This document shows positions 1 to 64,000 of a DNA stretch of 64,000 nucleotides, one piece after another. Each line of letters begins with the position of its first letter. Within the stretch, counting starts at the first letter, position 1. The position numbers and the translations under genes were made by a program. The notes under the pieces are model-generated. The model was not told the origin of the DNA, searched no databases, and was given only the letters and a program-made list of their open reading frames with translations. The stretch spans positions 1 to 64,000 of the forward strand of contig JANQRC010000043.1 in the NCBI GenBank assembly GCA_028284745.1, given 5' to 3'. Source of the DNA: Flavobacteriaceae bacterium. GTDB taxonomy: Bacteria > Bacteroidota > Bacteroidia > Flavobacteriales > Flavobacteriaceae.

Positions 1-1
1 A

Positions 2-730
2 AAGAGTGATAAGATAGACCTCAACGCGCTTAAAGCGTATGGATTCGATACGGTAGACCAAGTATACAACTGGCGTAACTACAAAAGATTAGGCGGCGGC
101 GTGGTCTCAGACCTTGGGTCGCATCAGATCGATATCTTCAATTGGTTCTTTGATGCGTATCCGCATACGATCCATGCTACAGGCAACAACTCCTATTTTG
201 GTCATGAGCAAGCAGATACCATGGCAACCATCCTAGAGTACAACACCCCTAACGGACCTGCCATTGGCATCTATGAGAACATATCAAACTCAAGGGCCAT
301 CGGTGTGTATGAGCGATTCATAGGGGATCATGGTGCCTTTATCATTTCAGAAGGAAAGGACAATAAGATCTATCGCGAATCAAGAGTAGATAGCAAACAA
401 TGGGAGAAATACGTCGATGCCGGCTACATAGCCAACTTTGCAGACATGCAGAAGTACAAGGTAAAAGAGTCGGGCGATTCGGGCATCAAAGAGACAGCAC
501 CGCAGGTCAGTTATGACATCCATGAGATGCGCGATATGGATAGGGTGTACAATATGGCCGCTCATACCGCGCATCTTTACAATTTTATCGAAACTGTGAG
601 AGGAGAGGAAACACTTAATTATGACGCCATCACCTCCTACAAGTCTGAAGTGTGTATCTACAAGATCCATGACGCCATCAATGCCAATGGAGAAAAGATC
701 AAGATCGCCCCAGAGGAGTATGAGATATAA
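2..730 (+). CDS. Gfo/Idh/MocA family oxidoreductase, 5' truncated by window edge
   Basis: The reading frame is open from base 2 to the stop at 728-730, so the gene begins outside the window and only about 242 C-terminal residues are seen. The stretch GGGVVSDLGSHQIDIFNW is the family's conserved segment with the D-x-x-S/x-H-x-x-D catalytic-type motif at the start of the C-terminal alpha/beta domain. Family members use NAD(P) to oxidise or reduce sugars and related polyols; the N-terminal Rossmann fold would lie upstream. A GTG at 101 could be mistaken for the start, but coding clearly continues before it. The substrate cannot be judged. The next gene follows 36 bases later behind its own promoter-like box. 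Confidence 0.85.
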   Translation, partial: KSDKIDLNALKAYGFDTVDQVYNWRNYKRLGGGVVSDLGSHQIDIFNWFFDAYPHTIHATGNNSYFGHEQADTMATILEYNTPNGPAIGIYENISNSRAIGVYERFIGDHGAFIISEGKDNKIYRESRVDSKQWEKYVDAGYIANFADMQKYKVKESGDSGIKETAPQVSYDIHEMRDMDRVYNMAAHTAHLYNFIETVRGEETLNYDAITSYKSEVCIYKIHDAINANGEKIKIAPEEYEI

Positions 731-741
731 TGCTCAATTCA

Positions 742-749
742 TACCTTTG
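742..749 (+). promoter_or_regulatory. Promoter -7 box of kdsA
   Basis: TACCTTTG fits the Bacteroidetes -7 consensus TAnnTTTG and lies 17 bases before the kdsA start. No convincing -33 TTTG is seen at the expected distance, so this is a partial match. Confidence 0.4.
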
Positions 750-766
750 CCAAAACTCCAAAGGAT

Positions 767-1585
767 ATGGAATTAAGCCTTGTTCCCAAACTAAAGCATA
801 CGAGCAGCAATAACTTTTTCCTACTTGCAGGACCTTGTGCCATCGAGGGTGAGGACATGGCTCTTCGTATTGCCGAAAAGGTAGTTTCGATCACTGACAA
901 GTTAGCGATCCCCTATGTGTTCAAGGGTAGTTTTAAAAAGGCGAATCGTAGCCGCATCGATAGTTTTACAGGTATCGGTGATGAGAAGGCCTTGAAGATC
1001 TTGCGCAAAGTCTCGGAAACTTTTGATGTACCTACCGTTACGGACATCCATGAGAATGAAGACGCTGTCAAAGCCGCCGAATATGTGGACGTGCTACAGA
1101 TTCCTGCTTTTTTAGTGCGTCAAACCGACCTAGTGGTCGCTGCTGCAAGAACGAGCAAAGTGATCAACCTCAAAAAGGGACAGTTTATGAGCCCCGAAGC
1201 TATGCAACATGCTGTGCGTAAGGTAAAGGATTCGGGAAATGACAAAGCCTGGATCACGGATCGCGGTACCATGTTCGGCTATCAAGATATGGTCGTAGAC
1301 TTTCGCGGCATTCCCACCATGAGGCAATTTGCGCCTGTCGTGCTGGATGTTACACATTCGTTACAACAGCCCAATCAAACTTCAGGCGTTACGGGAGGTC
1401 GTCCAGAAATGATCGAGACCATTTCAAGAGCAGGTGTGGCCGCTGGTGTAGATGGCTTGTTCATGGAAACACATTTCGACCCGAAAAATGCTAAGAGTGA
1501 TGGCGCCAACATGCTAGACCTTTCCTTGTTAGAGGGGCTGCTGACGCGGCTAGTGGCCATCAGAAAGACTATTTCCCATTTTTGA
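767..1585 (+). CDS. kdsA: 3-deoxy-8-phosphooctulonate synthase (KDO-8-P synthase)
   Basis: The 272-residue protein condenses phosphoenolpyruvate with arabinose 5-phosphate to give KDO 8-phosphate, the precursor of the inner-core sugar of lipopolysaccharide, in the cytosol. Family hallmarks are visible: AGPCAIE at residues 21-27, VFKGSFKKANRSR, VTDIHE, NLKKGQF and DVTHSLQQPN. Cys24 in AGPC occupies the position that is Asn in the E. coli enzyme. By family knowledge that Cys marks the metal-dependent class. Length is normal. The ATG at 767 sits shortly after a TACCTTTG promoter box, which supports this start. Confidence 0.96.
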   Translation: MELSLVPKLKHTSSNNFFLLAGPCAIEGEDMALRIAEKVVSITDKLAIPYVFKGSFKKANRSRIDSFTGIGDEKALKILRKVSETFDVPTVTDIHENEDAVKAAEYVDVLQIPAFLVRQTDLVVAAARTSKVINLKKGQFMSPEAMQHAVRKVKDSGNDKAWITDRGTMFGYQDMVVDFRGIPTMRQFAPVVLDVTHSLQQPNQTSGVTGGRPEMIETISRAGVAAGVDGLFMETHFDPKNAKSDGANMLDLSLLEGLLTRLVAIRKTISHF

Positions 1586-1662
1586 ATACTTGAGAAAGAG
1601 GTGGGTTGATACAAAATCATCCGTTTCTTCTAGACCATTATTAGCAAAAAAAGTGTATTTTC

Positions 1663-2109
1663 ATGGAAAATTTCCTTTTGAAGAATTTATCAACACTGAT
1701 CTTCCTTGTCTCATCATGCATGATGTATAGCAATTGCACGTCTAATAAAGGAATTGAGCAGCATAGAGATTCAGAAGTAATGGACAAGGACCAGGTCACA
1801 AATAATACATCTTCACAGATCAAGTACAAGAAAATATTGAATGAAGAGAAAACAATGACGCTTCATGTCTCTAAAGCGCCTAGGACACACTTGATCTATG
1901 ATTTTGACTACTATGTTTCGGATGTGAAGACAGATGATATTCTAGAACGTGGCACGTATACTGGCCTCGATGTATCATGGCATGACAATACGTCGATCAA
2001 ACTTGTTCCATATGTTGGCATAGTTCAAAAAGAAAAGAGCATTAACCCCGAGGATAGCCTTTCACATGGACAAGCAAACCACAACACTATAGTAAAGATC
2101 AATTTTTAA
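1663..2109 (+). CDS. Hypothetical lipoprotein
   Basis: This 148-residue protein is not recognised. It starts with a hydrophobic segment (about residues 6-22) that contains two cysteines, at about residues 19 and 25 (SSCMM, SNCTS), so a lipoprotein signal is plausible. The mature part is polar and lacks known motifs; a HVSKAPRTHLIYDFDYYVSD segment suggests a small beta-rich domain. It lies 41 bases before the large BNR protein on the same strand and could be co-transcribed. A 15-bp direct repeat covers its stop codon. Confidence 0.6.
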   Translation: MENFLLKNLSTLIFLVSSCMMYSNCTSNKGIEQHRDSEVMDKDQVTNNTSSQIKYKKILNEEKTMTLHVSKAPRTHLIYDFDYYVSDVKTDDILERGTYTGLDVSWHDNTSIKLVPYVGIVQKEKSINPEDSLSHGQANHNTIVKINF

Positions 2110-2135
2110 TAACCAAGATTAATTTTTAATAACCA
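2101..2135 (+). repeat. 15-bp direct repeat with 20-bp period
   Basis: AATTTTTAATAACCA occurs at 2101-2115 and again at 2121-2135. The first copy contains the stop codon of the upstream lipoprotein gene, and the second lies in the leader of the BNR gene. It looks like a small local duplication. Confidence 0.8.
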
Positions 2136-2150
2136 CAAAACCGTATTATT

Positions 2151-5100
2151 ATGAAAAAAAAGATTACCCCTGTTTTTTTATTCATATTGACCTTTCTGAC
2201 AGTTGTTTCGTGCAACGATGTAAATGTCGATGCTGAAAAAGATGCAAGTGAATTAAAGAGAACGTCTCAAGTAACCAAACAGGACATTCAGAAAGCAAAA
2301 GAGAGAAATGGTATTCCTGCAGACAAAAAAGGAATAGAATTAATGGCGGAGTACCATGCACAGATCAGAAAGCCAATAGGTGCTGAAAAATCCAACTATG
2401 AAAAAGGCTATCTCCTCGAAGAACTCAAGAAAGCAAAGGCCAGAGCCAAAAACAGAACAGGATCACGAACTCCTACAGCAACTTTCACAGAAAGGGGCCC
2501 CAACAATGTACCTGGCAGGTCTAGAGCCATACTTGTACATCCCACCAATGACAATGTTTGGTTTGTAGGTACAGCAGGAGGTGGAGTATGGACAACCACA
2601 GACGCAGGCACCACATGGGCCAATCTCACCGACAATCAAATACCAAACTTGTCTACATCAACACTGGCATTATGTGAATCTGTTCCCAATACGATGTATG
2701 CTGGTTCTGGTGAGCCCTTTGGGAATTTAGATGCCATTGGCGGTTCAGGAGTTTTCAAAACAACTGACGGTGGAACCACATGGGCGCAACTCGCAAATAC
2801 AGAAACCTTTGGTGATGTAGGAAGAATCGTTGTAGATCCAAATGATGCAGACCACGTTGTAATGGGAACTGACTCTGGCATATATCTAAGTACCAATGGC
2901 GGTACGACCTGGAGCCAGACCTACGCTAATGGAAATGTGCAAGATCTGGATGCCACACCGGGAAACTTCGATGTGATGTATGGTTCTGCAAACGGAGTAG
3001 GGATCGTTAAAAGTACTGATGGTGGAGCCACGTGGAGTCTGGTCTTCGATGTTAGCGTTGTCAACTCAGGTATCTCTAGAATAGAAACTGGCGTCTCTGC
3101 TGTAGATCCTGATGTAGTAGTGCTCTGCGCATACGCTCCTGGGGCAGCAGCTCAAAGTACTGACACCGATCTATTTATCTCAAGAGATGCAGGCGCAACT
3201 TTCACCAACCTTACTTCTACCGGAACCGAGGACCGCAAGAACCTTGTTGGCGGCCAAGGTTGGTACGACAACATCGTATTGAATCATCCCTTTGACGAGA
3301 ACATTTTTTATGTTGGCGGCGTAGAGCTATTTAAGGTGACCGTGAATCCCGCAGACAATTCCTTTGCTGCTGTCGAAATGGCGGCCACACAACAAAACGG
3401 CAACCTAAATCAAGTAAACACCAATGTGCATGTTGACCAACATGGACTAGCTTACATCGAGGACTCAGCAACTACATTTAGGCTAATCTTAGCCGGAGAC
3501 GGCGGCATACACACCGCAACTTCGGCCACGGATCCAGGTGTGGCCAACAATACCTGGACAAGTGCGGTCTCAGGAAAGAATAGCACACAGTTTTACGGAG
3601 CAGATAAGAGAAATGGAACCATCGATTATGTGGGTGGCGCCCAAGATAATGGATCATGGGTCACACTTGCCAACAATACGACAGCTACCTCTAATTACAT
3701 ATCTGCGCTAGGTGGTGATGGTTTTGAAGCGATCTGGCACTATAACAACCCCAATGACTTCATCGTATCATCTCAGTTCAATAATATCGTGACCTATTTC
3801 AATCTGGGTGCCAGCTTCGGTACATTCCCACAAGCGGGTAATGGTCCTTTTTATTCCAAAGTGGCCAATGCCAATAACAATCCGGATGCCGTTTTTGCCG
3901 TGAACAGTTCTGGAGTATGGAGGTCTACAGATTTTGGCGCCAACTGGAATCTTACCTCGATCACAGAAAATGGTTTTGGAAATGTAGGCAACGCCAGTGC
4001 CTTAAATGTGAAAGTGTCCGTTGCTGACCCTGATGTGGTTTGGGCCGGCGTTGCGATGACAGAGAGTAATTTTTATAGCTTGTTCTTATCTCAAGATAAT
4101 GGTCAAAGCTTTTCTAAAGTGAGTTCATACGCTCCTGGTAATGGACATAACTTCTTCATCTCAGGCATGGCAGCCTCTCCGACAAACCCAAATAGAGCGT
4201 ATGCCCTATTCTCGGCTGCTGGTGCTGCCAAGATCATCAGAACCAATGACCTTGGGCAGACTTGGGCAGACATCTCCGGTTTTGAGTCTGGCATAGATAT
4301 CGGCTTCCCTGACGTAGCTGTACATTGTCTAGTAGAAATGCCTTATGATGAAACTATTTTATGGGCAGGAACCGACATTGGTATTTTTGAGTCTACAGAC
4401 TCAGGAGCAAGTTGGGCACTGCGCTCAGACCTTATCCCCGTAGCTGTCTATGACATGAAGGTTGTTAATGACCAAGTAGTCATAGCCACGCATGGTAGGG
4501 GAATATGGTCTGCAACCATAGCAGAACTGTCTGGCTATGAGCCACCTGCGTACTTTGCACCGCCAACTATCGTCTCTGTGAATCAAGAAAGCATTAGCAA
4601 TACTAATGCCGTCATCACCTATCAAGTAGCTTCTAACGATATAGACAGAGTAAAAATATTCGTCGACGGTGTTGAAGTTCAAGAAGTCACTCAGAATTTT
4701 ACTACTGGTGTTGATTATACCTATGTATATTCGCATCCCTCAGAAGGTACATTCGAATATGGGGCCAATGCCTTTGACGATGACACTGCTCGTGAATCCA
4801 TCAGAGCCACAACAACGGCAGAAATTATCGATTTCAATGCTCCTGTTGCTGGAATAGATATCACCACCTTTGCTACTGCTGATGTGAGCGGCACCGATTT
4901 CCTCATAAATAATTTAAGTGGGGCGATAAGTGCTGACGCATTGAATAATGAAGACCATCCCTACTCTAACAACAGAACGTATACTACCGTTCTAAAAACG
5001 CCCCTCATCATCAATACCACAGACAATGACCTAATTTATGAGGACTTCGCGATCACTGAAGTAGGCTTCGACTTTGTTTTCATCGAGGGTAGTACAGACC

Positions 5101-5618
5101 TGCAGACCTGGACCGTACTAGACACCTACGATGCTACTCGTTTCCCAGATTGGCAGGCAGAAGACACAACTATCCAAGGTGGTGGCACAGCAAATATAAC
5201 AGATGCTCTATTTAAAGAACAAAGCATTGACCTGGGCACTACGTTCAGCCAAGGAGACAATGTGGTCATCCGTCTAAGACTAACGACCGACCCTGCCGTG
5301 ATCAGCTATGGTTGGGCCATACGTTCTTTGAAATTCAACCAGTCTGTATTTTCAGTGAATGAAAATACCTTATCTGATGGCATCAACATATATCCAACAA
5401 TGTCTAATGGTAATTTCACCATTACAAGTAAAAACATGGCAGAGGACATGGAGATGAAAATATTTGACCTCGGCGGAAAGACCGTCTCCGATCAAACGCT
5501 CGAATTTTCAAGAGCAACGTCTGCAAATGTAAGTGTCAATCTTAATTCAGGTGTGTACATTGTTCAATTAGTGTCTCCGGAAGGAAGTCGCTTCACCAGA
5601 AAGATCGTTATCAAATAA
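2151..5618 (+). CDS. Large BNR/sortilin-like beta-propeller protein with type IX sorting domain
   Basis: The 1155-residue protein is exported. It has a hydrophobic leader ending in VVSC (Cys21), which reads as a lipobox. From about residue 110 to 800 it carries BNR/Asp-box repeats of the kind TTDAGTTWANL and STDGGATWSL, which fold as beta-propellers of the VPS10/sialidase type. These are followed by Fn3-like and beta-rich segments. The last 75 residues (SVNENTLSDGINIYPTMSNG to RKIVIK) form a typical type A type IX secretion CTD. No catalytic set is recognised, so binding or glycan recognition is as likely as hydrolysis. A strong hairpin terminator follows. The combination of lipobox and CTD is unusual. 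Confidence 0.88.
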   Translation: MKKKITPVFLFILTFLTVVSCNDVNVDAEKDASELKRTSQVTKQDIQKAKERNGIPADKKGIELMAEYHAQIRKPIGAEKSNYEKGYLLEELKKAKARAKNRTGSRTPTATFTERGPNNVPGRSRAILVHPTNDNVWFVGTAGGGVWTTTDAGTTWANLTDNQIPNLSTSTLALCESVPNTMYAGSGEPFGNLDAIGGSGVFKTTDGGTTWAQLANTETFGDVGRIVVDPNDADHVVMGTDSGIYLSTNGGTTWSQTYANGNVQDLDATPGNFDVMYGSANGVGIVKSTDGGATWSLVFDVSVVNSGISRIETGVSAVDPDVVVLCAYAPGAAAQSTDTDLFISRDAGATFTNLTSTGTEDRKNLVGGQGWYDNIVLNHPFDENIFYVGGVELFKVTVNPADNSFAAVEMAATQQNGNLNQVNTNVHVDQHGLAYIEDSATTFRLILAGDGGIHTATSATDPGVANNTWTSAVSGKNSTQFYGADKRNGTIDYVGGAQDNGSWVTLANNTTATSNYISALGGDGFEAIWHYNNPNDFIVSSQFNNIVTYFNLGASFGTFPQAGNGPFYSKVANANNNPDAVFAVNSSGVWRSTDFGANWNLTSITENGFGNVGNASALNVKVSVADPDVVWAGVAMTESNFYSLFLSQDNGQSFSKVSSYAPGNGHNFFISGMAASPTNPNRAYALFSAAGAAKIIRTNDLGQTWADISGFESGIDIGFPDVAVHCLVEMPYDETILWAGTDIGIFESTDSGASWALRSDLIPVAVYDMKVVNDQVVIATHGRGIWSATIAELSGYEPPAYFAPPTIVSVNQESISNTNAVITYQVASNDIDRVKIFVDGVEVQEVTQNFTTGVDYTYVYSHPSEGTFEYGANAFDDDTARESIRATTTAEIIDFNAPVAGIDITTFATADVSGTDFLINNLSGAISADALNNEDHPYSNNRTYTTVLKTPLIINTTDNDLIYEDFAITEVGFDFVFIEGSTDLQTWTVLDTYDATRFPDWQAEDTTIQGGGTANITDALFKEQSIDLGTTFSQGDNVVIRLRLTTDPAVISYGWAIRSLKFNQSVFSVNENTLSDGINIYPTMSNGNFTITSKNMAEDMEMKIFDLGGKTVSDQTLEFSRATSANVSVNLNSGVYIVQLVSPEGSRFTRKIVIK

Positions 5619-5639
5619 CTATATTGTCTAACTTAAATA

Positions 5640-5672
5640 AAGAATCCTTGTGATTTTATCACAAGGATTCTT
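5640..5672. terminator. Long hairpin between convergent genes
   Basis: A 15-bp perfect stem (5640-5654 with 5658-5672) closes a TTT loop. It is followed on the plus strand by CGTTTT. It separates the BNR gene from the leftward DUF1801 gene and probably terminates transcription of the former. Confidence 0.75.
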
Positions 5673-5724
5673 CGTTTTAAGGACTGACCGTCGCAAATGC
5701 CATGCAGATAAGAACACGGTGTTC

Positions 5725-6090
5725 TTAACGCCAGAACCCTTTATCCGCAACAGATTCAGCATCTTTCAATATCCCGACCAAGATATCATGGTCGATGCCT
5801 TCAATAGATGCATATCGCAGACTTCGGATCACCTTTCGGCCTTCTGTGACCATATGCTCTACATGTACTGTGAGATGAGCAGCATTCCAGAAGCCTACAT
5901 CAACATAGCCCTTCCCTTTGGGAACATTGAGATAACAAAAAGGTTTCCCGCCTAAATAATAGAACGGGATTCGATATTTGAACTTCAACTCAACTTTGGG
6001 AATGGTCTGCTCGATCACCACTTGCAAATGCAGCAAAATACCTTTGAAAGGCTCGGATTGTTCTAAGATATAATTTTCGGAAGGATTCAT
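5725..6090 (-). CDS. DUF1801-type (YdhG-like) small protein
   Basis: The 121-residue cytosolic protein resembles the DUF1801 family: an N-terminal helix pair, then KFKYRIPFYYLGGKPFCYLN and YVDVGFWNAAHL, which match the conserved beta-strand region. The function of this family is not established. The start ATG overlaps the end of the upstream 67-residue gene by four bases, so it is the third gene of a leftward operon headed by the dehydrogenase at 6277-7482. Confidence 0.75.
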   Translation of the reverse strand: MNPSENYILEQSEPFKGILLHLQVVIEQTIPKVELKFKYRIPFYYLGGKPFCYLNVPKGKGYVDVGFWNAAHLTVHVEHMVTEGRKVIRSLRYASIEGIDHDILVGILKDAESVADKGFWR

Positions 6091-6290
6091 ATATTCAAAC
6101 TAGAAAACATATAGCGCATGCTCAAAACGTTGAGGTCCTTTTTACTTACAGGCAGGGCTTCTTGATACTGGTCTTGCTCATACCGCTGACATTCATCAAG
6201 GAATTGATTCGTGAACGTGCTACGCGGCAGCAAGATGTTGTACAAGGGCTGTTTGTGTGATACAAATGGCTCCTTCTTAACCCTTTCCAT
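6087..6290 (-). CDS. Small hypothetical protein in dehydrogenase operon
   Basis: The 67-residue protein is not recognised and has no signal peptide or membrane segment. Support comes from context: its start lies inside the last 14 bases of the upstream dehydrogenase gene, and its stop overlaps the start of the DUF1801 gene. Such back-to-back overlaps are typical of translationally coupled genes. It is rich in charged and aromatic residues. Confidence 0.5.
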   Translation of the reverse strand: MERVKKEPFVSHKQPLYNILLPRSTFTNQFLDECQRYEQDQYQEALPVSKKDLNVLSMRYMFSSLNI

Positions 6291-7482
6291 CTACATAATC
6301 CCGAAGATACATGTAGGGCTCCGTTAACTCACCGTTTTGAGTCATACGGGCACGCTCCAGGATCCCTTCTTCATCACCATTGAAAAAGGCAGGGATCACA
6401 TATGCCAAAAAGGCTTCGCCAAAGCCCATGCTCGCATCTGCCGGCAATTCGCAGGGCAAATTGTCTACAGCCATTACAGCAATAGCGCCTTTCTTTTTGA
6501 AATCAATTTCAGATTCACCTTTTGGGTCATAGCCGTAGATCGGGTCAGCAATGGTAGAAGGTCTTATTGTCGAGGCCACTGGTCCGTCAATATCGCAACT
6601 GATGTCTGCCACTACCTTGATCTTGAAATTTGGAGACCTTGCGTCTTCTCTTGTATACAGATACGGAGCGCCCTCTCCATAAAAGTGTCCGGCAATGTAG
6701 AGGTCTGTAACCTCGGCAAACCGCATGAAGTTTGACCTGTAGTCCTTAGGATTACTGAAAAAATCCTTCTTCCCCAGATCCTGGCCATCTTTCCGCTTGT
6801 TGTAGTCCAGCACATCGATATTGCAGTACACAGGCTCGTCAAAAGTTTGTGTGAGGTATTGGGTAACGGTCACCTCACGCAGCTTCATGCCATCAAGCAT
6901 TTCCTTGGCGCCCTTGCCCACCTTTCCCCTGCCGGTGAGCAGCACCTTCATATTGTGCAAGGGAACACGCTGTAAGACATCGACCAAAGCCTGTTGGTCG
7001 GGCAAGGTCTCTGCTTTGGGCATTTCATAAACATCAAACTTCAGTCCATAGGCTCTAAATCCGTTATAGGCCCCAACAATACCGGCATAACGTCCAAAAG
7101 CTACCAGTCTTCTGCCTTTGGGACCGGTGATCACCTCATGGTCGTACAACTCGATGTTCTTTTCCAAGATCGCTTGGAGCAGGTTTCGATTGTAGGGTTG
7201 TTTTTTGATGGTATGAGAGAAGAAGAAGTATTTTTTATCGGCGACCAGTGCCTCGACAGGTACTTCTTTCACACCAAGCATGATGTCACAATCAGTCACA
7301 TCATCGGTCACCTGCAGTCCTTCGTTCTGATACTCCTCATCAGTGAATACTCTGATATCCGAGCTTTCTACATGTACTTTGGCTTCTGGGAAGTGTTCTT
7401 CTAGATGTCGGGCAGCTTTTGGAGAGAGTACTACGCGACGATCGGGCGGGTCCTTGCGTTCCTTGATGAGTGCGAATTTCAT
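6277..7482 (-). CDS. NAD(P)-dependent alanine/saccharopine dehydrogenase-like oxidoreductase
   Basis: The 401-residue cytosolic protein starts with KFALIKERKDPPDRRVVLSP, the signature of the AlaDh/PNT N-terminal domain, and carries GRYAGIVGAYNGFRAYG in the following region. A Rossmann-type nucleotide-binding segment VLLTGRGKVGKGAKEML lies near residues 185-201. Flavobacterial homologues are usually named saccharopine dehydrogenase (NAD+, lysine-forming) or simply NAD(P)-dependent oxidoreductase; the true substrate is uncertain. It heads a three-gene leftward operon with overlapping junctions. Confidence 0.82.
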   Translation of the reverse strand: MKFALIKERKDPPDRRVVLSPKAARHLEEHFPEAKVHVESSDIRVFTDEEYQNEGLQVTDDVTDCDIMLGVKEVPVEALVADKKYFFFSHTIKKQPYNRNLLQAILEKNIELYDHEVITGPKGRRLVAFGRYAGIVGAYNGFRAYGLKFDVYEMPKAETLPDQQALVDVLQRVPLHNMKVLLTGRGKVGKGAKEMLDGMKLREVTVTQYLTQTFDEPVYCNIDVLDYNKRKDGQDLGKKDFFSNPKDYRSNFMRFAEVTDLYIAGHFYGEGAPYLYTREDARSPNFKIKVVADISCDIDGPVASTIRPSTIADPIYGYDPKGESEIDFKKKGAIAVMAVDNLPCELPADASMGFGEAFLAYVIPAFFNGDEEGILERARMTQNGELTEPYMYLRDYVDGKG

Positions 7483-7591
7483 TGGCCAGTGTAGAAGTTT
7501 ATACTATTGAAGGGGAAGGCACCTACTGAAGACTGCCAACTGAAGACTGTCAACTGAAAAGTGGCATCAAATTTGCGCTAAAATACTTGAA

Positions 7592-7625
7592 TTTGAAGCG
7601 AGGCGCAAACTTTTTACTAGCTTTG
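7592..7625 (+). promoter_or_regulatory. Promoter of the ssrA leader transcript
   Basis: TTTG at 7592-7595 is followed 22 bases later by TAGCTTTG at 7618-7625, a full match to the Bacteroidetes -33/-7 pattern. Transcription would begin near 7632, just before the conserved RNA-like element and 170 bases before mature tmRNA. No closer promoter is evident. Confidence 0.5.
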
Positions 7626-7633
7626 CATTCGAG

Positions 7634-7704
7634 TTGCGTTAGGGATTGTAGCAAGCTACCGTGTAGCGCGAAAAGCCCGACCCCGAGTACTCGGGGGAAC
7701 GCCC
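7634..7704 (+). ncRNA. Flavo-1-like structured RNA element, copy 1
   Basis: The element starts TTGCGTTAGGGATTGTAG, continues through a short hairpin (GCTAC CGT GTAGC), the block GAAAAGCCCGACC, a second hairpin (CCCCGAGTACTCGGGG), and ends AACGCCC. GCGTT and AACGC can pair to close it. A second copy at 15722-15815 keeps the same unpaired blocks while both hairpins differ, which is the mark of a conserved RNA fold. From memory it resembles the flavobacterial Flavo-1 motif; that name is tentative. It sits in the probable 5' leader of ssrA. Confidence 0.55.
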
Positions 7705-7740
7705 AAGAGAAGCTCTTTGAAAAATGATGAGGTGGATGAG

Positions 7741-7791
7741 GTCCTGAAACTAGTTCAGGACGTGATCCGTTTACGATAAGCAAAGCTTATC
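7741..7791. repeat. Two hairpins just upstream of ssrA
   Basis: GTCCTGAA and TTCAGGAC (7741-7761) form one palindrome of the same general type as the CTGAA/TTCAG repeats elsewhere in this window. GATAAGC AAA GCTTATC (7775-7791) forms a second. The second ends 11 bases before mature tmRNA and could be a processing signal. Apart from these and the element above, the 7483-7802 gap also holds near-repeats of ACTGAAGACTG at 7525-7555 and no gene. Confidence 0.5.
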
Positions 7792-7802
7792 TAACTCATT
7801 AC

Positions 7803-8197
7803 GGGGTCGACTGGTTTTGACAGCGAGTCGAATTGAAGTGTAAGCACGTCGAGCCATGATGCTAATGCTCGTTAATCACTGTATCACACCTTTAAATGGC
7901 GAGAATAACTACGCTCTTGCTGCCTAATTAGACCGAATCATAGTAGGTCTTGGCCTAGCTCCGCGAGGCGGAGAAGCGAGATGTCTCTTGAAAGCCCTTG
8001 TTGATGGCGTTCTGCGAAGAGGCACCATAAAGATCAACACGAAAACTGTGGAGCTTCGACACAGTTTTTATCAAAGAAGCTAAGTTGGCAATAGGCGGTT
8101 CTGGGTCAGTTGCCAATCGAAAACCAAACTAGGACTACGCGTGTAGAAAGCATTTGAATTGCTTGTTTGGACGCGGGTTCGAATCCCGCCGACTCCA
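7803..8197 (+). ncRNA. ssrA: Transfer-messenger RNA (tmRNA)
   Basis: The 5' end GGGGTCG pairs with CGACTCC at 8190-8196 to make the tRNA-like acceptor stem, and a T-arm with GGGTTCGAATCCC lies at 8175-8187. The tag frame GGC GAG AAT AAC TAC GCT CTT GCT GCC TAA at 7898-7927 encodes GENNYALAA, the type expected in Flavobacteriia. With SmpB it rescues stalled ribosomes and marks their products for proteolysis. The discriminator A (8197) is followed by CGA, so CCA must be added enzymatically. The length of 395 nt is normal. Confidence 0.95.
7898..7927 (+). other. tmRNA tag reading frame (GENNYALAA)
   Basis: This is the messenger part of ssrA. Translation resumes at GGC (7898) and ends at TAA (7925-7927). 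The ALAA end is the usual degradation signal. Confidence 0.9.
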
Positions 8198-8198
8198 C
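8182..8198 (+). repeat. ssrA 3' end, proximal copy of 17-bp direct repeat
   Basis: AATCCCGCCGACTCCAC forms the 3' half of the T-arm and acceptor stem. The same 17 bases recur at 8339-8355. tmRNA 3' ends are known integration sites for tyrosine-recombinase elements. Confidence 0.75.
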
Positions 8199-8232
8199 GA
8201 TCAAGCGTAATTTCTTTACGGCTTGAAATAGG

Positions 8233-8270
8233 AAAATCTGCCAAGTTCACTTGAGCAGATTTTTTTGTTT
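8233..8270 (+). terminator. Terminator of ssrA
   Basis: AAAATCTGC and GCAGATTTT pair around an inner CAAGT/ACTTG stem with one bulged base. The right arm runs into a T-rich tract (ATTTTTTTGTTTT). It ends the tmRNA precursor about 70 bases after the mature end. Confidence 0.85.
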
Positions 8271-8338
8271 TAAGGCGTCTGGACCCCAGGACAGGAAATT
8301 ACATTTGCAAAACTGAAGACCAGGGAACACCACAGGGT

Positions 8339-8355
8339 AATCCCGCCGACTCCAC
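8339..8355 (+). repeat. ssrA 3' end, distal partial copy (attachment-site-like)
   Basis: This is a perfect 17-bp copy of the tmRNA 3' end, 157 bases after the first, without the rest of the gene. It is preceded by unrelated sequence and followed at once by different sequence and another hairpin terminator. This is what integration into ssrA leaves behind; no integrase gene is present in the window. Confidence 0.7.
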
Positions 8356-8384
8356 TAAAATCAAAATTATCACTTGAAAGGCAG

Positions 8385-8410
8385 AAGCGAGCAAGCAAAA
8401 GCTCGCTTTT
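8385..8410 (+). terminator. Second terminator after duplicated ssrA end
   Basis: AAGCGAGC and GCTCGCTT pair across an eight-base loop and run into TTGTATTT. It may be the original ssrA terminator, displaced by the insertion that created the 17-bp repeat. Confidence 0.6.
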
Positions 8411-8991
8411 GTATTTGTGAGCAATGTGTTTTGACAATCTCAAGGATCGACATTTTGATTTTCACATACGGAAAGAAACCATGAGCCTCGGTCAGGATGC
8501 TCATCTTTTGCTTATGCTACTGATAAGCGACCATCAAAACGATCCATTGTTCAAAGGCATCGGCTTACCACGCTGCCCCATTCTTGACCGATGGGCAGAA
8601 CATCTCGGGCACTTGACCTTTGCCATGCCCCATAGCGACCCACGTTGGGGAAATCATTCCCTTGCTTTATGGGCTTTCCGAATACTTCTCGCTCCTCAAT
8701 ACGTCAAGGAACCTTGAAGATCAAATCCACTAATACCTTACAGGGGTTTGATTTTCAGTTGCATAAGTGTCGTCACAAGTCTATGCCCTAATTTGACCCA
8801 TTACCGTAGGCAGGTTTCAGGTTTTCAGTATAAAACGTCAGTATTTATAGGTGTTCTGAGATGCTGAAATGGGTTCAGCATGACACCAAAAAATAACGTC
8901 ATGATATAAAGCACACAAAAATAAAGTAATATAATTTTTTTATGAAACAACTATTTACTTACTTTGATTAGAAATTAAAACTTTATATTCT
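8411..8991. other. Gene-poor accessory stretch
   Basis: No gene can be supported here. A 97-codon frame at 8424-8717 has no recognisable family and composition unlike the nearby genes. An AATGACA-like palindrome (ATGCTGAA/TTCAGCAT, 8861-8881) lies within it. From about 8885 the sequence becomes markedly AT-rich and stays so through the two paralogous surface-protein genes, which suggests a different origin. Confidence 0.5.
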
Positions 8992-9355
8992 ATGATAAAA
9001 ACCTTACTCTTACTTTTTTTAATTCCATTATTTAATTTTTCACAAACTCAAAATAGGCCAGGATATCGATGGGGAAGCTGCTGGGGATCTATCAGGTTTT
9101 TCAGTAAGTTTATCTTCAGATGAATTTGTATTACGTCAATTTAGTTTTTACCCTAATCCTACAAAAGATAAGGTGACTATAGAATTAAACCAAGGAGTAG
9201 AGTTAGAACAAATAAACATTTACAACAATTTAGGTCAATTTATAAGCAGTAGTAAAAATGTGGAAGTAGATACGTCGCAATTACGTACCGGTCTATATTA
9301 TCTAGAAATAGAAACAGACAAAGGAAAAGCCTCTAAAAAACTCATTATTAATTAA
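8992..9355 (+). pseudogene. Collapsed and frameshifted paralogue of the propeller protein
   Basis: The ATG at 8992 opens a signal peptide (MIKTLLLLFLIPLFNFSQTQ) nearly identical to that of the next gene. One extra A in the run ACTCAAAATAGG then shifts the frame. With that base removed, the sequence reads GQDIDGEAAGDLSGFSVSLS, half of one repeat, and joins straight to the sorting domain (EFVLRQFSFYPNPTKDK to KASKKLIIN). All other repeats are missing. The junction lies at TCAGATG, which occurs in every repeat and before the sorting domain, so deletion by recombination between repeats is likely. It is either a dead copy or a phase-variable silent one. Confidence 0.75.
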
Positions 9356-9357
9356 AT

Positions 9358-10833
9358 ATGAAAAATATGAAAAAACAATTACTTTTAATTTTCTTAATCC
9401 CTTTATTTAGTTTTTCACAAACTCAAATAGGACAGGATATCGATGGGGAAGCTTCTGGAGATCGATCAGGTAGATTTATAAGTTTATCCTCAGATGGTTC
9501 TATAGTTGCTATTGGTGCAATTTTAAATGATGGAAATGGTGCAGATTCAGGTCATGTACGTGTTTATGAGAATCAATCAGGAACATGGACACAGATAGGT
9601 CAGGATATCGATGCGGAAGCTGCTGGAGACTTTTCTGGTTCAGTAAGTTTATCCTCAGATGGTTCTATAGTTGCTATTGGTGCACAAAATAATGATGGGA
9701 ATGACTCTAATTCAGGTCATGTACGCGTTTATCAGAATCAATCAGGAACATGGACACAGATAGGTCAGGACATCGATGGGGAAGCTCTTTCTGATGATTC
9801 TGGTTCCTCATTAAGCTTATCCTCAGATGGTTCTATAGTCGCAATTGGGGCTACAAATAATGATGGCGGTGGAAATAATTCAGGTCATGTACGTGTTTAT
9901 GAGAATCAAAGTGGAACGTGGGTACAAATCGGTCAGGATATCGATGGGGAAGCTGTTTTTGATCGATCAGGTTTCTCAGTAAGTCTATCCTCAGATGGTT
10001 CTATAGTTGCTATTGGCGCACCTTTTAATGATGGCGGTGGAAATAGTTCAGGTCATGTACGTGTTTATGAGAATCAAAGTGGAACGTGGGTACAAATCGG
10101 TCAGGATATCGATGGAGAAGCTACTTTTGATCGATCAGGTTCGTCAGTAAGTTTATCCTCGGATGGTTCTATAATTGCTATTGGAGCAGAAACCAATGGT
10201 GGAAATGGTGTAGATTCAGGTCATGTACGCGTTTATGAGAATCAATCAGGTGTATGGACACAGATAGGTCAGGATATCGATGGGGAAGCTTCTGGGGATC
10301 GATTAGGTTCGTCAGTAAGTTTATCCTCGGATGGTTCTATTGTTGCTATTGGTGCAGAAAACAACGGTGGAAATGGTGTAGATTCAGGTCATGTACGCGT
10401 TTATGAGAATCAATCAGGTGTATGGACACAGGCAGGTCAGGATATCGATGGGGAAGCTTCTGGGGATCTATCAGGTTCGTCAGTAAGTTTATCCTCGGAT
10501 GGTTCTATTGTTGCTATTGGTGCAGAAAGCAACGGTGGAAATGGTGTAAATTCAGGCCATGTACGTGTTTTTGATTTAAGTAGTGTTTTATCTTCAGATG
10601 AATTTGTATCATCACAATTTAGTTTTCACCCTAATCCTACAAAAAATAAGGTGACTATAGAATTAAACCAAGGTGTAGAATTACAACAAATAAACATTTA
10701 TAACAATTTAGGTCAGTTTATAAGCAGCAGTAAAACTAAAGAAATAGATACTTCACAATTAAGTACAGGCTTATATTATCTAGAGATAGAAACGGATAAA
10801 GGAAAAGCCTCTAAAAAACTCATTATAGAATAG
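9358..10833 (+). CDS. Seven-repeat beta-propeller surface protein with type IX sorting domain
   Basis: The 491-residue protein has a signal peptide (residues 1-21, ending FSFSQ). Seven tandem repeats of 56 residues follow (the second has 55), each with IGQDIDGEA, SLSSDGSIVAIGA and SGHVRVYENQSG. A type A type IX secretion CTD (FHPNPTKNKVTIEL to KLIIE) ends the protein. Seven repeats fit one closed seven-bladed propeller of FG-GAP/integrin type. It is expected on the cell surface or secreted. The ligand is unknown. The ATG at 9367 is an alternative start. Repeats 5-7 are almost identical in DNA, so copy number may vary. The region is AT-rich and follows the collapsed paralogue. Confidence 0.82.
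   Translation: MKNMKKQLLLIFLIPLFSFSQTQIGQDIDGEASGDRSGRFISLSSDGSIVAIGAILNDGNGADSGHVRVYENQSGTWTQIGQDIDAEAAGDFSGSVSLSSDGSIVAIGAQNNDGNDSNSGHVRVYQNQSGTWTQIGQDIDGEALSDDSGSSLSLSSDGSIVAIGATNNDGGGNNSGHVRVYENQSGTWVQIGQDIDGEAVFDRSGFSVSLSSDGSIVAIGAPFNDGGGNSSGHVRVYENQSGTWVQIGQDIDGEATFDRSGSSVSLSSDGSIIAIGAETNGGNGVDSGHVRVYENQSGVWTQIGQDIDGEASGDRLGSSVSLSSDGSIVAIGAENNGGNGVDSGHVRVYENQSGVWTQAGQDIDGEASGDLSGSSVSLSSDGSIVAIGAESNGGNGVNSGHVRVFDLSSVLSSDEFVSSQFSFHPNPTKNKVTIELNQGVELQQINIYNNLGQFISSSKTKEIDTSQLSTGLYYLEIETDKGKASKKLIIE
9427..10599 (+). repeat. Seven tandem 168-bp coding repeats
   Basis: Units start at about 9427, 9595, 9760, 9928, 10096, 10264 and 10432. The second unit is one codon shorter. Similarity is highest between units 5, 6 and 7. 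Confidence 0.85.
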
Positions 10834-10855
10834 ATAAATCAAGATATATCGATAT

Positions 10856-10881
10856 AGAAGACTGCTAATTAGCAGTCTTCT
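10856..10881. terminator. Perfect palindromic terminator
   Basis: A 13-bp stem without a loop is centred between 10868 and 10869, with arm AGAAGACTGCTAA. It follows the propeller gene by 22 bases. The following T content is modest (TACTTT). Confidence 0.7.
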
Positions 10882-11469
10882 TACTTTAAAACAACTATTA
10901 TACAACACTATTAAATATTAATACCGTAGCTTGTAAGGGTCCCAAGATCAGACAGCAACTTTATAGTTGCTCAATCTATCCTGTTGAGTATTTCACCCAA
11001 TTAGAAACTTTAATATCAAATTCCCAATCTTGATATTCTGAAATCAGCTTTGCTAGGGTTCGTTTTATGATTATCTGTTTGGGCAAGGTGGAACCAGATC
11101 TACTAAAGATCCTCTGGCATCTCATTGCCTTTGGAATGACATCTAGGGTTCTTAAGTAGGTCTATGGAGAAGTGGTTTCCTCATAGTGTTTTTTCAGGTC
11201 TGGTCCTGTAAAGATCTTACTCTTGTACTTTATAAGCTCCTTCGGCCCATTTTCAAGACTTGAAACTTCTTGAACACTTTGGCGCCATTTCTCCACATAC
11301 CCTTTTTCACTTCTATCAGCCCTTTTCTTTACGCGCTGTCCCCTGCCAACTACACCTGCGCTCTCCAAAGCCTTGACAAATAAAAAGCGAAGGAGGGTTA
11401 TTCTTATGTTAAACTAAATCAAGACGTCGATATTTTCCGTAACTTCAACGAGACCAAAAACTCATCAAC
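10882..11469. other. Gene-poor stretch with a possible 3' gene fragment
   Basis: This 588-base gap holds no complete gene. On the minus strand, 11162-11395 reads as one frame without a good start (LRFLFVKALESAGVVGRGQR then VEKWRQSVQEVSSLENGPKE to HYEETTSP). It looks like the tail of a lost protein, family not recognised. A weak AATGACA-type repeat lies near 11112-11142. The AT-rich accessory segment ends here. Confidence 0.4.
11162..11368 (-). pseudogene. Probable 3' remnant of an unknown gene
   Basis: The 68-codon frame has protein-like composition (lysine-, glutamate- and serine-rich, likely helical) and stays open about nine codons further upstream. No ATG or GTG lies at a sensible place. 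No family is recognised. It is divergent from the iorA-like gene and lies at the edge of the accessory region, which fits a truncated relic. Confidence 0.3.
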
Positions 11470-11931
11470 ATGCCAACCTATAACATCACTGTCAATGGCG
11501 ATAAAAAAGCCGTTGACGCAAGTCCAGAAACACCGCTCCTCTGGGTCTTAAGAGACCATCTTGACCTTGTCGGCACCAAATACGGTTGTGGTATCGGCCA
11601 ATGTGGGGCATGCACCATTCATCTGGATGGAACGGCCACCAGAAGTTGTTTGCTTCCTGTCTCTACTGCAGAAGGTAAAAACATCACGACCATCGAAGGA
11701 TTGTCTGATAATGGCGACCATCCTGTTCAGGAAGCATGGAAAGCTGTAGACGTACCACAATGCGGCTATTGCCAAGCTGGGCAGATCATGACAGCATCTG
11801 CCTTCTTAAAGGACAATCCAAATCCGTCCGAGAGTGAGATCCGTGAAGCCATGCATGGCAACATCTGTCGATGCGCTTCCTATAATCGAATTGAAAAGGC
11901 TGTGGCAATGGCCGCCGAAAAAATGTCCTAA
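11470..11931 (+). CDS. 2Fe-2S subunit of xanthine dehydrogenase-family molybdenum hydroxylase (IorA-like)
   Basis: The 153-residue protein carries two [2Fe-2S] sites. The plant-type ferredoxin site uses Cys40, 45, 48 and 60 ([10 protein letters not shown]). The second site uses CGYC at 98-101 and CRC at 133-135. It passes electrons from the molybdenum subunit encoded 19 bases downstream, as in isoquinoline 1-oxidoreductase alpha subunits. The two genes form an operon. No flavin subunit and no XdhC-type maturation gene are seen nearby. Confidence 0.93.
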
Positions 11932-11949
11932 CCACCAACCTAAGCACTC

Positions 11950-14109
11950 ATGGAAACTTCTAATAAAATCACTTTTAGCCGCAGGAACTTCATGCGTACC
12001 ACCGCACTGGCAGGTGGTGGCATGCTGATCGGCTTTAACTTGTTTACTGCTTGCAAGGAAGCTGTGAAACCTCCTGTAGACATTGCTGACCTGAATTTCA
12101 ATGACTTCAATGCATTTATCAAGATCGCAGACAATGGCATGGTCACTATCTTCTCACCCAACCCAGAGATCGGACAAGGTGTAAAAACCTCAATGCCCAT
12201 GATCATTGCTGAAGAGTTAGATGTACCATGGGAAAACGTACATGTAGCACAAGGCGTACTTGACACGAAAAATTATACAAGGCAAGTGGCAGGCGGAAGT
12301 CAATCTATCCGTTTTGGTTGGGACGCCTTGCGCCAAACAGGTGCTACTGCAAGACAAATGCTTGTCAACGCTGCAGCTGCCAAATGGGGTGTCGACGCTA
12401 GCGAATGTTCAGCTTCAGAAGGCATCATTACCAACAGTAAAGGCGAAACCTTAGGTTATGGTGATGTGGTGAAAGAGGCCGCAGCATTAGAGATTCCGGA
12501 AAATACAGCACTCAAAGAGCCAAGAGACTACAAGATCGTTGGCGCCGATGCGATCAATGTGGATATGGAAAAGATCATCACCGGAAAACCCCTGTACGGT
12601 CTGGACTACAAAGTTGATGGTATGGTCTATGCTTCCGTGTTAAGGCCACCCGCTTTTGGGCAAAAGCTCAGTGCTTTTGATGATATGGGCGCAAAGGCTG
12701 TTGAAGGAGTGAGTGATGTTATCAGATTTGGCGAAAAGGTCGCCGTATTGGCCAATAACACCTGGTCTGCCATGCAAGGAAAGAAAGCTTTGAAAGCAAC
12801 TTGGTCAGATAATTCAAGCCTAGAGAATACAGAAGACCATGATAAGATATTAACAGAAATTCTTGATGGCAACAAGTTCGAAACACGGCGCGAGGATGGT
12901 AATGTGAAGAAGGCATTTGCCCAAGCCGATAAGGTGATCGAACGCACTTATGAATCACCCTTCCTTCCACATAATTGCATGGAACCCATGAATTTCTATG
13001 CAGATGTGACCGATGACAAGATTCACCTCGTGGGCCCGATCCAAACTCCCGAAGGTACTGCCAACCGTGTAGCCAATATGCTCAATAGAGATGTCAATGA
13101 CATTCATCTGGAAATGACCCGCATGGGGGGTGGCTTTGGCCGAAGACTCTATGGTGACTTTGTGATGGAAGCCGCCGAGATTTCAAACTTGGCCAAAAAA
13201 CCAGTGAAAGTGGTCTTCTCGCGCGAGGATGATATGGCTGCGGGCATTTATCGTCCAGCCATCAAGTATCGTATCGCAGCATCGGTCAAGGATGGCAAAC
13301 TCACTGGCTATCATCTCAAGGAAGCAGCTATCAACTCCAACATGTATGGGTTGATTCCACACTTCTTCCCCGCAGGCTGTATCGACAACTACAAAGTGAG
13401 TACGGCAAATCATCAAAGTAAGATCACTACGGGTGCATGGCGTGCACCGTATACCAATTTCTTAGCATTCGCAGAGCAGTCTTTCTTTGACGAATTGGCC
13501 AGAGAGTTGGAACAAGATCCCGTACAACTTCGAATCGATCTACTCCAAAACGTAAAGGGCAACACTGATGACCGTATTCAATACTCGGGGCAACGCATGG
13601 AAGACACGATCAAGCTTGCCGCTGAGAAGGGAAATTGGGGCAAACAAGAAGAAGGCGTCTATCAAGGGTTTGCTGCCTATTACAGCCATAACACGCATGT
13701 TGCCGAACTGGCCGAAGTGGTGATGAAAGATAATTTCCCTGTTGTGACCAAGGTGGTCGTCGCTGTAGATTGCGGCATTGTCATCAACCCAACAGGCGCC
13801 AAAAACCAGATAGAAGGTGGTGTCATAGACGGCATTGGGCACGCCATGTATGGAGACCTTGCCTTCAAGAATGGTGTACCGCAGGCTACCAACTTTGATG
13901 AATTCCGGCTGATAAGAATGCAGGAAACACCCAAGGTAGAGACATATTTCGTACAAAATACGCTTTCTCCTACTGGTCTCGGCGAGCCCGGTTTACCGCC
14001 TGCAGGAGGAGCCATTGCCAATGCGATATACAACGCCGCAGGTCAGCGTTTGCTCAAACAACCGTTCGTAAAGCACATCAAGGCTGAAGTGAAAGAACTG
14101 GTCGGTTGA
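11950..14109 (+). CDS. Molybdopterin-binding subunit of xanthine dehydrogenase-family hydroxylase (IorB-like)
   Basis: The 719-residue protein begins with a twin-arginine signal, SRRNFMRTTALAGGGM, leading into LFTAC, a lipobox. It is therefore probably folded with its cofactor in the cytosol, exported by Tat and anchored as a lipoprotein. Molybdopterin-site features include GGGFGRR near residue 397, GAWRAPYTNF, and GLGEPGLPPAGGAIANA near the C-terminus, where the catalytic Glu lies. The partner is the 2Fe-2S subunit just upstream. Substrates in this family are N-heterocycles or aldehydes; the sequence does not say which. Length is typical. Confidence 0.9.
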   Translation: METSNKITFSRRNFMRTTALAGGGMLIGFNLFTACKEAVKPPVDIADLNFNDFNAFIKIADNGMVTIFSPNPEIGQGVKTSMPMIIAEELDVPWENVHVAQGVLDTKNYTRQVAGGSQSIRFGWDALRQTGATARQMLVNAAAAKWGVDASECSASEGIITNSKGETLGYGDVVKEAAALEIPENTALKEPRDYKIVGADAINVDMEKIITGKPLYGLDYKVDGMVYASVLRPPAFGQKLSAFDDMGAKAVEGVSDVIRFGEKVAVLANNTWSAMQGKKALKATWSDNSSLENTEDHDKILTEILDGNKFETRREDGNVKKAFAQADKVIERTYESPFLPHNCMEPMNFYADVTDDKIHLVGPIQTPEGTANRVANMLNRDVNDIHLEMTRMGGGFGRRLYGDFVMEAAEISNLAKKPVKVVFSREDDMAAGIYRPAIKYRIAASVKDGKLTGYHLKEAAINSNMYGLIPHFFPAGCIDNYKVSTANHQSKITTGAWRAPYTNFLAFAEQSFFDELARELEQDPVQLRIDLLQNVKGNTDDRIQYSGQRMEDTIKLAAEKGNWGKQEEGVYQGFAAYYSHNTHVAELAEVVMKDNFPVVTKVVVAVDCGIVINPTGAKNQIEGGVIDGIGHAMYGDLAFKNGVPQATNFDEFRLIRMQETPKVETYFVQNTLSPTGLGEPGLPPAGGAIANAIYNAAGQRLLKQPFVKHIKAEVKELVG

Positions 14110-14273
14110 TCAGACGATCAACACCACTTGGCATTATCACTTCTCAAAGTGCATGGCCTTTCAAAGTACGAACTCTAACGTGAAAAAGATAGGTCTTTCC
14201 TTCAAAATTACCAGCTAGTAATTTTAATTTTGGAGCGTATTTTTCAAATCTTAAGCGGGGCAAAAGGAAATTT

Positions 14274-15635
14274 CTATGAAATCGCCCGTATCAGATCCTG
14301 TTTGGTGATGATGTGATATTGGCCCTCTCCTAGATCTACCAACACCGCTGGGTTCTCCTTGGTGATCTTTTTGGAAACTTCATCAATAGCAGTACTCTTA
14401 TCTATTACCGGAAAGGGTTGGCCCATCACATCTTTTATAGGCCTTTCAGCCACGTTCTTGTCGTTCACAAAGGCGTGGAAAAGATCCGTCTCGTCTACAG
14501 AGCCCACAAAACCTTCGGTATCTCGTACCGGGATCTGAGAGATATCGTACTGCTTCATACGCTCAATGGCATGCGATACGAGTTCTTCGGTCATCGCGGT
14601 GACCAGGGGTTTCTCTAGATGGTCTTTGACCAGGTCTTCGGCCGTAGTGATCTCTTCTTCTAAGAATCCTCGGTCACGCATCCAATCATCATTAAAGATC
14701 TTGCCCACATAACGGCTTCCATGGTCATGGAACAATACGACCACCACATCATCCGGGCCAAAGTGTTCCTTCAACTGGAGTACACCTTTGATGGCCGAAC
14801 CTGCAGAATTGCCCACGAAGATGCCTTCATCCTTGGCTAGTCTTCGCGTATACACAGCAGCATCCTTGTCAGTCACTTTCGTGAAACCATCAATGATATC
14901 GAAATCTACATTTTCAGGGAGAATGTCCTCACCAATGCCTTCGGTGATGTATGGATAGATCTCGTTCTCGTCAAAGATGCCAGTCTCGTGATATTTCTTG
15001 AACACCGAACCATAGGTGTCCACACCCCAGACCTTGATATTCGGATCTTGCTCTTTCAAATATTTACCGACACCCGAGATGGTTCCACCAGTACCGACGC
15101 CTACGACGAAATGTGTCACCTTGCCTTCGGTCTGTTCCCAGATCTCAGGGCCCGTCTGTTCGTAATGCGCCACCGTGTTACTGGGATTGTCGTATTGATT
15201 GACATACCATGAATTGGGGGTTTCCTCGCCCAAGCGTTTGGATACTGAGTAGTATGAGCGCGGATCATCTGGAGTGACATTGGTTGGGCAGACGATCACT
15301 TCTGCTCCAACGGCCTTCAGGATATCGACTTTCTCTTTGGATTGCTTGTCGGTGGTCACGAAGATACATTTGTAGCCTTTCACCACACCAGCCAATGCCA
15401 GGCCCATACCCGTGTTTCCGGAGGTGCCTTCGATGATCGTACCGCCAGGTGCGAGTCTTCCGTCAGCTTCGGCATCTTCTACCATTTTCAAGGCCATGCG
15501 GTCTTTCACAGAATTGCCAGGGTTGAAGGTCTCTACCTTGGCCAAGACCAAGGCATCTACTTCTTCTGCTACCTTGTTCAACTTTACCAGAGGGGTGTTC
15601 CCGATGGTCTCTAATATGTTCTTCGCGTACTTCAT
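14274..15635 (-). CDS. Pyridoxal-phosphate cystathionine beta-synthase with CBS domain pair
   Basis: The protein (453 residues from the ATG at 15635) has the fold II PLP domain in residues 1-320: IGNTPLVKLN, NPGNSVKDRM with the PLP lysine, EGTSGNTGMGLA and GVGTGGTISG. Two CBS motifs follow in the last 120 residues. It would condense serine with homocysteine to cystathionine, or act as a cysteine synthase; flavobacterial members are called either. A TTG at 15656 would add seven residues. A TATCTTTG promoter box overlaps that TTG, so the ATG is preferred. The CBS pair suggests adenosyl-ligand control. Confidence 0.9.
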   Translation of the reverse strand: MKYAKNILETIGNTPLVKLNKVAEEVDALVLAKVETFNPGNSVKDRMALKMVEDAEADGRLAPGGTIIEGTSGNTGMGLALAGVVKGYKCIFVTTDKQSKEKVDILKAVGAEVIVCPTNVTPDDPRSYYSVSKRLGEETPNSWYVNQYDNPSNTVAHYEQTGPEIWEQTEGKVTHFVVGVGTGGTISGVGKYLKEQDPNIKVWGVDTYGSVFKKYHETGIFDENEIYPYITEGIGEDILPENVDFDIIDGFTKVTDKDAAVYTRRLAKDEGIFVGNSAGSAIKGVLQLKEHFGPDDVVVVLFHDHGSRYVGKIFNDDWMRDRGFLEEEITTAEDLVKDHLEKPLVTAMTEELVSHAIERMKQYDISQIPVRDTEGFVGSVDETDLFHAFVNDKNVAERPIKDVMGQPFPVIDKSTAIDEVSKKITKENPAVLVDLGEGQYHIITKQDLIRAIS

Positions 15636-15653
15636 GCTGTCTTGTTGAGAGTG

Positions 15654-15661
15654 CAAAGATA
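15654..15661 (-). promoter_or_regulatory. Promoter -7 box of the cystathionine beta-synthase gene
   Basis: On the minus strand this reads TATCTTTG, an exact TAnnTTTG match, 18 bases before the ATG at 15635. It shows that the TTG at 15656 is probably upstream of the transcript start. Confidence 0.5.
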
Positions 15662-15721
15662 CACTGTTGAATCACGAATTACGAATGTTGAGCTACGAAG
15701 TGCGAATTTAGAAGTATGCCC

Positions 15722-15815
15722 TTGCGCTAGGGATTGTAGTGGCATCCTCTGAACTTGTTTCAGAGATGTAGTGAAAAGCCCGACCACCGAAGCCTTGGCG
15801 AAGATGGTAACGCCC
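15722..15815 (+). ncRNA. Flavo-1-like structured RNA element, copy 2
   Basis: It shares TTGCG-TAGGGATTGTAG, GAAAAGCCCGACC and AACGCCC with the copy at 7634-7704. Its first hairpin is longer and holds CTCTGAA (15747-15753) paired with TTCAGAG (15759-15765) around CTTGT. That is the same palindrome type as the AATGACA repeats, as if one had inserted into the loop. It lies antisense to, and upstream of, the cystathionine beta-synthase gene. The Flavo-1 name is from memory and needs checking. Confidence 0.5.
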
Positions 15816-15817
15816 AT

Positions 15818-15873
15818 AGTGAGTAGTGAGTAGTGAGTAGTGAGTAGTGAGTAGTGAGTAGTGAGTAGTGAGT
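15818..15873. repeat. Eight tandem copies of AGTGAGT
   Basis: A 7-bp unit is repeated exactly eight times (56 bp) directly after the RNA-like element. It is not a CRISPR array. The rest of the 15636-15967 gap holds ACGAATT-rich low-complexity sequence near 15666-15710 and 15884-15906, and no gene. Confidence 0.9.
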
Positions 15874-15967
15874 AAAATTATCTAATTACGAACGTAGAAT
15901 TGCGAAATCTTAAAAATATCATTTTCATCAGCTTTCCAGCTATCCAAAAATTCCGTCATCTAAAAAA

Positions 15968-17203
15968 TCAAGCAAACTTTATGGACTTTACCGGCGTGAT
16001 CCTAGAGATGATGTAGGAAGGGACCAACAGCATCAACAAGCAAAGTAACAAGGTGCCGATATTTAGTAGAACGACGTATCCTGCTGAGACATACACAGGT
16101 GCTTGGGTAACGTAGTAGGTAGCAGGGTCGAGCGAAATGATGCCATAGGTCTTCTGAAGCCAGAGCAGACCTATACCGATCACATTGCCCCAAAATAGCC
16201 CGACCAGGATCAGGTAAGCCGCATTGTACAAGAATATCTTTTGGATGCTGGCATTCTCACTGCCCATGGCCTTGAGCATGCCGATCATCTGCGTTTTTTC
16301 GAGGATCAGCACCAACAGTGCTGTGACCATATTGATCCCCCCGACAATGATCATGATAACTATAATGATCGCCACATTGATATCAAAGAGTTTCATCCAC
16401 TCAAAGATATGATCGTACTTGTCTACGATAGTATATGAATTGAGCAATGGAGGAATCTCGACATACACTTGCTCGCCTACTTCTTGAATTTTGTCAAAAT
16501 CTTTCAAAAATACTTCAAAGCTGCCTACTTGGTCTTTTTCCCACTTGTTCATACGCCGCACTTGGCGAATGTCGCCAATGACATAAGTCTCATCAAATTC
16601 CTTGAAGCCTGAATCGTAAATGCCAACGATGGTGAGCTTCAACTCGTTGGGCAACTTGTTAGGGTCTTCCTTCGGAAAGAAGGCGCTTACGCGATCACCC
16701 ACACCAATAAGCAATCGATTGGCCATGTAGGCAGACATGAGCACTTCTCCGTTCATCTGTTGGGTATAGTTAGGCAATCGGCCTTCTAGAAGATACTCTC
16801 CAAAATAATCCCATCGGTATTCACTGCCAACACCTTTGTAGATGATGCCCTCAAAAGTGGTCTCGGTACGAATAATGCCTCCTTTACTGGCAATAGTCTG
16901 AATATGGTCTACTTCCTCTATAGCACCAAACTCAGGATAAAAATCTTGGTCGTCACTAATGGGATTGATGGAAACCTCTGAATTGTTGTTGTCGTAGGTA
17001 GATATAAGAATATGGCCATTGAAAGCAGAGACCTTTTCTCTGATCTTCTGCTGAAGTCCTACGCTTGAAGAAATGGCAATCATCATCATCACCAGTCCGA
17101 TAGCAATGGCAGCAATGGCAATTTTGATGATCGGTGACGAAATGCTACTTTTATACGATCTGCCCGCAATAATGCGTTTGGCTATAAAGAATTCGTAATT
17201 CAA
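15968..17203 (-). CDS. FtsX/LolE-type ABC transporter permease
   Basis: The protein has the MacB/LolE layout: an N-terminal membrane helix (about residues 18-45 from the chosen start), a large periplasmic domain, and three C-terminal helices. LolE-type proteins, with an ATPase encoded elsewhere, release lipoproteins from the inner membrane; other FtsX-like roles are possible. The longest frame starts at TTG 17233, but a TATATTTG promoter box covers that codon. The TTG at 17203 (LNYEFFIAKR, matching the usual start of flavobacterial homologues) is therefore preferred. That choice also removes the overlap with the divergent gene at 17208. Confidence 0.85.
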   Translation of the reverse strand: MNYEFFIAKRIIAGRSYKSSISSPIIKIAIAAIAIGLVMMMIAISSSVGLQQKIREKVSAFNGHILISTYDNNNSEVSINPISDDQDFYPEFGAIEEVDHIQTIASKGGIIRTETTFEGIIYKGVGSEYRWDYFGEYLLEGRLPNYTQQMNGEVLMSAYMANRLLIGVGDRVSAFFPKEDPNKLPNELKLTIVGIYDSGFKEFDETYVIGDIRQVRRMNKWEKDQVGSFEVFLKDFDKIQEVGEQVYVEIPPLLNSYTIVDKYDHIFEWMKLFDINVAIIIVIMIIVGGINMVTALLVLILEKTQMIGMLKAMGSENASIQKIFLYNAAYLILVGLFWGNVIGIGLLWLQKTYGIISLDPATYYVTQAPVYVSAGYVVLLNIGTLLLCLLMLLVPSYIISRITPVKSIKFA

Positions 17204-17207
17204 CGTA

Positions 17208-18491
17208 ATGCTATTGAAATTGTTGCTGCTCAAATATACCGCTTTCCTGCTTTTGGTCCCGATGGCTATCGGGATACCGTTATCCTGTGCAAGTCAGGCC
17301 AAGGAAGAAACGAAAGATTCCTCGACTCCGCTCGGAATGACAGAAGAATTGAATGATAAGAATCTGAAAATTGCTGCGAACCGCATAGAAGCCTATTTAC
17401 CTCTTCTAGAAGGAAAGAGAGTTGCCATAGTAGCCAATCAGACCAGTGTGATCTTTCATGATCGAACAGGCTCCCTCTCACTTGGGGAGAGGGCGACCCA
17501 CTTAGTTGATTCATTGCTAAGCTTGGGTATAAATGTAAAAAAGGTATTCGCGCCAGAACACGGGTTTCGCGGGAATGCAGATGCTGGTGAACATATAGCG
17601 GACGGCACAGATACCAAGACCGGGCTTCCATTGCTTTCACTGCACGGAAAAAATCGAAAACCCACCCAAGAGCAAATAGAAGGCATTGATCTGGTGATCT
17701 TCGACATTCAAGATGTGGGTGCCCGCTTTTACACCTACATCTCTACCTTGCACTATGTGATGGAAGCTTGTGCTGAAGCTGACATTCCTGCGATGGTCTT
17801 GGATCGTCCCAATCCTAACGGACATTACGTGGATGGTCCGATCCTGGAATCAGAATTCAAGAGTTTCTTGGGCATGCATCCCATTCCTATTGTGCATGGT
17901 ATGACCATTGCCGAATATGCACAGATGATCAACGGAGAAGGCTGGCTGAAAGATGGCCTGCAATGCGAGTTGATGGTAATCCCCATGAAGAACTACACGC
18001 ATGAGACCCCATACAGCTTGCCTATCAAGCCTTCGCCCAACTTGCCCAACGATGTGGCCATCAACCTATATCCCAGTATTTGTTTTTTCGAGCAGACACC
18101 TGCAAGCTTGGGGCGTGGTACAGACATGCAGTTTCAGGTGTTAGGCGTTCCCTATGGCGCGGACTTGTATGGTTTTAGTTTTACACCACGACCCAATGAA
18201 GGCTCGAAATATCCCAAGCATGAGAATGTGACCGTTTGGGGTCTCGACCTGAGAAATTCAGAGAGATTGTCTGAGATCAAGCTTGATTGGCTCATCGACT
18301 TCTACAAACAGCATCAAGAATATGGAGACAGGAAACCTTTCTTCTGGAAATACTTTTATCGACTTGCGGGAACGAAGAAACTAGAAGAGCAAATCAAGGC
18401 AGGCATGACCACAGAACAGATCAAGGCCACTTGGCAAGAAGACCTAAAGAAATTCAAAAAGACAAGAGCCACCTATTTACTATATCCTTAA
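17208..18491 (+). CDS. DUF1343/NamZ-type exo-beta-N-acetylmuramidase, lipoprotein
   Basis: The 427-residue protein has a signal peptide ending in PLSC (lipobox, about Cys27). The DUF1343 domain follows, with VAIVANQTS, KVFAPEHGFRG, DIQDVGARFYTYI and NLPNDVAINLYPS. The characterised member, B. subtilis NamZ (GH171), removes terminal N-acetylmuramic acid from peptidoglycan fragments, so a periplasmic role in wall recycling is inferred. Three palindromic repeats of intergenic type lie inside the first 290 bases and are translated, one of them within the signal peptide. It is followed 9 bases later by a DUF2721 gene. Confidence 0.87.
   Translation: MLLKLLLLKYTAFLLLVPMAIGIPLSCASQAKEETKDSSTPLGMTEELNDKNLKIAANRIEAYLPLLEGKRVAIVANQTSVIFHDRTGSLSLGERATHLVDSLLSLGINVKKVFAPEHGFRGNADAGEHIADGTDTKTGLPLLSLHGKNRKPTQEQIEGIDLVIFDIQDVGARFYTYISTLHYVMEACAEADIPAMVLDRPNPNGHYVDGPILESEFKSFLGMHPIPIVHGMTIAEYAQMINGEGWLKDGLQCELMVIPMKNYTHETPYSLPIKPSPNLPNDVAINLYPSICFFEQTPASLGRGTDMQFQVLGVPYGADLYGFSFTPRPNEGSKYPKHENVTVWGLDLRNSERLSEIKLDWLIDFYKQHQEYGDRKPFFWKYFYRLAGTKKLEEQIKAGMTTEQIKATWQEDLKKFKKTRATYLLYP
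17231..17238 (-). promoter_or_regulatory. Promoter -7 box of the FtsX-like gene, inside the NamZ-like gene
   Basis: The minus strand reads TATATTTG, matching TAnnTTTG. It lies 27 bases before the preferred start at 17203 and within the signal-peptide codons of the divergent gene. Confidence 0.45.
17257..17494. repeat. Three palindromic repeats inside a coding sequence
   Basis: The first, TCCCGATGGCTATCGGGA at 17257-17274, encodes part of the signal peptide. The second at 17315-17342 is AGATTCC to GGAATGACA, the type seen between genes here, and encodes DSSTPLGMT. The third at 17471-17494 pairs CCCTCTC with GAGAGGG and encodes GSLSLGER, where homologues run straight from TSV to THLVD. All three keep the reading frame. 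Confidence 0.7.
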
Positions 18492-18500
18492 GCAGCGTAT

Positions 18501-18902
18501 ATGTTTTCATCCGAACTTACTATGGGCATTCCTGCCCTACTCTTCCCAGCCATATCACTGACCATGCTTGCCTATAATGCTCGCTATCTGGCTATCGCAG
18601 CACTAATCCGTCAATTGCACAGCAAGTATGAAGAGCATCGATCAGCCACTCTTTCCCGCCAAATAAAAAACTTACGAAGAAGACTATCGCTGATCAAGGC
18701 CATGCAGGCCATTGCGATCGCCAGCTTTTTCACAAGCGTGGTGACGATGTTCTTGTTGTATGTAGGTTGTATGAGATCTGCCAACATCCTTTTTGCTATC
18801 AGCCTGGTCTGTCTAATGGTATCGCTATTCTTGTCGTTCTGGGAGGTTCAGATATCGACCAAGGCCTTGTCCATTCGTCTAGATTCTATGCAAGAGAAGT
18901 AA
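18501..18902 (+). CDS. DUF2721 membrane protein
   Basis: The 133-residue protein has an N-terminal hydrophobic stretch with PALLFPAISLTMLAYNARYLAIAALIR, typical of DUF2721. A basic loop follows (SRQIKNLRRRLSLIK), then two membrane helices near residues 70-115. The family has no established function. It starts 9 bases after the NamZ-like gene and is probably co-transcribed. It ends three bases before the stop of the convergent desaturase gene. Confidence 0.85.
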   Translation: MFSSELTMGIPALLFPAISLTMLAYNARYLAIAALIRQLHSKYEEHRSATLSRQIKNLRRRLSLIKAMQAIAIASFFTSVVTMFLLYVGCMRSANILFAISLVCLMVSLFLSFWEVQISTKALSIRLDSMQEK

Positions 18903-18905
18903 CAG

Positions 18906-19748
18906 CTACTCCTTATGCCCAAAACCGGGGGCATTGGTCGGTGGGCGATAGCCTTTGAAGGGAAGCTTGAGCAAGGTCATCACACTTTCATCATCCACAT
19001 CGGGATACGAGTCTACACCATAAACGATGTCTTCGTTCTTCATCTTGGCAAAGGTGCCAAACAAACGATCCCAAAGCGAGAAGATATTACCATAGTTCGT
19101 GTCGGTATAAGGGAGCAGATTATGATGATGTACCTTGTGCATGTCGGGTGATACAATAATCCAACTTAGCGCTGTATCTACACTTTTAGGCATCTTAATG
19201 TTGGCATGGTTGAACTGTGATAGCACTACAGAGAGCGACTGATATGACATGATCATCCAAACGGGTGCTCCAACGATCAGCACCGCCAAGCAGGTAAAGA
19301 CAAAGCGAATCACACTCTCGCCAGGGTGATGGCGATTCGCTGTGGTCGTATCTACATGCGTGTCGGTATGATGGATGAGATGAAACATCCACAAGAACTT
19401 GGTCTTATGCTCTACCAAATGTGCCGTGTAGGCACCAATGAGGTCTAGCAGCGCCACACCAAGCAATGCCTTTGCCCATAGTGGCAAAGCGATCCATTGT
19501 ACGATACCGAATTGATTGCTTACTGCCCATTCACTGGTAAAGAATAGAATCGCAGCTAGTCCAAAATTGATGATGATGGTCGTTAATGTGAAAAAGATGT
19601 TCGGCCACGCATGCCGCCATTTCTTATAATCAAATTTGAAGAGTGGAATTCCATATTCTAACAGCCAAAAAAAGGCAATCCCACCAATTAGGATAAAGCT
19701 TCGGTGCGACGAAGGAATCGTTTCAAAATAGTGTACGAGGGTTTCCAT
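18906..19748 (-). CDS. Sterol desaturase/fatty acid hydroxylase family membrane protein
   Basis: The protein has several membrane helices and the three histidine motifs that bind the di-iron centre: HLVEH, HLIHHTDTHVD and HKVHHH. Such enzymes hydroxylate or desaturate lipids in the membrane using O2. The frame is open to 19823, but METLVHYFETIPSSHRSF at 19748 matches the usual N-terminus of flavobacterial homologues, and a TTG to TATATTTA promoter-like pair lies just before it. That start gives about 280 residues. Confidence 0.85.
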   Translation of the reverse strand: METLVHYFETIPSSHRSFILIGGIAFFWLLEYGIPLFKFDYKKWRHAWPNIFFTLTTIIINFGLAAILFFTSEWAVSNQFGIVQWIALPLWAKALLGVALLDLIGAYTAHLVEHKTKFLWMFHLIHHTDTHVDTTTANRHHPGESVIRFVFTCLAVLIVGAPVWMIMSYQSLSVVLSQFNHANIKMPKSVDTALSWIIVSPDMHKVHHHNLLPYTDTNYGNIFSLWDRLFGTFAKMKNEDIVYGVDSYPDVDDESVMTLLKLPFKGYRPPTNAPGFGHKE

Positions 19749-19847
19749 AGGGATAAATATAAGCAATGCTAGAAATAAATGTTCAAGTTCCTTCTTCTTG
19801 GGGTGAGGAAACCCATAGAACAAGCCCCATTACTTCATATTCAATGC

Positions 19848-20339
19848 TTATCGCAATCGCTTCTTCATTTCCTCTACAATATTGAACGCTGCTGGACAGA
19901 TAGCTACATTCTTTAGAGTAAGATCGCTGATCTGGTGGAACTTCTTTCTATCGGTATGTGGATACTCCCGACAAGCCTTGGGACGCACATCATAGATCAG
20001 GCAATGATTGTCTTCATCTAAAAATGCACAGGGCACTTGTTGCAACACATGATCACCATCTTCGTCAACACGCAGAAACCGAGCTATGAATTGTTGTTCT
20101 TTCATCTTGAAATGCTTGGCTATACGTGAAATGTCGGCGTTGGTGAACAACGGTCCTGTGGTCTTGCAACAATTGGCACAGTCAAGACAATCGGTACGTT
20201 CAAACTCAGCCTCGTGCAATTCTTGCATCAGATGATCGAGCCGCTTAGGTGGCTTCTTTTTTAGCCTCGTAAAGAACTTTTTGTTCTCGACATGCTTATC
20301 TTTGGCCTGCTTAGGGAGATTTCGAAGGGTTTCTTCCAT
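19848..20339 (-). CDS. YkgJ family cysteine-cluster protein
   Basis: The 163-residue cytosolic protein holds CLDCANCC near residues 55-62 and CLIYDVRPKACREYP near 125-139, the cysteine pattern of the YkgJ (UPF0153) family. The cluster probably binds metal, but no enzymatic role is proven. The gene is divergent from the methyltransferase at 20451, with two palindromic repeats between the starts. Confidence 0.9.
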   Translation of the reverse strand: MEETLRNLPKQAKDKHVENKKFFTRLKKKPPKRLDHLMQELHEAEFERTDCLDCANCCKTTGPLFTNADISRIAKHFKMKEQQFIARFLRVDEDGDHVLQQVPCAFLDEDNHCLIYDVRPKACREYPHTDRKKFHQISDLTLKNVAICPAAFNIVEEMKKRLR

Positions 20340-20349
20340 ACATTTTTTG

Positions 20350-20440
20350 TCATTCCTGCGTCTGCGTGTCGCCCAGCTTTAGCGGAGGCGCAAGGCAGGA
20401 ATCCAAAAGTAATAGATTCCGCATCAAGTGCGGAATGACA
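20350..20440. repeat. Two AATGACA-type palindromic repeats between divergent genes
   Basis: ATTCCTGC pairs with GCAGGAAT (20352-20402), and ATTCCGCA pairs with TGCGGAAT (20416-20436). Each is flanked by the TGACA end typical of this family, in opposite orientations. They fill most of the 111-base promoter region. Confidence 0.75.
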
Positions 20441-20450
20441 AAGACGATTT

Positions 20451-21164
20451 ATGAGCAAGGACCTATTCGGAAAGGCCATTCTAGACTATCAACAAGGCAA
20501 CTACAGTGAAGACCTCGTCACAGAGACTTCGATATCTGAAGAGGATGAACTATCACTTCCCTATCTGTTTCGTTCGTATGACGAGATGCCCAAGATCGAA
20601 CGGACAGCGCTTGACCTTTCCTTCGGAAATGTGCTGGACGTAGGCTGTGGGGCAGGAAGCCATTCGTTGTTCCTTCAGCATGAAAAAGGGTTGCACGTCA
20701 CTTCTATAGATATTTCTGAAAATGCCATCAAAGCCTGTAGCCTTCGCGGATTGAAAGATGCGCGCTTCCAAGATCTACTGAGGTTGGAAGGTGAGGTCTT
20801 CGACACCATCTTGTTGCTTATGAACGGTGCTGGCATGTGTGGAAAACTTGAAAACATCCCTGATTTCCTACAGCAATTAAAAACCTTGTTGAAACCCAAA
20901 GGGCAAATTCTCTTAGATTCCTCGGACATCATTTACATGTTTGACGACACTGAAGATGGCGGTAAGCTCATTCCTGCTGACGTACCTTATTATGGCGAAG
21001 TGATCTTTACCGTGAAATACAAAGGAGAAGTCGACGAGCCTTTCAATTGGTTGTATATCGACTACAACACTCTACGGAGTGCTGCCATGGCCAATGGCCT
21101 GGATTGTGAACTTGTTCAGGAAGGCGAACACTATGATTATCTGGCGAAGCTGACTATTCTGTAA
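20451..21164 (+). CDS. Class I SAM-dependent methyltransferase
   Basis: The 237-residue protein has the SAM-binding motif VLDVGCGAGSHSLFLQ near residues 62-77, then SIDISENAI and a motif II-like region DTILLLMNGAGMCGK. The substrate is unknown. Its start is directly behind the palindromic repeats. An AATGACA-type repeat lies just after its stop. Confidence 0.87.
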   Translation: MSKDLFGKAILDYQQGNYSEDLVTETSISEEDELSLPYLFRSYDEMPKIERTALDLSFGNVLDVGCGAGSHSLFLQHEKGLHVTSIDISENAIKACSLRGLKDARFQDLLRLEGEVFDTILLLMNGAGMCGKLENIPDFLQQLKTLLKPKGQILLDSSDIIYMFDDTEDGGKLIPADVPYYGEVIFTVKYKGEVDEPFNWLYIDYNTLRSAAMANGLDCELVQEGEHYDYLAKLTIL

Positions 21165-21167
21165 AAG

Positions 21168-21195
21168 GAGGTTTCTCGACTGCGCTCGAAATGAC
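21168..21195. repeat. AATGACA-type palindromic repeat
   Basis: AGGTTTCTCGACTGCGCTCG followed by AAATGACA is a dispersed Bacteroidetes-type repeat. The TCGA arms can pair. It lies four bases after the methyltransferase gene and may act as its terminator. Confidence 0.65.
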
Positions 21196-21287
21196 ATAGG
21201 CTTTAGTTGGGCATGTATACGCGTTCTTTTAAAGCATTGGTCATGGGCTGCTACCCACACTTGCGAGATCTCGCCTACCATAATTGG

Positions 21288-21435
21288 TCAAGGGCCATCC
21301 TCCAACGCATCTGGTTTTTTGGCCTTCAGGTCTTGCCAAGTCTCTTCAAGCACGCCGAGCTACATACAGGTCACCGCTTTGCGAGCATGAAACTATTGAA
21401 AGTAGCAAGATGAAGCGTGTCAGCGTCCTTTTCAT
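21288..21435 (-). pseudogene. Remnant of a small lipoprotein gene
   Basis: An ATG at 21435 on the minus strand opens MKRTLTRFILLLSIVSCSQS, a clear lipoprotein signal, then GDLYVARRA and a stop at 21346. In the next frame the sequence continues as VLEETWQDLKAKKPDALEDG and stops at 21288. A single frameshift would join the two. A TTG and TACTTTTTG pair lies about 30 bases upstream. It may instead be a 29-residue peptide. The rest of the 21165-21480 gap shows nothing else. Confidence 0.35.
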
Positions 21436-21480
21436 ATCCTAATGTCAGTTCGATCTTTTCGAACAAAAAGTATTTCCAAC

Positions 21481-22113
21481 CTACGGAATGTTCAAATATT
21501 TATGTGTCTGTAATGAAACTTTCCATTTGGGATGTTCCATCACATAATCCACGATTTGCGGGATCATAGTATCTCGCTTGCTCCATTCGGGTTGGAGATA
21601 TAGGATGCAATCGTCTGGAACTTTAGCTGCCTGTGCTTCTGCAAAATCAAAGTCGCTCTTGTTGTAGACGATCACCTTAAGCTCATCGGCCACCGCATAG
21701 CATTCTTCTTTAGGCAGCATGCGCTTTTTGGGCGAAAGGCAAAACCAATCCCATTCACCAGTCAGTGGGTAAGCCCCTGAAGTTTCGATATGGGTCCTTA
21801 GGCCTCTTGCCTTCAACTGAGAGGTTAATGGCCCCATGTCCCAGGTAAGCGGTTCGCCGCCGGTAACTACGATGGTGTCCGAATGTCTTGCGGCATTTTC
21901 TACGATGCTTTCAATGACTGTTGGCGGATGTGTCTCGGCATTCCAACTTTCTTTCACGTCGCACCAATGGCAGCCTACATCACAGCCGCCTACGCGAATA
22001 AAATAAGCAGCAGTGCCTTTGTGATAGCCTTCTCCTTGAATGGTGTAGAATTCTTCCATGAGTGGTAAGACCAGACCTTTTTCTACTAGCAATCGTGTTT
22101 CTGTTTGTAGCAT
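21481..22113 (-). CDS. queE: 7-carboxy-7-deazaguanine synthase
   Basis: The 210-residue radical-SAM enzyme rearranges 6-carboxytetrahydropterin to 7-carboxy-7-deazaguanine in queuosine (preQ0) synthesis. It shows EEFYTIQGEG, the start region typical of QueE, and CDVGCHWCDVKESW with the three cysteines of the 4Fe-4S cluster. TGGEPL and HIETSGAYP follow. Length fits the short QueE class. Other queuosine genes are not in the window. Confidence 0.92.
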   Translation of the reverse strand: MLQTETRLLVEKGLVLPLMEEFYTIQGEGYHKGTAAYFIRVGGCDVGCHWCDVKESWNAETHPPTVIESIVENAARHSDTIVVTGGEPLTWDMGPLTSQLKARGLRTHIETSGAYPLTGEWDWFCLSPKKRMLPKEECYAVADELKVIVYNKSDFDFAEAQAAKVPDDCILYLQPEWSKRDTMIPQIVDYVMEHPKWKVSLQTHKYLNIP

Positions 22114-22203
22114 GGGACAAAGATACGTTGTAGAATGACGAATGTAGAACTATGAATTACGAATTTCCAGTCTAAAAATCTGAAGGCCCAACTTTCCAAT
22201 GAG

Positions 22204-22653
22204 CTACTTAAACGCGATAACGTCGATCTCGATCTTTGCCCCCACGGCCAAGCCAGAGGCCGCAAAGGTTGTGCGGGCAGGTTTGTTTGGGAAATACGTT
22301 TTATATACTTCGTTAAAAGCCGCAAAATCATTGATATCACTCAAAATGACTGTACATTTCACGACGCTATCGAGCGAGCTTCCGTGGTGTTCTAACACGG
22401 CTTTGATATTCTCGATAGACTGTTTGGTCTCTGCTTGGATACCGCCATCTACCAGCTTCCGTACGGAATGATCCATGCCTACTTGTCCTGCCAGATACAG
22501 CATATCACCGACTTCTACTGCGTCACTGAACGGAGCATTCTGTTTTTTGGCCTCATGAGAAGCATGGAAGATCGGCGTGTTGCCACTGCTTTCACAAGCA
22601 CTAAAAGCGAACAACATTGCAAGTGAAATGGCGATATCTTTAACAGTTTTCAT
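22204..22653 (-). CDS. RidA family protein with lipoprotein signal
   Basis: The ATG at 22653 gives MKTVKDIAISLAMLFAFSACESS, a lipoprotein signal with the lipobox FSAC. A full RidA/YjgF domain follows (YLAGQVGMD, QSIENIKAVLEHHGSSLDSV, PARTTFAASGLAVGAKIEID). The Arg of PARTTF is the residue that binds the substrate carboxylate in RidA. RidA hydrolyses reactive enamine/imine intermediates and is normally cytosolic, so export is unusual. A longer frame begins upstream at 22686, but its first 11 residues precede the signal and are unlikely. Confidence 0.87.
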   Translation of the reverse strand: MKTVKDIAISLAMLFAFSACESSGNTPIFHASHEAKKQNAPFSDAVEVGDMLYLAGQVGMDHSVRKLVDGGIQAETKQSIENIKAVLEHHGSSLDSVVKCTVILSDINDFAAFNEVYKTYFPNKPARTTFAASGLAVGAKIEIDVIAFK

Positions 22654-22717
22654 AACGAAGGAGTTTTGGTTTTTTATCTTCTCCAAATTAACCTATTTTT
22701 ATCAAAATTTAGCATTC

Positions 22718-24238
22718 ATGAGCGATACCACACAATTTCTGGGATACATCAACGACGGATACAAGACCAAAGGCGAATTCATCACCATGGGAGCCGCCAT
22801 GTTGGGCCAAGAGACCGTAACGGGCGCTCATGTAAAAGTTCCGCTAAAAACACTGAATCGTCACGGACTCATTGCTGGTGCCACCGGTACAGGAAAGACA
22901 AAGACACTTCAAGTCATTGCCGAGAACCTTTCTGAAAAAGGGATACCGGTATTGCTCATGGACCTGAAAGGCGACCTCAGTGGTCTGGCACAGCCCAGTC
23001 CTGGTCATCCCAAGATCGACGAACGACATGAGAAGATCGGTCTAGAATTCACCCCAAAGAACTTTCCTGTAGAGATCATGAGTCTGTCAGAACAAGACGG
23101 TGTTCGCTTGCGTGCTACTGTCTCTGAGTTTGGTCCTATCCTATTATCAAGAATCCTTGACCTTACCGAGACCCAGCAGGGGATCATGGCAGTGCTTTTC
23201 AAGTACTGTGATGACAATAAGCTGCCATTGCTAGACCTGAAAGATCTAAAGAAGATCATACAATATGCTACAGATGAAGGCAAAAAGGAGATCCAACAAG
23301 AATACGGCAGAATGTCTACCGCGTCTACGGGATCGATCATGCGAAAGATCATCGAGTTAGAGCAACAAGGTGCTGACCTTTTCTTTGGCGAAAAGTCTTT
23401 TGAGGTTGATGATCTTACACGAGTCGACAAGGACGGCCGCGGGTATATCAATATCATTCGATTGACAGACATTCAAGATCGGCCCAAGCTGTTCTCGACC
23501 TTCATGTTGAGCTTGTTAGCCGAGATCTACGCTACCTTTCCCGAACAAGGTGACAGTGGGCGCCCAGAATTGATCTTATTCATCGACGAGGCGCATTTGA
23601 TCTTCAAAGAAGCCTCAGATGCCTTGCTCGATCAGATCGAGAGCATTGTAAAGTTGATCCGCTCCAAAGGCATTGGCCTTTACTTCGTGACTCAAAACCC
23701 AACGGATGTGCCAGATGCGGTCTTGGCACAATTAGGCTTGAAGGTACAACACGCCCTGCGTGCCTTCACAGCTAAAGACCGGAAAGCCATTAAAATGACT
23801 GCCCAGAACTATCCAGATTCTGAATATTACGATACTGCCGAAGTACTGACTTCACTAGGAATAGGAGAAGCGCTCATCACTGCTTTGGATGAAAAGGGTC
23901 GCCCTACGCCACTTGCTGCCACGATGCTTCGTGCACCGATGAGCCGTATGGATGTGTTGACCGACAGCGAGTTGAAGGCATTGATCGACAACTCAAAAAT
24001 GATCAAGAAATACAACGAAGAGATCGATCGTGAATCTGCTTACGAGATGCTGAACGAAAAGATCGAGAAGGCAGAAAAGGTCAAGGCTGAGGAAGAAAAG
24101 CGTAAAGAAAAGGAGAAGGCGTCTCGGTCAAGAGGCTCTTCACGCAGAAAAAGCACCCGCATGAATCCAGTGGTGAAAGTATTGACCAGCGCCACCTTTA
24201 TTCGCGGTGTACTGGGCGTATTGAAAAAAGTGATATAG
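22718..24238 (+). CDS. HerA-like/DUF853 ATPase
   Basis: The 506-residue protein starts at MSDTTQFLGYINDGYKTKG. It has a Walker A motif GATGTGKTKT at about residues 58-67, a Walker B motif ILFIDEAHL, and a basic C-terminal tail (SRSRGSSRRKSTR). It matches the DUF853 (YjgR) branch of the HerA/FtsK superfamily. The cellular role of this branch is unproven. The longer frame upstream to 22577 is antisense to the ridA-like gene and is not used. Confidence 0.87.
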   Translation: MSDTTQFLGYINDGYKTKGEFITMGAAMLGQETVTGAHVKVPLKTLNRHGLIAGATGTGKTKTLQVIAENLSEKGIPVLLMDLKGDLSGLAQPSPGHPKIDERHEKIGLEFTPKNFPVEIMSLSEQDGVRLRATVSEFGPILLSRILDLTETQQGIMAVLFKYCDDNKLPLLDLKDLKKIIQYATDEGKKEIQQEYGRMSTASTGSIMRKIIELEQQGADLFFGEKSFEVDDLTRVDKDGRGYINIIRLTDIQDRPKLFSTFMLSLLAEIYATFPEQGDSGRPELILFIDEAHLIFKEASDALLDQIESIVKLIRSKGIGLYFVTQNPTDVPDAVLAQLGLKVQHALRAFTAKDRKAIKMTAQNYPDSEYYDTAEVLTSLGIGEALITALDEKGRPTPLAATMLRAPMSRMDVLTDSELKALIDNSKMIKKYNEEIDRESAYEMLNEKIEKAEKVKAEEEKRKEKEKASRSRGSSRRKSTRMNPVVKVLTSATFIRGVLGVLKKVI

Positions 24239-24332
24239 GTAGGTGTCAGATGTCAGGTACCCGGTGAATTCTGGAAATGATAGCACAACAACCATGAGCC
24301 AAAAGTCAGATAATGCCAAGTTTTGATTCCTT

Positions 24333-24701
24333 TTGAAAAAGAAATACCACATACAAACCTCTCCCTTTATCGTTCCGACTGACGACGGAAAGTTGATCGA
24401 GGAACATTTTGGCAGTGCAACAGATGGCAATACCCAGGTCAGCATCGCACACATGATCGCACCGCCAAATTGGAGCGAACCTTTTCAAACCCCTGATTTT
24501 GACGAGTATACGTATATCATTCGCGGGAAGAAGCAATTCGTCGTAGATGGAGACACGGTGGTACTAGAAGCTGGGCAATCCATCAAGATCGAAAAACATG
24601 CACGTGTGCAGTATAGCAATCCTTTTTCAGAGGAATGTGAATACCTGGCCATTTGCCTTCCCGCGTTTTCGATAGAGACCGTTCATCGAGAAGATGCATG
24701 A
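24333..24701 (+). CDS. Cupin domain protein
   Basis: The 122-residue cytosolic protein is a single cupin: EPFQTPDFDEYTYIIRGKKQ and AGQSIKIEKHARVQYSNP are the two conserved motifs. The first motif lacks the usual HxH pair, so metal binding is doubtful. The start is TTG at 24333; no ATG is available. Function unknown. Confidence 0.75.
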   Translation: MKKKYHIQTSPFIVPTDDGKLIEEHFGSATDGNTQVSIAHMIAPPNWSEPFQTPDFDEYTYIIRGKKQFVVDGDTVVLEAGQSIKIEKHARVQYSNPFSEECEYLAICLPAFSIETVHREDA

Positions 24702-24759
24702 ACATTCCCTTGTTTGCGCAAAAATTCTATCTTTACCGTACTAACTAAAAATACTGATC

Positions 24760-24930
24760 ATGGAAAATATTTTATACTTGGTAGGCTTAGTAGCCGCTAT
24801 CTGGGTGATCTACGACGTATGGGCCAAACAGCCCGGCACAAGTACTGGAGGCAAGATCCTTTGGACCGTCGCTGCGCTGTTCTTTAGCGTACTTACGGCT
24901 ATCATCTATTATTTTGTGAAGAAGCGATAA
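24760..24930 (+). CDS. Small PLDc_N-type membrane protein
   Basis: The 56-residue protein begins MENILYLVGLVAAIWVIYDV and ends FFSVLTAIIYYFVKKR. It has two membrane helices joined by a short loop with WAKQPGTSTGGKILW. This is the layout of the stand-alone phospholipase D N-terminal domain family. Function unknown. A strong terminator follows 24 bases after the stop. Confidence 0.75.
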   Translation: MENILYLVGLVAAIWVIYDVWAKQPGTSTGGKILWTVAALFFSVLTAIIYYFVKKR

Positions 24931-24954
24931 CAAGTACTCTCACTAACTACTTTG

Positions 24955-24989
24955 AAAGACCCAATACCCTATTGGGTCTTTTGTTTTTC
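24955..24989 (+). terminator. Intrinsic terminator after the small membrane protein
   Basis: AAAGACCCAATA and TATTGGGTCTTT pair around CCC and run into TGTTTTT. Confidence 0.88.
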
Positions 24990-25152
24990 GTAGCGCTATG
25001 GGAATACTAATTCGGGTATCGCCTTTGATGTTCGTCCTTGCCTGGCTTGGAAGAGCATCAAAAACGAAGAGATCATCGACCCTCCTGTCATTGCTATTGA
25101 CACTTGGACTGGTATCTTGCAAAGCTTACCTGAAGGACAAAGATCAAGACCA

Positions 25153-26556
25153 CTACCCCTTGATCTCTGGCTTCTTGATCTCTGGCTTGGGGCCATATTT
25201 GTCGATCAAGTAGACCAAGGCTGTCATCGTAGCGGCACCTAACTCCAACTCACGCTTGTTCACAGCGTCAAAGGTGTCGTTCTCTGCATGGTGGTGATCA
25301 AAATAACGCTGGGAGTCTGGACGCAAGCCAGCAAGTAGAATATCATCATCTTTTAACGGGCCAATGTCAGCACCGCTACCACCTTTGACAAAATAGTGGA
25401 TCAAATAAGGTTCGAACAAAGGCTTCCAGCTCTGTACTTTAGCTACTGCGGCATCACTACCATCAAATGAGAACCCACGCGGTGTGAACCCGCCCGCATC
25501 ACTCTCTAGAGCGAATACGTGTTTCTCATTGTTGGCTTTCGCTTCTTCAGCATATTTACGTCCACCGCGAAGCCCATTTTCCTCATTCATGAACAACACC
25601 ACGCGAATGCTGTGTTTGGGCTTGTATCCTAATTCTTTGAAAAGTCGTACGACTTCCATGCTTTGTACGACACCTGCGCCGTCATCGTGCGAGCCATCCC
25701 CTAAGTCCCAAGAATCCAGATGTCCGCCTACAACCATATATTCTTTTGGGAATTCGCTTCCTGTGATCTCTCCGATTACATTGAAGGAAGGGACGTCTTC
25801 AAACTGCTCACAACTTTGTCTGAAATAGAACTGTAGGTCTGGTCCTTCTCTTAACAGCTCGCTCAGTTTTTCAGCGCCTTTGGTACTAATCGCCGCAGCA
25901 GGAATGCGGTCTTCAACAGGTATGTCGCCATAGGTCATCGAACCTGTATGCGGCAGATCGTCTAGTCGTAAGTTCATCGAGCGAACGATGACGCCAGCAG
26001 CACCGTATTTTATAGCTTCGACCGCACCGGAATAGCGTTGATTCACACAACCTCCATATGCTTGAAACGTATTGATCAAATTGGCTTGCATAGGACGATT
26101 GTAGAATACGATCTTTCCTTCGATGTTCGCACGACCCAACTGACGTAGTTCATCAAAATTACGCACCTCGACAACTTGGGTCTTCAAACCGTCTTTGGCA
26201 GTAGCCACTGAGCCGCCCAGCGCACAAATAGGCACATCTATTTGTTCACCATCGGCTTCGATGTATGCTGTCTCCTTGTCTCCACGCACCCATTTGGGCA
26301 CCATCACTTCTTGCAGCCAAACCTTGTCCAATCCTAGTTTTTGTAACTCAGTCTTGGTGTATCGCACAGCTTTTTCGGCATTCTCGGATCCTGACAAACG
26401 CCCTCCGATCTCGTTAGACAAATGATCAAGCCATGCATAGCTTTTTCCATTGAGCAAAGAAGCATCGTAGATGTTCTTCATCATCTGTTCATCTTCTGTT
26501 TGGGCAACAGAAATTATGGAGCTCACAAGCAATAGGGAGAAGAGCAGCTTTTTCAT
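25153..26556 (-). CDS. M28 family zinc peptidase (carboxypeptidase Q-like), secreted
   Basis: The 467-residue protein has a signal peptide (MKKLLFSLLLVSSIISVAQ), a PA-type insert and an M28 domain. Zinc-ligand motifs are visible: GGHLDSWDLGDGSHDDGAG, FMNEENGLRGG, ESDAGG and HHHAENDT. It probably cleaves dipeptides or N-terminal residues in the periplasm or outside the cell. It overlaps the PPK2 gene by four bases and lies downstream of it in one transcript. Confidence 0.92.
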   Translation of the reverse strand: MKKLLFSLLLVSSIISVAQTEDEQMMKNIYDASLLNGKSYAWLDHLSNEIGGRLSGSENAEKAVRYTKTELQKLGLDKVWLQEVMVPKWVRGDKETAYIEADGEQIDVPICALGGSVATAKDGLKTQVVEVRNFDELRQLGRANIEGKIVFYNRPMQANLINTFQAYGGCVNQRYSGAVEAIKYGAAGVIVRSMNLRLDDLPHTGSMTYGDIPVEDRIPAAAISTKGAEKLSELLREGPDLQFYFRQSCEQFEDVPSFNVIGEITGSEFPKEYMVVGGHLDSWDLGDGSHDDGAGVVQSMEVVRLFKELGYKPKHSIRVVLFMNEENGLRGGRKYAEEAKANNEKHVFALESDAGGFTPRGFSFDGSDAAVAKVQSWKPLFEPYLIHYFVKGGSGADIGPLKDDDILLAGLRPDSQRYFDHHHAENDTFDAVNKRELELGAATMTALVYLIDKYGPKPEIKKPEIKG

Positions 26557-27431
26557 TCAGATTCTAATTGTTTGATGTACTCGTCAAGATGTGCTTTCAC
26601 CTCTGGCTCTAATTCTGGTTCTTGAATATCCTTATACTGCCTCAACGTATCTAGGAGAATGGTAGCTACGATCAATCTGGCAGTAGGCTTGTCGTCTGCA
26701 GGAATGATGTACCAAGGTGCATGTGGCTTGCTTGTGCGGTTGATCGCATCTTGATAGCATTCTTGGTATTTCTCCCAAAGTTTGCGCTCTTTTAGATCTC
26801 CTGGAGAGAATTTCCAGTTCTTCTCTTTTTTATGCAAGCGCCTTAGCAAACGGTTCTTCTGTTCTCCTTTTGAAAGATGCAAGAAGAATTTATAGATCAG
26901 CGTACCGTTTTCGGCAATGTGTTTCTCAAAGTCGTTGATCTGGCGAAAGCGTTTCTTCCAGAATTCATCGTTCACGTCTGCAACCGAATCAACTCCGGGG
27001 ATGTCTTCGCCTAAGATATATTCAGGATGCACCCGGGTCACCAATACATTCTCGTAATGTGTTCGATTGAAGACCCCAAACTTCCCGCGGGCTGGCAAGG
27101 CAATATAATGGCGCCAAAGGTAATCATGGCCTAACTCAAGCGGTGTAGGGACTTTAAAACTATGCACTACGATACCGCGCGTATTGAGGTCCTTGAAGAC
27201 CTCCCTGATCATGCTGTCCTTTCCTGCCGTGTCCATTCCCTGGATACAGATCAACACAGCATATTTACCATGTGCATAAATGGTATCCTGAAACTTGCCC
27301 AATCTTTCCCGTACATCTTCTAGCTTTTTCTCTATTTTCTTTTCCGAAGCCTCAAGGTCATATGTGGTGGGGATCGATCCTAACCGTATCTTTTCATCAA
27401 CTCTGAAATGGTCTGCGCTTATGTTCTTCAT
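26553..27431 (-). CDS. ppk2: Polyphosphate kinase 2 family protein
   Basis: The 292-residue cytosolic enzyme has Walker A GMDTAGKDS at about residues 65-73, Walker B-like FNRTHYENVLVTRVHP, and the lid-region RQINDFEKH. PPK2 enzymes transfer phosphate between polyphosphate and nucleotides; many of this single-domain type make ATP or ADP from polyphosphate and AMP or ADP. The precise class is not decidable by eye. It heads a two-gene unit with the M28 peptidase. Confidence 0.92.
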   Translation of the reverse strand: MKNISADHFRVDEKIRLGSIPTTYDLEASEKKIEKKLEDVRERLGKFQDTIYAHGKYAVLICIQGMDTAGKDSMIREVFKDLNTRGIVVHSFKVPTPLELGHDYLWRHYIALPARGKFGVFNRTHYENVLVTRVHPEYILGEDIPGVDSVADVNDEFWKKRFRQINDFEKHIAENGTLIYKFFLHLSKGEQKNRLLRRLHKKEKNWKFSPGDLKERKLWEKYQECYQDAINRTSKPHAPWYIIPADDKPTARLIVATILLDTLRQYKDIQEPELEPEVKAHLDEYIKQLESE

Positions 27432-27611
27432 ACAAAAATTTTAACGCCTAAAGATAAGAAAGTTCAGGCAGTAAAGATCCAGGTTTTCGAATGAGCAGAA
27501 CCCATCATAACATCAACTAGTAGGATGGCCTCACCTCAGCTACATTACACAACATTTATTTGGTCATTGTCCCAGATTTTATTCATTTCGTATCATCCAA
27601 ACCTACGTACA

Positions 27612-28415
27612 ATGAGCAAGATTACTTTTGTAACACTTTTCTTTTTTGCATTTGCCAGTGTAAATGCCCAACTTAGTTGTGATGAGGCTTATTCTGCTGC
27701 CGGCTACGCCTATCAACACACAAAAAAGGCACTTGAGGCCAACAATGACAGTCATCTCAAGTATTATGCTGAGCGTGCTATAGAATCACTCACAACGGTG
27801 AACACCAATGCGCTCAACTGTGGTTGTAAAGAAGCCGAACAAGCTAGTTTTGATGCCATTGAGTACCTTAAAAAGACGTTGGAGACTGAAGGGTTTGAGC
27901 CAAGTCGTTACTTTGTAAAAAAAGCAAAACCTTTATCACAACACACCATTGATGCATTGGATGTGTGCATGAGTAGCGAGGCATCTTCGTATAGTGAATT
28001 GGTAACAGGATCGGAGACCTTGGAAGAAGAAGAGGAAATGCTACGCATAAAGCAGCAACGACTTATTGAAGAGCAACGTAAGCTCGAGGCCAAACTGGCA
28101 GAGAAGAAACGCCTTCATGAAGAGCTTAAGCGTCAAAAACAGCAAGAGCTCACACAGCAATTGGCGGTGAAAGATCGTATCGAGCCTGCCATGCTGGCCT
28201 TAGAAAATGCATATAGCAACCTGGTGAGCGCGCTTGGTTGTGAAGAAGGTTATGAATACCTACAAGGGTACAAGCGTGAGTTGCAAGAGCTTGAGAAAGA
28301 AAGCCTAAACGCTACAGAGCAGCACTACGTATTAGAGTCTACCGAGTTATTGAGAAAACTAGTGGCCCAATTAGAGCGTTGCAAAGGTGAGTCAACTGCT
28401 GAAGGCGAGAAGTAG
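27612..28415 (+). CDS. Secreted coiled-coil protein, function unknown
   Basis: From the ATG at 27612 the protein has 267 residues with a signal peptide (MSKITFVTLFFFAFASVNAQ). An N-terminal helical domain with conserved cysteines follows (LSCDEAY, LNCGCKEA, LDVCMSS). A long charged coiled coil lies near residues 145-195 (EEEEEMLRIKQQRLIEEQRK), then another helical domain with CEEGYEYL and LERCKGE. The frame extends upstream to 27525, but only the downstream ATG gives a signal peptide. No family name is recognised; a periplasmic structural role is a guess. Confidence 0.7.
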   Translation: MSKITFVTLFFFAFASVNAQLSCDEAYSAAGYAYQHTKKALEANNDSHLKYYAERAIESLTTVNTNALNCGCKEAEQASFDAIEYLKKTLETEGFEPSRYFVKKAKPLSQHTIDALDVCMSSEASSYSELVTGSETLEEEEEMLRIKQQRLIEEQRKLEAKLAEKKRLHEELKRQKQQELTQQLAVKDRIEPAMLALENAYSNLVSALGCEEGYEYLQGYKRELQELEKESLNATEQHYVLESTELLRKLVAQLERCKGESTAEGEK

Positions 28416-28430
28416 GCCACACAAACATTA

Positions 28431-29594
28431 CTATTTGCTTGCAAAGAGCTGAACGTCTTTCTTGGTGACTTCGTCGCCTCCAAGAATGATCAATCGTTCT
28501 ATGACATTTCGTAGCTCGCGGATGTTCCCCGTCCAGTCATATTCTTGAAGTTGCTTTATGGCATCGGGTGCAAACGCCTTTGCCACAGTGCCTTGCTCAT
28601 TGGCTATGTGCTTCGAGAAGTGTGCTACAAGTAATGGGATATCATCCCTTCTATCATTCAATGCTGGCACTTTGATGAGGATCACAGCCAGCCTGTGGTA
28701 TAAGTCTTCGCGAAACTGATTGTCTTCGATCTCTTTTTTTAGATCCTTGTTGGTTGCAGCAACAACGCGCACGTCTACTTTGATATCTTTGTCACTACCC
28801 ACGCGCTGGATCTTGTTCTCCTGTAGTGCACGTAGCACTTTCGCTTGTGCGGAAAGGCTCATATCGCCGATCTCGTCCAAGAAGATCGTACCGCCATTGG
28901 CGGCTTCAAACTTACCAGCACGATCCTTATTGGCCGAAGTAAAGGCGCCTTTTACATGACCAAACAATTCGCTCTCTATCAATTCTGAAGGAATTGCAGC
29001 ACAATTCACCTCGATCATAGGTCCTTTGCTACGCTCGCTCTTCTGGTGCAACCAATGCGCCACCAATTCTTTGCCCGTACCGTTTGGCCCTGTGATCAGC
29101 ACACGAGCATCGGTCGGAGCCACCTTCTCGATCATCTCTTTGATATCTGCAATGGCATCAGACTCGCCGATCATCTCGTACTTCTTGCTGACCTTCTTTT
29201 TCAACAATTTGTTCTCTACCACCAATTCTTTTCTATCAAGAGCGTTTCTAACGGTATTCAACAGGCGATTCAGGTCTGGTGGCTTCGATATGTAGTCGAA
29301 TGCTCCTAAACGCATCGTATTCACTGCCGTGTCGATATCGCCATGTCCAGAGATCATGATAAAAGGAATCTCTGGCTTGATCTTCAATGCCTTTTCTAAC
29401 ACTTCGACACCATCCATCTTTGGCATTTTGATATCACAAAGCACCAGGTCATAGTCCGAGCCTTTGATCTTTTCGATACCCGCAAGCCCATCTTCTGCCT
29501 CCTCTACATTGTAGGTGTCACTTTCTTCAGAAAGTATCTTTACTAACACTCGGCGGATGGCCGCCTCATCTTCTATGACAAGTATTTTGGACAT
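28431..29594 (-). CDS. NtrC-type response regulator with altered GAFTGA loop and no DNA-binding domain
   Basis: The 387-residue protein has a receiver domain (Asp54 in LVLCDIKMPKMDG) and an AAA+ domain with Walker A GPNGTGKE near residues 168-175, ELFGHVKGAFTSA and LDEIGDMS. It stops just after the AAA+ lid (ELRNVIERLIILGGDEV), so the usual Fis-type helix-turn-helix is missing. The sigma-54 contact loop reads GAFTSA instead of GAFTGA. It may control sigma-54 RNA polymerase without binding DNA, or act otherwise. No histidine kinase is adjacent. Confidence 0.88.
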   Translation of the reverse strand: MSKILVIEDEAAIRRVLVKILSEESDTYNVEEAEDGLAGIEKIKGSDYDLVLCDIKMPKMDGVEVLEKALKIKPEIPFIMISGHGDIDTAVNTMRLGAFDYISKPPDLNRLLNTVRNALDRKELVVENKLLKKKVSKKYEMIGESDAIADIKEMIEKVAPTDARVLITGPNGTGKELVAHWLHQKSERSKGPMIEVNCAAIPSELIESELFGHVKGAFTSANKDRAGKFEAANGGTIFLDEIGDMSLSAQAKVLRALQENKIQRVGSDKDIKVDVRVVAATNKDLKKEIEDNQFREDLYHRLAVILIKVPALNDRRDDIPLLVAHFSKHIANEQGTVAKAFAPDAIKQLQEYDWTGNIRELRNVIERLIILGGDEVTKKDVQLFASK

Positions 29595-29617
29595 GTTGAG
29601 TTCGTTTGCTGGTGAAA

Positions 29618-30466
29618 TTACGTATTTTGAGTGTAAAGATTGACATCTCGTTGTGGGAAAGGTATTATGATGTTATTCTCTTTAAAAAGCTGGTTGATCT
29701 TAAAGCGCACATCACTCTGAGGCACAGCACCTTGGAAACTGTCATTCACGGTAAAGATCAGTTTGAAGTTGAGTGCGCTGTCGGCAAAATCAGTGAAGAG
29801 CACCAAAGGTTCTGGTTGTTTCAATACATTAGGCGTCGTACTTGCCGCTTCGATCAGTAGTTGCTTTACCAGTTCGACGTCGCTTCCGTAAGCAACACCA
29901 ACAGTGACCGACTCTCGGGTTATGCTTCCGTTCTGGGTCCAATTGAAGACCACTGACGCCAGAAACTTGTGGTTGGGAATGATCAGTACTTTATTGTCGA
30001 TGGTTACCGCTTTGGTAGTGCGAAGGTTGATCGATTCTACACGACCTACTTTGCCTTCGACCTCTATGATATCGTTCACGCCAACGGTACGATCCAGAAG
30101 AATGAATGTCCCTGAAATGATATCTTGAAAGAAGGTCTGTAACGCGAGGCCAACACCTACCAACAATGCTGCCGAAGCTGCAAAGATGGCCGTGACATTC
30201 ACACCTACATTGTCTAAGGTGATCAATAATACAATTGTGTATATGATCCATTTAGTGAATGAAAACACTGAAGTGAACTTCTCCTTATCTGGCTTTGGAA
30301 GTTTTCGTGTGATGATACGCTTCAAAAAGCGTAGCACTATCCATGTGATGATGAAAGATAGGATCACAGCCAGCACGATACCAACCGTGATCACTATTGT
30401 TTCCTTATGATTGACATACAGTCGATGATTCAAAAACTCTCTTATAGTAGCTAAGAATAGAAGCAT
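29618..30466 (-). CDS. MscS family mechanosensitive channel
   Basis: The 282-residue membrane protein has helices near residues 23-46 and 69-87, then the pore-lining helix AASAALLVGVGLALQTFFQD with its alternating Ala/Gly pattern. The soluble beta domain follows (GTFILLDRTVGVNDIIEVEG, GRVESINLRTT). MscS channels open under membrane tension to release solutes. It lies one base downstream of the ABC permease gene and is probably co-transcribed with it. Confidence 0.9.
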   Translation of the reverse strand: MLLFLATIREFLNHRLYVNHKETIVITVGIVLAVILSFIITWIVLRFLKRIITRKLPKPDKEKFTSVFSFTKWIIYTIVLLITLDNVGVNVTAIFAASAALLVGVGLALQTFFQDIISGTFILLDRTVGVNDIIEVEGKVGRVESINLRTTKAVTIDNKVLIIPNHKFLASVVFNWTQNGSITRESVTVGVAYGSDVELVKQLLIEAASTTPNVLKQPEPLVLFTDFADSALNFKLIFTVNDSFQGAVPQSDVRFKINQLFKENNIIIPFPQRDVNLYTQNT

Positions 30467-30467
30467 A

Positions 30468-31781
30468 TTAGTATTTGATCCATTTATATAACTCTTTGTA
30501 CGAAGCTTTTTTACCGTACATCAAAATACCTACACGGTAGATCTTGGCTGCCAACCATGCGGTTAGCAAGAACGTCCCAAGCAACAATAAGACCGAGACG
30601 ATCTGTTGCCACAACGGCACACCAAATGGAATGCGCATGAGCATCACCACAGGTGATGTCAGTGGGACCATGGAGAATACCGTAGCTACCGTTCCGTGTG
30701 GGTTCTCTATTACCGTGAACACACCTACATACACTGCGAGAATGAGCGGCATCAATATAGGCATCATAAATTGTTGTGTGTCTGTCTCGTTATCTACTGC
30801 TGCGCCAATGGCCGCATAGATCGAACTGTACAAAAGGTAGCCCCCGACGAAGAAGAACAAAAAGGCAATGACAAGATTGGTCAACGGAAGGTTTAGCACT
30901 TCGCGCATGGCCACTTCGATCTTGTTCTGCATGGCTGGGTCACTTGCTTGCTCCATGAGCATCTGCTGTTGTGGCGACTGCAGCTCACTTAAACTAGTGC
31001 CTAGTATGGCCGAGACCACAAACAGTAGTACCGTACCCAACACGACCCAAATAGCAAACTGAGTGATTCCTGCCAACGAAGTTCCGATGATCTTGCCCAG
31101 CATGAGTTGTATCGGCTTCACGGAAGAAATGATCACTTCGATGATACGATTGGTCTTCTCCTCGATCACGCTGCGCATGATCATATTTCCATAGATGATG
31201 ATGAACATGAACAGCAAATAGCCTGCAAAACCGCCAAAGATCAGTTTCAAGATGCTACCAAACTCTGAGGTTTCTTCGCCTGTGAAGTTTTCTATGCGTA
31301 CATTGACACGTGTCTTCAAGTTGTTGATATGTTGAAGGTCTACATTATTCTGCACCATCTTAAGGTCGGTGAGTTCTTGACTGATCACATCGTTTAAATT
31401 GTCTATCACCACGATGCTGGGGGACTCTTCCGAATAAAAAGTGATGTTCTTCTTGTACTGGTCCAAGTCATCGGCCGCAGGGATATGCAACAATCCATAT
31501 AGTTCGTTGGTCTTGACTTCCTCTTTGAGCGAATCTACCGAAGTCTCACCTACGAACGTAAACTTGTTCTTTTCGTCACTTTTCAAAACCTCCTCAAAGA
31601 TTCCCGATTCGTCAAGCACTGCGATCTCGCGAACCTTATCGTTGTTTAGCTGCGACAGATAGGAAACCACGGCAATCAGAGCGATCATGATCAGCGGACT
31701 TAGAAAGGTCATGATGATAAACGACCTGTTGCGCACCCTATTGAGGTATTCTCGCCTTATGATGATGGGCAAGTGATTCAT
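30468..31781 (-). CDS. ABC-2 (NatB-like) transporter permease
   Basis: The 437-residue protein has one N-terminal helix, a large extracytoplasmic domain, and five C-terminal helices, the NatB/ABC-2 layout. EEKTNRIIEVIISSVKP is the conserved cytoplasmic coupling region. It overlaps the ATPase gene by four bases. The pair exports an unknown substrate; sodium in the NatAB prototype. Confidence 0.9.
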   Translation of the reverse strand: MNHLPIIIRREYLNRVRNRSFIIMTFLSPLIMIALIAVVSYLSQLNNDKVREIAVLDESGIFEEVLKSDEKNKFTFVGETSVDSLKEEVKTNELYGLLHIPAADDLDQYKKNITFYSEESPSIVVIDNLNDVISQELTDLKMVQNNVDLQHINNLKTRVNVRIENFTGEETSEFGSILKLIFGGFAGYLLFMFIIIYGNMIMRSVIEEKTNRIIEVIISSVKPIQLMLGKIIGTSLAGITQFAIWVVLGTVLLFVVSAILGTSLSELQSPQQQMLMEQASDPAMQNKIEVAMREVLNLPLTNLVIAFLFFFVGGYLLYSSIYAAIGAAVDNETDTQQFMMPILMPLILAVYVGVFTVIENPHGTVATVFSMVPLTSPVVMLMRIPFGVPLWQQIVSVLLLLGTFLLTAWLAAKIYRVGILMYGKKASYKELYKWIKY

Positions 31782-32710
31782 GAGCGATTGTTTTCAACAG
31801 TTCTTATAAAAATGTCATTCACACTAGGGATCAATTCTACAAAATGCGACACTTGCCCCCTATTGGTCAAAAATGAAAGTAAGTCATTAGGACCATGCCC
31901 ATTTTGTAAATGTATGTTGGTCTTCAGCTCGTTGCCCAGCGTTTTGAAATTGGCCTTGGAGAGTTGAAATTTTTCCTTCAACTCTTTTTCAAGCCGCTTG
32001 TTGTCCTCACTCTCGATGCCAACTTCATAGGTGTTGGTACGATATTGCCTCTTAACTTCTGAAAGTTTTCCTTCTAACAGTTTGTCGGATTTGTTGATCA
32101 ACGCGATATGGTCACAAAGCTCTTCAACAGACTCCATGCGATGCGTAGAGAAGATCACGGTAGCGCCTTGGTCCCTGAGGTGCAGGATCTCGTCTTTGAT
32201 GCGGTTGGCATTGATGGGGTCGAAACCACTAAAAGGTTCGTCGAAGATCAACAGCTTGGGCCTATGCAAGACCGTGACGACAAATTGTATCTTCTGTGCC
32301 ATTCCTTTAGAGAGTTCTTGGATCTTCTTGTTCCACCAATCACCGATCTCTAGCCTTTCAAACCAGTACCGGAGTTGTTTCCTTGCCTCAGACTTGCTGA
32401 GTCCTTTTAGCTGGGCCAGATAAAGTGCTTGCTCGCCTACTTTCATGCTCTTGTACAAACCTCGCTCTTCGGGCAGATATCCTATGTTTCTGACATGCTC
32501 TGGCTTTAGGGTCTCACCATCCAACAATACGCTTCCTGAGTCTGGATAGGTGATCTGATTTATGATACGGATAAACGTGGTCTTTCCTGCTCCGTTAGGC
32601 CCAAGAAGGCCATAGATACTACCCTCAGGAATATGTATCGAAACATTGTTCAACACTGTAAAATCGCCAAATCTTTTGGTGACATTCTCAGCCACCAGGA
32701 GGTCCCTCAT
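31778..32710 (-). CDS. ABC transporter ATPase (NatA-like, DUF4162 tail)
   Basis: The 310-residue protein has Walker A GPNGAGKTT at residues 38-46, signature LSKGMAQK, Walker B LLIFDEPFSGFDP and the H-loop FSTHRM. The C-terminal 90 residues match the DUF4162 extension of NatA-type ATPases. It energises the permease encoded next. Confidence 0.93.
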   Translation of the reverse strand: MRDLLVAENVTKRFGDFTVLNNVSIHIPEGSIYGLLGPNGAGKTTFIRIINQITYPDSGSVLLDGETLKPEHVRNIGYLPEERGLYKSMKVGEQALYLAQLKGLSKSEARKQLRYWFERLEIGDWWNKKIQELSKGMAQKIQFVVTVLHRPKLLIFDEPFSGFDPINANRIKDEILHLRDQGATVIFSTHRMESVEELCDHIALINKSDKLLEGKLSEVKRQYRTNTYEVGIESEDNKRLEKELKEKFQLSKANFKTLGNELKTNIHLQNGHGPNDLLSFLTNRGQVSHFVELIPSVNDIFIRTVENNRS

Positions 32711-32766
32711 AATTCAATTTTTGTAAAGATAATCAAACCATAGCGTACGCTTCGGGTCTTGTCATG

Positions 32767-32805
32767 GTAAAAAAAACCCATCCTCAAAATGATTTCAAGG
32801 ATGGG
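32767..32805 (-). terminator. Terminator of the grpE-dnaJ operon
   Basis: On the minus strand CCCATCCT and AGGATGGG pair across a 13-base loop and run into eight Ts (the A tract at 32769-32776). It lies about 90 bases after the dnaJ stop. Confidence 0.85.
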
Positions 32806-32893
32806 AAAAAATTGCTATGAAAAAGAAAAAATTAACACTAGTAATACTAGCATTGTTCAAATATAAAGATTTTTTATGCAACAAGGCATCTTT

Positions 32894-34012
32894 TTATGAA
32901 AACATGTCCTTCACCTTCTCAAAGAAAGATTTATCACCTTTCTCTGGATTGGGTGTGAAATTCTCGTCTTCTTGCATCCGCTCAAAGAACTCTTTTTGCT
33001 CTTTGGTCAGGTTTTTTGGTGTCCAAACATTTACATGAACCAACAAGTCGCCAGTCCCATAACTGTTAAGGCTTGGAATACCTTTGTTCCTCAATCGAAG
33101 GATCTTTCCGGATTGAATGCCAGACTCTAGCTTGATGCGTACTTTGCCCGATACCGTGTCTATCTCTTTAGAGGTTCCTAAAACCGCATCAGAAATACTC
33201 ACGTACAGGTCATAATGCAGATTGTTGCCTTCACGTTTCAGTGTGGCGTGCTCTTTTTCTTCAATAACGACCAACAGATCGCCCGGCACACCATTCCCTG
33301 GAGCTTCGTTGCCTTTACCGCCAACCTTTAACTGCATGCCCTCTTCTACACCAGCGGGTATCTTTATAGAAACTGTTTCTTCGTTTGCCTTTAATCCTTG
33401 TGGATCTGTACCGTCGGGTCGCTTATCGATGATCTGTCCTGCTCCTCCGCATGTAGTACAAGTAGTAGCGGTCTGCATTCTTCCTAAGATCGTGTTGGTA
33501 ACACGCATTACCTGCCCCGCACCATTACACGTTGGGCACGTCTTGTAAGAAACCCCTGGAGTTTGCACTTTACGCTTTACTTTGATCTTCTTTTCAACTC
33601 CTTTGGCAATTTCTTCGAGTGTCAGCGATACTCTAATGCGAAGGTTACTTCCTTTCACACGGCGTTGCCCACCACTAAAGCCACCGAAACCTCCGCCAAA
33701 CCCACTTCCGAAGGCACTTCCGAAGATATCACCAAATTGACTGAAGATGTCTTCCATGTTCATGCCACCGCCACCAAAACCACCTGCACCTTCAAAAGCT
33801 GCATGACCAAACTGGTCGTAACGTGCCTTCTTATCTGGGTCGCTCAATACTTCGTAGGCCTCGGCAGCTTTCTTGAACATCTCTTCTGCTTTCTTATCAT
33901 CCGGATTCTTGTCTGGATGGTACTTCAAGGCCATCTTGCGATACGCCTTCTTGATCTCAGCCGCCGTGGCATTTTTGCTGACGCCCAGTATTTCGTAATA
34001 GTCTTGCTTCAT
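32894..34012 (-). CDS. dnaJ: Chaperone DnaJ with two of four zinc motifs
   Basis: The 372-residue Hsp40 has a J domain with HPD near residue 34, and a Gly/Phe-rich linker. The zinc region keeps only CPTCNGAG and CTTCGGAG; the outer two CxxCxGxG motifs of the standard four are absent ([14 protein letters not shown], and no motif after IIDKRPDG). The C-terminal substrate domains are normal. This half zinc region is, to my knowledge, usual in Flavobacteriia. It lies 9 bases after grpE. Confidence 0.95.
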
Positions 34013-34021
34013 CTTATTCTT

Positions 34022-34570
34022 TTATTGGCCTACGACCACCTTTGGAAAGCGAATCACTTTGCCTCCCAATTTATATCCCTTCTCTATCACATCGATGATC
34101 TTACCTTTCATATCTTCGGAAGGCGCTGGGATCTGTGTGATCGCCTCGTGCACCTCTGCATCGAAAGCGTCGCCATTTGCAACCTCGACCATTGAAAGGC
34201 CTTTGCCTTTCAAGGTCTCTTTTAGCTTTGTGTGGATCAGTTGAACACCTTTTAGCAGTTCTTTTTCCTCGGTCTTTGCGATTTCTAGCATCGCTCGGTC
34301 AAAATCGTCTAACACGGGAAGCATCGATCGCAACACATCCTGACCTGCTGTCTTGAAGAGGTCTATGCGCTCTTTTGTGGTTCTCTTCTTATAGTTCTCA
34401 AACTCTGCAAAAAGCCTTAGGAACTTATCTTTTTCTAAAGTGAGCTCTTGTTGAAGCTTCTCTTCGACAGAAATCTCTTCGGTCACTTCTTTTTCTGCAG
34501 TTGCTGTTTCTGTTGAGGCATTTTGCTGTGCTTCTATTTCTTCTTGCTGTGCTTTCTTCTTCTTGGTCAT
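34022..34570 (-). CDS. grpE: Nucleotide exchange factor GrpE
   Basis: The protein (182 residues from ATG 34570) has an acidic N-terminal tail, a long coiled coil (RLFAEFENYKKRTTKERIDL) and the C-terminal beta domain ending GYKLGGKVIRFPKVVV. It releases ADP from DnaK. The longer frame begins at a TTG at 34588 and is not preferred. A full promoter precedes it. Confidence 0.94.
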   Translation of the reverse strand: MTKKKKAQQEEIEAQQNASTETATAEKEVTEEISVEEKLQQELTLEKDKFLRLFAEFENYKKRTTKERIDLFKTAGQDVLRSMLPVLDDFDRAMLEIAKTEEKELLKGVQLIHTKLKETLKGKGLSMVEVANGDAFDAEVHEAITQIPAPSEDMKGKIIDVIEKGYKLGGKVIRFPKVVVGQ

Positions 34571-34609
34571 TGTTCTGTAATTCAACAAAATTTGTTCAGT
34601 TTAAGCATG

Positions 34610-34642
34610 CAAAAGTACTGCCATTTCGCGGAAAATGTCAAA
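34610..34642 (-). promoter_or_regulatory. Promoter of grpE-dnaJ
   Basis: On the minus strand TTTG (34639-34642) is followed after 21 bases by TACTTTTG (34610-34617). It fits the Bacteroidetes housekeeping promoter. The leader is about 35 bases; no CIRCE-type inverted repeat is seen. Confidence 0.6.
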
Positions 34643-34662
34643 ATGTCATCGTAAAACAAATA

Positions 34663-35577
34663 CTATTTCTGTGGAAGGAGGTCTTGAAGCGCAGCAGTGA
34701 GGTTCACAAATTGAAAGTCGAATCCATGCTCTTGAAGTTTTTTGGATGAAACGCGTTGGCTGGAAAGCAGCATATGGCTCATTTCACCAAACATGAGTTT
34801 CAACATGAACGACGGCACATTGGGAAGCCAAAGCGGTCTCTCAAGTATTTCTGCGATCGTTTTGGTCATTTTCTTATGTGTCACAGGATTGGGCGCAACT
34901 GCATTGAAGATTCCTTCAAATTGTTCTTGTATCAATAAGAGAAAAATACTTGCCAAGTCTGTGATATGGATCCATGATTGCCATTGATCGCCACTACCGA
35001 GCACAGCACCAACGCCTCGCTTTATGGGCTTGGCGATCTCTGTCAATGCACCGCCATTACTCGAGAGCACCAAACCAGTACGAACTTTTGTTACCATGAT
35101 CCCTGCTGTCTTGAACTCATCAACGGTACGCTCCCATTGTGCTACAACCTTTGCCGGAAAAGCATCATCGACACCTTGCTCGGTTTCCTCGTAAAGGGCG
35201 GTCAACGAGCTTGGATATACCCCGATGGCCGATGCAGACACTATTTGTTTTACCTGATGGCCGGGATTTTGCTTTAGCAATTCAACAAGGAGCTTTGTAG
35301 CGTTGACTCTGCTACGCAATATCTCTTCTTTTGCTTTTGGCGTCCATCGTTGGGCTATGCTAGCACCGGCTAAATGAATGATACGAGTTACACCTTCTAG
35401 GCACTTATCATCTATACGACCATCACTCGGATTCCAAAGAAATCCTTTTTCTTCTTCAGAATGTTCGAGTTTACCTTTTCGCGTGGTCAAGTAATGAACA
35501 GGTATGCCACGTTGTTTGCACAAGCGTACGATCTCACTACCAACAAGCCCGGTGGCCCCTGTTATCAATACCTTCAT
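34663..35577 (-). CDS. TIGR01777-type NAD(P)-binding epimerase
   Basis: The 304-residue protein has the Rossmann motif ITGATGLVG at residues 4-12, then GASIAQRW, SASAIGVYP and RTGLVLSSNGGAL. The C-terminal DUF1731 region (LPNVPSFMLKLMFGEMSHML) marks the YfcH/TIGR01777 family. The substrate of this family is not established. A TACCTTTG box lies upstream. Confidence 0.92.
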   Translation of the reverse strand: MKVLITGATGLVGSEIVRLCKQRGIPVHYLTTRKGKLEHSEEEKGFLWNPSDGRIDDKCLEGVTRIIHLAGASIAQRWTPKAKEEILRSRVNATKLLVELLKQNPGHQVKQIVSASAIGVYPSSLTALYEETEQGVDDAFPAKVVAQWERTVDEFKTAGIMVTKVRTGLVLSSNGGALTEIAKPIKRGVGAVLGSGDQWQSWIHITDLASIFLLLIQEQFEGIFNAVAPNPVTHKKMTKTIAEILERPLWLPNVPSFMLKLMFGEMSHMLLSSQRVSSKKLQEHGFDFQFVNLTAALQDLLPQK

Positions 35578-35602
35578 CTGCCTGACAAATTTTAATTTTG
35601 CG

Positions 35603-35610
35603 CAAAGGTA
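35603..35610 (-). promoter_or_regulatory. Promoter -7 box of the epimerase gene
   Basis: The minus strand reads TACCTTTG 26 bases before the ATG at 35577. No -33 element is evident at the right spacing. Confidence 0.45.
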
Positions 35611-35657
35611 CGGCTAAGGCAAAGCTTACTTCGTGTATTTAATTCATCTTTAACAAC

Positions 35658-36332
35658 TTAGATTTTTGTTGCCCGTAGCATCTCTCGCTTTCCTGGTGGC
35701 CCAGGAAGCCTTTCCACTTCAAAGCCTACTGCTTGCATGGCACGACGCACACTGCCTTTGGCAGCATAGGTCACTAAAACTCCGTCTCTTTTCATAGCAC
35801 TGTACATTTTTGAGAAGATGGCTTCCGTCCACAGTTCAGGTTGCACGCGGGCACCAAAGGCATCGAAATATATTAGGTCGAAACGATCTTCATCATCGAC
35901 CTCATGGAAAAACTGCTTCCGCTTGGTCAAATTGAATTGGCTTGTTATGGTATGACCTTTTTCCCATGAAACTTGGTGCATTTGTTGAAATTCATCAGAA
36001 AACGAACCTGCGTCAAGCTGTTGGACATAATTTAGAGATGGAAGCTCTTCTATAGTGATCGGATATGCCTCTACACCTGTATAGTCTATGCGCAAGTGTC
36101 TTTCTTCTGCTTCAAGTAAGGTGATGAAGGCATTGAGCCCCGTACCGAAACCCATTTCTAGGATCGAGAGCGAGGATGGTTCTTTTAGGCTGATAAAATG
36201 GTCTAGACCACTATGGGCAAATACGTGATACGCTTCTTGTATTGCTCCGTGCTTTGAATGATATTGCTCGTCCCACTCTTCTAAATGAATGGTAGTAGAC
36301 CCATCACCTGTTTTAATGATCTTACGCTTCAC
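35658..36332 (-). CDS. mnmD: tRNA U34 5-aminomethyl-2-thiouridine methyltransferase (MnmD/MnmC1-like)
   Basis: The 224-residue SAM-dependent enzyme matches the stand-alone methyltransferase half of MnmC: YHSKHGAIQEAYHVF, LEMGFGTGLNAF (SAM site, about residues 57-68), YFDAFGARVQPELW and LVTYAAKGSVRRAM. It completes the mnm5s2U modification of tRNA wobble uridine. The start is directly adjacent to the stop of the DUF4920 gene. Confidence 0.9.
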   Translation of the reverse strand: MKRKIIKTGDGSTTIHLEEWDEQYHSKHGAIQEAYHVFAHSGLDHFISLKEPSSLSILEMGFGTGLNAFITLLEAEERHLRIDYTGVEAYPITIEELPSLNYVQQLDAGSFSDEFQQMHQVSWEKGHTITSQFNLTKRKQFFHEVDDEDRFDLIYFDAFGARVQPELWTEAIFSKMYSAMKRDGVLVTYAAKGSVRRAMQAVGFEVERLPGPPGKREMLRATKI

Positions 36333-36833
36333 TTAGTCGTGAATCGCTACCGCATCTGCGGTAAATGAAAATGTCTTCTTTGGCGAAGTGATCGTTGCTA
36401 TCTCTTCTGCTGACTTGCCAGCGTCTTCGGCGTAATGTTGTTGCTCTTCGACTGACATCTCCTCGACAAAAGCATATCCTTGTATCACTGTTTCCTTACC
36501 TGCTGCATCCTTAGGTACAAAAAATCCATAGTCCTTGAAGCGCACCATTAGTTCTTCCTCACCTGCAGCAACTCGCATCCAGCAACCTTTTGCTTGGCAT
36601 ACCTTGTTAATGCCTCCTCGTAGTTTTACCTTTATGGAATCGCCAGCATTCATCTTTTGCATTTTGCTGATAAATGCTTCAGTGGCCTGCGCTTCTCTGC
36701 TTTCCAGACTACCTCCAAAATAAGCAATTTCTTCTGTGGTTGTCTTTTCTTCTTGCTTGGCAGTTTGCTCTTGCTTCTTGCAACTTACTAAAGTGGCGAA
36801 CATAAGGGCTGCGAAGAGAATTATATGCTTCAT
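36333..36833 (-). CDS. DUF4920-type lipoprotein
   Basis: From the ATG at 36833 the 166-residue protein has a lipoprotein signal (MKHIILFAALMFATLVSC) and a beta-rich domain with KLRGGINKVCQAKGCWMRV and MVRFKDYGFFVPKDAAGK. These fit the Bacteroidetes DUF4920 family. Function unknown; the conserved cysteine pair may bind metal. The frame is open to 37019, but that extension is antisense to ilvE and its promoter. Confidence 0.85.
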   Translation of the reverse strand: MKHIILFAALMFATLVSCKKQEQTAKQEEKTTTEEIAYFGGSLESREAQATEAFISKMQKMNAGDSIKVKLRGGINKVCQAKGCWMRVAAGEEELMVRFKDYGFFVPKDAAGKETVIQGYAFVEEMSVEEQQHYAEDAGKSAEEIATITSPKKTFSFTADAVAIHD

Positions 36834-36901
36834 TTTCTTTGTGATCTGGTCATTTTTATAGCTCAAGAACAAAATTAAATGATTTTTACGGTATATATGG
36901 T

Positions 36902-36930
36902 TTTGAGGCATGGCGATTTTCCTAATTTTG
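36902..36930 (+). promoter_or_regulatory. Promoter of ilvE
   Basis: TTTG at 36902-36905, 17 bases, then TAATTTTG at 36923-36930. The position supports the ATG at 36973 over the TTG at 36946. Confidence 0.55.
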
Positions 36931-36972
36931 TAATTAGTTTGGCATTTGCCTGACAAACTTAAAAATGATGAG

Positions 36973-38046
36973 ATGAAGAACCGTGTTTCGACCCTAATCC
37001 CAGTTAAAAAAGTTGCCAATTCTAGAATTGATCAGGTTGATTTTAACAACCTAACATTCGGTAGCGAGTTTACCGACCACATGTTTGTGTGTGACCATAA
37101 AGATGGTCAATGGCAATCGCCAAAGATCGTTCCTTATGGTGATATGAGCATTTCGCCCTCGGCGCGCGTGTTTCACTATGGGCAGGCTGTGTTTGAAGGT
37201 ATGAAGGCTTACAAAGATGATGAAGGGAGCGTATGGTTATTTAGACCCGATGAGAACTTCAAGCGCATCAATAGGTCATCGGTACGCATGGCAATCCCTG
37301 AGTTTCCCGAAGAATTTTTCTTTGAGGGAATGAAGACCTTGTTGAAGCTTGACAATGATTGGATCAAAAAAGGGGTCGGTAACACATTGTACATTCGTCC
37401 TGTGGTATTTGCCACCCAAGCGAGTGTTTTGGCTTCACCAGCCAATACATATCGTTTTATGATCATCTGTTCGCCTGCGCAAGCATATTATGGCGGTGAG
37501 GTTCGTGTGAAGATCGCCGAACATTACAGTCGTTCTGCAAGTGGTGGTTTTGGCTATGCCAAGGCTGCAGGGAATTATGCGGGCCAGTTCTATCCTACCG
37601 AACTGGCGAAACAGGAAGGCTTCAACCAAGTGATATGGACAGATGCCAAAGAACATGAATACATTGAGGAGGCAGGGACCATGAATGTATTCTTCAGAAT
37701 TGGTGATACCCTCATAACGGCTCCTACCAGCGATCGAATTTTAGATGGCGTAACGCGAAAGAGTGTCATTACAGTTGCCGAGGATATGGGGATTTCTGTA
37801 GAAGTACGTCCTGTAACCGTATCTGAAATTGTTGAAGCAGCCAGAGAAGGTTCGTTACTGGAGATCTTTGGTTCCGGAACCGCCGCCGTGATCAATCCGA
37901 TCGTTGGTTTCGGTTATAAAGGCGAACAGTTTGAGCTTCCGAAACTGGCTGATTCTTATGCTACGATGTTCAAAGAGAAGATCGTAAACATTCAGTACAA
38001 TCTTGCTGATGACCCCTATGGGTGGCGATATCCGGTTGGCAGTTAG
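36973..38046 (+). CDS. ilvE: Branched-chain amino acid aminotransferase
   Basis: The 357-residue fold IV PLP enzyme transfers amino groups to and from leucine, isoleucine and valine. It shows FHYGQAVFEGMKAY, RSSVRMAIP, the PLP lysine in GYAKAAGNYAGQF, and EEAGTMNVFF. Length matches type II BCATs. The longer frame begins with TTG at 36946. Confidence 0.95.
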   Translation: MKNRVSTLIPVKKVANSRIDQVDFNNLTFGSEFTDHMFVCDHKDGQWQSPKIVPYGDMSISPSARVFHYGQAVFEGMKAYKDDEGSVWLFRPDENFKRINRSSVRMAIPEFPEEFFFEGMKTLLKLDNDWIKKGVGNTLYIRPVVFATQASVLASPANTYRFMIICSPAQAYYGGEVRVKIAEHYSRSASGGFGYAKAAGNYAGQFYPTELAKQEGFNQVIWTDAKEHEYIEEAGTMNVFFRIGDTLITAPTSDRILDGVTRKSVITVAEDMGISVEVRPVTVSEIVEAAREGSLLEIFGSGTAAVINPIVGFGYKGEQFELPKLADSYATMFKEKIVNIQYNLADDPYGWRYPVGS

Positions 38047-38051
38047 CAGAA

Positions 38052-38438
38052 TTATCTTTTTAGGATGCCAGCAATATCTGGCTTGAAGTAATTAGGACCT
38101 TTCAATACCTTTCCATCTTCACGATAGATAGGTTTGCCATCTTCTCCCAGTTTGCTCATGTTGCTACGCTGAATCTCCGCGAACACCTCTTCGATCTTGT
38201 ATTGCATGCCATGCTCTAGAATAGTACCGCAGAGTATGTAGAGCATATCGCCCAATGCATCGGCTACTTCCTCAAGGTCTCCTTCGTTGGCTGCTTCGAG
38301 ATATTCTTCATTCTCTTCACGCATCAACTTGTAACGCAGCAGGTTCTTTGCCTCGCCCAATTGTGCTGTCGGCGCTTCTTTGATACCAAGACCAAAGGCT
38401 TCGTGGAATTCTCTAACGTATGCTAGTTTTTGTTTCAT
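38052..38438 (-). CDS. MazG-like nucleoside triphosphate pyrophosphohydrolase
   Basis: The 128-residue all-helical protein has the MazG pattern: EENEEYLEAANEGD then EEVADALGDMLYILCG, with the acidic residues (EExxE and ExxD) that bind magnesium. Such enzymes clear non-canonical nucleotides. The exact substrate is unknown. It converges with ilvE. Confidence 0.87.
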   Translation of the reverse strand: MKQKLAYVREFHEAFGLGIKEAPTAQLGEAKNLLRYKLMREENEEYLEAANEGDLEEVADALGDMLYILCGTILEHGMQYKIEEVFAEIQRSNMSKLGEDGKPIYREDGKVLKGPNYFKPDIAGILKR

Positions 38439-38482
38439 TTAAAATTTGTTAGCCATTATCTTTGTACTAAAGTATCGAAATT

Positions 38483-38665
38483 ATGTTTAGCAGTGGTCAA
38501 TGGGTTTTTGTGATCTTCTTTGTTGTCGCATTTGTCATCACCATGCTACTTGCCTACCGTCGAGACCTTAAAGTGCATCGCAAGCACTATAAGGGCACTG
38601 TATGGGTCTTATTAGGCTTTATCGCTTTTATGACCCTTCTTGTTCTGATAAAAAAGTATCTCTAA
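38483..38665 (+). CDS. Small membrane protein
   Basis: The 60-residue protein has two membrane helices (residues 6-23 and 40-57) with a basic loop RRDLKVHRKHYKG between. It is divergent from the MazG-like gene, with a TATCTTTG box at 38457-38464 just upstream, which supports its reality. Function unknown. Confidence 0.7.
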   Translation: MFSSGQWVFVIFFVVAFVITMLLAYRRDLKVHRKHYKGTVWVLLGFIAFMTLLVLIKKYL

Positions 38666-38829
38666 GCGGCTTTTTTGTCTCAACAGTATTTTTTCTTCCT
38701 CCTTTAACAAGAATTTTACGTAACTTCTTTTGCGTTAAAATCCCTAGGAATGGGGATGGTCTACATTGTTATAAATTCTTCAATTTGTTTTGAATTGCCA
38801 CACTGATAATCCTAATAACTCAAATTACA

Positions 38830-40326
38830 ATGCCTGAAGTCGAACTTCCAGAAAAACTCATTAATGTTGTCAATGGTATTGAATACTCATATACCCTTAA
38901 CAAGGACAAGATCTTGATAAGCAAGCCTGTTTATAACCAAGAGAGTGTCATAAGCATACTGTCAAAAAACGAAATATCAGAGATTGATGAAATAAGATCG
39001 ATTGGTGCGCAACACTTGATCACTCATATTGATATTGTCGGGAGATTTATGCACGACCCAAAAGCATATAGCCCCCTTGAGTATAAACTGGTCTTTACCA
39101 ATGACCTAGATGGCTCTGATAATATTTTTGAGAACTTCATTGTCCTTACCTTCGAGGAAGAACAGAATATAGCAGCGTTAATGGCACATTGCAAGTGCAA
39201 AGAAGAGGACATAAAGGTAGCAAGCGGAGGAGGGTTGTTTTTCTATCGGATCGAATACCCAGACTATCCTGAGGCCGAAGCTATGGGCCATAAGATTTGT
39301 AAAGATAATCCAGGATGGATCGTTGAATACTCCTTTTCCAAAATCATAACCACCACCGTAAATGCAGAGATCCCTAATAGTTCATCAACAATACCTGAAT
39401 TGTCTAACCAAGCCATGTTCGATGCCATTAAATTGAAGTTGCCAACTGTAGACCTCAATGGAAGAAAAAAAATAAGAATTGCACTGTTTGACACAGGCAC
39501 AGATAATGGGCATCCATATCTATGCAATAATGTTTTGGCAAAGGGGGTAGACTTAGTAGATGGAGACACCTATCCTGACCCTGGGCCTTTTTTTGTTGAT
39601 GGCCATGGCACAAAATGTGCAGGTCTCATCGCAGGAAATTATAAGGATTCTGTATTAGGGGCGGGCGTTTATTGCGATATTGTATCTTACCGTATGTTCT
39701 ATGCAGTCAAAGATGGTCAATCTACAAATAAGGTCATCGACGTTTTTACAATTATTGAAGCCTTTATAAAAGCAGGGTTCGAAGACACCTTTGATGTCAT
39801 CAACTGTTCTTGGGGCTATGGTAGCAATGTATACAAATGCATAGAGATGTTATTGAAAGCTGTCTGGAAATCAGGAAATAACGGAAAAGGCGTCGCGGTC
39901 ATCTTTGCAGCCGGGAACAATGGGGCCAAGGTCGACTTTCCTGCGAATTCAAGATATTGCATTACTGTGAGCGCAACCAACACTGACGGCAAACCTATTG
40001 TCAGGTCTACTGATAACGCATGGGGATCTAATTACGGCAATCAAGTAGATATCGGCGCTCCTGTCAACATCCTTAGGACTACAGCTGTGAGATATGCCCG
40101 CAGTAGCTCTAACATAGAATACGAATCAAAAAAATTTGGGAAGACATCAGCAGCAGCAGCAATTGTTAGTGGGTGTGTCGGATTGATCCTGACCTTAAAT
40201 CCCGACCTAACCCCGTGCGAGATCAAAGAGGTCTTGAAATCAAACGCAACACGTTTCATTCCTCAACCCAAAAACAACTATGGCACAGGAATGATAAATA
40301 TGCAACAAACACTATCCAGAATATAA
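38830..40326 (+). CDS. Subtilisin-like serine peptidase (S8) without signal peptide
   Basis: The 498-residue protein starts MPEVELPEKLINVVNG and has no signal peptide or membrane segment, so it should be cytosolic. Residues 1-205 form an unrecognised N-terminal region. The S8 domain follows, with catalytic Asp in IALFDTGTD, His in VDGHGTKCAGLIAG and Ser in GKTSAAAAIVSG, plus the oxyanion-region Asn in FAAGNNGA. The Ser motif is GKTSAAA instead of GTSMAAP. It heads a tight four-gene unit with an unknown protein, a histidine kinase and a response regulator. Confidence 0.87.
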   Translation: MPEVELPEKLINVVNGIEYSYTLNKDKILISKPVYNQESVISILSKNEISEIDEIRSIGAQHLITHIDIVGRFMHDPKAYSPLEYKLVFTNDLDGSDNIFENFIVLTFEEEQNIAALMAHCKCKEEDIKVASGGGLFFYRIEYPDYPEAEAMGHKICKDNPGWIVEYSFSKIITTTVNAEIPNSSSTIPELSNQAMFDAIKLKLPTVDLNGRKKIRIALFDTGTDNGHPYLCNNVLAKGVDLVDGDTYPDPGPFFVDGHGTKCAGLIAGNYKDSVLGAGVYCDIVSYRMFYAVKDGQSTNKVIDVFTIIEAFIKAGFEDTFDVINCSWGYGSNVYKCIEMLLKAVWKSGNNGKGVAVIFAAGNNGAKVDFPANSRYCITVSATNTDGKPIVRSTDNAWGSNYGNQVDIGAPVNILRTTAVRYARSSSNIEYESKKFGKTSAAAAIVSGCVGLILTLNPDLTPCEIKEVLKSNATRFIPQPKNNYGTGMINMQQTLSRI

Positions 40327-40347
40327 ACCAGACTAAGACTAAATATC

Positions 40348-41001
40348 ATGAAAGACCAGTTATTAAGAAACGTAGACCTGAGGGTCAATAAGTCTAACCA
40401 CCATCAGAGCCTGTACGCCTCTATGGCTTACAACACATTTTTCGGTATTTTTGGAAAATTAGAGATGATCAAAAAAGGGGGGAAAGACCACTTTTTAGAT
40501 ATTGAATTGAAACTGATCAATTACAAAGGAATTCTTGATGTGCAGTTCAAGAAAAATATCTTCACAAAGAACTACGCTTCCTTCGACATCCCAAAAGATG
40601 AGGATGGAAATCTCATCGAATCAACGCTGATCCTCAACATCAATGTTGGTGCGTACATCCCTGATGGTACTCAAAAAAAACTCAAGCTGACTACTTCTGA
40701 GATTGACCTTTCAGCCATTAAAAAGATAGACCTTTCGAAGATCGAACACCTTATCGTGAACCGTCACCTCATCAGTTTCTATGGCTATCCATGGGAGAAT
40801 CTTAAAAAGCGGATCGACAACAACCCTGCGGATTTGATTCCGATGAGCAGCAAAAATGGTGTCCACGATGAAGAATTCTTTTATAGAAATGGGCCAGACA
40901 ATGTCTTGTTACGAATTATTGGCGATCATGCATTAAAAAGAGAGGTACTGTTTGATAGTGGCACCTGTCATCAGAGTGTATCAATTAGTATAAAGTCATA
41001 A
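40348..41001 (+). CDS. Hypothetical protein in subtilase/two-component operon
   Basis: The 217-residue protein is not recognised. It has no signal peptide or membrane segment and looks mixed alpha/beta (LDIELKLINYKGILDVQF, LILNINVGAYIPDG, IEHLIVNRHLISFYGYPW). It starts 21 bases after the subtilase stop and ends 8 bases before the kinase start, so it is surely co-expressed. It could be a substrate, inhibitor or sensor partner of the protease; nothing in the sequence decides. Confidence 0.65.
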   Translation: MKDQLLRNVDLRVNKSNHHQSLYASMAYNTFFGIFGKLEMIKKGGKDHFLDIELKLINYKGILDVQFKKNIFTKNYASFDIPKDEDGNLIESTLILNINVGAYIPDGTQKKLKLTTSEIDLSAIKKIDLSKIEHLIVNRHLISFYGYPWENLKKRIDNNPADLIPMSSKNGVHDEEFFYRNGPDNVLLRIIGDHALKREVLFDSGTCHQSVSISIKS

Positions 41002-41009
41002 CATCTTCT

Positions 41010-42872
41010 TTGATTCGATATTTTTTACTTATAATAGTTCTTCTAGCAGGCTCATCGAGTGACAAGGTCTTTAGCCAAGAGATCACCGATGAGCTTGTCT
41101 CATTAGATTTTTGGAAGGCGGGGTCCAAACTCGAAAATATAAAGCACAAGACTTCCCATATCTATTGGAAAGCCCTCTTAAGTTTGACTGCCAATCGTGG
41201 CAATGCACGTAAGCAGGACAGTGTACTCTACCAAAAAGCAGCCAAGCAAAAGAGCTTGGAACTGCACCAAGACCTTTGGCAAATTACTGATGCTCTATAC
41301 CATTACTATTATAAAAATGACAATCCCAAACTATTGCAATTACTTAACAACGCCTTGTACACAGCAAGAGAAAAGAATGATGTCAATCTTCAAAAACTTT
41401 GCTTGATCCCTATATTGGAGTATTACTCAAAGAATTATTCACTGAATAGCAAACATTTCAATAAATATTTTGATCAACTAAAAAGCATCTCCAATTCCAT
41501 ACATGATCAAGCCCATCTGACCATATTGGAGAATCTTCGAGAAGGAAGAAGTGCTGAATGGGACCCCGCCTTATTCTACCAAACAGGATTGAATAATATT
41601 ACTTTCTATGAAAGCCACAGCCAACAACTTTCTAATGGCATGAAGGTTCAATTAGAGATGAACATTGCCTCCCATTACAGGGTGAATGAGCAACTAGATA
41701 GTGCCCTCTATTACTATAAGAAGATTCTAAAGTATCCCGAGAGACCATTCTTTGCAGAGTATAAATTCATTAGCTGTTTAGATATAGGAGCGATAGAAGT
41801 TCTAAAAAAGAACATTTTCTCTGCATCAAAATATTTTGATAGTTCACTCACCTATCTTTCTCAAAATGATAGTGTCAAAAAAATCATCGACTACTATCGC
41901 TTCAAATCTAATTATTTCTATGAACCCTTAGAAATTTATGATAGTGCCTACTTATTCACTGAAAAGGCCTTCTTGTTGAAAAGAAAACACGGATACGCAG
42001 AAAACAGCAGAAGGATCACTGAGCTTTTTGAAGAGCTCAATGTAGCCGAGAAAGAAAAACAGCTCCTCGAAGAGCAACAAAAGGCCAAACAAAGCCGAAA
42101 CCTGCTCATTGGCTCATTGGCCCTACTGCTGCTTGGCGCCACCATTGCCATCCTATTGCAAAAGAATACCTCCAAGAAGCGTGTTTTGGCCGAACAGCAA
42201 CGAGAGATCCAAAGGCAAAAGGTAGAGACACTTTTAAAAGAACAGGAATTGGCAAGCATCGATGCCATGATCGAAGGACAAGAGAAAGAACGGCAGCGCG
42301 TGGCCAACGAACTGCATGATGACCTGGGCAGCCTTATGGCCACCATAAAGCTGTATTTTGAAAATCTTAAAAAAGAAAAGAGTGAAGCCATTTTGATCAA
42401 GACCAATGACCTACTCGATGAAGCTTATCAAAAGATCCGTACCATGGCACATGCGAAGAACTCAGGTGTGATGGCCAGTCAGGGGTTGTTGCCAGCCGTT
42501 GAGAAATTGGCAGACAACCTCAGTAAGACAGGGGATCTAGACATTCAGGTGAATGAATACGGGATGGTCGACAGGTTAGAGAATTCTATCGAACTCACTA
42601 TCTTTAGAATTATCCAAGAACTTATGACCAATATCATAAGACATGCAGAGGCTACCGAAGTGATGATCCAATTCACACAGCATGAGAACACACTGAACAT
42701 CATGGTGGAGGACAACGGGAGAGGGTTTGACATCCAAGCTATGAAACCTGGAAAGAATGGCATGGGACTCTCGTCCATCGAAAAACGAATAGAGCATCTA
42801 GAAGGTTCCTTCACCGTAGATAGTATTCCAAAGAAAGGCACTTCCATAATCATAGATATTCCAATAACATGA
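41010..42872 (+). CDS. TPR-type sensor histidine kinase (HisKA_3/NarX class)
   Basis: The 620-residue protein has a signal peptide (MIRYFLLIIVLLAGSSSDKV), a helical TPR-like periplasmic region to about residue 365, and one membrane helix LLIGSLALLLLGATIAIL near residues 366-383. A coiled coil and the HisKA_3 domain follow, with the phospho-His in ANELHDDLGSLM. The HATPase domain shows EDNGRGFD and GMGLSSIEKRI. It starts with TTG at 41010. It overlaps the response regulator gene by four bases and is its obvious partner. Confidence 0.9.
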   Translation: MIRYFLLIIVLLAGSSSDKVFSQEITDELVSLDFWKAGSKLENIKHKTSHIYWKALLSLTANRGNARKQDSVLYQKAAKQKSLELHQDLWQITDALYHYYYKNDNPKLLQLLNNALYTAREKNDVNLQKLCLIPILEYYSKNYSLNSKHFNKYFDQLKSISNSIHDQAHLTILENLREGRSAEWDPALFYQTGLNNITFYESHSQQLSNGMKVQLEMNIASHYRVNEQLDSALYYYKKILKYPERPFFAEYKFISCLDIGAIEVLKKNIFSASKYFDSSLTYLSQNDSVKKIIDYYRFKSNYFYEPLEIYDSAYLFTEKAFLLKRKHGYAENSRRITELFEELNVAEKEKQLLEEQQKAKQSRNLLIGSLALLLLGATIAILLQKNTSKKRVLAEQQREIQRQKVETLLKEQELASIDAMIEGQEKERQRVANELHDDLGSLMATIKLYFENLKKEKSEAILIKTNDLLDEAYQKIRTMAHAKNSGVMASQGLLPAVEKLADNLSKTGDLDIQVNEYGMVDRLENSIELTIFRIIQELMTNIIRHAEATEVMIQFTQHENTLNIMVEDNGRGFDIQAMKPGKNGMGLSSIEKRIEHLEGSFTVDSIPKKGTSIIIDIPIT

Positions 42873-43483
42873 TCACCGTAGCCATTGCAGAAGACCATCA
42901 ATCACTCATAGACGGTATCGTTTCATTTGTTGAATTCGAGGACGACGTCAAAATTGTCGGACATGCCAACGACGGGCTTCGGTTAATGGAGATAATGGCC
43001 AAGAAACGCCCACAGGTGGTTATCTGCGACATCCGCATGCCAAAGCTAGATGGAATCGAAGCCACAAAACGCATAACTGCTGAGTATCCTGAGACAAAGG
43101 TGTTGGCATTCAGCATGTTTGATCAAGAAGAGGCCGTACGGCAGATGCTGATGGCTGGCGCCGTTGGGTATATACTAAAAAACTCTTCGCTTGAAACCGT
43201 TTTAGAGGCCATAAGAACCTTAGCCGATGGAAGAACCTATTTCGACAAGAAGATAAACTTGCCTTCAACAGAAAAGAACAAGTCCAAGACGTTGCTCTCG
43301 TCGCGCGAGCTGCAGATCCTAAAGCTTGTCGGACAAGGCATGACCTCGCATGAGATCGCTGCCAAGCTCTTTATCGGCAAGAGCACTGTAGACACACACC
43401 GCAAGAACATGATCAGAAAGTTAGATCTTAGCGGCAGTGGTGAGTTGATGCGGTATGCCATCGAAAGAAAATATGACTTTTAG
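42869..43483 (+). CDS. NarL/LuxR-type response regulator
   Basis: The 204-residue protein has a receiver domain with phospho-acceptor Asp54 (VICDIRMPKLDG) and a LuxR-type HTH (LSSRELQILKLVGQGMTSHE, STVDTHRKNM). It is phosphorylated by the kinase encoded just before (ATGA overlap) and should bind DNA as a dimer. The target may be the operon's own promoter. Confidence 0.93.
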   Translation: MITVAIAEDHQSLIDGIVSFVEFEDDVKIVGHANDGLRLMEIMAKKRPQVVICDIRMPKLDGIEATKRITAEYPETKVLAFSMFDQEEAVRQMLMAGAVGYILKNSSLETVLEAIRTLADGRTYFDKKINLPSTEKNKSKTLLSSRELQILKLVGQGMTSHEIAAKLFIGKSTVDTHRKNMIRKLDLSGSGELMRYAIERKYDF

Positions 43484-43559
43484 ACCATTCTTAGTTTAGA
43501 CAAGAAAAAGCCGCCCGAAATGAGCAGCTTTTTTCATCATATAAGCTATGCGCATGTTT

Positions 43560-45587
43560 CTACAAAATGCCATACTCTTTGGCATAGGCCAACATCTGCG
43601 CTTCAAAACTTTCAGGCTGTGTTACCTTGATGGAAATGATCTCGCCATTGTCATCAGTCTCGGGGACCAGTATTGGATTCACAAAGCCGCTGTATGCTGC
43701 GCTTTTGAACTGCTTGTTTCTTTCTAGCACTTCTGCGTGAATGGCCTGGTCTACCTTTACACCATGACCTTCTACCAAAGCTTTTGCAGCTTCGTGATCG
43801 CCCTCCGATTTTATACGCTGTGTCTCGCCAAGCAGCTGACCAAACAACTCACGAAGCTTAGGGTAGTCATTAATGTTGTAATAGGTCTTTCCGTCGCGTG
43901 TCACTTTTTCGATCACCTTATCGGCTTTGCCCTTTTCAAAGGTCCAAGCGCTCACCCATTGACGGTTGCGCATGTGCGCCTCTTCGACCTCGTCGCCCAA
44001 GTTCAAACGGATGAGTTGCGTCATAAGTCCGTTGCGGATATAACCATCATATGCTGCCTTGCCCACAGCTTCCCAATCATCTACCAAACCCAATTCTTGC
44101 AACTTTGGGTCCATCAAGTAGTAAAGGCCAACAAGGTCTGCGCGACCTTCTTCCAATGTGGAAGCATAACTTTTCAAGGTTTCTTTTGGTGTGCCGACCC
44201 CAGGATTCAACTGCCCAGAAGCATGGCCGATCACTTCGTGCAAGGCCGTATGTAGCTTGTCGGCCAATTTACCATACTTTTCTTCGCGTTCGATCTCTTC
44301 ATCATCGTGGGCAAACTCCTTTAGGCGGCCACTGCCTCCTGCATTGTTATATGCGTTGATGATATTGCCTAATGAAACTGATTTGGACCCATGCTGCTGA
44401 CGGATCCAATTATTGTTAGGCAAATTCACGCCGATAGGTGTGCTGGGCGATGCATCACCTGCTTCGCCAGCTACATTGACTGTCTTGTATGACACGCCAA
44501 CTACATTCTTCTTCTTATGGTTCTCCATTAATGGTGCATTGTCTTCAAACCACTGGGCATTTTCAGAAAGCACTGCCATCTTTTTCGACATGTCAAAGTC
44601 TTTGATCTCTACAATGGTCTCATACGAACCACGATAGCCAACAGGGTCATTGTACACCTCGATGAAACCGTTGATGTAATCGATATTGCCAGCAGTGTTG
44701 GTCGCCCAAACAATGTTATAGTCGTCCCAAGTCTTCAGGCTACCTGTTTTGTAGTACTCGATAAGCAGGCCCAATTGCTTTGCTTGTGTTTCATCATGTG
44801 CTACGGTCTGTGCTTTTTCGAGCCAGTAGATGATCTTGTCTATGGCTTCACCATAAAGGCCACCGCTTTTCCAAGTCTTTTCTACAAGTTTGCCATTCTC
44901 CTTTACCAATGTGGAGTTCAGCCCCAATTCGATGGGCTTCTGCTTGTCGATCGCTTTGCCTTTTTCAGCATAAAAGGTGGCCACCTCGTCGGTCGTAATA
45001 TCAGGCCCGTAGAAATTTACTGCAGAGGCAAGCACATTGTCTACATCCTTAGAAAGATTCACCTTCTTAGCATCTTTGTCATCGAAGATGACCTCAAGGG
45101 CCTCCCCTTCTAGCGTTGTGTCTGTCTCTTTTAATAGGAATTGAAGATATTCCTTGGAAAAATCTGGCTTTATCTTGTCGTTAGAGTAATGATGGTGAAT
45201 CCCATTAGAGAACCATACGCGTTTCAGGTAGGTCTCAAAACTTTTCCAATCATCAGACTCCTTATCGCCTTGATACGTGGTGTAAACGTTCTCTAGAACC
45301 TTGCGGATCGTAAGATTGTGGCGATAGTTCTGATCCCACATGATGTCGCGCCCAGCAAGGCCTGCTTGCGTCAAATAATATGTCAGCTTTTGCTCTTTGA
45401 GGGTCAGATCGTCCCAGCCAGGGATCTGGTAGCGCAAGATGCGAAGGTCTGCAAACTGGTCTACCACATGGTTAAACTCCTTTTTCTCTTCAACTGCAGC
45501 TTCGGGAGTTGCCTGCTTTTGGGATTCTGCACACGAGAACATTACTATAGCTATCGTGAGCATTCCCAATATGTGTTTGTACTTCAT
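43560..45587 (-). CDS. M49-type dipeptidyl peptidase III, lipoprotein
   Basis: The protein (675 residues from ATG 45587) has a lipoprotein signal (MKYKHILGMLTIAIVMFSC) and the M49 zinc motifs HEVIGH and EEGRAD. Dipeptidyl peptidase III removes dipeptides from the N-terminus of short peptides; here it would act in the periplasm. A full promoter lies just upstream and overlaps the longer TTG-started frame (45614), which supports the ATG. Confidence 0.9.
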   Translation of the reverse strand: MKYKHILGMLTIAIVMFSCAESQKQATPEAAVEEKKEFNHVVDQFADLRILRYQIPGWDDLTLKEQKLTYYLTQAGLAGRDIMWDQNYRHNLTIRKVLENVYTTYQGDKESDDWKSFETYLKRVWFSNGIHHHYSNDKIKPDFSKEYLQFLLKETDTTLEGEALEVIFDDKDAKKVNLSKDVDNVLASAVNFYGPDITTDEVATFYAEKGKAIDKQKPIELGLNSTLVKENGKLVEKTWKSGGLYGEAIDKIIYWLEKAQTVAHDETQAKQLGLLIEYYKTGSLKTWDDYNIVWATNTAGNIDYINGFIEVYNDPVGYRGSYETIVEIKDFDMSKKMAVLSENAQWFEDNAPLMENHKKKNVVGVSYKTVNVAGEAGDASPSTPIGVNLPNNNWIRQQHGSKSVSLGNIINAYNNAGGSGRLKEFAHDDEEIEREEKYGKLADKLHTALHEVIGHASGQLNPGVGTPKETLKSYASTLEEGRADLVGLYYLMDPKLQELGLVDDWEAVGKAAYDGYIRNGLMTQLIRLNLGDEVEEAHMRNRQWVSAWTFEKGKADKVIEKVTRDGKTYYNINDYPKLRELFGQLLGETQRIKSEGDHEAAKALVEGHGVKVDQAIHAEVLERNKQFKSAAYSGFVNPILVPETDDNGEIISIKVTQPESFEAQMLAYAKEYGIL

Positions 45588-45611
45588 TGGTAATTTAGGT
45601 TTTGATTCATA

Positions 45612-45643
45612 CAAAGTTACGGGGATGCCAAACGTTAAACAAA
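45612..45643 (-). promoter_or_regulatory. Promoter of the M49 peptidase gene
   Basis: On the minus strand TTTG (45640-45643), 20 bases, then TAACTTTG (45612-45619). It fits the consensus fully and lies 25 bases before the ATG. Confidence 0.6.
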
Positions 45644-45691
45644 ATTTTCAAAATATTGTACCTTAGCGCTTCAACCCCCAACAAACGAACA

Positions 45692-46732
45692 ATGAAGACC
45701 CTTAAATATCTCTTTCTCTTGCTGCTCGTCGCCATTATTGGTGGTGCCATATATATTTCAACACTTCCTAGCGATTTCGATGTAACACGCTCTAGAACTA
45801 TCAATGCGCCAGCAGAAGTGATCTTTGATGAGGTGAACGACCTAAAGAATTGGGAAGCTTGGAATGCATGGAAGGAAGAAGACCCTAGTATCTTGATAAC
45901 CCATGGAGAAAGTACGATAGGTGCAGGTGGTCATTATACCTGGACAAGCGACCAGGGCAATGGCAAGATGACAACGATAGCCGCCACATCCCCAGAAAGC
46001 ATTGAGCAAGAAATGCAGTTCGAAGATCTTTCTCCCTCAAAAGTATCGTGGAGTTTTGAACCTACTGACAAAGGCACAAATGTAACCTGGAGCATCAAAG
46101 GTGAACAGAATTTTATGCTGAAGGCCTTTTCATTGGTCATGGGTTCTATGGAAGATAATATCGGACCTTCTTATGAACGCGGCCTTGAAATGTTAGACAG
46201 CGTAGTCATGAATTCCATGGAGGCCTACGAGGTGAAGGTAAATGGCATCTCTGAATATGGGGGAGGCTATTACCTCTACAGATCCACGTCGGCAACTGCA
46301 AGCAACATCAGCCAAGTAATGGCACAACAATACGGAGGCATCATGGCCTTTATGCAACAGCACGGCATAAAACAAACGGGCATGCCCTTTACTATCTACC
46401 ATAGCATGCAGCCCAACGGCAATGTGATCATGTCTAACGCCATTCCTGTACGAGAGCGAATTGTCATCACTGGCGACCAAGACGTTTTGTGTGGCTTTCA
46501 GCCGGCTACTGCAGCCGTGAAAGTAACACTAAAAGGAAATTATACCCATTTGGGTGAAGCCTGGCAACAGGCCAACACCTATCTAAGTGAAAATCAATTA
46601 ACGCAACTAAGCGACATAGATCCTTTTGAGATCTACACCACTGACCCTGGTGATCGCCCAAACCCTGCCGATTGGCTTACCGAAGTATATATCCCAATCG
46701 AGAATAAGGTGAGTACGAATATCTCGCAATAA
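45692..46732 (+). CDS. Membrane-anchored SRPBCC plus GyrI-like protein
   Basis: From ATG 45692 the 346-residue protein has an N-terminal membrane anchor (YLFLLLLVAIIGGAIYI). An SRPBCC/polyketide cyclase-like domain covers about residues 30-170 (INAPAEVIFDEVNDLKNWEAWNAW). A GyrI/AraC effector-binding domain covers about 185-345. Both domains bind small hydrophobic ligands, but the ligand is unknown. The longer frame upstream to 45602 lies over the promoter of the divergent peptidase. Confidence 0.85.
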   Translation: MKTLKYLFLLLLVAIIGGAIYISTLPSDFDVTRSRTINAPAEVIFDEVNDLKNWEAWNAWKEEDPSILITHGESTIGAGGHYTWTSDQGNGKMTTIAATSPESIEQEMQFEDLSPSKVSWSFEPTDKGTNVTWSIKGEQNFMLKAFSLVMGSMEDNIGPSYERGLEMLDSVVMNSMEAYEVKVNGISEYGGGYYLYRSTSATASNISQVMAQQYGGIMAFMQQHGIKQTGMPFTIYHSMQPNGNVIMSNAIPVRERIVITGDQDVLCGFQPATAAVKVTLKGNYTHLGEAWQQANTYLSENQLTQLSDIDPFEIYTTDPGDRPNPADWLTEVYIPIENKVSTNISQ

Positions 46733-46741
46733 TAGTCATCA

Positions 46742-47122
46742 ATGAAGCAGGCAATACTTGTTTTTGTGGGTGGCGGCCTGGGTAGCATGCTACGCTACCT
46801 GGTCGGGAAATACTCCGACAGGGTTCAAGAGGTCATACCTATGGTTCCATTGGGCACTTTCTTTGTAAATATCATTGGCAGCCTTTTGATCGGGATCATA
46901 CTAGGCATTGCAGCCAGAGGAAACTCATTATCGCAAGACCATACACTTCTACTGGCCACAGGCTTCTGCGGAGGGTTCACTACATTTTCTGCCTTTGCAT
47001 ATGAGAATCAAGTATTCTTAAAGAATGGCGACTTCCTTAATTTCATCATATATACCGCCGGTAGTATCGTTCTTGGCATACTTGCCGTAATTGCTGGGCT
47101 TTGGTTAGCCAAACTTCTATAG
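46742..47122 (+). CDS. fluC: Fluoride efflux channel FluC (CrcB)
   Basis: The 126-residue protein has four membrane helices and the family motifs GGGLGSMLRY, GTFFVNIIGS and GFCGGFTTFSAFAYE. FluC works as an antiparallel dimer that lets fluoride leave the cell. It starts 9 bases after the SRPBCC gene and is probably co-transcribed. No fluoride riboswitch is seen in front. Confidence 0.95.
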   Translation: MKQAILVFVGGGLGSMLRYLVGKYSDRVQEVIPMVPLGTFFVNIIGSLLIGIILGIAARGNSLSQDHTLLLATGFCGGFTTFSAFAYENQVFLKNGDFLNFIIYTAGSIVLGILAVIAGLWLAKLL

Positions 47123-47293
47123 TCGATCGTCTTCTCGACAGCTTCTTCCTTGCATTTTTTGATCCTAACGATCTAGTTTTTCAAACTAAATCGTTTTCGT
47201 TATTCATTGAAATCTGTGATCTATCGAAGTATCCGATGCAGCATTGACTTTCTAAGGTTTCAAATTCAAAAAAAACATTTCTATAAATAATGC

Positions 47294-47367
47294 ATACCCT
47301 ATTAAATAGGGGGTATATTTTCATATTTCATAAAAATAAATTTGTAACCCCTATTTTTTTTGGGGTC
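47294..47367. promoter_or_regulatory. Inverted repeats upstream of the glnK promoter, possible operators
   Basis: The first repeat (47294-47316) pairs ATACCCTATT with AATAGGG-GGTAT with two extra Gs. The second (47345-47367) pairs AACCCC with GGGGTC across a T-rich centre and overlaps the -33 element. They are the only structured sequences in the 289-base gap before glnK. Binding by a nitrogen regulator is inferred only from position. Confidence 0.4.
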
Positions 47368-47389
47368 AATTTCAAAATATATAGTTTTG
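47359..47389 (+). promoter_or_regulatory. Promoter of glnK-amt
   Basis: TTTG at 47359-47362, 19 bases, then TAGTTTTG at 47382-47389; ATG follows 22 bases later. Confidence 0.65.
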
Positions 47390-47411
47390 ACCTCAACAAA
47401 ACTGAAAACCT

Positions 47412-47750
47412 ATGAAACAAGTAGAAGCAATTATTAGAAAATCGAAATTCGATGATGTGCGCGATGCACTTCACGATGTTGATGTAAACTTCTTTAGCTA
47501 CTGGGATGTTACCGGTGTAGGCAATGAAAAGAAAGGCCATGTGTATCGTGGTATTAGCTACAGCACCACAGACATCCAACGGAGGTATCTGTCTATCGTA
47601 GTTTCTGATGAATTTCTAGAAAGAACCGTAAACGCCATTCTGGACGCTGCCCATACGGGCAATGTTGGAGATGGTAAGATCTTCGTATCAGAAGTGGTAG
47701 AGACCTATCGTATCAGAACTAAAGAAACTGGCAAGGCTGCCATCAACTAA
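47412..47750 (+). CDS. glnK: P-II nitrogen regulatory protein
   Basis: The 112-residue trimeric signal protein binds ATP/ADP and 2-oxoglutarate and blocks the ammonium channel when nitrogen is plentiful. It shows MKQVEAIIRKSKFDDVRDAL, the T-loop YRGISYSTTD, and TGNVGDGKIFVSEV. Tyr50 aligns with the uridylylated Tyr51 of E. coli, but the T-loop is two residues shorter and the following LPK is replaced. It sits 21 bases before amt, the classic arrangement. Confidence 0.95.
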   Translation: MKQVEAIIRKSKFDDVRDALHDVDVNFFSYWDVTGVGNEKKGHVYRGISYSTTDIQRRYLSIVVSDEFLERTVNAILDAAHTGNVGDGKIFVSEVVETYRIRTKETGKAAIN

Positions 47751-47771
47751 CTAACCCTAAAAGATCATTCT

Positions 47772-49010
47772 ATGGAAACAGGATTATTTACAGCAAACAA
47801 CGTATGGATGATGGTCTGTACGGCATTGGTGTTCTTCATGCATATGGGCTTTGCCTTCTTAGAGATAGGCCTAACACGTGAAAAGAACACCATCAATATA
47901 TTATTCAAGAATATTTTTATCATCACCGTAGGGCTCCTTATGTACTACATCGGTGGTTTCAATCTCATGTACCCAGGTTTTGAGGATGGCGACATGGGTC
48001 TTTTGAAGTTTGCCGGATTTGGCATAGCGCCACCCGAAAACGGTATGACTCCCGACTACGCAGATGGCGGCTATACTTGGTGGACAGACTTCCTTTTCCA
48101 AGGGATGTTTGCTGCTACCGCTGCAACCATCGTTTCAGGTGCAGTGGCTGAGCGTATCAAGATCGGCCCATTCATGATCTTCACCATCATATATGTAGGA
48201 TTGGTCTATCCTATTGTTGGTGCTTGGAAATGGGGTGGTGGATTCCTTGATGGCCTCGGGTTCTATGATTTTGCGGGCTCTACACTGGTACACTCTGTTG
48301 GTGGGTGGGCTGCATTGGTAGCTGTTTGGTTGCTAGGCGCCAGAATTGGGAAATTTGGCGCGGACGGAAAACCAAAGGCATTGCCTGGTCACAATATCCC
48401 ATTGGCAACGGCAGGTGTGCTCATCCTTTGGTTAGGATGGTTTGGATTTAATGGTGGTTCTGTACTATCTGCAGATCCTGCCCTAACATCATTGACACTG
48501 GTAACAACGTGTTTGGCTGCCGCAGCTGGTGGTGTAGGTGCTTTCATCCTTTCTGCTATCCTGTACAAGAACTATGACCTTACCATGTTCTTAAATGGCA
48601 TCCTTGGCGGATTGGTAGGTATCACTGCAGGTGCTGACCAAATGGCTCCGTTCGATGCTATCCTGATCGGGCTCATTGCTGGTGCTATCATCGTACTGGG
48701 CGTGGCTTTGGTTGACAAGTCTAAACTAGACGACCCTGTAGGTGCCATCGCCGTACACCTTATCTGTGGTGTATGGGGAACCATTGCCGTAGGTGTCTTC
48801 GGGGCTATGGCTAGCTTCGATCAATTTTTGATCCAATTGGCTGGTGCTGGGATCGTAGGCATCTTTTGTGTGACCTGCGCATTCTTGATCATCCTCACAT
48901 TGAAAAAGACCGTAGGCATCAGAGTATCCAAGGAAGAAGAAATAGAAGGATTAGACTTGCACGAGCACGGCATGAACGCTTATCCAGACTTTAGAATGAA
49001 TCAACACTAG
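47772..49010 (+). CDS. amt: Ammonium transporter
   Basis: The 412-residue protein has eleven predicted membrane helices. The two pore histidines are visible in TLVHSVGGWAALVAVW and AIAVHLICGVWGT. FMHMGFAFLEIGLTR and LGWFGFNGGS are further family motifs. It conducts ammonium into the cell and is gated by GlnK encoded just before. It ends with the DLHEHGMNAYPDF tail typical of the family. Confidence 0.97.
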   Translation: METGLFTANNVWMMVCTALVFFMHMGFAFLEIGLTREKNTINILFKNIFIITVGLLMYYIGGFNLMYPGFEDGDMGLLKFAGFGIAPPENGMTPDYADGGYTWWTDFLFQGMFAATAATIVSGAVAERIKIGPFMIFTIIYVGLVYPIVGAWKWGGGFLDGLGFYDFAGSTLVHSVGGWAALVAVWLLGARIGKFGADGKPKALPGHNIPLATAGVLILWLGWFGFNGGSVLSADPALTSLTLVTTCLAAAAGGVGAFILSAILYKNYDLTMFLNGILGGLVGITAGADQMAPFDAILIGLIAGAIIVLGVALVDKSKLDDPVGAIAVHLICGVWGTIAVGVFGAMASFDQFLIQLAGAGIVGIFCVTCAFLIILTLKKTVGIRVSKEEEIEGLDLHEHGMNAYPDFRMNQH

Positions 49011-49045
49011 AATAATTGTTAGACTATTCCTGCTGAAAACAAAGA

Positions 49046-49073
49046 CCCGGAGTGCGTGGCAGCGCATTCCGGG
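49046..49073 (+). other. GC-rich hairpin between amt and porin genes
   Basis: CCCGGAGTGCG and CGCATTCCGGG pair over 11 positions (one G-U) around TGGCAG. No T tract follows, so it is more likely an RNA stabiliser or attenuation point inside the operon than a terminator. Confidence 0.5.
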
Positions 49074-49166
49074 GTTCAGCAAGGCTTTCATCAGGAATCG
49101 AATTTTAAAACACGAAACATAAAACTTGATCGACAACGATCAAACTAATGATCAATTCCAAAAACT

Positions 49167-50186
49167 ATGAAAACTAATGCTATTACAAAGATCGCAAAAA
49201 AACTAGTGCTATCAATAGTTGCAACTGCTTCATTTGCAGGTTTTGCGCAAGAAGAGGAAGAAGAAAAGAAATTTTCTTTCGGAGGTAGCGTTGACGCTTA
49301 TTTTAGAACCAACCTAACTTCTTCAGACCAAGGGGGTCAAGCACCCGCAACATCATTTGCTGATGAAACAGGTTTCGCGCTAGGCATGGCCAACATGATT
49401 GCATCATACGAGCACGGAAACGTTGGTGCCGTTGCAGACTTGGCATTTGGTCCTAGAGGCGTAGATGCGGTTGGCAGTGACGTTGAGTTTGTCAACCAAT
49501 TGTATGCTTACTGGAATGTTTCCGAAAATACCACGCTCACCTTTGGTCGTTTTAACACGTATCTAGGTTATGAGGTGATCTCGCCAACAGGAAACTTCAA
49601 CTACAGTACTTCGTACCTATTCTCTAACGGACCTTTCTCGCATGTAGGTCTTAAGGCTGACTTCTCGCTTTCTGAAGACTTTAGTTTGATGCTTGCTTTG
49701 ATGAACGTTACAGACACCAACTTTAACTTCAGCGGAAGCTATGCATTGGGAGCCCAATTAGGATATAAAGGGCAATACCTTAACTTCTACTACGATGACA
49801 AACAAGCACTAGGATTCGAGATCGACTATACAGGTGGTTTTGATGTCTCTGAAGGTCTCTACCTGGGCATCAATGCTGCATATGCTGATAACGATGGAAA
49901 CGGATTCTACGGCGCAGCACTATATCCTCAGCTAAAGACCTCTGACGTTTTTTCATTGGGTCTGCGAGGCGAATACTTTGCAACTTTTGTTGATGTAGAC
50001 GGTGTTGATGACACACCTGTATTTGCCGCGACACTTACGGGCAGCTATGAAGTTAAGAATCTTACGATCAAGCCCGAGCTACGTCTTGACAGCTTCGGAA
50101 ACGACGCAGAACCTTTCTTTGACAACGATGGTGACCCAACGAACAGTCTATCATCATTTTCTGTGGCCGCTATCTATTCCTTTTAA
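49167..50186 (+). CDS. Outer membrane beta-barrel porin (bbp2-like)
   Basis: The 339-residue protein has a signal peptide ending ASFAGFAQ. The mature part has alternating amphipathic strands throughout (FSFGGSVDAYFRTN, YAYWNVSENTTLTFGRFNTY, LSSFSVAAIYSF) and a terminal aromatic residue, as in outer membrane barrels. It resembles the putative porin-2 family. It follows glnK-amt and shares their terminator, so uptake of a nitrogen compound is likely. Confidence 0.87.
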   Translation: MKTNAITKIAKKLVLSIVATASFAGFAQEEEEEKKFSFGGSVDAYFRTNLTSSDQGGQAPATSFADETGFALGMANMIASYEHGNVGAVADLAFGPRGVDAVGSDVEFVNQLYAYWNVSENTTLTFGRFNTYLGYEVISPTGNFNYSTSYLFSNGPFSHVGLKADFSLSEDFSLMLALMNVTDTNFNFSGSYALGAQLGYKGQYLNFYYDDKQALGFEIDYTGGFDVSEGLYLGINAAYADNDGNGFYGAALYPQLKTSDVFSLGLRGEYFATFVDVDGVDDTPVFAATLTGSYEVKNLTIKPELRLDSFGNDAEPFFDNDGDPTNSLSSFSVAAIYSF

Positions 50187-50209
50187 TGGCTTGCAGGTTT
50201 TGTTGGAGA

Positions 50210-50237
50210 GGCACCCGCAGAGCGGGTGCCTTTTTTT
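50210..50237 (+). terminator. Terminator of the glnK-amt-porin operon
   Basis: GGCACCCGC, loop AGA, GCGGGTGCC, then seven Ts. Confidence 0.95.
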
Positions 50238-50268
50238 ATCTATATGACCCAATATCAGCAAAATTAAC

Positions 50269-50425
50269 TAACTTTGATGAAAATACCATGATGAATCGCA
50301 TTTCGCAATATACCAAAGTCTCTTGGGCTCTTAGAAAGAGTCGAGCCTGCCTTGTGTTGTGAAATCTAGATATAAGATAAATCAATCCTTTGAAGCCCGG
50401 CGACAGCGCCGGGCTTTTTAATTTT
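50269..50425 (+). ncRNA. Candidate small RNA or leader-peptide transcript
   Basis: Between two strong terminators lies a TAACTTTG promoter box (50269-50276). A stretch of about 115 bases with an internal hairpin follows (GGCTCTT with AAGAGTC-GAGCC, about 50328-50350), then a second terminator: AAGCCCGGCG at 50393-50402 paired with CGCCGGGCTT at 50407-50416. A 24-codon frame starts ATGATGAATCGC at 50290. The box-to-terminator arrangement suggests an independent short RNA. No -33 element is obvious. Confidence 0.4.
50393..50419 (+). terminator. Intrinsic terminator before the MFS gene
   Basis: A ten-base GC-rich stem around ACAG is followed by TTTAATTTT. It does not belong to the porin operon, which has its own terminator 150 bases upstream. 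Confidence 0.88.
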
Positions 50426-50442
50426 ATAGTGCAAGCTGAGCT

Positions 50443-51738
50443 ATGAGAGACCTTTATGCCAACTACATTCGATCCTTTAAGGGATTACCCAAGGAAATAT
50501 GGTTATTGTCATTGGTGACCTTCATCAACAGGGCAGGTACCATGGTGATACCTTTTCTCAGCAAATACCTGAACGAAGACCTAGAATTCGCCAAAGACGA
50601 GGTAGCCTGGATATTGGTATGTTTTGGGATCGGCTCAATGATCGGCTCCTATCTAGGTGGAAGGCTCACCGACAAGGTAGGCTACTACAAGGTAATGGTC
50701 GTTAGCATGCTAATTGCCGGCACACTATTTATTGGCTTGCAGTTTGTTGCTGGCTTTTGGGGATTGTGCATCAGCATCTTGATCTTGATGAGCATCGCAG
50801 ATATGTTTCGGCCAGCCATGTTTGTTTCAGTCAAGGCCTATTGCCCAGAAAAAGACAGGAGCCGGGCAATCTCATTAGTAAGGCTTGCCATCAACTTAGG
50901 TTTTGGCATGGGGCCTTTCTTTGCAGGTTGGCTTATTGTAAATTCGGGATACATCACGTTGTTCTGGATAGATGGAATCACGGCAATTGCCTCGATCCTA
51001 CTGTTCATGGTATTGATAAAGCCTAAAGACATCAATGCATATCAAACCGAAAAGCCCGACCTTATACAGGCAGGAAATCCTAGCATTACCAATGTGTTTC
51101 AGGATAGGTTGTACTGGATCTTCTTGGGCATTACGTTCTGCATGGGCATGATCTTCATGCAAATGTTCTTCACCGTGCCCTTGTTTCATGAGCAAAGCTA
51201 TGGACTAGACGCCTTCTATACAGGTATCTTGTTCTTTATGAATGGCGCGATCATTGTTGCTATTGAGATGCCCGTAGTATATTGGCTAGAGAAGAAAAAA
51301 GTGCCTTACTCAAAACTATTCCTCTATAGCTCGGCCTTGATGCTCATGAGTTTTGCAGTATTGCTCATAGATCCTAGCAACATATTTTCCACAGTGTTGG
51401 TATTGAACATGTTTCTCATCACTATTGCTGAGATCATTGCATTTCCGTTTACAAATACTTTTGCGATGCGGCGTGCCAAGAATGGCAACGAAGGCAGGTA
51501 TATGGGACTGTATACCATGACCTTTTCGGCTGCGCACATCCTCTGCCCATTGATCAGTTTGAATTTGATCGAGAAGACCAATTTTCATACGAACTGGTGG
51601 GTCGTTTCAGGGATTGGATCGCTCGCTGTGGTACTTTCGCTATTTTTGGTGAAAGGAATTAGAGAAGAGCAACTTCAATATGAGAACAATAAAGATAATT
51701 CTCCCGATATTCTGCAGCCTACTGTTGCTGAAGTGTAA
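50443..51738 (+). CDS. MFS transporter
   Basis: The 431-residue protein has twelve membrane helices. The loop 2-3 motif of the major facilitator family appears as GSYLGGRLTDKVGYYKVM. The substrate is unknown; a drug/peptide-type exporter is possible. Its last 59 bases overlap the start of the DJ-1-like gene in another frame, so the two are coupled. Confidence 0.9.
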   Translation: MRDLYANYIRSFKGLPKEIWLLSLVTFINRAGTMVIPFLSKYLNEDLEFAKDEVAWILVCFGIGSMIGSYLGGRLTDKVGYYKVMVVSMLIAGTLFIGLQFVAGFWGLCISILILMSIADMFRPAMFVSVKAYCPEKDRSRAISLVRLAINLGFGMGPFFAGWLIVNSGYITLFWIDGITAIASILLFMVLIKPKDINAYQTEKPDLIQAGNPSITNVFQDRLYWIFLGITFCMGMIFMQMFFTVPLFHEQSYGLDAFYTGILFFMNGAIIVAIEMPVVYWLEKKKVPYSKLFLYSSALMLMSFAVLLIDPSNIFSTVLVLNMFLITIAEIIAFPFTNTFAMRRAKNGNEGRYMGLYTMTFSAAHILCPLISLNLIEKTNFHTNWWVVSGIGSLAVVLSLFLVKGIREEQLQYENNKDNSPDILQPTVAEV

Positions 51739-52435
51739 CACCAAAACGAAGCGAAACGAAGATGTCGCTGGCCAAAAAAAGATGGAAAGGTCTTTCCCTG
51801 AGTTACAACCAGATCGCTACAATGTGGCCTTTTTGATCATGGATGGCGTTTACAACACTGAGTTGACGGCGCCATACGACATCTTTCAGCATACTCAATA
51901 CCGAGAGGGCATCAAGGCCATGAACGTGTTCACTGTGGCTAATACGGATGATCCCATTACCTCATTTGAGGGAATGCGCATTCTTCCCGATTTTAACTAC
52001 AGGAAAGGTCCTTTGCCAAAGATTGACATCCTAGTGGTGCCAAGTGCCGAACATCACTTAGACTCAGACCTGGAGGATATGGCGATGATCGATCTAGTGA
52101 AACGCATCGACAAAGAAGCTACGTTTGTGACTTCGCATTGCGATGGTGCTTTTGTGTTGGCAAAGGCAGGATTGCTAGACGAAAAAGTATCGACCACATT
52201 TCCTAGCGACATCGATAAGATGCGAGCCATGTTTCCCGGTCTAGACATTAGAAAAGAGGTGCTTTTTGTACATGACGGAAAATACATTACCTCAGCGGGT
52301 GGCGCCAAATCGTTCGAGGCTGCCTTGTACCTATGCGAACTCTTATATGGAGAGGAGATCGCCAGATCCCTGGCTGGTGGCTTGGTGATCGACTGGAAGC
52401 TTGATGAGGTGCCTCATCTGATCATTGAGAACTAA
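51680..52435 (+). CDS. DJ-1/PfpI family protein with lipoprotein signal
   Basis: The 251-residue protein has a DJ-1/PfpI domain with the nucleophile region VTSHCDGAFVLAKAGLLD (Cys of SHCDGA) and DILVVPSAEHH. The first 19 residues, MRTIKIILPIFCSLLLLKC, form a lipoprotein signal encoded entirely inside the overlapping MFS gene. A start at the later Met35 would give a cytosolic protein, but the hydrophobic signal argues for 51680. DJ-1 family members act as glyoxalases, amidases or regulators; the role here is unknown. Confidence 0.82.
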   Translation: MRTIKIILPIFCSLLLLKCNTKTKRNEDVAGQKKMERSFPELQPDRYNVAFLIMDGVYNTELTAPYDIFQHTQYREGIKAMNVFTVANTDDPITSFEGMRILPDFNYRKGPLPKIDILVVPSAEHHLDSDLEDMAMIDLVKRIDKEATFVTSHCDGAFVLAKAGLLDEKVSTTFPSDIDKMRAMFPGLDIRKEVLFVHDGKYITSAGGAKSFEAALYLCELLYGEEIARSLAGGLVIDWKLDEVPHLIIEN

Positions 52436-53823
52436 TACTTCTCCAGCAGTGCTTTGTATTCGGGCATGATCCGAAGTAGGGCAATGCCTTCCACCTTGTT
52501 GAGCGCCTCTTCGTTGGTATATCCGTTTTTCAGCAACTCTTCTAGGGCACCCAATGCAAAATCGTAGTTGCCCACTTTAGAGTAATGCTTCATCAACTCG
52601 ATATAGGCATTGTGGAACTTGGGGTTTAACGCGATCAGGAACTCGTTGGCAAAGATCAGTGCATCCACGTCCAAGCTAGGGTCAAGACCTTTGGTACTTT
52701 CTATCGCCATGACAAACAGCAGTCCATACAGGCGATGGCCCATATTCTGGACGGAGGTTTCAGCGGATGCTTTGAAATCTTCAATTTTTTCGAATTCCTT
52801 CTTCCACCAGGCTATGTTCTGGATATTGTTATCCTCTAGGTCTTCAAAATAAAAGTCAGCGTACTTGTAGATCAAGTCCTCTTCCTTGAGTCGAATGTTC
52901 GCCTCACTGCGGCGATACTGCTTGAAAGCATCTAGCTTTCTCAGTGCTCTTGCCTTGGTCTTAACACTGTCTAGGTCATAATGGCTTTTATAATTCCTCA
53001 ATATCTGTTGATAGTGGGCTTCGGCGAGATTCACTTTTCCCTCATTCTCAAATACAGATGCCAGCTGGTAGTGATTTTTATAGAACTTTTCGGCAAGCGC
53101 TTGCTTCTCTTGCTCATCCAACCTATCGACCACACGTTTTTTCAACAACAGTTCAACAGCTACCCGCATGATCGGCGATGGTGGCCAGCGATGGTCCCCC
53201 GAAAAGACAATTAGTTCATTATCGATGTATCTTTCACTTAGATAAGCACGATTGTCCCTCATTTCAAAATAATTGAAATCACGCTCGCCCACTACGCCAA
53301 TATATGTCAGGTTGCGCTTGGTGGGATAGTACAATGGGTTGCTAGCAAAGCCTGCGCCACATGCAATGACACCTTTGATCAGCCCTTCAGAGAGTACCGC
53401 TATGGTTGTGGCCAATCTAGCGCCACCAGAAAATCCTGCAACGAACACCTTGTCTTCTTCAAGTGGAAGTATCGATGACAGATGTGTTACCAGACCTTCA
53501 AAAGACTTAACATTCTCATCATAGGTCGTATTATTTTGGGTATTGTTAGAACAGGCAATGATAAGACCATATTCCTCGGCCGTATCAAGGAAAGGAGATA
53601 TGCCCAACCTGCCTCTGGCTACGGGGTCAAAGGAAAATATCACAGGCCATTTCTTGTCTTGGCGAAACTTCGTAGGGATGTACAAAGCATACGAAAGTGA
53701 GTCATTCACCTTTACGGAATCGATGACAGCACCCTTTTTAAGACGCAATCGATCCTGGGCAGATGACCCCAATGCAATCAACAATAAGAAAAGTAATGGG
53801 GAAAAGCGTAAGGGTATCTTCAT
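52432..53823 (-). CDS. Secreted alpha/beta-hydrolase-like protein with TPR-like tail
   Basis: The 463-residue protein (second Met, 53823) has a signal peptide (MKIPLRFSPLLFLLLIALGSSAQ). An alpha/beta-hydrolase fold follows with the nucleophile elbow VAGFSGGARLA and a late His in SGDHRWPP. From about residue 235 on it is helical and repeat-like (KEQALAEKFYKNHYQLASVF, KVGNYDFALGALEELLKNG). It probably acts on a peptide or ester in the periplasm. It converges with the DJ-1 gene, the stops overlapping by four bases. Confidence 0.82.
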   Translation of the reverse strand: MKIPLRFSPLLFLLLIALGSSAQDRLRLKKGAVIDSVKVNDSLSYALYIPTKFRQDKKWPVIFSFDPVARGRLGISPFLDTAEEYGLIIACSNNTQNNTTYDENVKSFEGLVTHLSSILPLEEDKVFVAGFSGGARLATTIAVLSEGLIKGVIACGAGFASNPLYYPTKRNLTYIGVVGERDFNYFEMRDNRAYLSERYIDNELIVFSGDHRWPPSPIMRVAVELLLKKRVVDRLDEQEKQALAEKFYKNHYQLASVFENEGKVNLAEAHYQQILRNYKSHYDLDSVKTKARALRKLDAFKQYRRSEANIRLKEEDLIYKYADFYFEDLEDNNIQNIAWWKKEFEKIEDFKASAETSVQNMGHRLYGLLFVMAIESTKGLDPSLDVDALIFANEFLIALNPKFHNAYIELMKHYSKVGNYDFALGALEELLKNGYTNEEALNKVEGIALLRIMPEYKALLEKY

Positions 53824-53908
53824 CAATTCAATTTACATAATTAAACATTAATGTCAATGCATTTATAAAAATCGCATCAAAAACAAGACCAAAGTACGCT
53901 CTTGGATC

Positions 53909-54343
53909 TCATTTTGGATGAATGGCATTTTCGATGATGTTTGAGAGTACGATATGCGTACGTGTCTCGCCATAATTTATAAGCTGATCGATAAACCTTT
54001 CCAAATGGAATTGATCGTCCAGAACAACTTCCATCACGATGTTCTCATTGCCCGTGATCCGATAACAGTTCAAGACCTCTGGAAATTCCTTGACCTTCTC
54101 CAAAAAGGGTTTTAGCCTACCAACAAAGGCACGAAGTGTGATGATCGCCTGTAACTTACTGCCTACCTTGGCGTGGTCCACCATGACTTGATAGCCTTTT
54201 ATGATCCCTGCGTCTTCCATTCTCTTCACTCGTTCGGCAACAGCAGGCGACGACAATCCTACTTGCCTGCCTATCTGCACATTAGGCTGTCTCGCATTCT
54301 CATGCAAGCATTGCAATATCTTCTTATTGATAACATCCAACAT
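53909..54343 (-). CDS. Lrp/AsnC family transcriptional regulator
   Basis: The 144-residue protein has an N-terminal HTH (ILQCLHENARQPNVQIGRQV, LSSPAVAERVKRMEDAGII) and a C-terminal RAM/ActR ligand domain. Such regulators sense amino acids. It is divergent from the 54453 gene; its target is unknown. Confidence 0.93.
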   Translation of the reverse strand: MLDVINKKILQCLHENARQPNVQIGRQVGLSSPAVAERVKRMEDAGIIKGYQVMVDHAKVGSKLQAIITLRAFVGRLKPFLEKVKEFPEVLNCYRITGNENIVMEVVLDDQFHLERFIDQLINYGETRTHIVLSNIIENAIHPK

Positions 54344-54452
54344 ATTTAAAAGTATTTAGACCGTTAATCTTTAATATCTAAAGCAAAGATAGCTTAATGC
54401 CTTAAAACATATCGAAAACACTGTGCCATTTATCGTACTTTTATAGGAAGCA

Positions 54453-54854
54453 ATGATGAATATGGAACGTACTGCTTCTCAATACCTTCCAAACCTTCCT
54501 ATCTATCAGAAGGCCATAGAGATCTTAGCACTATCTAGGCGAATAGCCGACTATCTGACCGATGGTAAGAATGATTGGCACATACCTGACGACCATCCGG
54601 TTTGTTTCGCGGGCGATATGATCACGTACAGCTCAAAGCTGGCACCCAATATCGAAGCTGCAGAAACACAAGAGAACCAATTCAGCAGATATCGACACAT
54701 GATGCTACTGAAGAAGTTCACCAATCGCTTAGTTCGTCAAAGCGAACGGTTAGAGCGCCAAACTATTGACGGCAAGGATTATGTGGCGCTACTTAGAAAT
54801 GAACTGAAAAAATTCAAAAGACTGCAGCTGTTGTGGGAATCATCATTCAAGTGA
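54453..54854 (+). CDS. Hypothetical helical protein
   Basis: The 133-residue protein is not named. It looks entirely helical, with LPIYQKAIEILALSRRIADYL and YRHMMLLKKFTNRLVRQSERLE, resembling a four-helix bundle. Starts at 54456 or 54462 are also possible. It is divergent from the Lrp regulator, which could control it, and converges with icmF. Confidence 0.65.
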   Translation: MMNMERTASQYLPNLPIYQKAIEILALSRRIADYLTDGKNDWHIPDDHPVCFAGDMITYSSKLAPNIEAAETQENQFSRYRHMMLLKKFTNRLVRQSERLERQTIDGKDYVALLRNELKKFKRLQLLWESSFK

Positions 54855-54872
54855 CCAAGTCAAGTTTCCTGC

Positions 54873-57800
54873 TTACATATTCCTCCTGTACTGGCCTCCT
54901 ACCTCGAACAATGCCTTAGTGATCTGTCCCAATGAGCATACCTTGGTGGCCCGCATGAGCTCATCGAATATGTTTTGATTTTGGATGGCTGCTTGTTGCA
55001 CGGCCTTCAGTGCATCGCTAGAAGCAGTGGCCTGTGCTTTGTGAAGACCTTCAAGCGTTTGTATCTGGTGCTCTTTCTCTTCTTCTGTGGCACGAATTAC
55101 CTCAGCAGGAATGATCGTAGGCGAGCCTTTGCTACTCAAAAAAGTGTTCACCCCGATGATGGGATATTCGCCCGTGTGTTTCAACGTCTCGTAATGAAGG
55201 CTCTCTTCTTGGATCTTGCTGCGCTGATACATGGTCTCCATAGCCCCGAGCACACCACCACGTTCGGTAATGCGATCAAACTCTAGCAATACGGCTTCTT
55301 CCACAAGGTCAGTCAGTTCTTCAATAATGAAAGAACCTTGTAGCGGATTCTCGTTCTTGGCCAATCCCAACTCTTTATTGATGATCAACTGAATGGCCAT
55401 CGCACGACGCACCGACTCTTCTGTAGGTGTGGTGATCGCTTCGTCATACGCATTGGTATGCAGCGAGTTACAATTATCATAGATCGCATACAAGGCTTGT
55501 AATGTGGTACGAATGTCATTGAAGTCGATCTCTTGTGCATGTAGCGAACGCCCTGAGGTCTGAATATGATACTTCAGCATTTGCGCCCGAGGGTTGGCGC
55601 CATACTTGTGCTTCAACGCCTTGGCCCAAATTCTTCTCGCCACACGACCGATCACTGCATATTCGGGGTCGATCCCATTGCTGAAGAAAAATGACAGATT
55701 GGGCCCAAACTTATCGATATCCATACCACGGCTCAAGTAGTATTCTACGTAAGTAAATCCGTTGGCCAGTGTGAAGGCCAGTTGTGTGATAGGGTTGGCC
55801 CCGGCCTCGGCGATATGATATCCTGAGATAGAGACTGAATAAAAGTTACGAATCTTCTGGTCAATGAAGTACGCCTGTACATCGCCCATCAATCGCAAGG
55901 CGAACTCTGTGGAAAAGATACAGGTGTTCTGCGCCTGGTCTTCCTTCAAGATATCAGCTTGCACTGTGCCTCGTACCTGAGAAAGCGTCTCCGACCTGAT
56001 CCTTTGATATATTTTCTCTGGAAGGACTTGGTCGCCCGTGATGCCCAACAGCATCAGACCGAGTCCATCATTTCCTTCTGGCAATTCTCCGTGATATTTC
56101 GGCCGTTGAAGTCCTTTGTCATCATAGACCTCTTTCAACTTATCGGCTACGTCACCCTCCAGACCGTGTTGCTTGATATACAGCTCGCACTGCTGGTCGA
56201 TGGCCGCATTCATAAAAAAGCCCAACAACATCGGTGCCGGTCCATTGATCGTCATGCTCACCGAGGTCATCGCATCTACCAAGTTGAAACCTGAGTATAA
56301 TTTCTTGGCATCGTCCAAACAACAAATAGAAACACCTGCATTACCGATCTTCCCGTAAATGTCCGGACGATAGCCTGGGTCGTTCCCGTACAAAGTAACA
56401 CTATCAAAAGCGGTGGACAGACGCTTAGCGGGCATGTCTAGACTCACATAGTGGAAACGCCTGTTGGTGCGTTCTGGACCACCCTCACCAGCAAACATTC
56501 GTGTTGGGTCTTCACCAGTTCTCTTAAAGGGGTACAATCCTGACGTATACGGGAATTCGCCTGGCACATTCTCTTGCAACACCCATTGTAAAATGTCGCC
56601 CCAAGCTTCGAACTTGGGTAGGGCCACTTTAGGAATATCGCTGTGCGACAAGGATCTGGTATGTGTCTCGATCTTGACCTCCTTGTCTCTAACCTTAAAA
56701 CTGTAGACAGGCTCTCGATACCGATCGACTTTTTCTTTCCAATTGACGATCACCTCCCAATTGTAGGGGTCCAAGTTCATTTTCACCTTATTGAACTCTG
56801 CAATGAGCATCTCGACCAATTTGTCATCGTCATTCTGAACTTGTTTCAGAATCTCCTCTTCGTTTAATCCAGATTCGTTAGACAAAGACCTCTCGATCGC
56901 GTTCGAGGTGACATTCAAAACAGTACATAGTGTCTTATGGATACCGTACAGTTTTTGGGCCACCTCAGCTTGTTCAGCAGCTTTTTTATCGTACATACGA
57001 TTGTTCTCAGCAATCTCAGACAGGTAGCGTGTACGGGCAGGCGGAATCACAAAGACCTTCTCTGACATTTCCTTAGAGATCTGGAAAGTAGATCTTATGT
57101 CCGCATCGGTCTTTTCCACCACCTTGTCCATAATGGCCTTGTAGAGCGTATTCATGCCCGGGTCATTGAATTGTGAGGCGATGGTACCAAACACTGGCAA
57201 CTCATCTTGTGGTGTATCCCAAAGGTTGTGATTGCGCATGTACTGCTTTTTCACATCACGCAAAGCATCCAAGGCGCCACGTTTGTCGAATTTGTTGATG
57301 GCCACCAGATCGGCAAAATCTAGCATGTCTATCTTTTCGAGCTGGGTGGCTGCACCAAACTCTGGTGTCATCACATATAATGACACATCACTATGGTCTA
57401 AGATCTCGGTGTCTGATTGGCCGATCCCTGAAGTTTCCAAGATGATAAGGTCGTATTCGGCAGCTTTCAGCACTTCAATGGCCTCGCTTACGTACTTGGA
57501 CAATGCCAGGTTGCTTTGCCGTGTAGCCAAGCTGCGCATGTAGACTCTCGGATTGTTGATCGCATTCATGCGGATACGGTCGCCTAGGAGCGCACCTCCG
57601 GTCTTTCTTTTGGAAGGGTCTACGGAGACCAGTCCGATCGTCTTCTTAGGAAAATCGATAAGGAAGCGACGCACCAGTTCGTCTACTAACGATGACTTTC
57701 CTGCGCCACCGGTACCTGTGATACCTAGCACTGGGATGTTTGCCTTTTCGTTTTTCTGGTGAATGGCATCCAACGTCTCTTTCGCAACTTCAGGAAAGTT

Positions 57801-58322
57801 CTCTGCGGAAGAGATCACGCGAGCGATCGCTCTCGGGTCCTTCTTAGTGAGCAGGTCTGCCTCCCCATTGAGTTGTTCGCCAATTGGAAAATCGGCCCTC
57901 TGCACCAAATCATTGATCATGCCCTGCAAGCCCATTTCACGACCATCATCGGGCGAGTAGATACGCGTAATGCCATAGCCCATAAGGCTTTTGATCTCTT
58001 CAGGGAGGATCACACCTCCTCCTCCTCCAAATATCTTGATGTGCCCGGCACCTTTCTCTTGAAGCAGATCGTACATGTATTTGAAATACTCGTTATGGCC
58101 ACCTTGATAAGAGGTCATCGCTATGGCATTGGCATCTTCCTGGATGGCGGTATTGACCACTTCCTCTACGCTGCGATCGTGCCCAAGGTGAATCACCTCT
58201 ACCCCTGTGGCCTGGATGATCCTGCGCATGATATTTATGGCCGCATCATGGCCGTCGAAAAGCGAAGCTGCGGTGACGATTCTTACTTTGTTCTTAGGTT
58301 GATACGGTCTGATCTGCTCCAT
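54873..58322 (-). CDS. icmF: Fused isobutyryl-CoA mutase (IcmF)
   Basis: The 1149-residue protein combines three parts in the IcmF order. The B12-binding domain has cobalt ligand His25 in [10 protein letters not shown]. The MeaB-like G-protein chaperone has the P-loop GTGGAGKSS near residues 205-213 and [16 protein letters not shown]. The mutase TIM barrel has [20 protein letters not shown]. It interconverts isobutyryl-CoA and n-butyryl-CoA, or related acyl-CoAs, with adenosylcobalamin. An in-frame palindromic repeat ([10 protein letters not shown]) lies near residues 490-500, between the G-protein and mutase parts. The ATG at 58322 is preferred over TTG 58328. Confidence 0.94.
56829..56853. 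repeat. Palindromic repeat inside icmF
   Basis: ATTCTGAA (56832-56839), CTTGT, TTCAGAAT (56845-56852), flanked by GTC and CTC. It is the CTGAA/TTCAG repeat type seen between genes. On the coding strand it is translated as EILKQVQND in frame. Confidence 0.75.
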
Positions 58323-58470
58323 CTTCAAAAAGAGGTCGGTTTTCTAGCTGCAATTTACGGAATATTCAAAAATTAGCAGATATTTTCAGAAATGTTTAAA
58401 ACTTCTTTATACACTTCACAACACTTGGTTTTTCTACTAATTTAGTTCAATTGACCAATAAAAGCTACAG

Positions 58471-59325
58471 ATGAATACAATCACTTTATTGATTCATTGT
58501 CCAGACCAGAAAGGCATCATTGCCTCGACCACCAATTTCATCCAACAAAAAGGTGGGAATATCGTATATATCGACCAACATGTAGACCGTGAACAAAATA
58601 TCTTCTTCATGCGGCTGGAAGGTGAGTTCGAGGCTGAAAACTTCTCATTGGCAATACTTCACGAAGAATTCGAATCTACCATCGCGAAAGACTTTGGCAT
58701 GTCTTGGAAGGTCTACCCATCGGAGGTGAAACCAAAGATGGCCATCTTTGTTTCTAAATATGACCACTGCTTGTATGACATATTGGGTCGTTATAATTCT
58801 GGGGAATTGAATGTTGAGATCCCTTTTATCATCAGCAATCATCCACATCTTGGTGGCATCGCGAAAAACTTCGGCATTCCATACCATCATATTCCCATGA
58901 CCAAGGATACCAAGCCAGAAGCCGAGGCAAAACAACTGGAACTATTAAAGTCTCATCATGTCGATCTCATTGTGCTCGCACGTTACATGCAGATCGTTTC
59001 GGGGAAGTTGATCGGCGAGTTCACTAACAAGATCATCAACATTCACCACTCGTTCTTACCTGCGTTTCCCGGGGCAAAACCATATCACTCTGCCTTTAAG
59101 CGCGGCGTAAAGATCATTGGTGCGACCAGTCATTACGTAACAGAAGAGTTGGATGCTGGCCCCATCATAGAGCAAGACATAGCAAGAGTATCGCACACGC
59201 ATTCGGTAAAGGACTTCATTGCCAAGGGTCGTGACCTAGAAAAGATCGTGCTTTCTAGGGCCATTAAGCTTCACACGGATCGAAAAACCATGGTCTACGA
59301 CAATAAGACAGTCATATTTTCGTAA
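58471..59325 (+). CDS. purU: Formyltetrahydrofolate deformylase
   Basis: The 284-residue enzyme has an N-terminal ACT domain (LLIHCPDQKGIIASTTNFIQ) and a formyltransferase-like domain with ISNHPHLGG, INIHHSFLPAFPGAKPYHSA, and GATSHYVTEELDAGPIIEQD including the catalytic His and Asp. It hydrolyses 10-formyl-THF to formate and THF, balancing one-carbon pools. Length is typical. Confidence 0.96.
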   Translation: MNTITLLIHCPDQKGIIASTTNFIQQKGGNIVYIDQHVDREQNIFFMRLEGEFEAENFSLAILHEEFESTIAKDFGMSWKVYPSEVKPKMAIFVSKYDHCLYDILGRYNSGELNVEIPFIISNHPHLGGIAKNFGIPYHHIPMTKDTKPEAEAKQLELLKSHHVDLIVLARYMQIVSGKLIGEFTNKIINIHHSFLPAFPGAKPYHSAFKRGVKIIGATSHYVTEELDAGPIIEQDIARVSHTHSVKDFIAKGRDLEKIVLSRAIKLHTDRKTMVYDNKTVIFS

Positions 59326-59363
59326 GCAGTAATTTGCTATCTTTAGGTTTAAGATAATTCATC

Positions 59364-60071
59364 ATGAGAAAACTATTGCCCAACATCCTTTGTGTCTTCT
59401 TATTGACCTCATGTGCCGAGTTACAGCAGGTCATCGGTCAACTACCAGACGGAACCGTGAGCAATGTGGAAATCGCTTCTGGCCTACGACAAGCGCTAGA
59501 CTTTGGCATCGACAAGCAAGTGAGCAAACTGACTCAAAAAGATGGTTTCTTCAAGAATGAGCTGGTAAAGATCCTGCTTCCAGAAGAGCTGCATAAAGTA
59601 GATAAGGCCTTGCGGGACGTTGGCTTAGACAATGTTGCAGATGAAGGATTAAGAGTCTTGAACCGCGCAGCCGAAGATGCCGTAAAGGAAGCTACTCCGA
59701 TATTTGTAGATGCTGTAAAAGGCATCACCTTTATGGATGCCAGAAACATACTTCTAGGGAATGAAACTGCTGCGACCGACTATCTGCAAGGAAGAACTTC
59801 AAGAGCCTTGTATGCCAAGTTCAACCCGATAATTCAAAATTCATTTCAAAGAGTAGGTGCTGATCGCATATGGGCAGACTTGATCAACAAGTACAATTCG
59901 CTTCCTTTCACCAATGATGTGAATCCAGACCTTACGGACTATGTGACGCATGAAGCATTGAAGGGGGTCTACACAATGATCTCGGTAGAAGAAAAAGAGA
60001 TACGCCAGAAGGTCTCATCACGAACTACTGACCTGTTACGAAGAGTATTTGCTTTACAAGATAGATCATGA
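59364..60071 (+). CDS. DUF4197 lipoprotein
   Basis: The 235-residue protein has a lipoprotein signal (MRKLLPNILCVFLLTSC) and a helical DUF4197 domain with EIASGLRQALDFGIDKQVSK, IFVDAVKGITFMDARNILLG and LTDYVTHEALKGVYTMI. Function unknown. A TATCTTTA box lies about 30 bases upstream. It overlaps the pfkB gene by four bases. Confidence 0.9.
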   Translation: MRKLLPNILCVFLLTSCAELQQVIGQLPDGTVSNVEIASGLRQALDFGIDKQVSKLTQKDGFFKNELVKILLPEELHKVDKALRDVGLDNVADEGLRVLNRAAEDAVKEATPIFVDAVKGITFMDARNILLGNETAATDYLQGRTSRALYAKFNPIIQNSFQRVGADRIWADLINKYNSLPFTNDVNPDLTDYVTHEALKGVYTMISVEEKEIRQKVSSRTTDLLRRVFALQDRS

Positions 60072-61039
60072 GCAATTATAAGATAGCCATTGTGGGGCCC
60101 ATACCAAGAGATACCATCACCACGCATCGTGGTGAGGTCATCCAGAAATATGGCTGTGTAACGCATCCCACCATAGCCCTAGCAAAACTTCTGAAGGGAA
60201 AAGGCACGGTGATCCCCATCTCTCACGTGCATCAGATGGACGACGAACCCATAAAAAAGCTTTTTTCAGATCATTCGAACATAGATGTCTCTGGCATTGA
60301 AAGCAACAAGAATCTAGGCACCATCATAGAATTGAAATTTGTTGACCAGAACAATCGCTTAGAAAAACAGGTAGCTAACATGGCGCCTATACGACCTGAG
60401 GACATTGCGCCTTTTTTAGATGTCGATTGCTTTGTCTTTGTCCCTATCACAGATTTTGAAGTTCAGCTTGAAACGCTCAAATACATAAAGCAAAATAGTG
60501 ATGCGAAGATCGTTTTCGACGCCCATGGCCCCACGACCTTTGTAGACCGCCACGGTAAAAGATTGCGCTGCTATTGGCGTGACAAAGAACAATGGTTGCC
60601 TTACATTGATGTATTGAAGATGAACCTAGAAGAATCACTATGCTGTTGGTTCGATCGCGACCATAGCAGTGAAGACGAGCTTTACGATGAAGACAACACT
60701 GAGCATTTAGATTCGTTCGCAGATTTTATCCTTGACAGAGGCATCGAAACCCTCTATGTCACCTTAGACTCTAGGGGCTGTGTCATCTATTCAGGACAAT
60801 GGGGCGATATAAAGAAAGAGTTCATCCCTTCTGTAAAAGTTGATGAGGTCATTGACACCACTGGTTGCGGCGACTCTTTCGCCGGTGGTCTTGCCTATGG
60901 GTTCACTGTTCATAACGACAGGATAAAGGCAGCTTATTATGCAAACGCCCTAGGAGCCATGCGAACACAAGGGAAGAGCTTTGATGTGTTCAAATCCCTA
61001 GAAGAAACCAATGAGATCTTGAGAGCAAATTATTCTTGA
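60068..61039 (+). CDS. PfkB family carbohydrate kinase
   Basis: The 323-residue protein shows the ribokinase-family C-terminal signature DTTGCGDSFAGGLAYGF, with the catalytic Asp in GCGDSF, and the N-terminal ITTHRGEVIQKYGCV region. The central KIVFDAHGPTTFVDRHGKR segment is less typical. The substrate could be a sugar or nucleoside. It is translationally coupled to the DUF4197 gene. Its last bases overlap a pseudogene on the other strand. Confidence 0.87.
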   Translation: MSNYKIAIVGPIPRDTITTHRGEVIQKYGCVTHPTIALAKLLKGKGTVIPISHVHQMDDEPIKKLFSDHSNIDVSGIESNKNLGTIIELKFVDQNNRLEKQVANMAPIRPEDIAPFLDVDCFVFVPITDFEVQLETLKYIKQNSDAKIVFDAHGPTTFVDRHGKRLRCYWRDKEQWLPYIDVLKMNLEESLCCWFDRDHSSEDELYDEDNTEHLDSFADFILDRGIETLYVTLDSRGCVIYSGQWGDIKKEFIPSVKVDEVIDTTGCGDSFAGGLAYGFTVHNDRIKAAYYANALGAMRTQGKSFDVFKSLEETNEILRANYS

Positions 61040-61437
61040 GCTTTCTTGCAAAGGCCGTCGAAAGTCACCGAAACCACTTTGTCATTGCTTACGATCCCCC
61101 ATAGTTGCCGGACACCACCGTCCTCATTTAACGTCCATGTTATTCTGTTGCGATAAGGCTGGCCTTGCTCCCATTGTTTTGTTTGAAGATCGTAAATTGC
61201 AAATAGTACCCGAATAGTCTTGGGTAGCGCTTTTCCAATTCTCCCTAAGAACGCAATCGCCCTGAATCTTATCGATCACATTTCTCCCTGCTGGCTTTCC
61301 ATTAATTGTAACATCCTAGTTACCCGTCCAAAAATCGAAATCAGCATGTTCTTCTGTACAGCAATCACAAGGTGTTTGCGAGTTAGAAATAAAAGAAAGG
61401 AAGAAAAGATGAGGAAGAAATTCAACTTTGTTTTCAT
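61030..61437 (-). pseudogene. Inactivated secreted DUF1579-like gene
   Basis: Reading leftward from ATG 61437, a signal peptide MKTKLNFFLIFSSFLLF is seen. After a frameshift come NSQTPCDCCTEEHADFDFWT and GN, then a TAG where TGG is expected, then DVTINGKPAGRNVIDKIQGD and CVLRENWKSATQDYSGTICN. A second frameshift leads into YDLQTKQWEQGQPYRNRITW and NEDGGVRQLWGIVSNDKVVS, ending CKKAQE at 61030. Two frameshifts and one stop make it a clear pseudogene. The FDFWxGxW and GxVRQLW patterns suggest a DUF1579-like family. The rest of the 61040-61599 gap shows nothing. Confidence 0.7.
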
Positions 61438-61599
61438 AGCCAAGAGATAGAGGATCAACAATTATCTGAATTCAATAATGAAGAATCATCAATTTACAAG
61501 TAAATTATTATCGGGGTTTACTGCATTAACGAAGTTTTAAGGTTTTCTATCTAAAATTTTTCATTATTTTAAGAAAGCTAGTTCAGCCATCAAGTAAAA

Positions 61600-63081
61600 A
61601 TGAGACCGACCTTTTCAATAATCATTACGCTATTCACCTTGGCATCGCATCAGGTAGGTTTTGCCATACCCATAGCGAAAACATATGCGCATGAAGGCCT
61701 CTTGGATCAGATCACAGCAGTTAACGGCAATATGAACACCCAGGCCGACCATGGGAATGACACTATAGAAGCACAAAAAATTGCAAAGGCAAAAGCATTT
61801 GCCTGTATAGAAGCGGGGAATCTCCAACAAGCGGCCTACTACACTGAGCAGTTCATAAAATTATCAAACGATCAGACGATACTTCAGCAAGAAAAAGTCT
61901 TGGAAGTAATGGAAAGTACTGACTTCAAAAGACTTAGTGACAAATACCAGCCAAAACTTAACATCTGGACAGTGTTTTATTTCTATTGTGGGCTGATTGG
62001 CATATTTGTTTCTATTATGTTGACCCTAAGAAAAAAATCTGACAGGCCCACCAAGTGGATCATAAGCGTCTATGTATTGCTGCACTCGCTTTTTATACTT
62101 CACATATCCTTGTTCTTGAGCAATTACTCATACAAGATTCCACATTCCTTATATGTTACAGCTTGTTTTTCTTTCTTGTATGGCCCCTTATTGTACTTCT
62201 ATTTTAAAAAAGTTATTGAGAACTACAAGCTCAGGCATATCGACCTGCTACACTTAGTCCCATCGTTGATATTGTTTCTTTATATGCTGCCTTTCTACTT
62301 TCTTTCAGCAGAAGAGAAGTTGGGGTTGATGTATAATAGAGATGAGCATCTTCAGCCAATCACGGCAGCGATCATCTTGCTAAAGACGATATCTCTTGTT
62401 GCTTATGGATACTTCGTCTATAAAATATATCAGAACAGCAGAGACACAAATTCGAAGAAAACTGCCACGAGCTTGAAGTGGCGAAAAAGTCTAGTGATCA
62501 TAAACTCGACCTATGTCATCTCATATATCTTCTATGGGGTGATCGTGCTGAGGTTGATAGACTATCAAGTGCTGATCCATCCTCAAGTGATCATCATGTC
62601 TCTTCTGGTATTATATATTGGATATTCCGCATATGTAATGCCCAATGCTTTGGACGGCAATTTCTCGATTCTTGAGAACATGATGCCAAAGTATAAGAAA
62701 TCAGGGCTCACAAAATCTTACTCTATTGAGCTAAGAGACCAAATAGCAACTGTGATGCAGAGAGACAAATTCTATAAAGAAAGTGATGTGTCGCTAGACA
62801 GACTCGCCGAAAGAGTTGGAACAAGCAGGCACAATGCGTCTCAAGTCATCAACGAACACTTTGGCACCAGCTTCTTTGACCTGATCAATGCCTACAGAAT
62901 TGAAGAAGCCAAAGAATTGTTGGCCAGCAACGCATATAAGGATATCACCATACAAGAAATTGCCTTTGAAGTGGGTTATAACAACAAGGTGACTTTTAAC
63001 AAGGCATTCAAAAAAGCCACTTCCCTGACCCCCACCCAATACATAAACGGACTCTCCAGTAGAATAGTGAGTAAAGCGTAA
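61600..63081 (+). CDS. Seven-TM AraC family transcriptional regulator
   Basis: The 493-residue protein has a signal-like N-terminus and a periplasmic helical segment to about residue 125. Six to seven membrane helices follow (residues 127-350), then a C-terminal AraC-type HTH (VSLDRLAERVGTSRHNASQV, ITIQEIAFEVGYNNKVTFNK). Such membrane-bound AraC proteins are common in Bacteroidetes and probably couple an outside signal directly to DNA. It lies 234 bases before the SusC-type gene and may control it. Confidence 0.88.
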   Translation: MRPTFSIIITLFTLASHQVGFAIPIAKTYAHEGLLDQITAVNGNMNTQADHGNDTIEAQKIAKAKAFACIEAGNLQQAAYYTEQFIKLSNDQTILQQEKVLEVMESTDFKRLSDKYQPKLNIWTVFYFYCGLIGIFVSIMLTLRKKSDRPTKWIISVYVLLHSLFILHISLFLSNYSYKIPHSLYVTACFSFLYGPLLYFYFKKVIENYKLRHIDLLHLVPSLILFLYMLPFYFLSAEEKLGLMYNRDEHLQPITAAIILLKTISLVAYGYFVYKIYQNSRDTNSKKTATSLKWRKSLVIINSTYVISYIFYGVIVLRLIDYQVLIHPQVIIMSLLVLYIGYSAYVMPNALDGNFSILENMMPKYKKSGLTKSYSIELRDQIATVMQRDKFYKESDVSLDRLAERVGTSRHNASQVINEHFGTSFFDLINAYRIEEAKELLASNAYKDITIQEIAFEVGYNNKVTFNKAFKKATSLTPTQYINGLSSRIVSKA

Positions 63082-63086
63082 GTAAG

Positions 63087-63282
63087 CTTATATCGGCAGC
63101 GTTAATTCTTATAGGCATTATTCCCTCTAGCCTTGGATCAGTCTTTCTTTATGCCGCAATTGTAGAAGGTATGGCAGTTCAGGAATTTAAGGCTTCTTTA
63201 TTTCCACTAGACTTTGGTCTCAATCATTGAAGCATTATTTGAATTAGCACTCACCATCCTAGCTGCCTACCTTTTCAATTAA
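63087..63282 (+). pseudogene. Fragment of a membrane protein gene
   Basis: Without a start codon the frame reads LISAALILIGIIPSSLGSVF and LYAAIVEGMAVQEFKASLFP. After one frameshift it reads IIEALFELALTILAAYLFN and stops at 63282. The two hydrophobic helices suggest the end of a small membrane protein. The family is not recognised. It fills most of the gap between the AraC gene and the SusC gene. Confidence 0.35.
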
Positions 63283-63315
63283 GCTACTAACTCAAGTTTA
63301 ACTAATTATTTTTTT

Positions 63316-64000
63316 ATGAGAGTGAAAAACTATTTCATGTCTCTTGTGCTACTGTTAGGTTGCTTTACCACAGTTTCAGCACAAGAAAGGACCATCTCTG
63401 GAAAAGTTAGCGACATCGATGGCTTGGCATTGCCTGGCGTTAATGTTGTAGTGAAGGGAACTTCAAGAGGAACCCAGTCAGATTTTGATGGTAATTATCA
63501 GATCAGTGCATCTAATGGAGAAACACTTGTGTTCTCTTACATCGGAAAGAGAACCTCAGAAATAACTGTAGGGGCTTCTAATACCATGGATGTACAGTTA
63601 GAAGAAGATGCGCAAGCCCTACAGGAAGTAGTGGTAACTGCCCAAGGCATTACACGAGAGAAGAAAGCTTTGGGGTATTCTATTACTTCTCTAAAGTCCG
63701 AAACTGTTGAGAGCAAACCAGAAGCAGATATCGCAAGGGTGCTAAATGGCAAGGTATCTGGTGTAAATGTGGTTGCTACAGGAGGTGTGGCCGGTAGTGG
63801 TACGAATATCACCATTAGAGGAAACGTTTCGATCACTGGTAACAACCAACCCCTCTTTGTGGTCAACGGCGTACCATTCAACACATCGACAGACCAGCAG
63901 AGTAATGTTTCGACCGGAAATGGTTCTGTTGGGGCATCGAGCAGGTTTCTAGACCTGGACCCGAACAATATCGAGAGTGTGAACATCCTTAAAGGTCTCA
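63316..64000 (+). CDS. SusC/RagA-type TonB-dependent receptor, 3' truncated by window edge
   Basis: The visible 228 residues hold a signal peptide (MRVKNYFMSLVLLLGCFTTV, ending VSAQ). A carboxypeptidase-like CarbopepD_reg domain follows (ISGKVSDIDGLALPGVNVVV, SDFDGNYQISA), then a TonB-box-like region ALQEVVVTAQGI and the start of the plug domain (LNGKVSGVNVV, ITIRGNVSI, LFVVNGVPFN). These are diagnostic of SusC/RagA outer membrane importers of glycans or peptides. A SusD partner would be expected downstream, outside the window. Confidence 0.94.
   Translation, partial: MRVKNYFMSLVLLLGCFTTVSAQERTISGKVSDIDGLALPGVNVVVKGTSRGTQSDFDGNYQISASNGETLVFSYIGKRTSEITVGASNTMDVQLEEDAQALQEVVVTAQGITREKKALGYSITSLKSETVESKPEADIARVLNGKVSGVNVVATGGVAGSGTNITIRGNVSITGNNQPLFVVNGVPFNTSTDQQSNVSTGNGSVGASSRFLDLDPNNIESVNILKGL

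Follow-up and report, generated by a model that had tools for sequence, protein, structure and literature searches.

Short dispersed palindromes of at least three families occur in the spacers of Flavobacteriaceae genomes and, with a probability of roughly 85 %, also land within genes, and a single NamZ-like gene harbours three of them (A, B and C) within its first 290 nt. This gene lies in the window, i.e. the whole 64,000-nt stretch of DNA that was analysed, which belongs to contig 32 of a 2.82-Mb draft genome in 73 contigs (G000); copy numbers given for this genome refer to the named patterns searched only (pattern searches plus flanking loci). The preliminary description had reported three different palindromes at these coordinates, all in frame, the first of them in the signal peptide, and both the positions and the three translations were reproduced. 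The relevant features are as follows.

17208–18491, plus strand: NamZ-like (DUF1343) exo-beta-N-acetylmuramidase, a predicted lipoprotein of 427 aa (ORF, Pfam, PDB match)
17208–17285, plus strand: lipoprotein signal peptide of NamZ (alignment, 110 homologues)
17286–17288, plus strand: lipobox Cys codon of NamZ (alignment, 110 homologues)
17257–17274, plus strand: palindrome A, TCCCGATGGCTATCGGGA, translated VPMAIGI in the hydrophobic core of the signal peptide (repeat counts, alignment, folding)
17316–17342, plus strand: element B, GATTCCTCGACTCCGCTCGGAATGACA, a minus-strand REP of the CGTC type, read as DSSTPLGMT in the linker that follows the lipobox (repeat counts, alignment)
17471–17493, plus strand: palindrome C, CTCCCTCTCACTTGGGGAGAGGG, encoding GSLSLGER within a surface loop, at about residues 88–95 (pattern, alignment, folding, AlphaFold)

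The host ORF displays the NamZ_N/NamZ_C arrangement (PF07075, E 1.9e-80; PF20732, E 1.5e-28) and resembles the solved structures PDB 4jja (1.7e-111) and 4k05, with the conserved columns of the family retained and the enzyme body intact. It was compared with 110 homologues, the closest of which share 61–64 % identity, with none deriving from the same genus. The lipobox possesses a Pro at −3 (IPLSC), where relatives have L/I/V/M-x-S-C. In the AlphaFold model (mean pLDDT 82) confidence is high except for residues 1–49, residues 88–93 and a loop at 123–132; the first two stretches fall below a pLDDT of 50, and it is to these that all three translated palindromes map, as signal-peptide core (A), post-lipobox linker (B) and surface loop (C). 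The start of the gene nearly overlaps that of a divergent LolE/FtsX-like gene (15968–17233, minus strand; overlap region at window 17203–17233), and the signal-peptide codons of many relatives show striking DNA similarity across genera (AAAAATACAGTTTTATTATTTGT).

At ≤3 mismatches, each of A, B and C is found in the window at its own place only, with 0–0.02 occurrences expected in shuffles. Across the genome none is single, copies being located both inside and outside genes: A (family sequence TCCCGATNGCNATCGGGA / TCCCGATNGCTATCGGGA) occupies 15 sites at ≤2 mismatches (reversed-pattern control 0), B occupies 5 at ≤3 mismatches (control 0), and hairpins of the C class, CCCTCTC-N2-10-GAGAGGG, occupy 9 including that in NamZ (control 0), with the exact C sequence giving a single genome match at ≤3 mismatches. 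A and C fold as hairpins better than most shuffles (z −2.4 and −1.6, respectively); the interrupted stem of B folds weakly and no better than shuffles (z +0.5), such that B is recognised as a repeat and not by hairpin strength.

Alignment of the homologues lends itself to different conclusions for the three segments. The KYT..SC span of the signal peptide comprises 19 residues here and 14 in 73 of the 110 homologues, the surplus of about 5 residues being those encoded by A. The linker holding B, at 28 residues, is not longer than in relatives, and ranges so widely among the 110 (8–62) that its length proves nothing, but other genera harbour other palindromic elements at this position, partly in another frame. 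For C, relatives had been described as apparently having no insert; the loop is indeed long at 17 residues against a mode of 9–10, but loops of 5–32 residues exist among the 110 homologues. As B's linker is not extended and C's loop is of variable length, the case for insertion of these two draws on repeat identity, and for NamZ as a whole it is repeat identity together with distant homologues that points to probable insertion.

The strongest proof of insertion comes from Mrp, a highly conserved P-loop ATPase in which, judged by sequence comparison, A is a clean in-frame insertion. Here 21 nt (GTCCCGATGGCTAGCGGGATT) stand in place of 6 nt, a net gain of 15 that preserves the frame, whilst 29 of 29 relatives, with up to 84 % overall identity, have two codons (GAGTTG or equivalent) at the site. 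The earlier suggestion of a likeness to elements that spread inside genes without breaking them finds its best support outside NamZ. When 120 genomes representing different genera of the family were searched for exact A-type palindromes, 32 proved positive, the richest giving 56 matches (control 0). The distinct A copies examined in other genera number 79; ORFs of ≥150 aa contain 5 of them and the other 74 fall elsewhere, as is expected if most gene insertions get removed. Those within ORFs affect DnaX, the receiver domain of a hybrid kinase, a CusA-like pump and adenine deaminase, all in frame; the fifth match, at residue 12 of a GTG ORF (L305), may be upstream of the real start codon. N-terminal copies at L015 and L135 were left out of the count, being probably upstream of true start codons. 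A hybrid histidine kinase from another genus has A in its receiver domain (L317 1483–1500), where the encoded VPIAIGI is followed directly by the phospho-acceptor motif, DFVLTDIQMP. In G000 contig 20 (L005 1500–1538), A and C are adjacent and supply the residues directly ahead of the stop in a membrane-protein ORF of 338 aa, at its 3′ end.

A further element, D, lies in the same window, as do related hairpins of the CGTC type and a copy of B.

56830–56852, minus strand: element D, ATTCTGAAACAAGTTCAGAATGA, a CGTC-type REP, translated EILKQVQND inside an IcmF-like fused mutase gene at 54873–58328, minus strand (pattern search, translation)
8861–8881, plus strand: CGTC-type hairpin, ATGCTGAAATGGGTTCAGCAT-GAC (pattern search)
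20416–20436, plus strand: CGTC-type hairpin, ATTCCGCATCAAGTGCGGAAT-GAC (pattern search)
21172–21196, plus strand: B-type element, TTTCTCGACTGCGCTCGAAATGACA, an intergenic comparison copy outside long ORFs (pattern search)

CGTC REPs are defined by an unpaired CGTC, TGTC or CCTC tag beside a stem that starts with AT, the stem being 8–9 bp and the loop 4–5 nt in length (PMC3733652). Element D, with the sequence ATTCTGAAACAAGTTCAGAAT followed by GA and the layout GTC-ATTCTGAA-CTTGT-TTCAGAAT-C, forms a stem of 8 bp and a loop of 5, an exact match to these dimensions, and B has the architecture TGTC-ATTCC...GGAAT-C on the minus strand. D is found at 9 genome sites at ≤3 mismatches (control at most 1). 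At its site in the IcmF-like gene, decayed forms are visible in three relatives (L241, L243, L245) and other sequence in further relatives, and the linker that holds D is wholly missing from order-level relatives, so that this site too is variable in length. A B-type copy translated in HemW of the same genome occupies a length-variable site and is weak support for insertion, as the site already varies in 3 of 29 relatives.

The NamZ gene displays comparable elements in other genera. A or decayed A occurs in the signal peptide at L102, L103 and L056; the Marixanthotalea example (L102) reads TTCCCGATAGCCATCGGGAT, and NamZ genes of the Psychroserpens, Algibacter and Gelidibacter type harbour decayed A (TTCCCGATAATTATAGGAT, CCCAATAATTATTGGG) coding for FPIIIG. 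In the linker, perfect D-type elements with 8-bp stems (ATCCTGAATCAAGTTCAGGAT and similar, translated E-I-L-N-Q-V-Q-D-D) are present in L052, L063, L065, L071 and L073, and a B-like element, ACTTCGACTGCGCTCAG, appears in two Winogradskyella (L075, L088) in the frame of B. Because the B-type and D-type elements of the linker use different frames, more than one insertion has taken place there. CGTC-like hairpins were also counted automatically across the 110 NamZ genes, but this count was dropped, since a conserved coding motif (HPIPVVHGMTIGEY) mimics the pattern; for CGTC-like elements in relatives, only linker matches checked by eye were used.

Structural RNA genes of the same genome are likewise affected.

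L011 1305–1649, G000 contig 64: RNase P RNA, in which the P3 loop holds a D-type element, P12 an A element and the 3′ region a second element of D type (three in all)
L009 1433–1571, minus strand, G000 contig 48: SAM riboswitch, the P3 and P4 regions of which contain hairpins of the A and D types

In RNase P RNA, the A element forms a clean insertion in P12 that is missing from 16 of the 17 relatives compared, the same position being filled only in L324, which belongs to another genus (G108). The D-type element of P3 is specific to this genome, and that of the 3′ region is also found in L160, L164 and L324. A tree of the RNase P core places this genome and L324 in separate clades, the other members of which are without A; with the two carriers so separated, a double insertion is likelier than many losses, and two independent A insertions at P12 are thus the likely history. 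The SAM riboswitch measures 139 nt against a 108-position model, and the literature searched yielded no previous description of a riboswitch containing dispersed repeats. The tmRNA (window 7803–8200) carries a 44-nt insert relative to Rfam with a CTCCGC/GCGGAG hairpin; this has no link to any family described here and is not claimed. The positions in NamZ, IcmF and RNase P are, on aligned sequences, occupied by A-, B- or D-type elements in other Flavobacteriaceae as well, some seemingly by independent insertion.

These findings would be accommodated if the elements had spread by copying, with most insertions into genes removed by selection and in-frame copies in structurally tolerant segments escaping the purge to become translated. 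The resulting peptide segments would have a near-neutral effect on the proteins concerned. In NamZ, each of three tolerant segments, the signal-peptide core, a disordered linker and a surface loop, would have taken up one element; in RNase P RNA and the SAM riboswitch, entry may have been into hairpin loops or peripheral regions, where a hairpin would merely lengthen a stem or add one. The genome contains no Y1/RAYT transposase (PF01797), the profile of which finds matches in 5 control genomes, and no target-site duplication was seen at the elements, so that their mobility is something we infer only. A bolder proposal, which we regard as possible but doubtful, is that several unrelated families of 18–27 bp insert repeatedly and independently at the same gene positions across free-living Flavobacteriaceae through a targeted, transposase-independent form of copying. 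This would favour, for example, existing hairpin loops or single-stranded stretches and, if true, would continually supply new peptide segments and RNA helices.

It is improbable that the NamZ hairpins are kept, beyond tolerance, for gene regulation, be it by an effect on mRNA stability, on the rate of translation near the start or through premature termination. That three elements cluster so near the start codon (within 290 nt) would suit such a role, as would the recurrent use of the NamZ linker in other genera and the terminator-like context (hairpin and T-run) of some intergenic A copies (L002, L012). However, the family, frame and position of the elements vary between genera and many are decayed, B hardly folds, and the insertions of Mrp and IcmF are deep in coding regions, distant from start codons. 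Somewhat less probable still is an origin in place, whereby template switching at imperfect inverted repeats (quasipalindrome correction) would create palindromes that are alike only by composition. This would fit the shortness of the elements, the uniqueness of C at ≤3 mismatches, the failure to find a transposase and the exchange in Mrp of 6 nt for 21, which is no simple insertion; yet such correction perfects local sequence and does not yield one sequence at unrelated loci, and the same sequences of 18–25 nt exist at many unrelated sites of this genome and of other genera, with controls at zero. An ancestral origin of the residues, with codon choice having produced the palindromic DNA by chance, is scarcely credible, for although linker and loop vary among relatives, some being of similar length, the shuffled-window expectation is 0–0.02 per element, the recurrence of the elements in the genome contradicts it, and the signal peptide and Mrp are clearly longer than in relatives.

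Dispersal of short palindromes, with occasional tolerance of in-frame copies, remains the preferred reading, and the interpretation offered in the preliminary description is, overall, supported; no description of coding palindromes in Flavobacteriaceae was found in the open-licence literature searched. The loci constitute natural experiments, in the form of a near-invariant Mrp loop with a five-residue insert, two additional hairpins in a riboswitch and three in an RNase P RNA. They also serve as a warning that translated repeats may account for short lineage-specific segments in the proteins of flavobacteria. The spread of CGTC-type REPs, for which no transposase is known, is directly testable through strain comparison.

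Among known systems, the Rickettsia palindromic elements (RPEs), reportedly the subject of work by Ogata in 2000 and 2002, and the Wolbachia palindromic elements are similarly dispersed palindromes that occupy intergenic regions and, in frame, solvent-exposed segments of unrelated conserved genes. Shared with RPEs is the in-frame presence in unrelated protein genes and absence from orthologues, as seen for Mrp, along with insertion into structural RNA genes, which in Rickettsia concerns RNase P RNA and tmRNA (PMC2229807, PMC3767692) and here RNase P RNA and also the SAM riboswitch. The ATGAC motif common to RPE-4, RPE-6 and RPE-7 (PMC3767692) recurs in B and D, and RPE-4 and RPE-6 belong to the CGTC REP superfamily (PMC3733652). 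The likeness to Rickettsia that had been proposed therefore extends to the REP architecture and ATGAC motif of B and D, and not to A and C, which match neither and are unrelated to RPEs. At 18–27 bp, against the 100–150 bp quoted for RPEs, and with only the short ATGAC motif of B and D shared with them, the elements are not filed as RPEs; moreover, their host is no obligate intracellular alphaproteobacterium, and several unrelated families occur in one gene.

With regard to CGTC REPs, B and D possess the TGTC tag and the AT-starting stem and are dispersed in several copies (5 and 9, respectively), whilst A and C are without the tag. The superfamily has no known dedicated transposase (PMC3733652, Di Nocera and colleagues 2013), with which the absence of a Y1/RAYT gene here is consistent. 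It has been reported in Bacteroidetes, with G. forsetii among the CGTC-positive species, and intragenic copies are recorded in other phyla (PMC3733652); in the main text of that paper none is named for Bacteroidetes, and RNase P and riboswitches go unmentioned. GTAG REPs, associated with RAYT, are also short palindromes, mostly intergenic and in some cases within genes, but A–D are without the GTAG tag and the genome is without Y1_Tnp (PF01797). The coding palindromes of nematomorph mitochondria (PMC6649704) are comparable as inverted repeats in coding sequence with function kept, and differ in being long, perfect, gene-specific and situated in conserved regions, and not dispersed repeats. Precedents are thus found in Rickettsia, Wolbachia and REP-rich genomes, and what is new is the host group, the presence of three families in one gene, the reuse of the same sites across genera, the untagged A and C elements and the invasion of a riboswitch.

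What the first reader, a model, noticed from the sequence alone, without database searches (positions are those of the whole stretch)
38830..43483. Four-gene unit: cytosolic subtilase, unknown protein, TPR histidine kinase, LuxR regulator
Gaps of 21 and 8 bases and a four-base overlap make this one transcript. The subtilase has a complete Asp/His/Ser set but no signal peptide, an unassigned 205-residue N-terminal region and a variant serine motif (GKTSAAA). The 217-residue partner matches nothing I know. A protease coupled to its own two-component system suggests signal-controlled proteolysis or a conflict/defence module. The function is inferred, not shown.
Basis: partly seen in the sequence, partly recalled or inferred. 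Interest (0 to 1): 0.62.

Follow-up and report, generated by a model that had tools for sequence, protein, structure and literature searches.

The report
Swappable protease-sensor cassette in marine bacteria
In marine flavobacteria, one chromosomal site keeps the same signalling kinase and regulator but swaps everything in front of them (a protease, an unknown partner protein and the sensing half of the kinase), which looks like a rapidly diversifying recognition system.

Summary
The four genes are real and at the stated coordinates (gaps of 21 and 8 bases, 4-base overlap). Relatives show the unit is a constant part plus an exchangeable cassette. The constant part is the kinase half and the LuxR regulator, often at one chromosomal site (mnmC-like, ilvE, mazG-like, unit, M49 peptidase). 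The cassette is an optional protease, a small partner and the kinase's sensor half.

The 217-residue protein founds an unnamed family, present in 27 of 300 Flavobacteriaceae genomes and directly upstream of this kinase every time. The subtilase is one of four interchangeable protease types (subtilase 2, papain-like 5, trypsin-like 9, caspase 2, of 76 loci).

Partner distance tracks the sensor (rho 0.59), not the kinase (0.08) or regulator (0.04). Two Aquimarina species 97-99% identical in ilvE, mazG and kinase carry a subtilase versus a papain-like cassette; DNA similarity is lost 63 bp before the first gene and returns at the kinase's membrane segment. An inverted repeat, the probable operator, precedes 36 of 76 units (0.06 expected). 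Partners end in a conserved tail (Cys 8-13 residues from the end, 36 of 37).

Best reading: a polymorphic ligand-sensor locus with comQXPA/agr-like logic. Contact, ligand, protease substrate and output are inferred.

The parts
38739..38757 (+). AATCCCTAGGAATGGGGAT, inverted repeat, probable response-regulator operator, 73-91 bases before the subtilase ATG
   Evidence: Only exact match in the 2.8 Mb genome. Related repeats precede 36 of 76 relatives, 0.06 expected from shuffles; repeat type follows the kinase/regulator clade, P = 6e-5.
38830..40326 (+). Subtilase (S8), 498 aa, no signal peptide; catalytic Asp221 (39490-39492), His259 (39604-39606), Ser440 (40147-40149); first gene of the exchangeable cassette
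   Evidence: PF00082 2.3e-37; motif positions; protease slot filled by other folds in relatives.
38830..39450 (+). N-terminal region of the subtilase (about residues 1-207), unassigned; perhaps propeptide-like
   Evidence: Not covered by any family model. hhalign to N-termini of other S8 proteases not significant; single-sequence structure prediction failed.
40348..41001 (+). 217-residue partner protein, founding member of an unnamed family; the most constant part of the cassettes
   Evidence: No Pfam, NCBIfam, PADLOC, PHROGs or PDB match. Family in 27 of 300 Flavobacteriaceae genomes, always upstream of this kinase.
40966..40998 (+). C-terminal tail of the partner, Cys207-HQSVSISIKS
   Evidence: Cys 8-13 residues from the C-terminus in 36 of 37 family members, 0 of 76 kinases or regulators.
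41010..42095 (+). Sensor half of the histidine kinase (signal peptide and extracytoplasmic, probably TPR-like, domain, residues 1-362); belongs to the exchangeable cassette
   Evidence: Identity to the partner's distance correlates over this stretch only; cassette edge in the Aquimarina pair lies at the equivalent position.
42096..42158 (+). Transmembrane segment of the kinase (residues 363-383), junction between cassette and constant part
   Evidence: Sequence; correlation switches here from the partner to the regulator.
42159..42872 (+). Constant half of the kinase: coiled coil, HisKA_3 and HATPase_c
   Evidence: PF07730, PF02518; 53-71% identical among relatives.
42869..43483 (+). NarL/LuxR-type response regulator
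   Evidence: PF00072 2.1e-25, PF00196 4.9e-16; follows the kinase with a 4-base overlap in nearly all relatives.
36991..38046 (+). Branched-chain aminotransferase (ilvE-like): left marker of the conserved chromosomal site
   Evidence: PF01063; present beside the unit in 32 loci.
38052..38438 (-). MazG/PRA-PH-like pyrophosphohydrolase: left marker of the site
   Evidence: PF01503; present beside 38 of 76 units.
43560..45614 (-). M49 dipeptidyl peptidase: right marker of the site
   Evidence: PF03571; present beside 25 units.

Best explanation
A polymorphic recognition locus built like a pherotype locus. Shown by sequence comparison: a constant signalling core (cytoplasmic kinase half plus LuxR-type regulator) is inherited with its chromosomal neighbourhood, while a front cassette (optional protease, partner protein, extracytoplasmic sensor half of the kinase) is exchanged as one unit between a conserved operator and the kinase's membrane segment. 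Inferred: (1) the partner, or a product of it such as its conserved C-terminal tail, is the cognate ligand or co-sensor of the sensor domain encoded beside it; (2) binding activates the kinase and regulator; (3) the regulator binds the inverted repeat and drives the operon, giving positive feedback; (4) the co-encoded protease, where present, processes the partner or acts as the induced output. Confidence is about 0.9 for the cassette architecture, 0.6 for regulation through the repeat and 0.45 for the ligand-sensor reading; the stated value is for the whole account.
For: Partner and sensor co-diversify: rho 0.59 between partner and sensor distances against 0.08 (kinase) and 0.04 (regulator); partial 0.59; 0 of 2000 permutations as high. 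The correlation is flat over the sensor, lowest at the kinase's 5' end nearest the partner gene, and drops sharply at the membrane segment, where correlation with the regulator begins. The locus with the nearest sensor carries the same partner cluster in 52 of 55 cases, against 36 of 55 by kinase or regulator. mazG identity tracks regulator (0.61) and kinase (0.56) but not partner (0.04). Aquimarina pair: flanks, kinase and regulator 95-99% identical, sensor 30%, partner 25%, different protease folds, sharp DNA borders. Four protease types in one slot. Operator. Tail. Some partners carry signal peptides (13 of 76), which puts them beside the sensor.
Against: Most partners, this one included, have no signal peptide while the sensor is predicted to lie outside the membrane, so an export route is missing. 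Co-inheritance as one recombining cassette could give the same correlation without contact. The partner is far larger than known peptide pheromone precursors, and its tail is no more variable than the rest, unlike ComX. Only 18 of 76 loci encode an adjacent protease. No structure supports binding: the partner model is of moderate confidence (pLDDT 65) and matched nothing.
Confidence: 0.45

Rival explanations
1. A conflict or defence module: the sensor reports envelope attack, the regulator induces the operon, and the protease activates the partner as a pro-effector, as proteases do with pro-nucleases and gasdermins. Diversification reflects an arms race.
For: Swapping among trypsin, caspase, subtilase and papain-like peptidases is typical of conflict systems (PMC7159879; PMC12799240). 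PADLOC 'subtilase', IetS and 'caspase' models match several of the proteases. Protease and most partners are cytosolic.
Against: Most loci have no adjacent protease (58 of 76). Flanks are housekeeping genes, not a defence island. No NTPase, nuclease or known effector domain. The partner co-varies with the extracytoplasmic sensor, which an intracellular pro-effector need not do.
Confidence: 0.27
2. Partner and sensor are adapted to the same outside input but do not touch: the partner and protease are simply the output genes that travel with a sensor for a given stress.
For: Cassette exchange alone explains the correlation; cytosolic partners and an extracytoplasmic sensor would not meet.
Against: Within one homologous family the correlation is graded and uniform along the sensor, and partners of many unrelated kinds still share a C-terminal tail (24 of 36 non-family partners against 4.6% background), which suggests one common receptor or handler.
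Confidence: 0.2
3. An ordinary regulated proteolysis operon: subtilase with its own small inhibitor or chaperone and a two-component system.
For: Gene order alone.
Against: The same partner family occurs without any adjacent protease or with proteases of three other folds, so it is not a subtilase-specific inhibitor.
Confidence: 0.05

Closest known systems
comQXPA quorum-sensing locus of Bacillus (PMC4008528)
   Same: Order processing enzyme - precursor - histidine kinase - LuxR-type regulator; precursor and sensor half hypervariable, kinase half and regulator conserved.
   Different: No sequence relation tested positive; processing slot holds proteases, not a prenyl transferase; partner is 120-280 aa rather than a short peptide; sensor is a soluble extracytoplasmic domain, not 8-10 membrane helices; tail not the most variable part.
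agr locus of Staphylococcus (from general knowledge)
   Same: Protease - precursor - sensor kinase - regulator logic; allelic groups; autoinduction.
   Different: AgrB is a membrane protease of one family, AgrD a short peptide, AgrA a LytTR regulator.
Protease-swapping conflict systems: VMAP/iSTAND ternary and NucA-trypsin systems (PMC7159879), nuclease-protease pairs and Canu (PMC12799240)
   Same: Interchangeable trypsin, caspase and subtilisin-type peptidases next to an uncharacterised partner.
   Different: Those are driven by NTPases or nucleases; Kaur et al. report no histidine kinase among the vWA-associated effectors of the systems they describe.
IetAS defence subtilase (PADLOC)
   Same: Subtilase catalytic domain; L061's protease matches IetS at 8e-14.
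   Different: No IetA ATPase next to it; two-component core instead.

Membership tests
Peptidase family S8 (subtilase) | S8 domain over the curated cut-off with Asp/His/Ser triad | tested here: met
   129 bits against a cut-off of 21.8, residues 213-487; D221, H259, S440. Activity untested; Lys replaces Gly in the serine motif.
HisKA_3 (NarX/DesK type) kinase with NarL/LuxR regulator | HisKA_3, HATPase_c, Response_reg and GerE domains | tested here: met
TPR-type histidine kinase | Recognisable TPR repeats in the sensor domain | tested here: inconclusive
   None in the window's kinase or in L031, L032, L038, L061, L066; TPR_12 2e-14 in L047.
comQXPA / agr pherotype locus | Variable precursor and sensor half, conserved kinase half and regulator | tested here: met
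   Mean identity 0.21 and 0.20 against 0.58 and 0.62.
comQXPA / agr pherotype locus | Short peptide precursor whose C-terminus, the signal, is its most variable part | tested here: not met
   Partners of 120-280 aa; tail windows as conserved as the mean and with an invariant Cys.
comQXPA / agr pherotype locus | Secreted ligand that activates the cognate kinase | not testable with these tools
   Needs biochemistry.
comQXPA / agr pherotype locus | Homology to ComQ/ComX or AgrB/AgrD | tested here: not met
   No Pfam or NCBIfam match for the partner; protease is S8.
Anti-phage defence system | Location in defence islands or match of the whole unit to a known system | tested here: not met
   Partner and kinase have no PADLOC match; housekeeping flanks.
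Bacterial gasdermin | Gasdermin fold or family match | tested here: inconclusive
   No Pfam match and no fold match, but the model is only of moderate confidence.

The most novel reading that the evidence does not exclude
A pherotype-like self/non-self recognition system in Gram-negative Bacteroidota: allelic partner (ligand)-sensor pairs exchanged as cassettes in front of a constant kinase-regulator, with processing proteases of four unrelated folds recruited into the same slot and the partner's Cys-containing C-terminal tail as the recognised element.
Probability: 0.33. Interest if true: 0.88.

Novelty: new variant of a known kind. Interest (0 to 1): 0.72.

Why it matters
The ten full-text searches made here found no description of this locus or of the partner family, and no protein- or peptide-ligand recognition locus of this kind in Bacteroidota. 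It offers natural ligand-sensor pairs, an exact swap junction inside a histidine kinase and a conserved operator, so kin recognition and signalling specificity become directly testable. It also shows proteases of four folds recruited into one genetic slot, bridging two-component signalling and the protease-swapping seen in bacterial immunity.

Tried and rejected
Partner against Pfam, NCBIfam, PADLOC, PHROGs, PDB sequences and plasmid records: nothing. Single-sequence pattern scan of genome contigs with the partner: nothing; the profile and the kinase route worked instead. Fold search of the partner model in PDB and viral structures: no match below E = 0.1, model pLDDT 65. Single-sequence model of the subtilase: failed, pLDDT 32, not searched. 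Idea that the subtilase N-terminus is a tandem propeptide as in other S8 proteases: suggestive by eye, not significant by hhalign. G439 hit to the partner: rejected, the ORF looks like an unrelated prenyltransferase-type protein without the kinase. Phage carriage: no relative of P0001 in viral contigs, only one distant S8 in phage records. Simple linkage decay as the cause of partner-sensor correlation: disfavoured by the profile along the kinase, not excluded.

Full report
1. The observation. The four ORFs, the 21- and 8-base gaps and the 4-base overlap are as described. The subtilase domain (residues 213-487), its triad and the unusual GKTSAAA motif are real. The kinase is HisKA_3/HATPase_c and the regulator NarL/LuxR-type. 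The 'TPR' label is not supported by Pfam for this kinase, only for some relatives.

2. The partner family. Neither Pfam, NCBIfam, PADLOC, PHROGs nor PDB knows the 217-residue protein. A first relative in another Flavobacteriaceae genome (G072, 29% identity) sits in the same position before a homologous kinase and regulator but has no protease. A five-member profile found the family in 27 of 300 Flavobacteriaceae genomes. In all 27 the gene lies directly upstream of the kinase; in one the kinase runs off the contig. Conserved features are an N-terminal Q..Y.SQ.Y.T segment, an NYKG motif, an FD.EFYYRDG motif and the C-terminal Cys tail.

3. The protease slot. Of 76 units with a recognisable partner gene, 18 have an adjacent protease upstream of the partner: subtilase 2 (window; L061, Aquimarina amphilecti), papain-like 5, trypsin-like 9 and caspase-like 2. 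A further caspase gene lies divergently beside L155. Some class assignments are below Pfam's own cut-offs and rest on catalytic motifs: H/GDSG for the trypsins, WCWA plus weak C70 for the papain-like ones, and SGHG/DCC for L161. On a tree of kinase half plus regulator the protease classes are scattered as if shuffled (15 changes, shuffled mean 15.6). The window's subtilase has no close relative among 246 genomes of the order.

4. What moves and what stays. Among partner-family units, mean identity is 0.62 for the regulator, 0.58 for the kinase half, 0.20 for the sensor half and 0.21 for the partner. Partner distance follows the sensor (rho 0.59; 0 of 2000 permutations as high) and not the kinase or regulator (0.08, 0.04). 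Along the kinase the correlation with the partner is 0.4-0.5 across the sensor and falls to about 0.1 at the membrane segment, where correlation with the regulator rises to 0.45-0.59. The nearest sensor predicts the partner cluster in 52 of 55 loci, the nearest kinase in 36 of 55. Thirty-eight of 76 units have the mazG-like neighbour, and there mazG identity follows regulator and kinase (0.61, 0.56) but not partner (0.04).

5. The swap seen directly. Aquimarina amphilecti (L061, subtilase) and A. latercula (L066, papain-like) are 99% identical in mazG, 97% in ilvE, 97% in the kinase half and 95% in the regulator, but 30% in the sensor and 25% in the partner. Their DNA aligns at 86% up to 63 bases before the first cassette gene and again from the membrane segment of the kinase onward for 10.8 kb, with nothing alignable between. 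So the cassette includes the sensor half of a gene whose other half stays.

6. Regulation. An inverted repeat (ATACC..GGGTAT, or ATCCC..GGGGAT in the window's clade) lies typically 50-100 bases before the first cassette gene in 36 of 76 units; 0.06 are expected from shuffles. The repeat type follows the kinase/regulator clade (8:1 against 4:26, P = 6e-5). The window's copy (38739-38757) is the only exact match in its genome. In the Aquimarina pair the repeat (half-sites 69 and 58 bases upstream) lies at or just outside the cassette edge. Binding by the regulator is inferred.

7. The tail. In 36 of 37 partner-family proteins a Cys lies 8-13 residues from the C-terminus, followed by a mostly hydrophobic or basic end; kinases and regulators have none there. 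Partners of unrelated sequence at the same position often end in G-x-I/V-hydrophobic (24 of 36, background 4.6%). Thirteen of 76 partners carry a signal peptide and none of these has an adjacent protease (0 of 18; P = 0.03). A shared tail on otherwise unrelated proteins suggests one common handler or receptor; this is inference.

8. How it probably works. The pattern (variable enzyme, variable partner, variable sensor half, constant kinase half, constant LuxR-type regulator, operator in front) is that of comQXPA, where variability runs ComX > ComQ > ComP > ComA and the N-terminal part of ComP is variable (PMC4008528). I therefore favour a ligand-sensor recognition locus, with a conflict or defence module as the main rival. 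The weak point is topology: a cytosolic partner and an extracytoplasmic sensor need an export or release step that nothing here shows.

9. Limits. Correlations use related sequences; the permutation controls for label assignment, not for shared ancestry of cassettes. The structure of the partner is only moderately confident (pLDDT 65) and that of the subtilase failed. Signal peptides were judged by hydropathy, not by a trained predictor.

Noticed in passing
G000 contig C8:32264-32282 (L186:1265-1283): A one-mismatch copy of the operator lies shortly upstream of a secreted protein of about 384 aa without any Pfam family; possible second target of the regulator.
   Followed up: partly
L012 (Mesorhizobium huakuii plasmid) 2180-9901: A subtilase related to the window's lies next to a caspase-family gene and two hypothetical genes, downstream of an acyl-homoserine-lactone synthase and LuxR regulator.
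   Followed up: no
L155:7176-8003: A caspase-domain gene (PF00656, 1e-15) is divergently oriented just upstream of a partner-kinase-regulator unit at the same chromosomal site.
   Followed up: partly
L045, L049, L160: Two kinases of this family in tandem at one site, as if two cassettes had been stacked.
   Followed up: no
L156 / L088 (Marinirhabdus gelatinilytica): Two extra small genes (192 and 149 aa), one with a WCW-type motif, precede the partner; may be a split or new enzyme type in the protease slot.
   Followed up: no
window 41010: The kinase gene starts with TTG directly after the partner gene, as does the kinase in G072 (L010).
   Followed up: no
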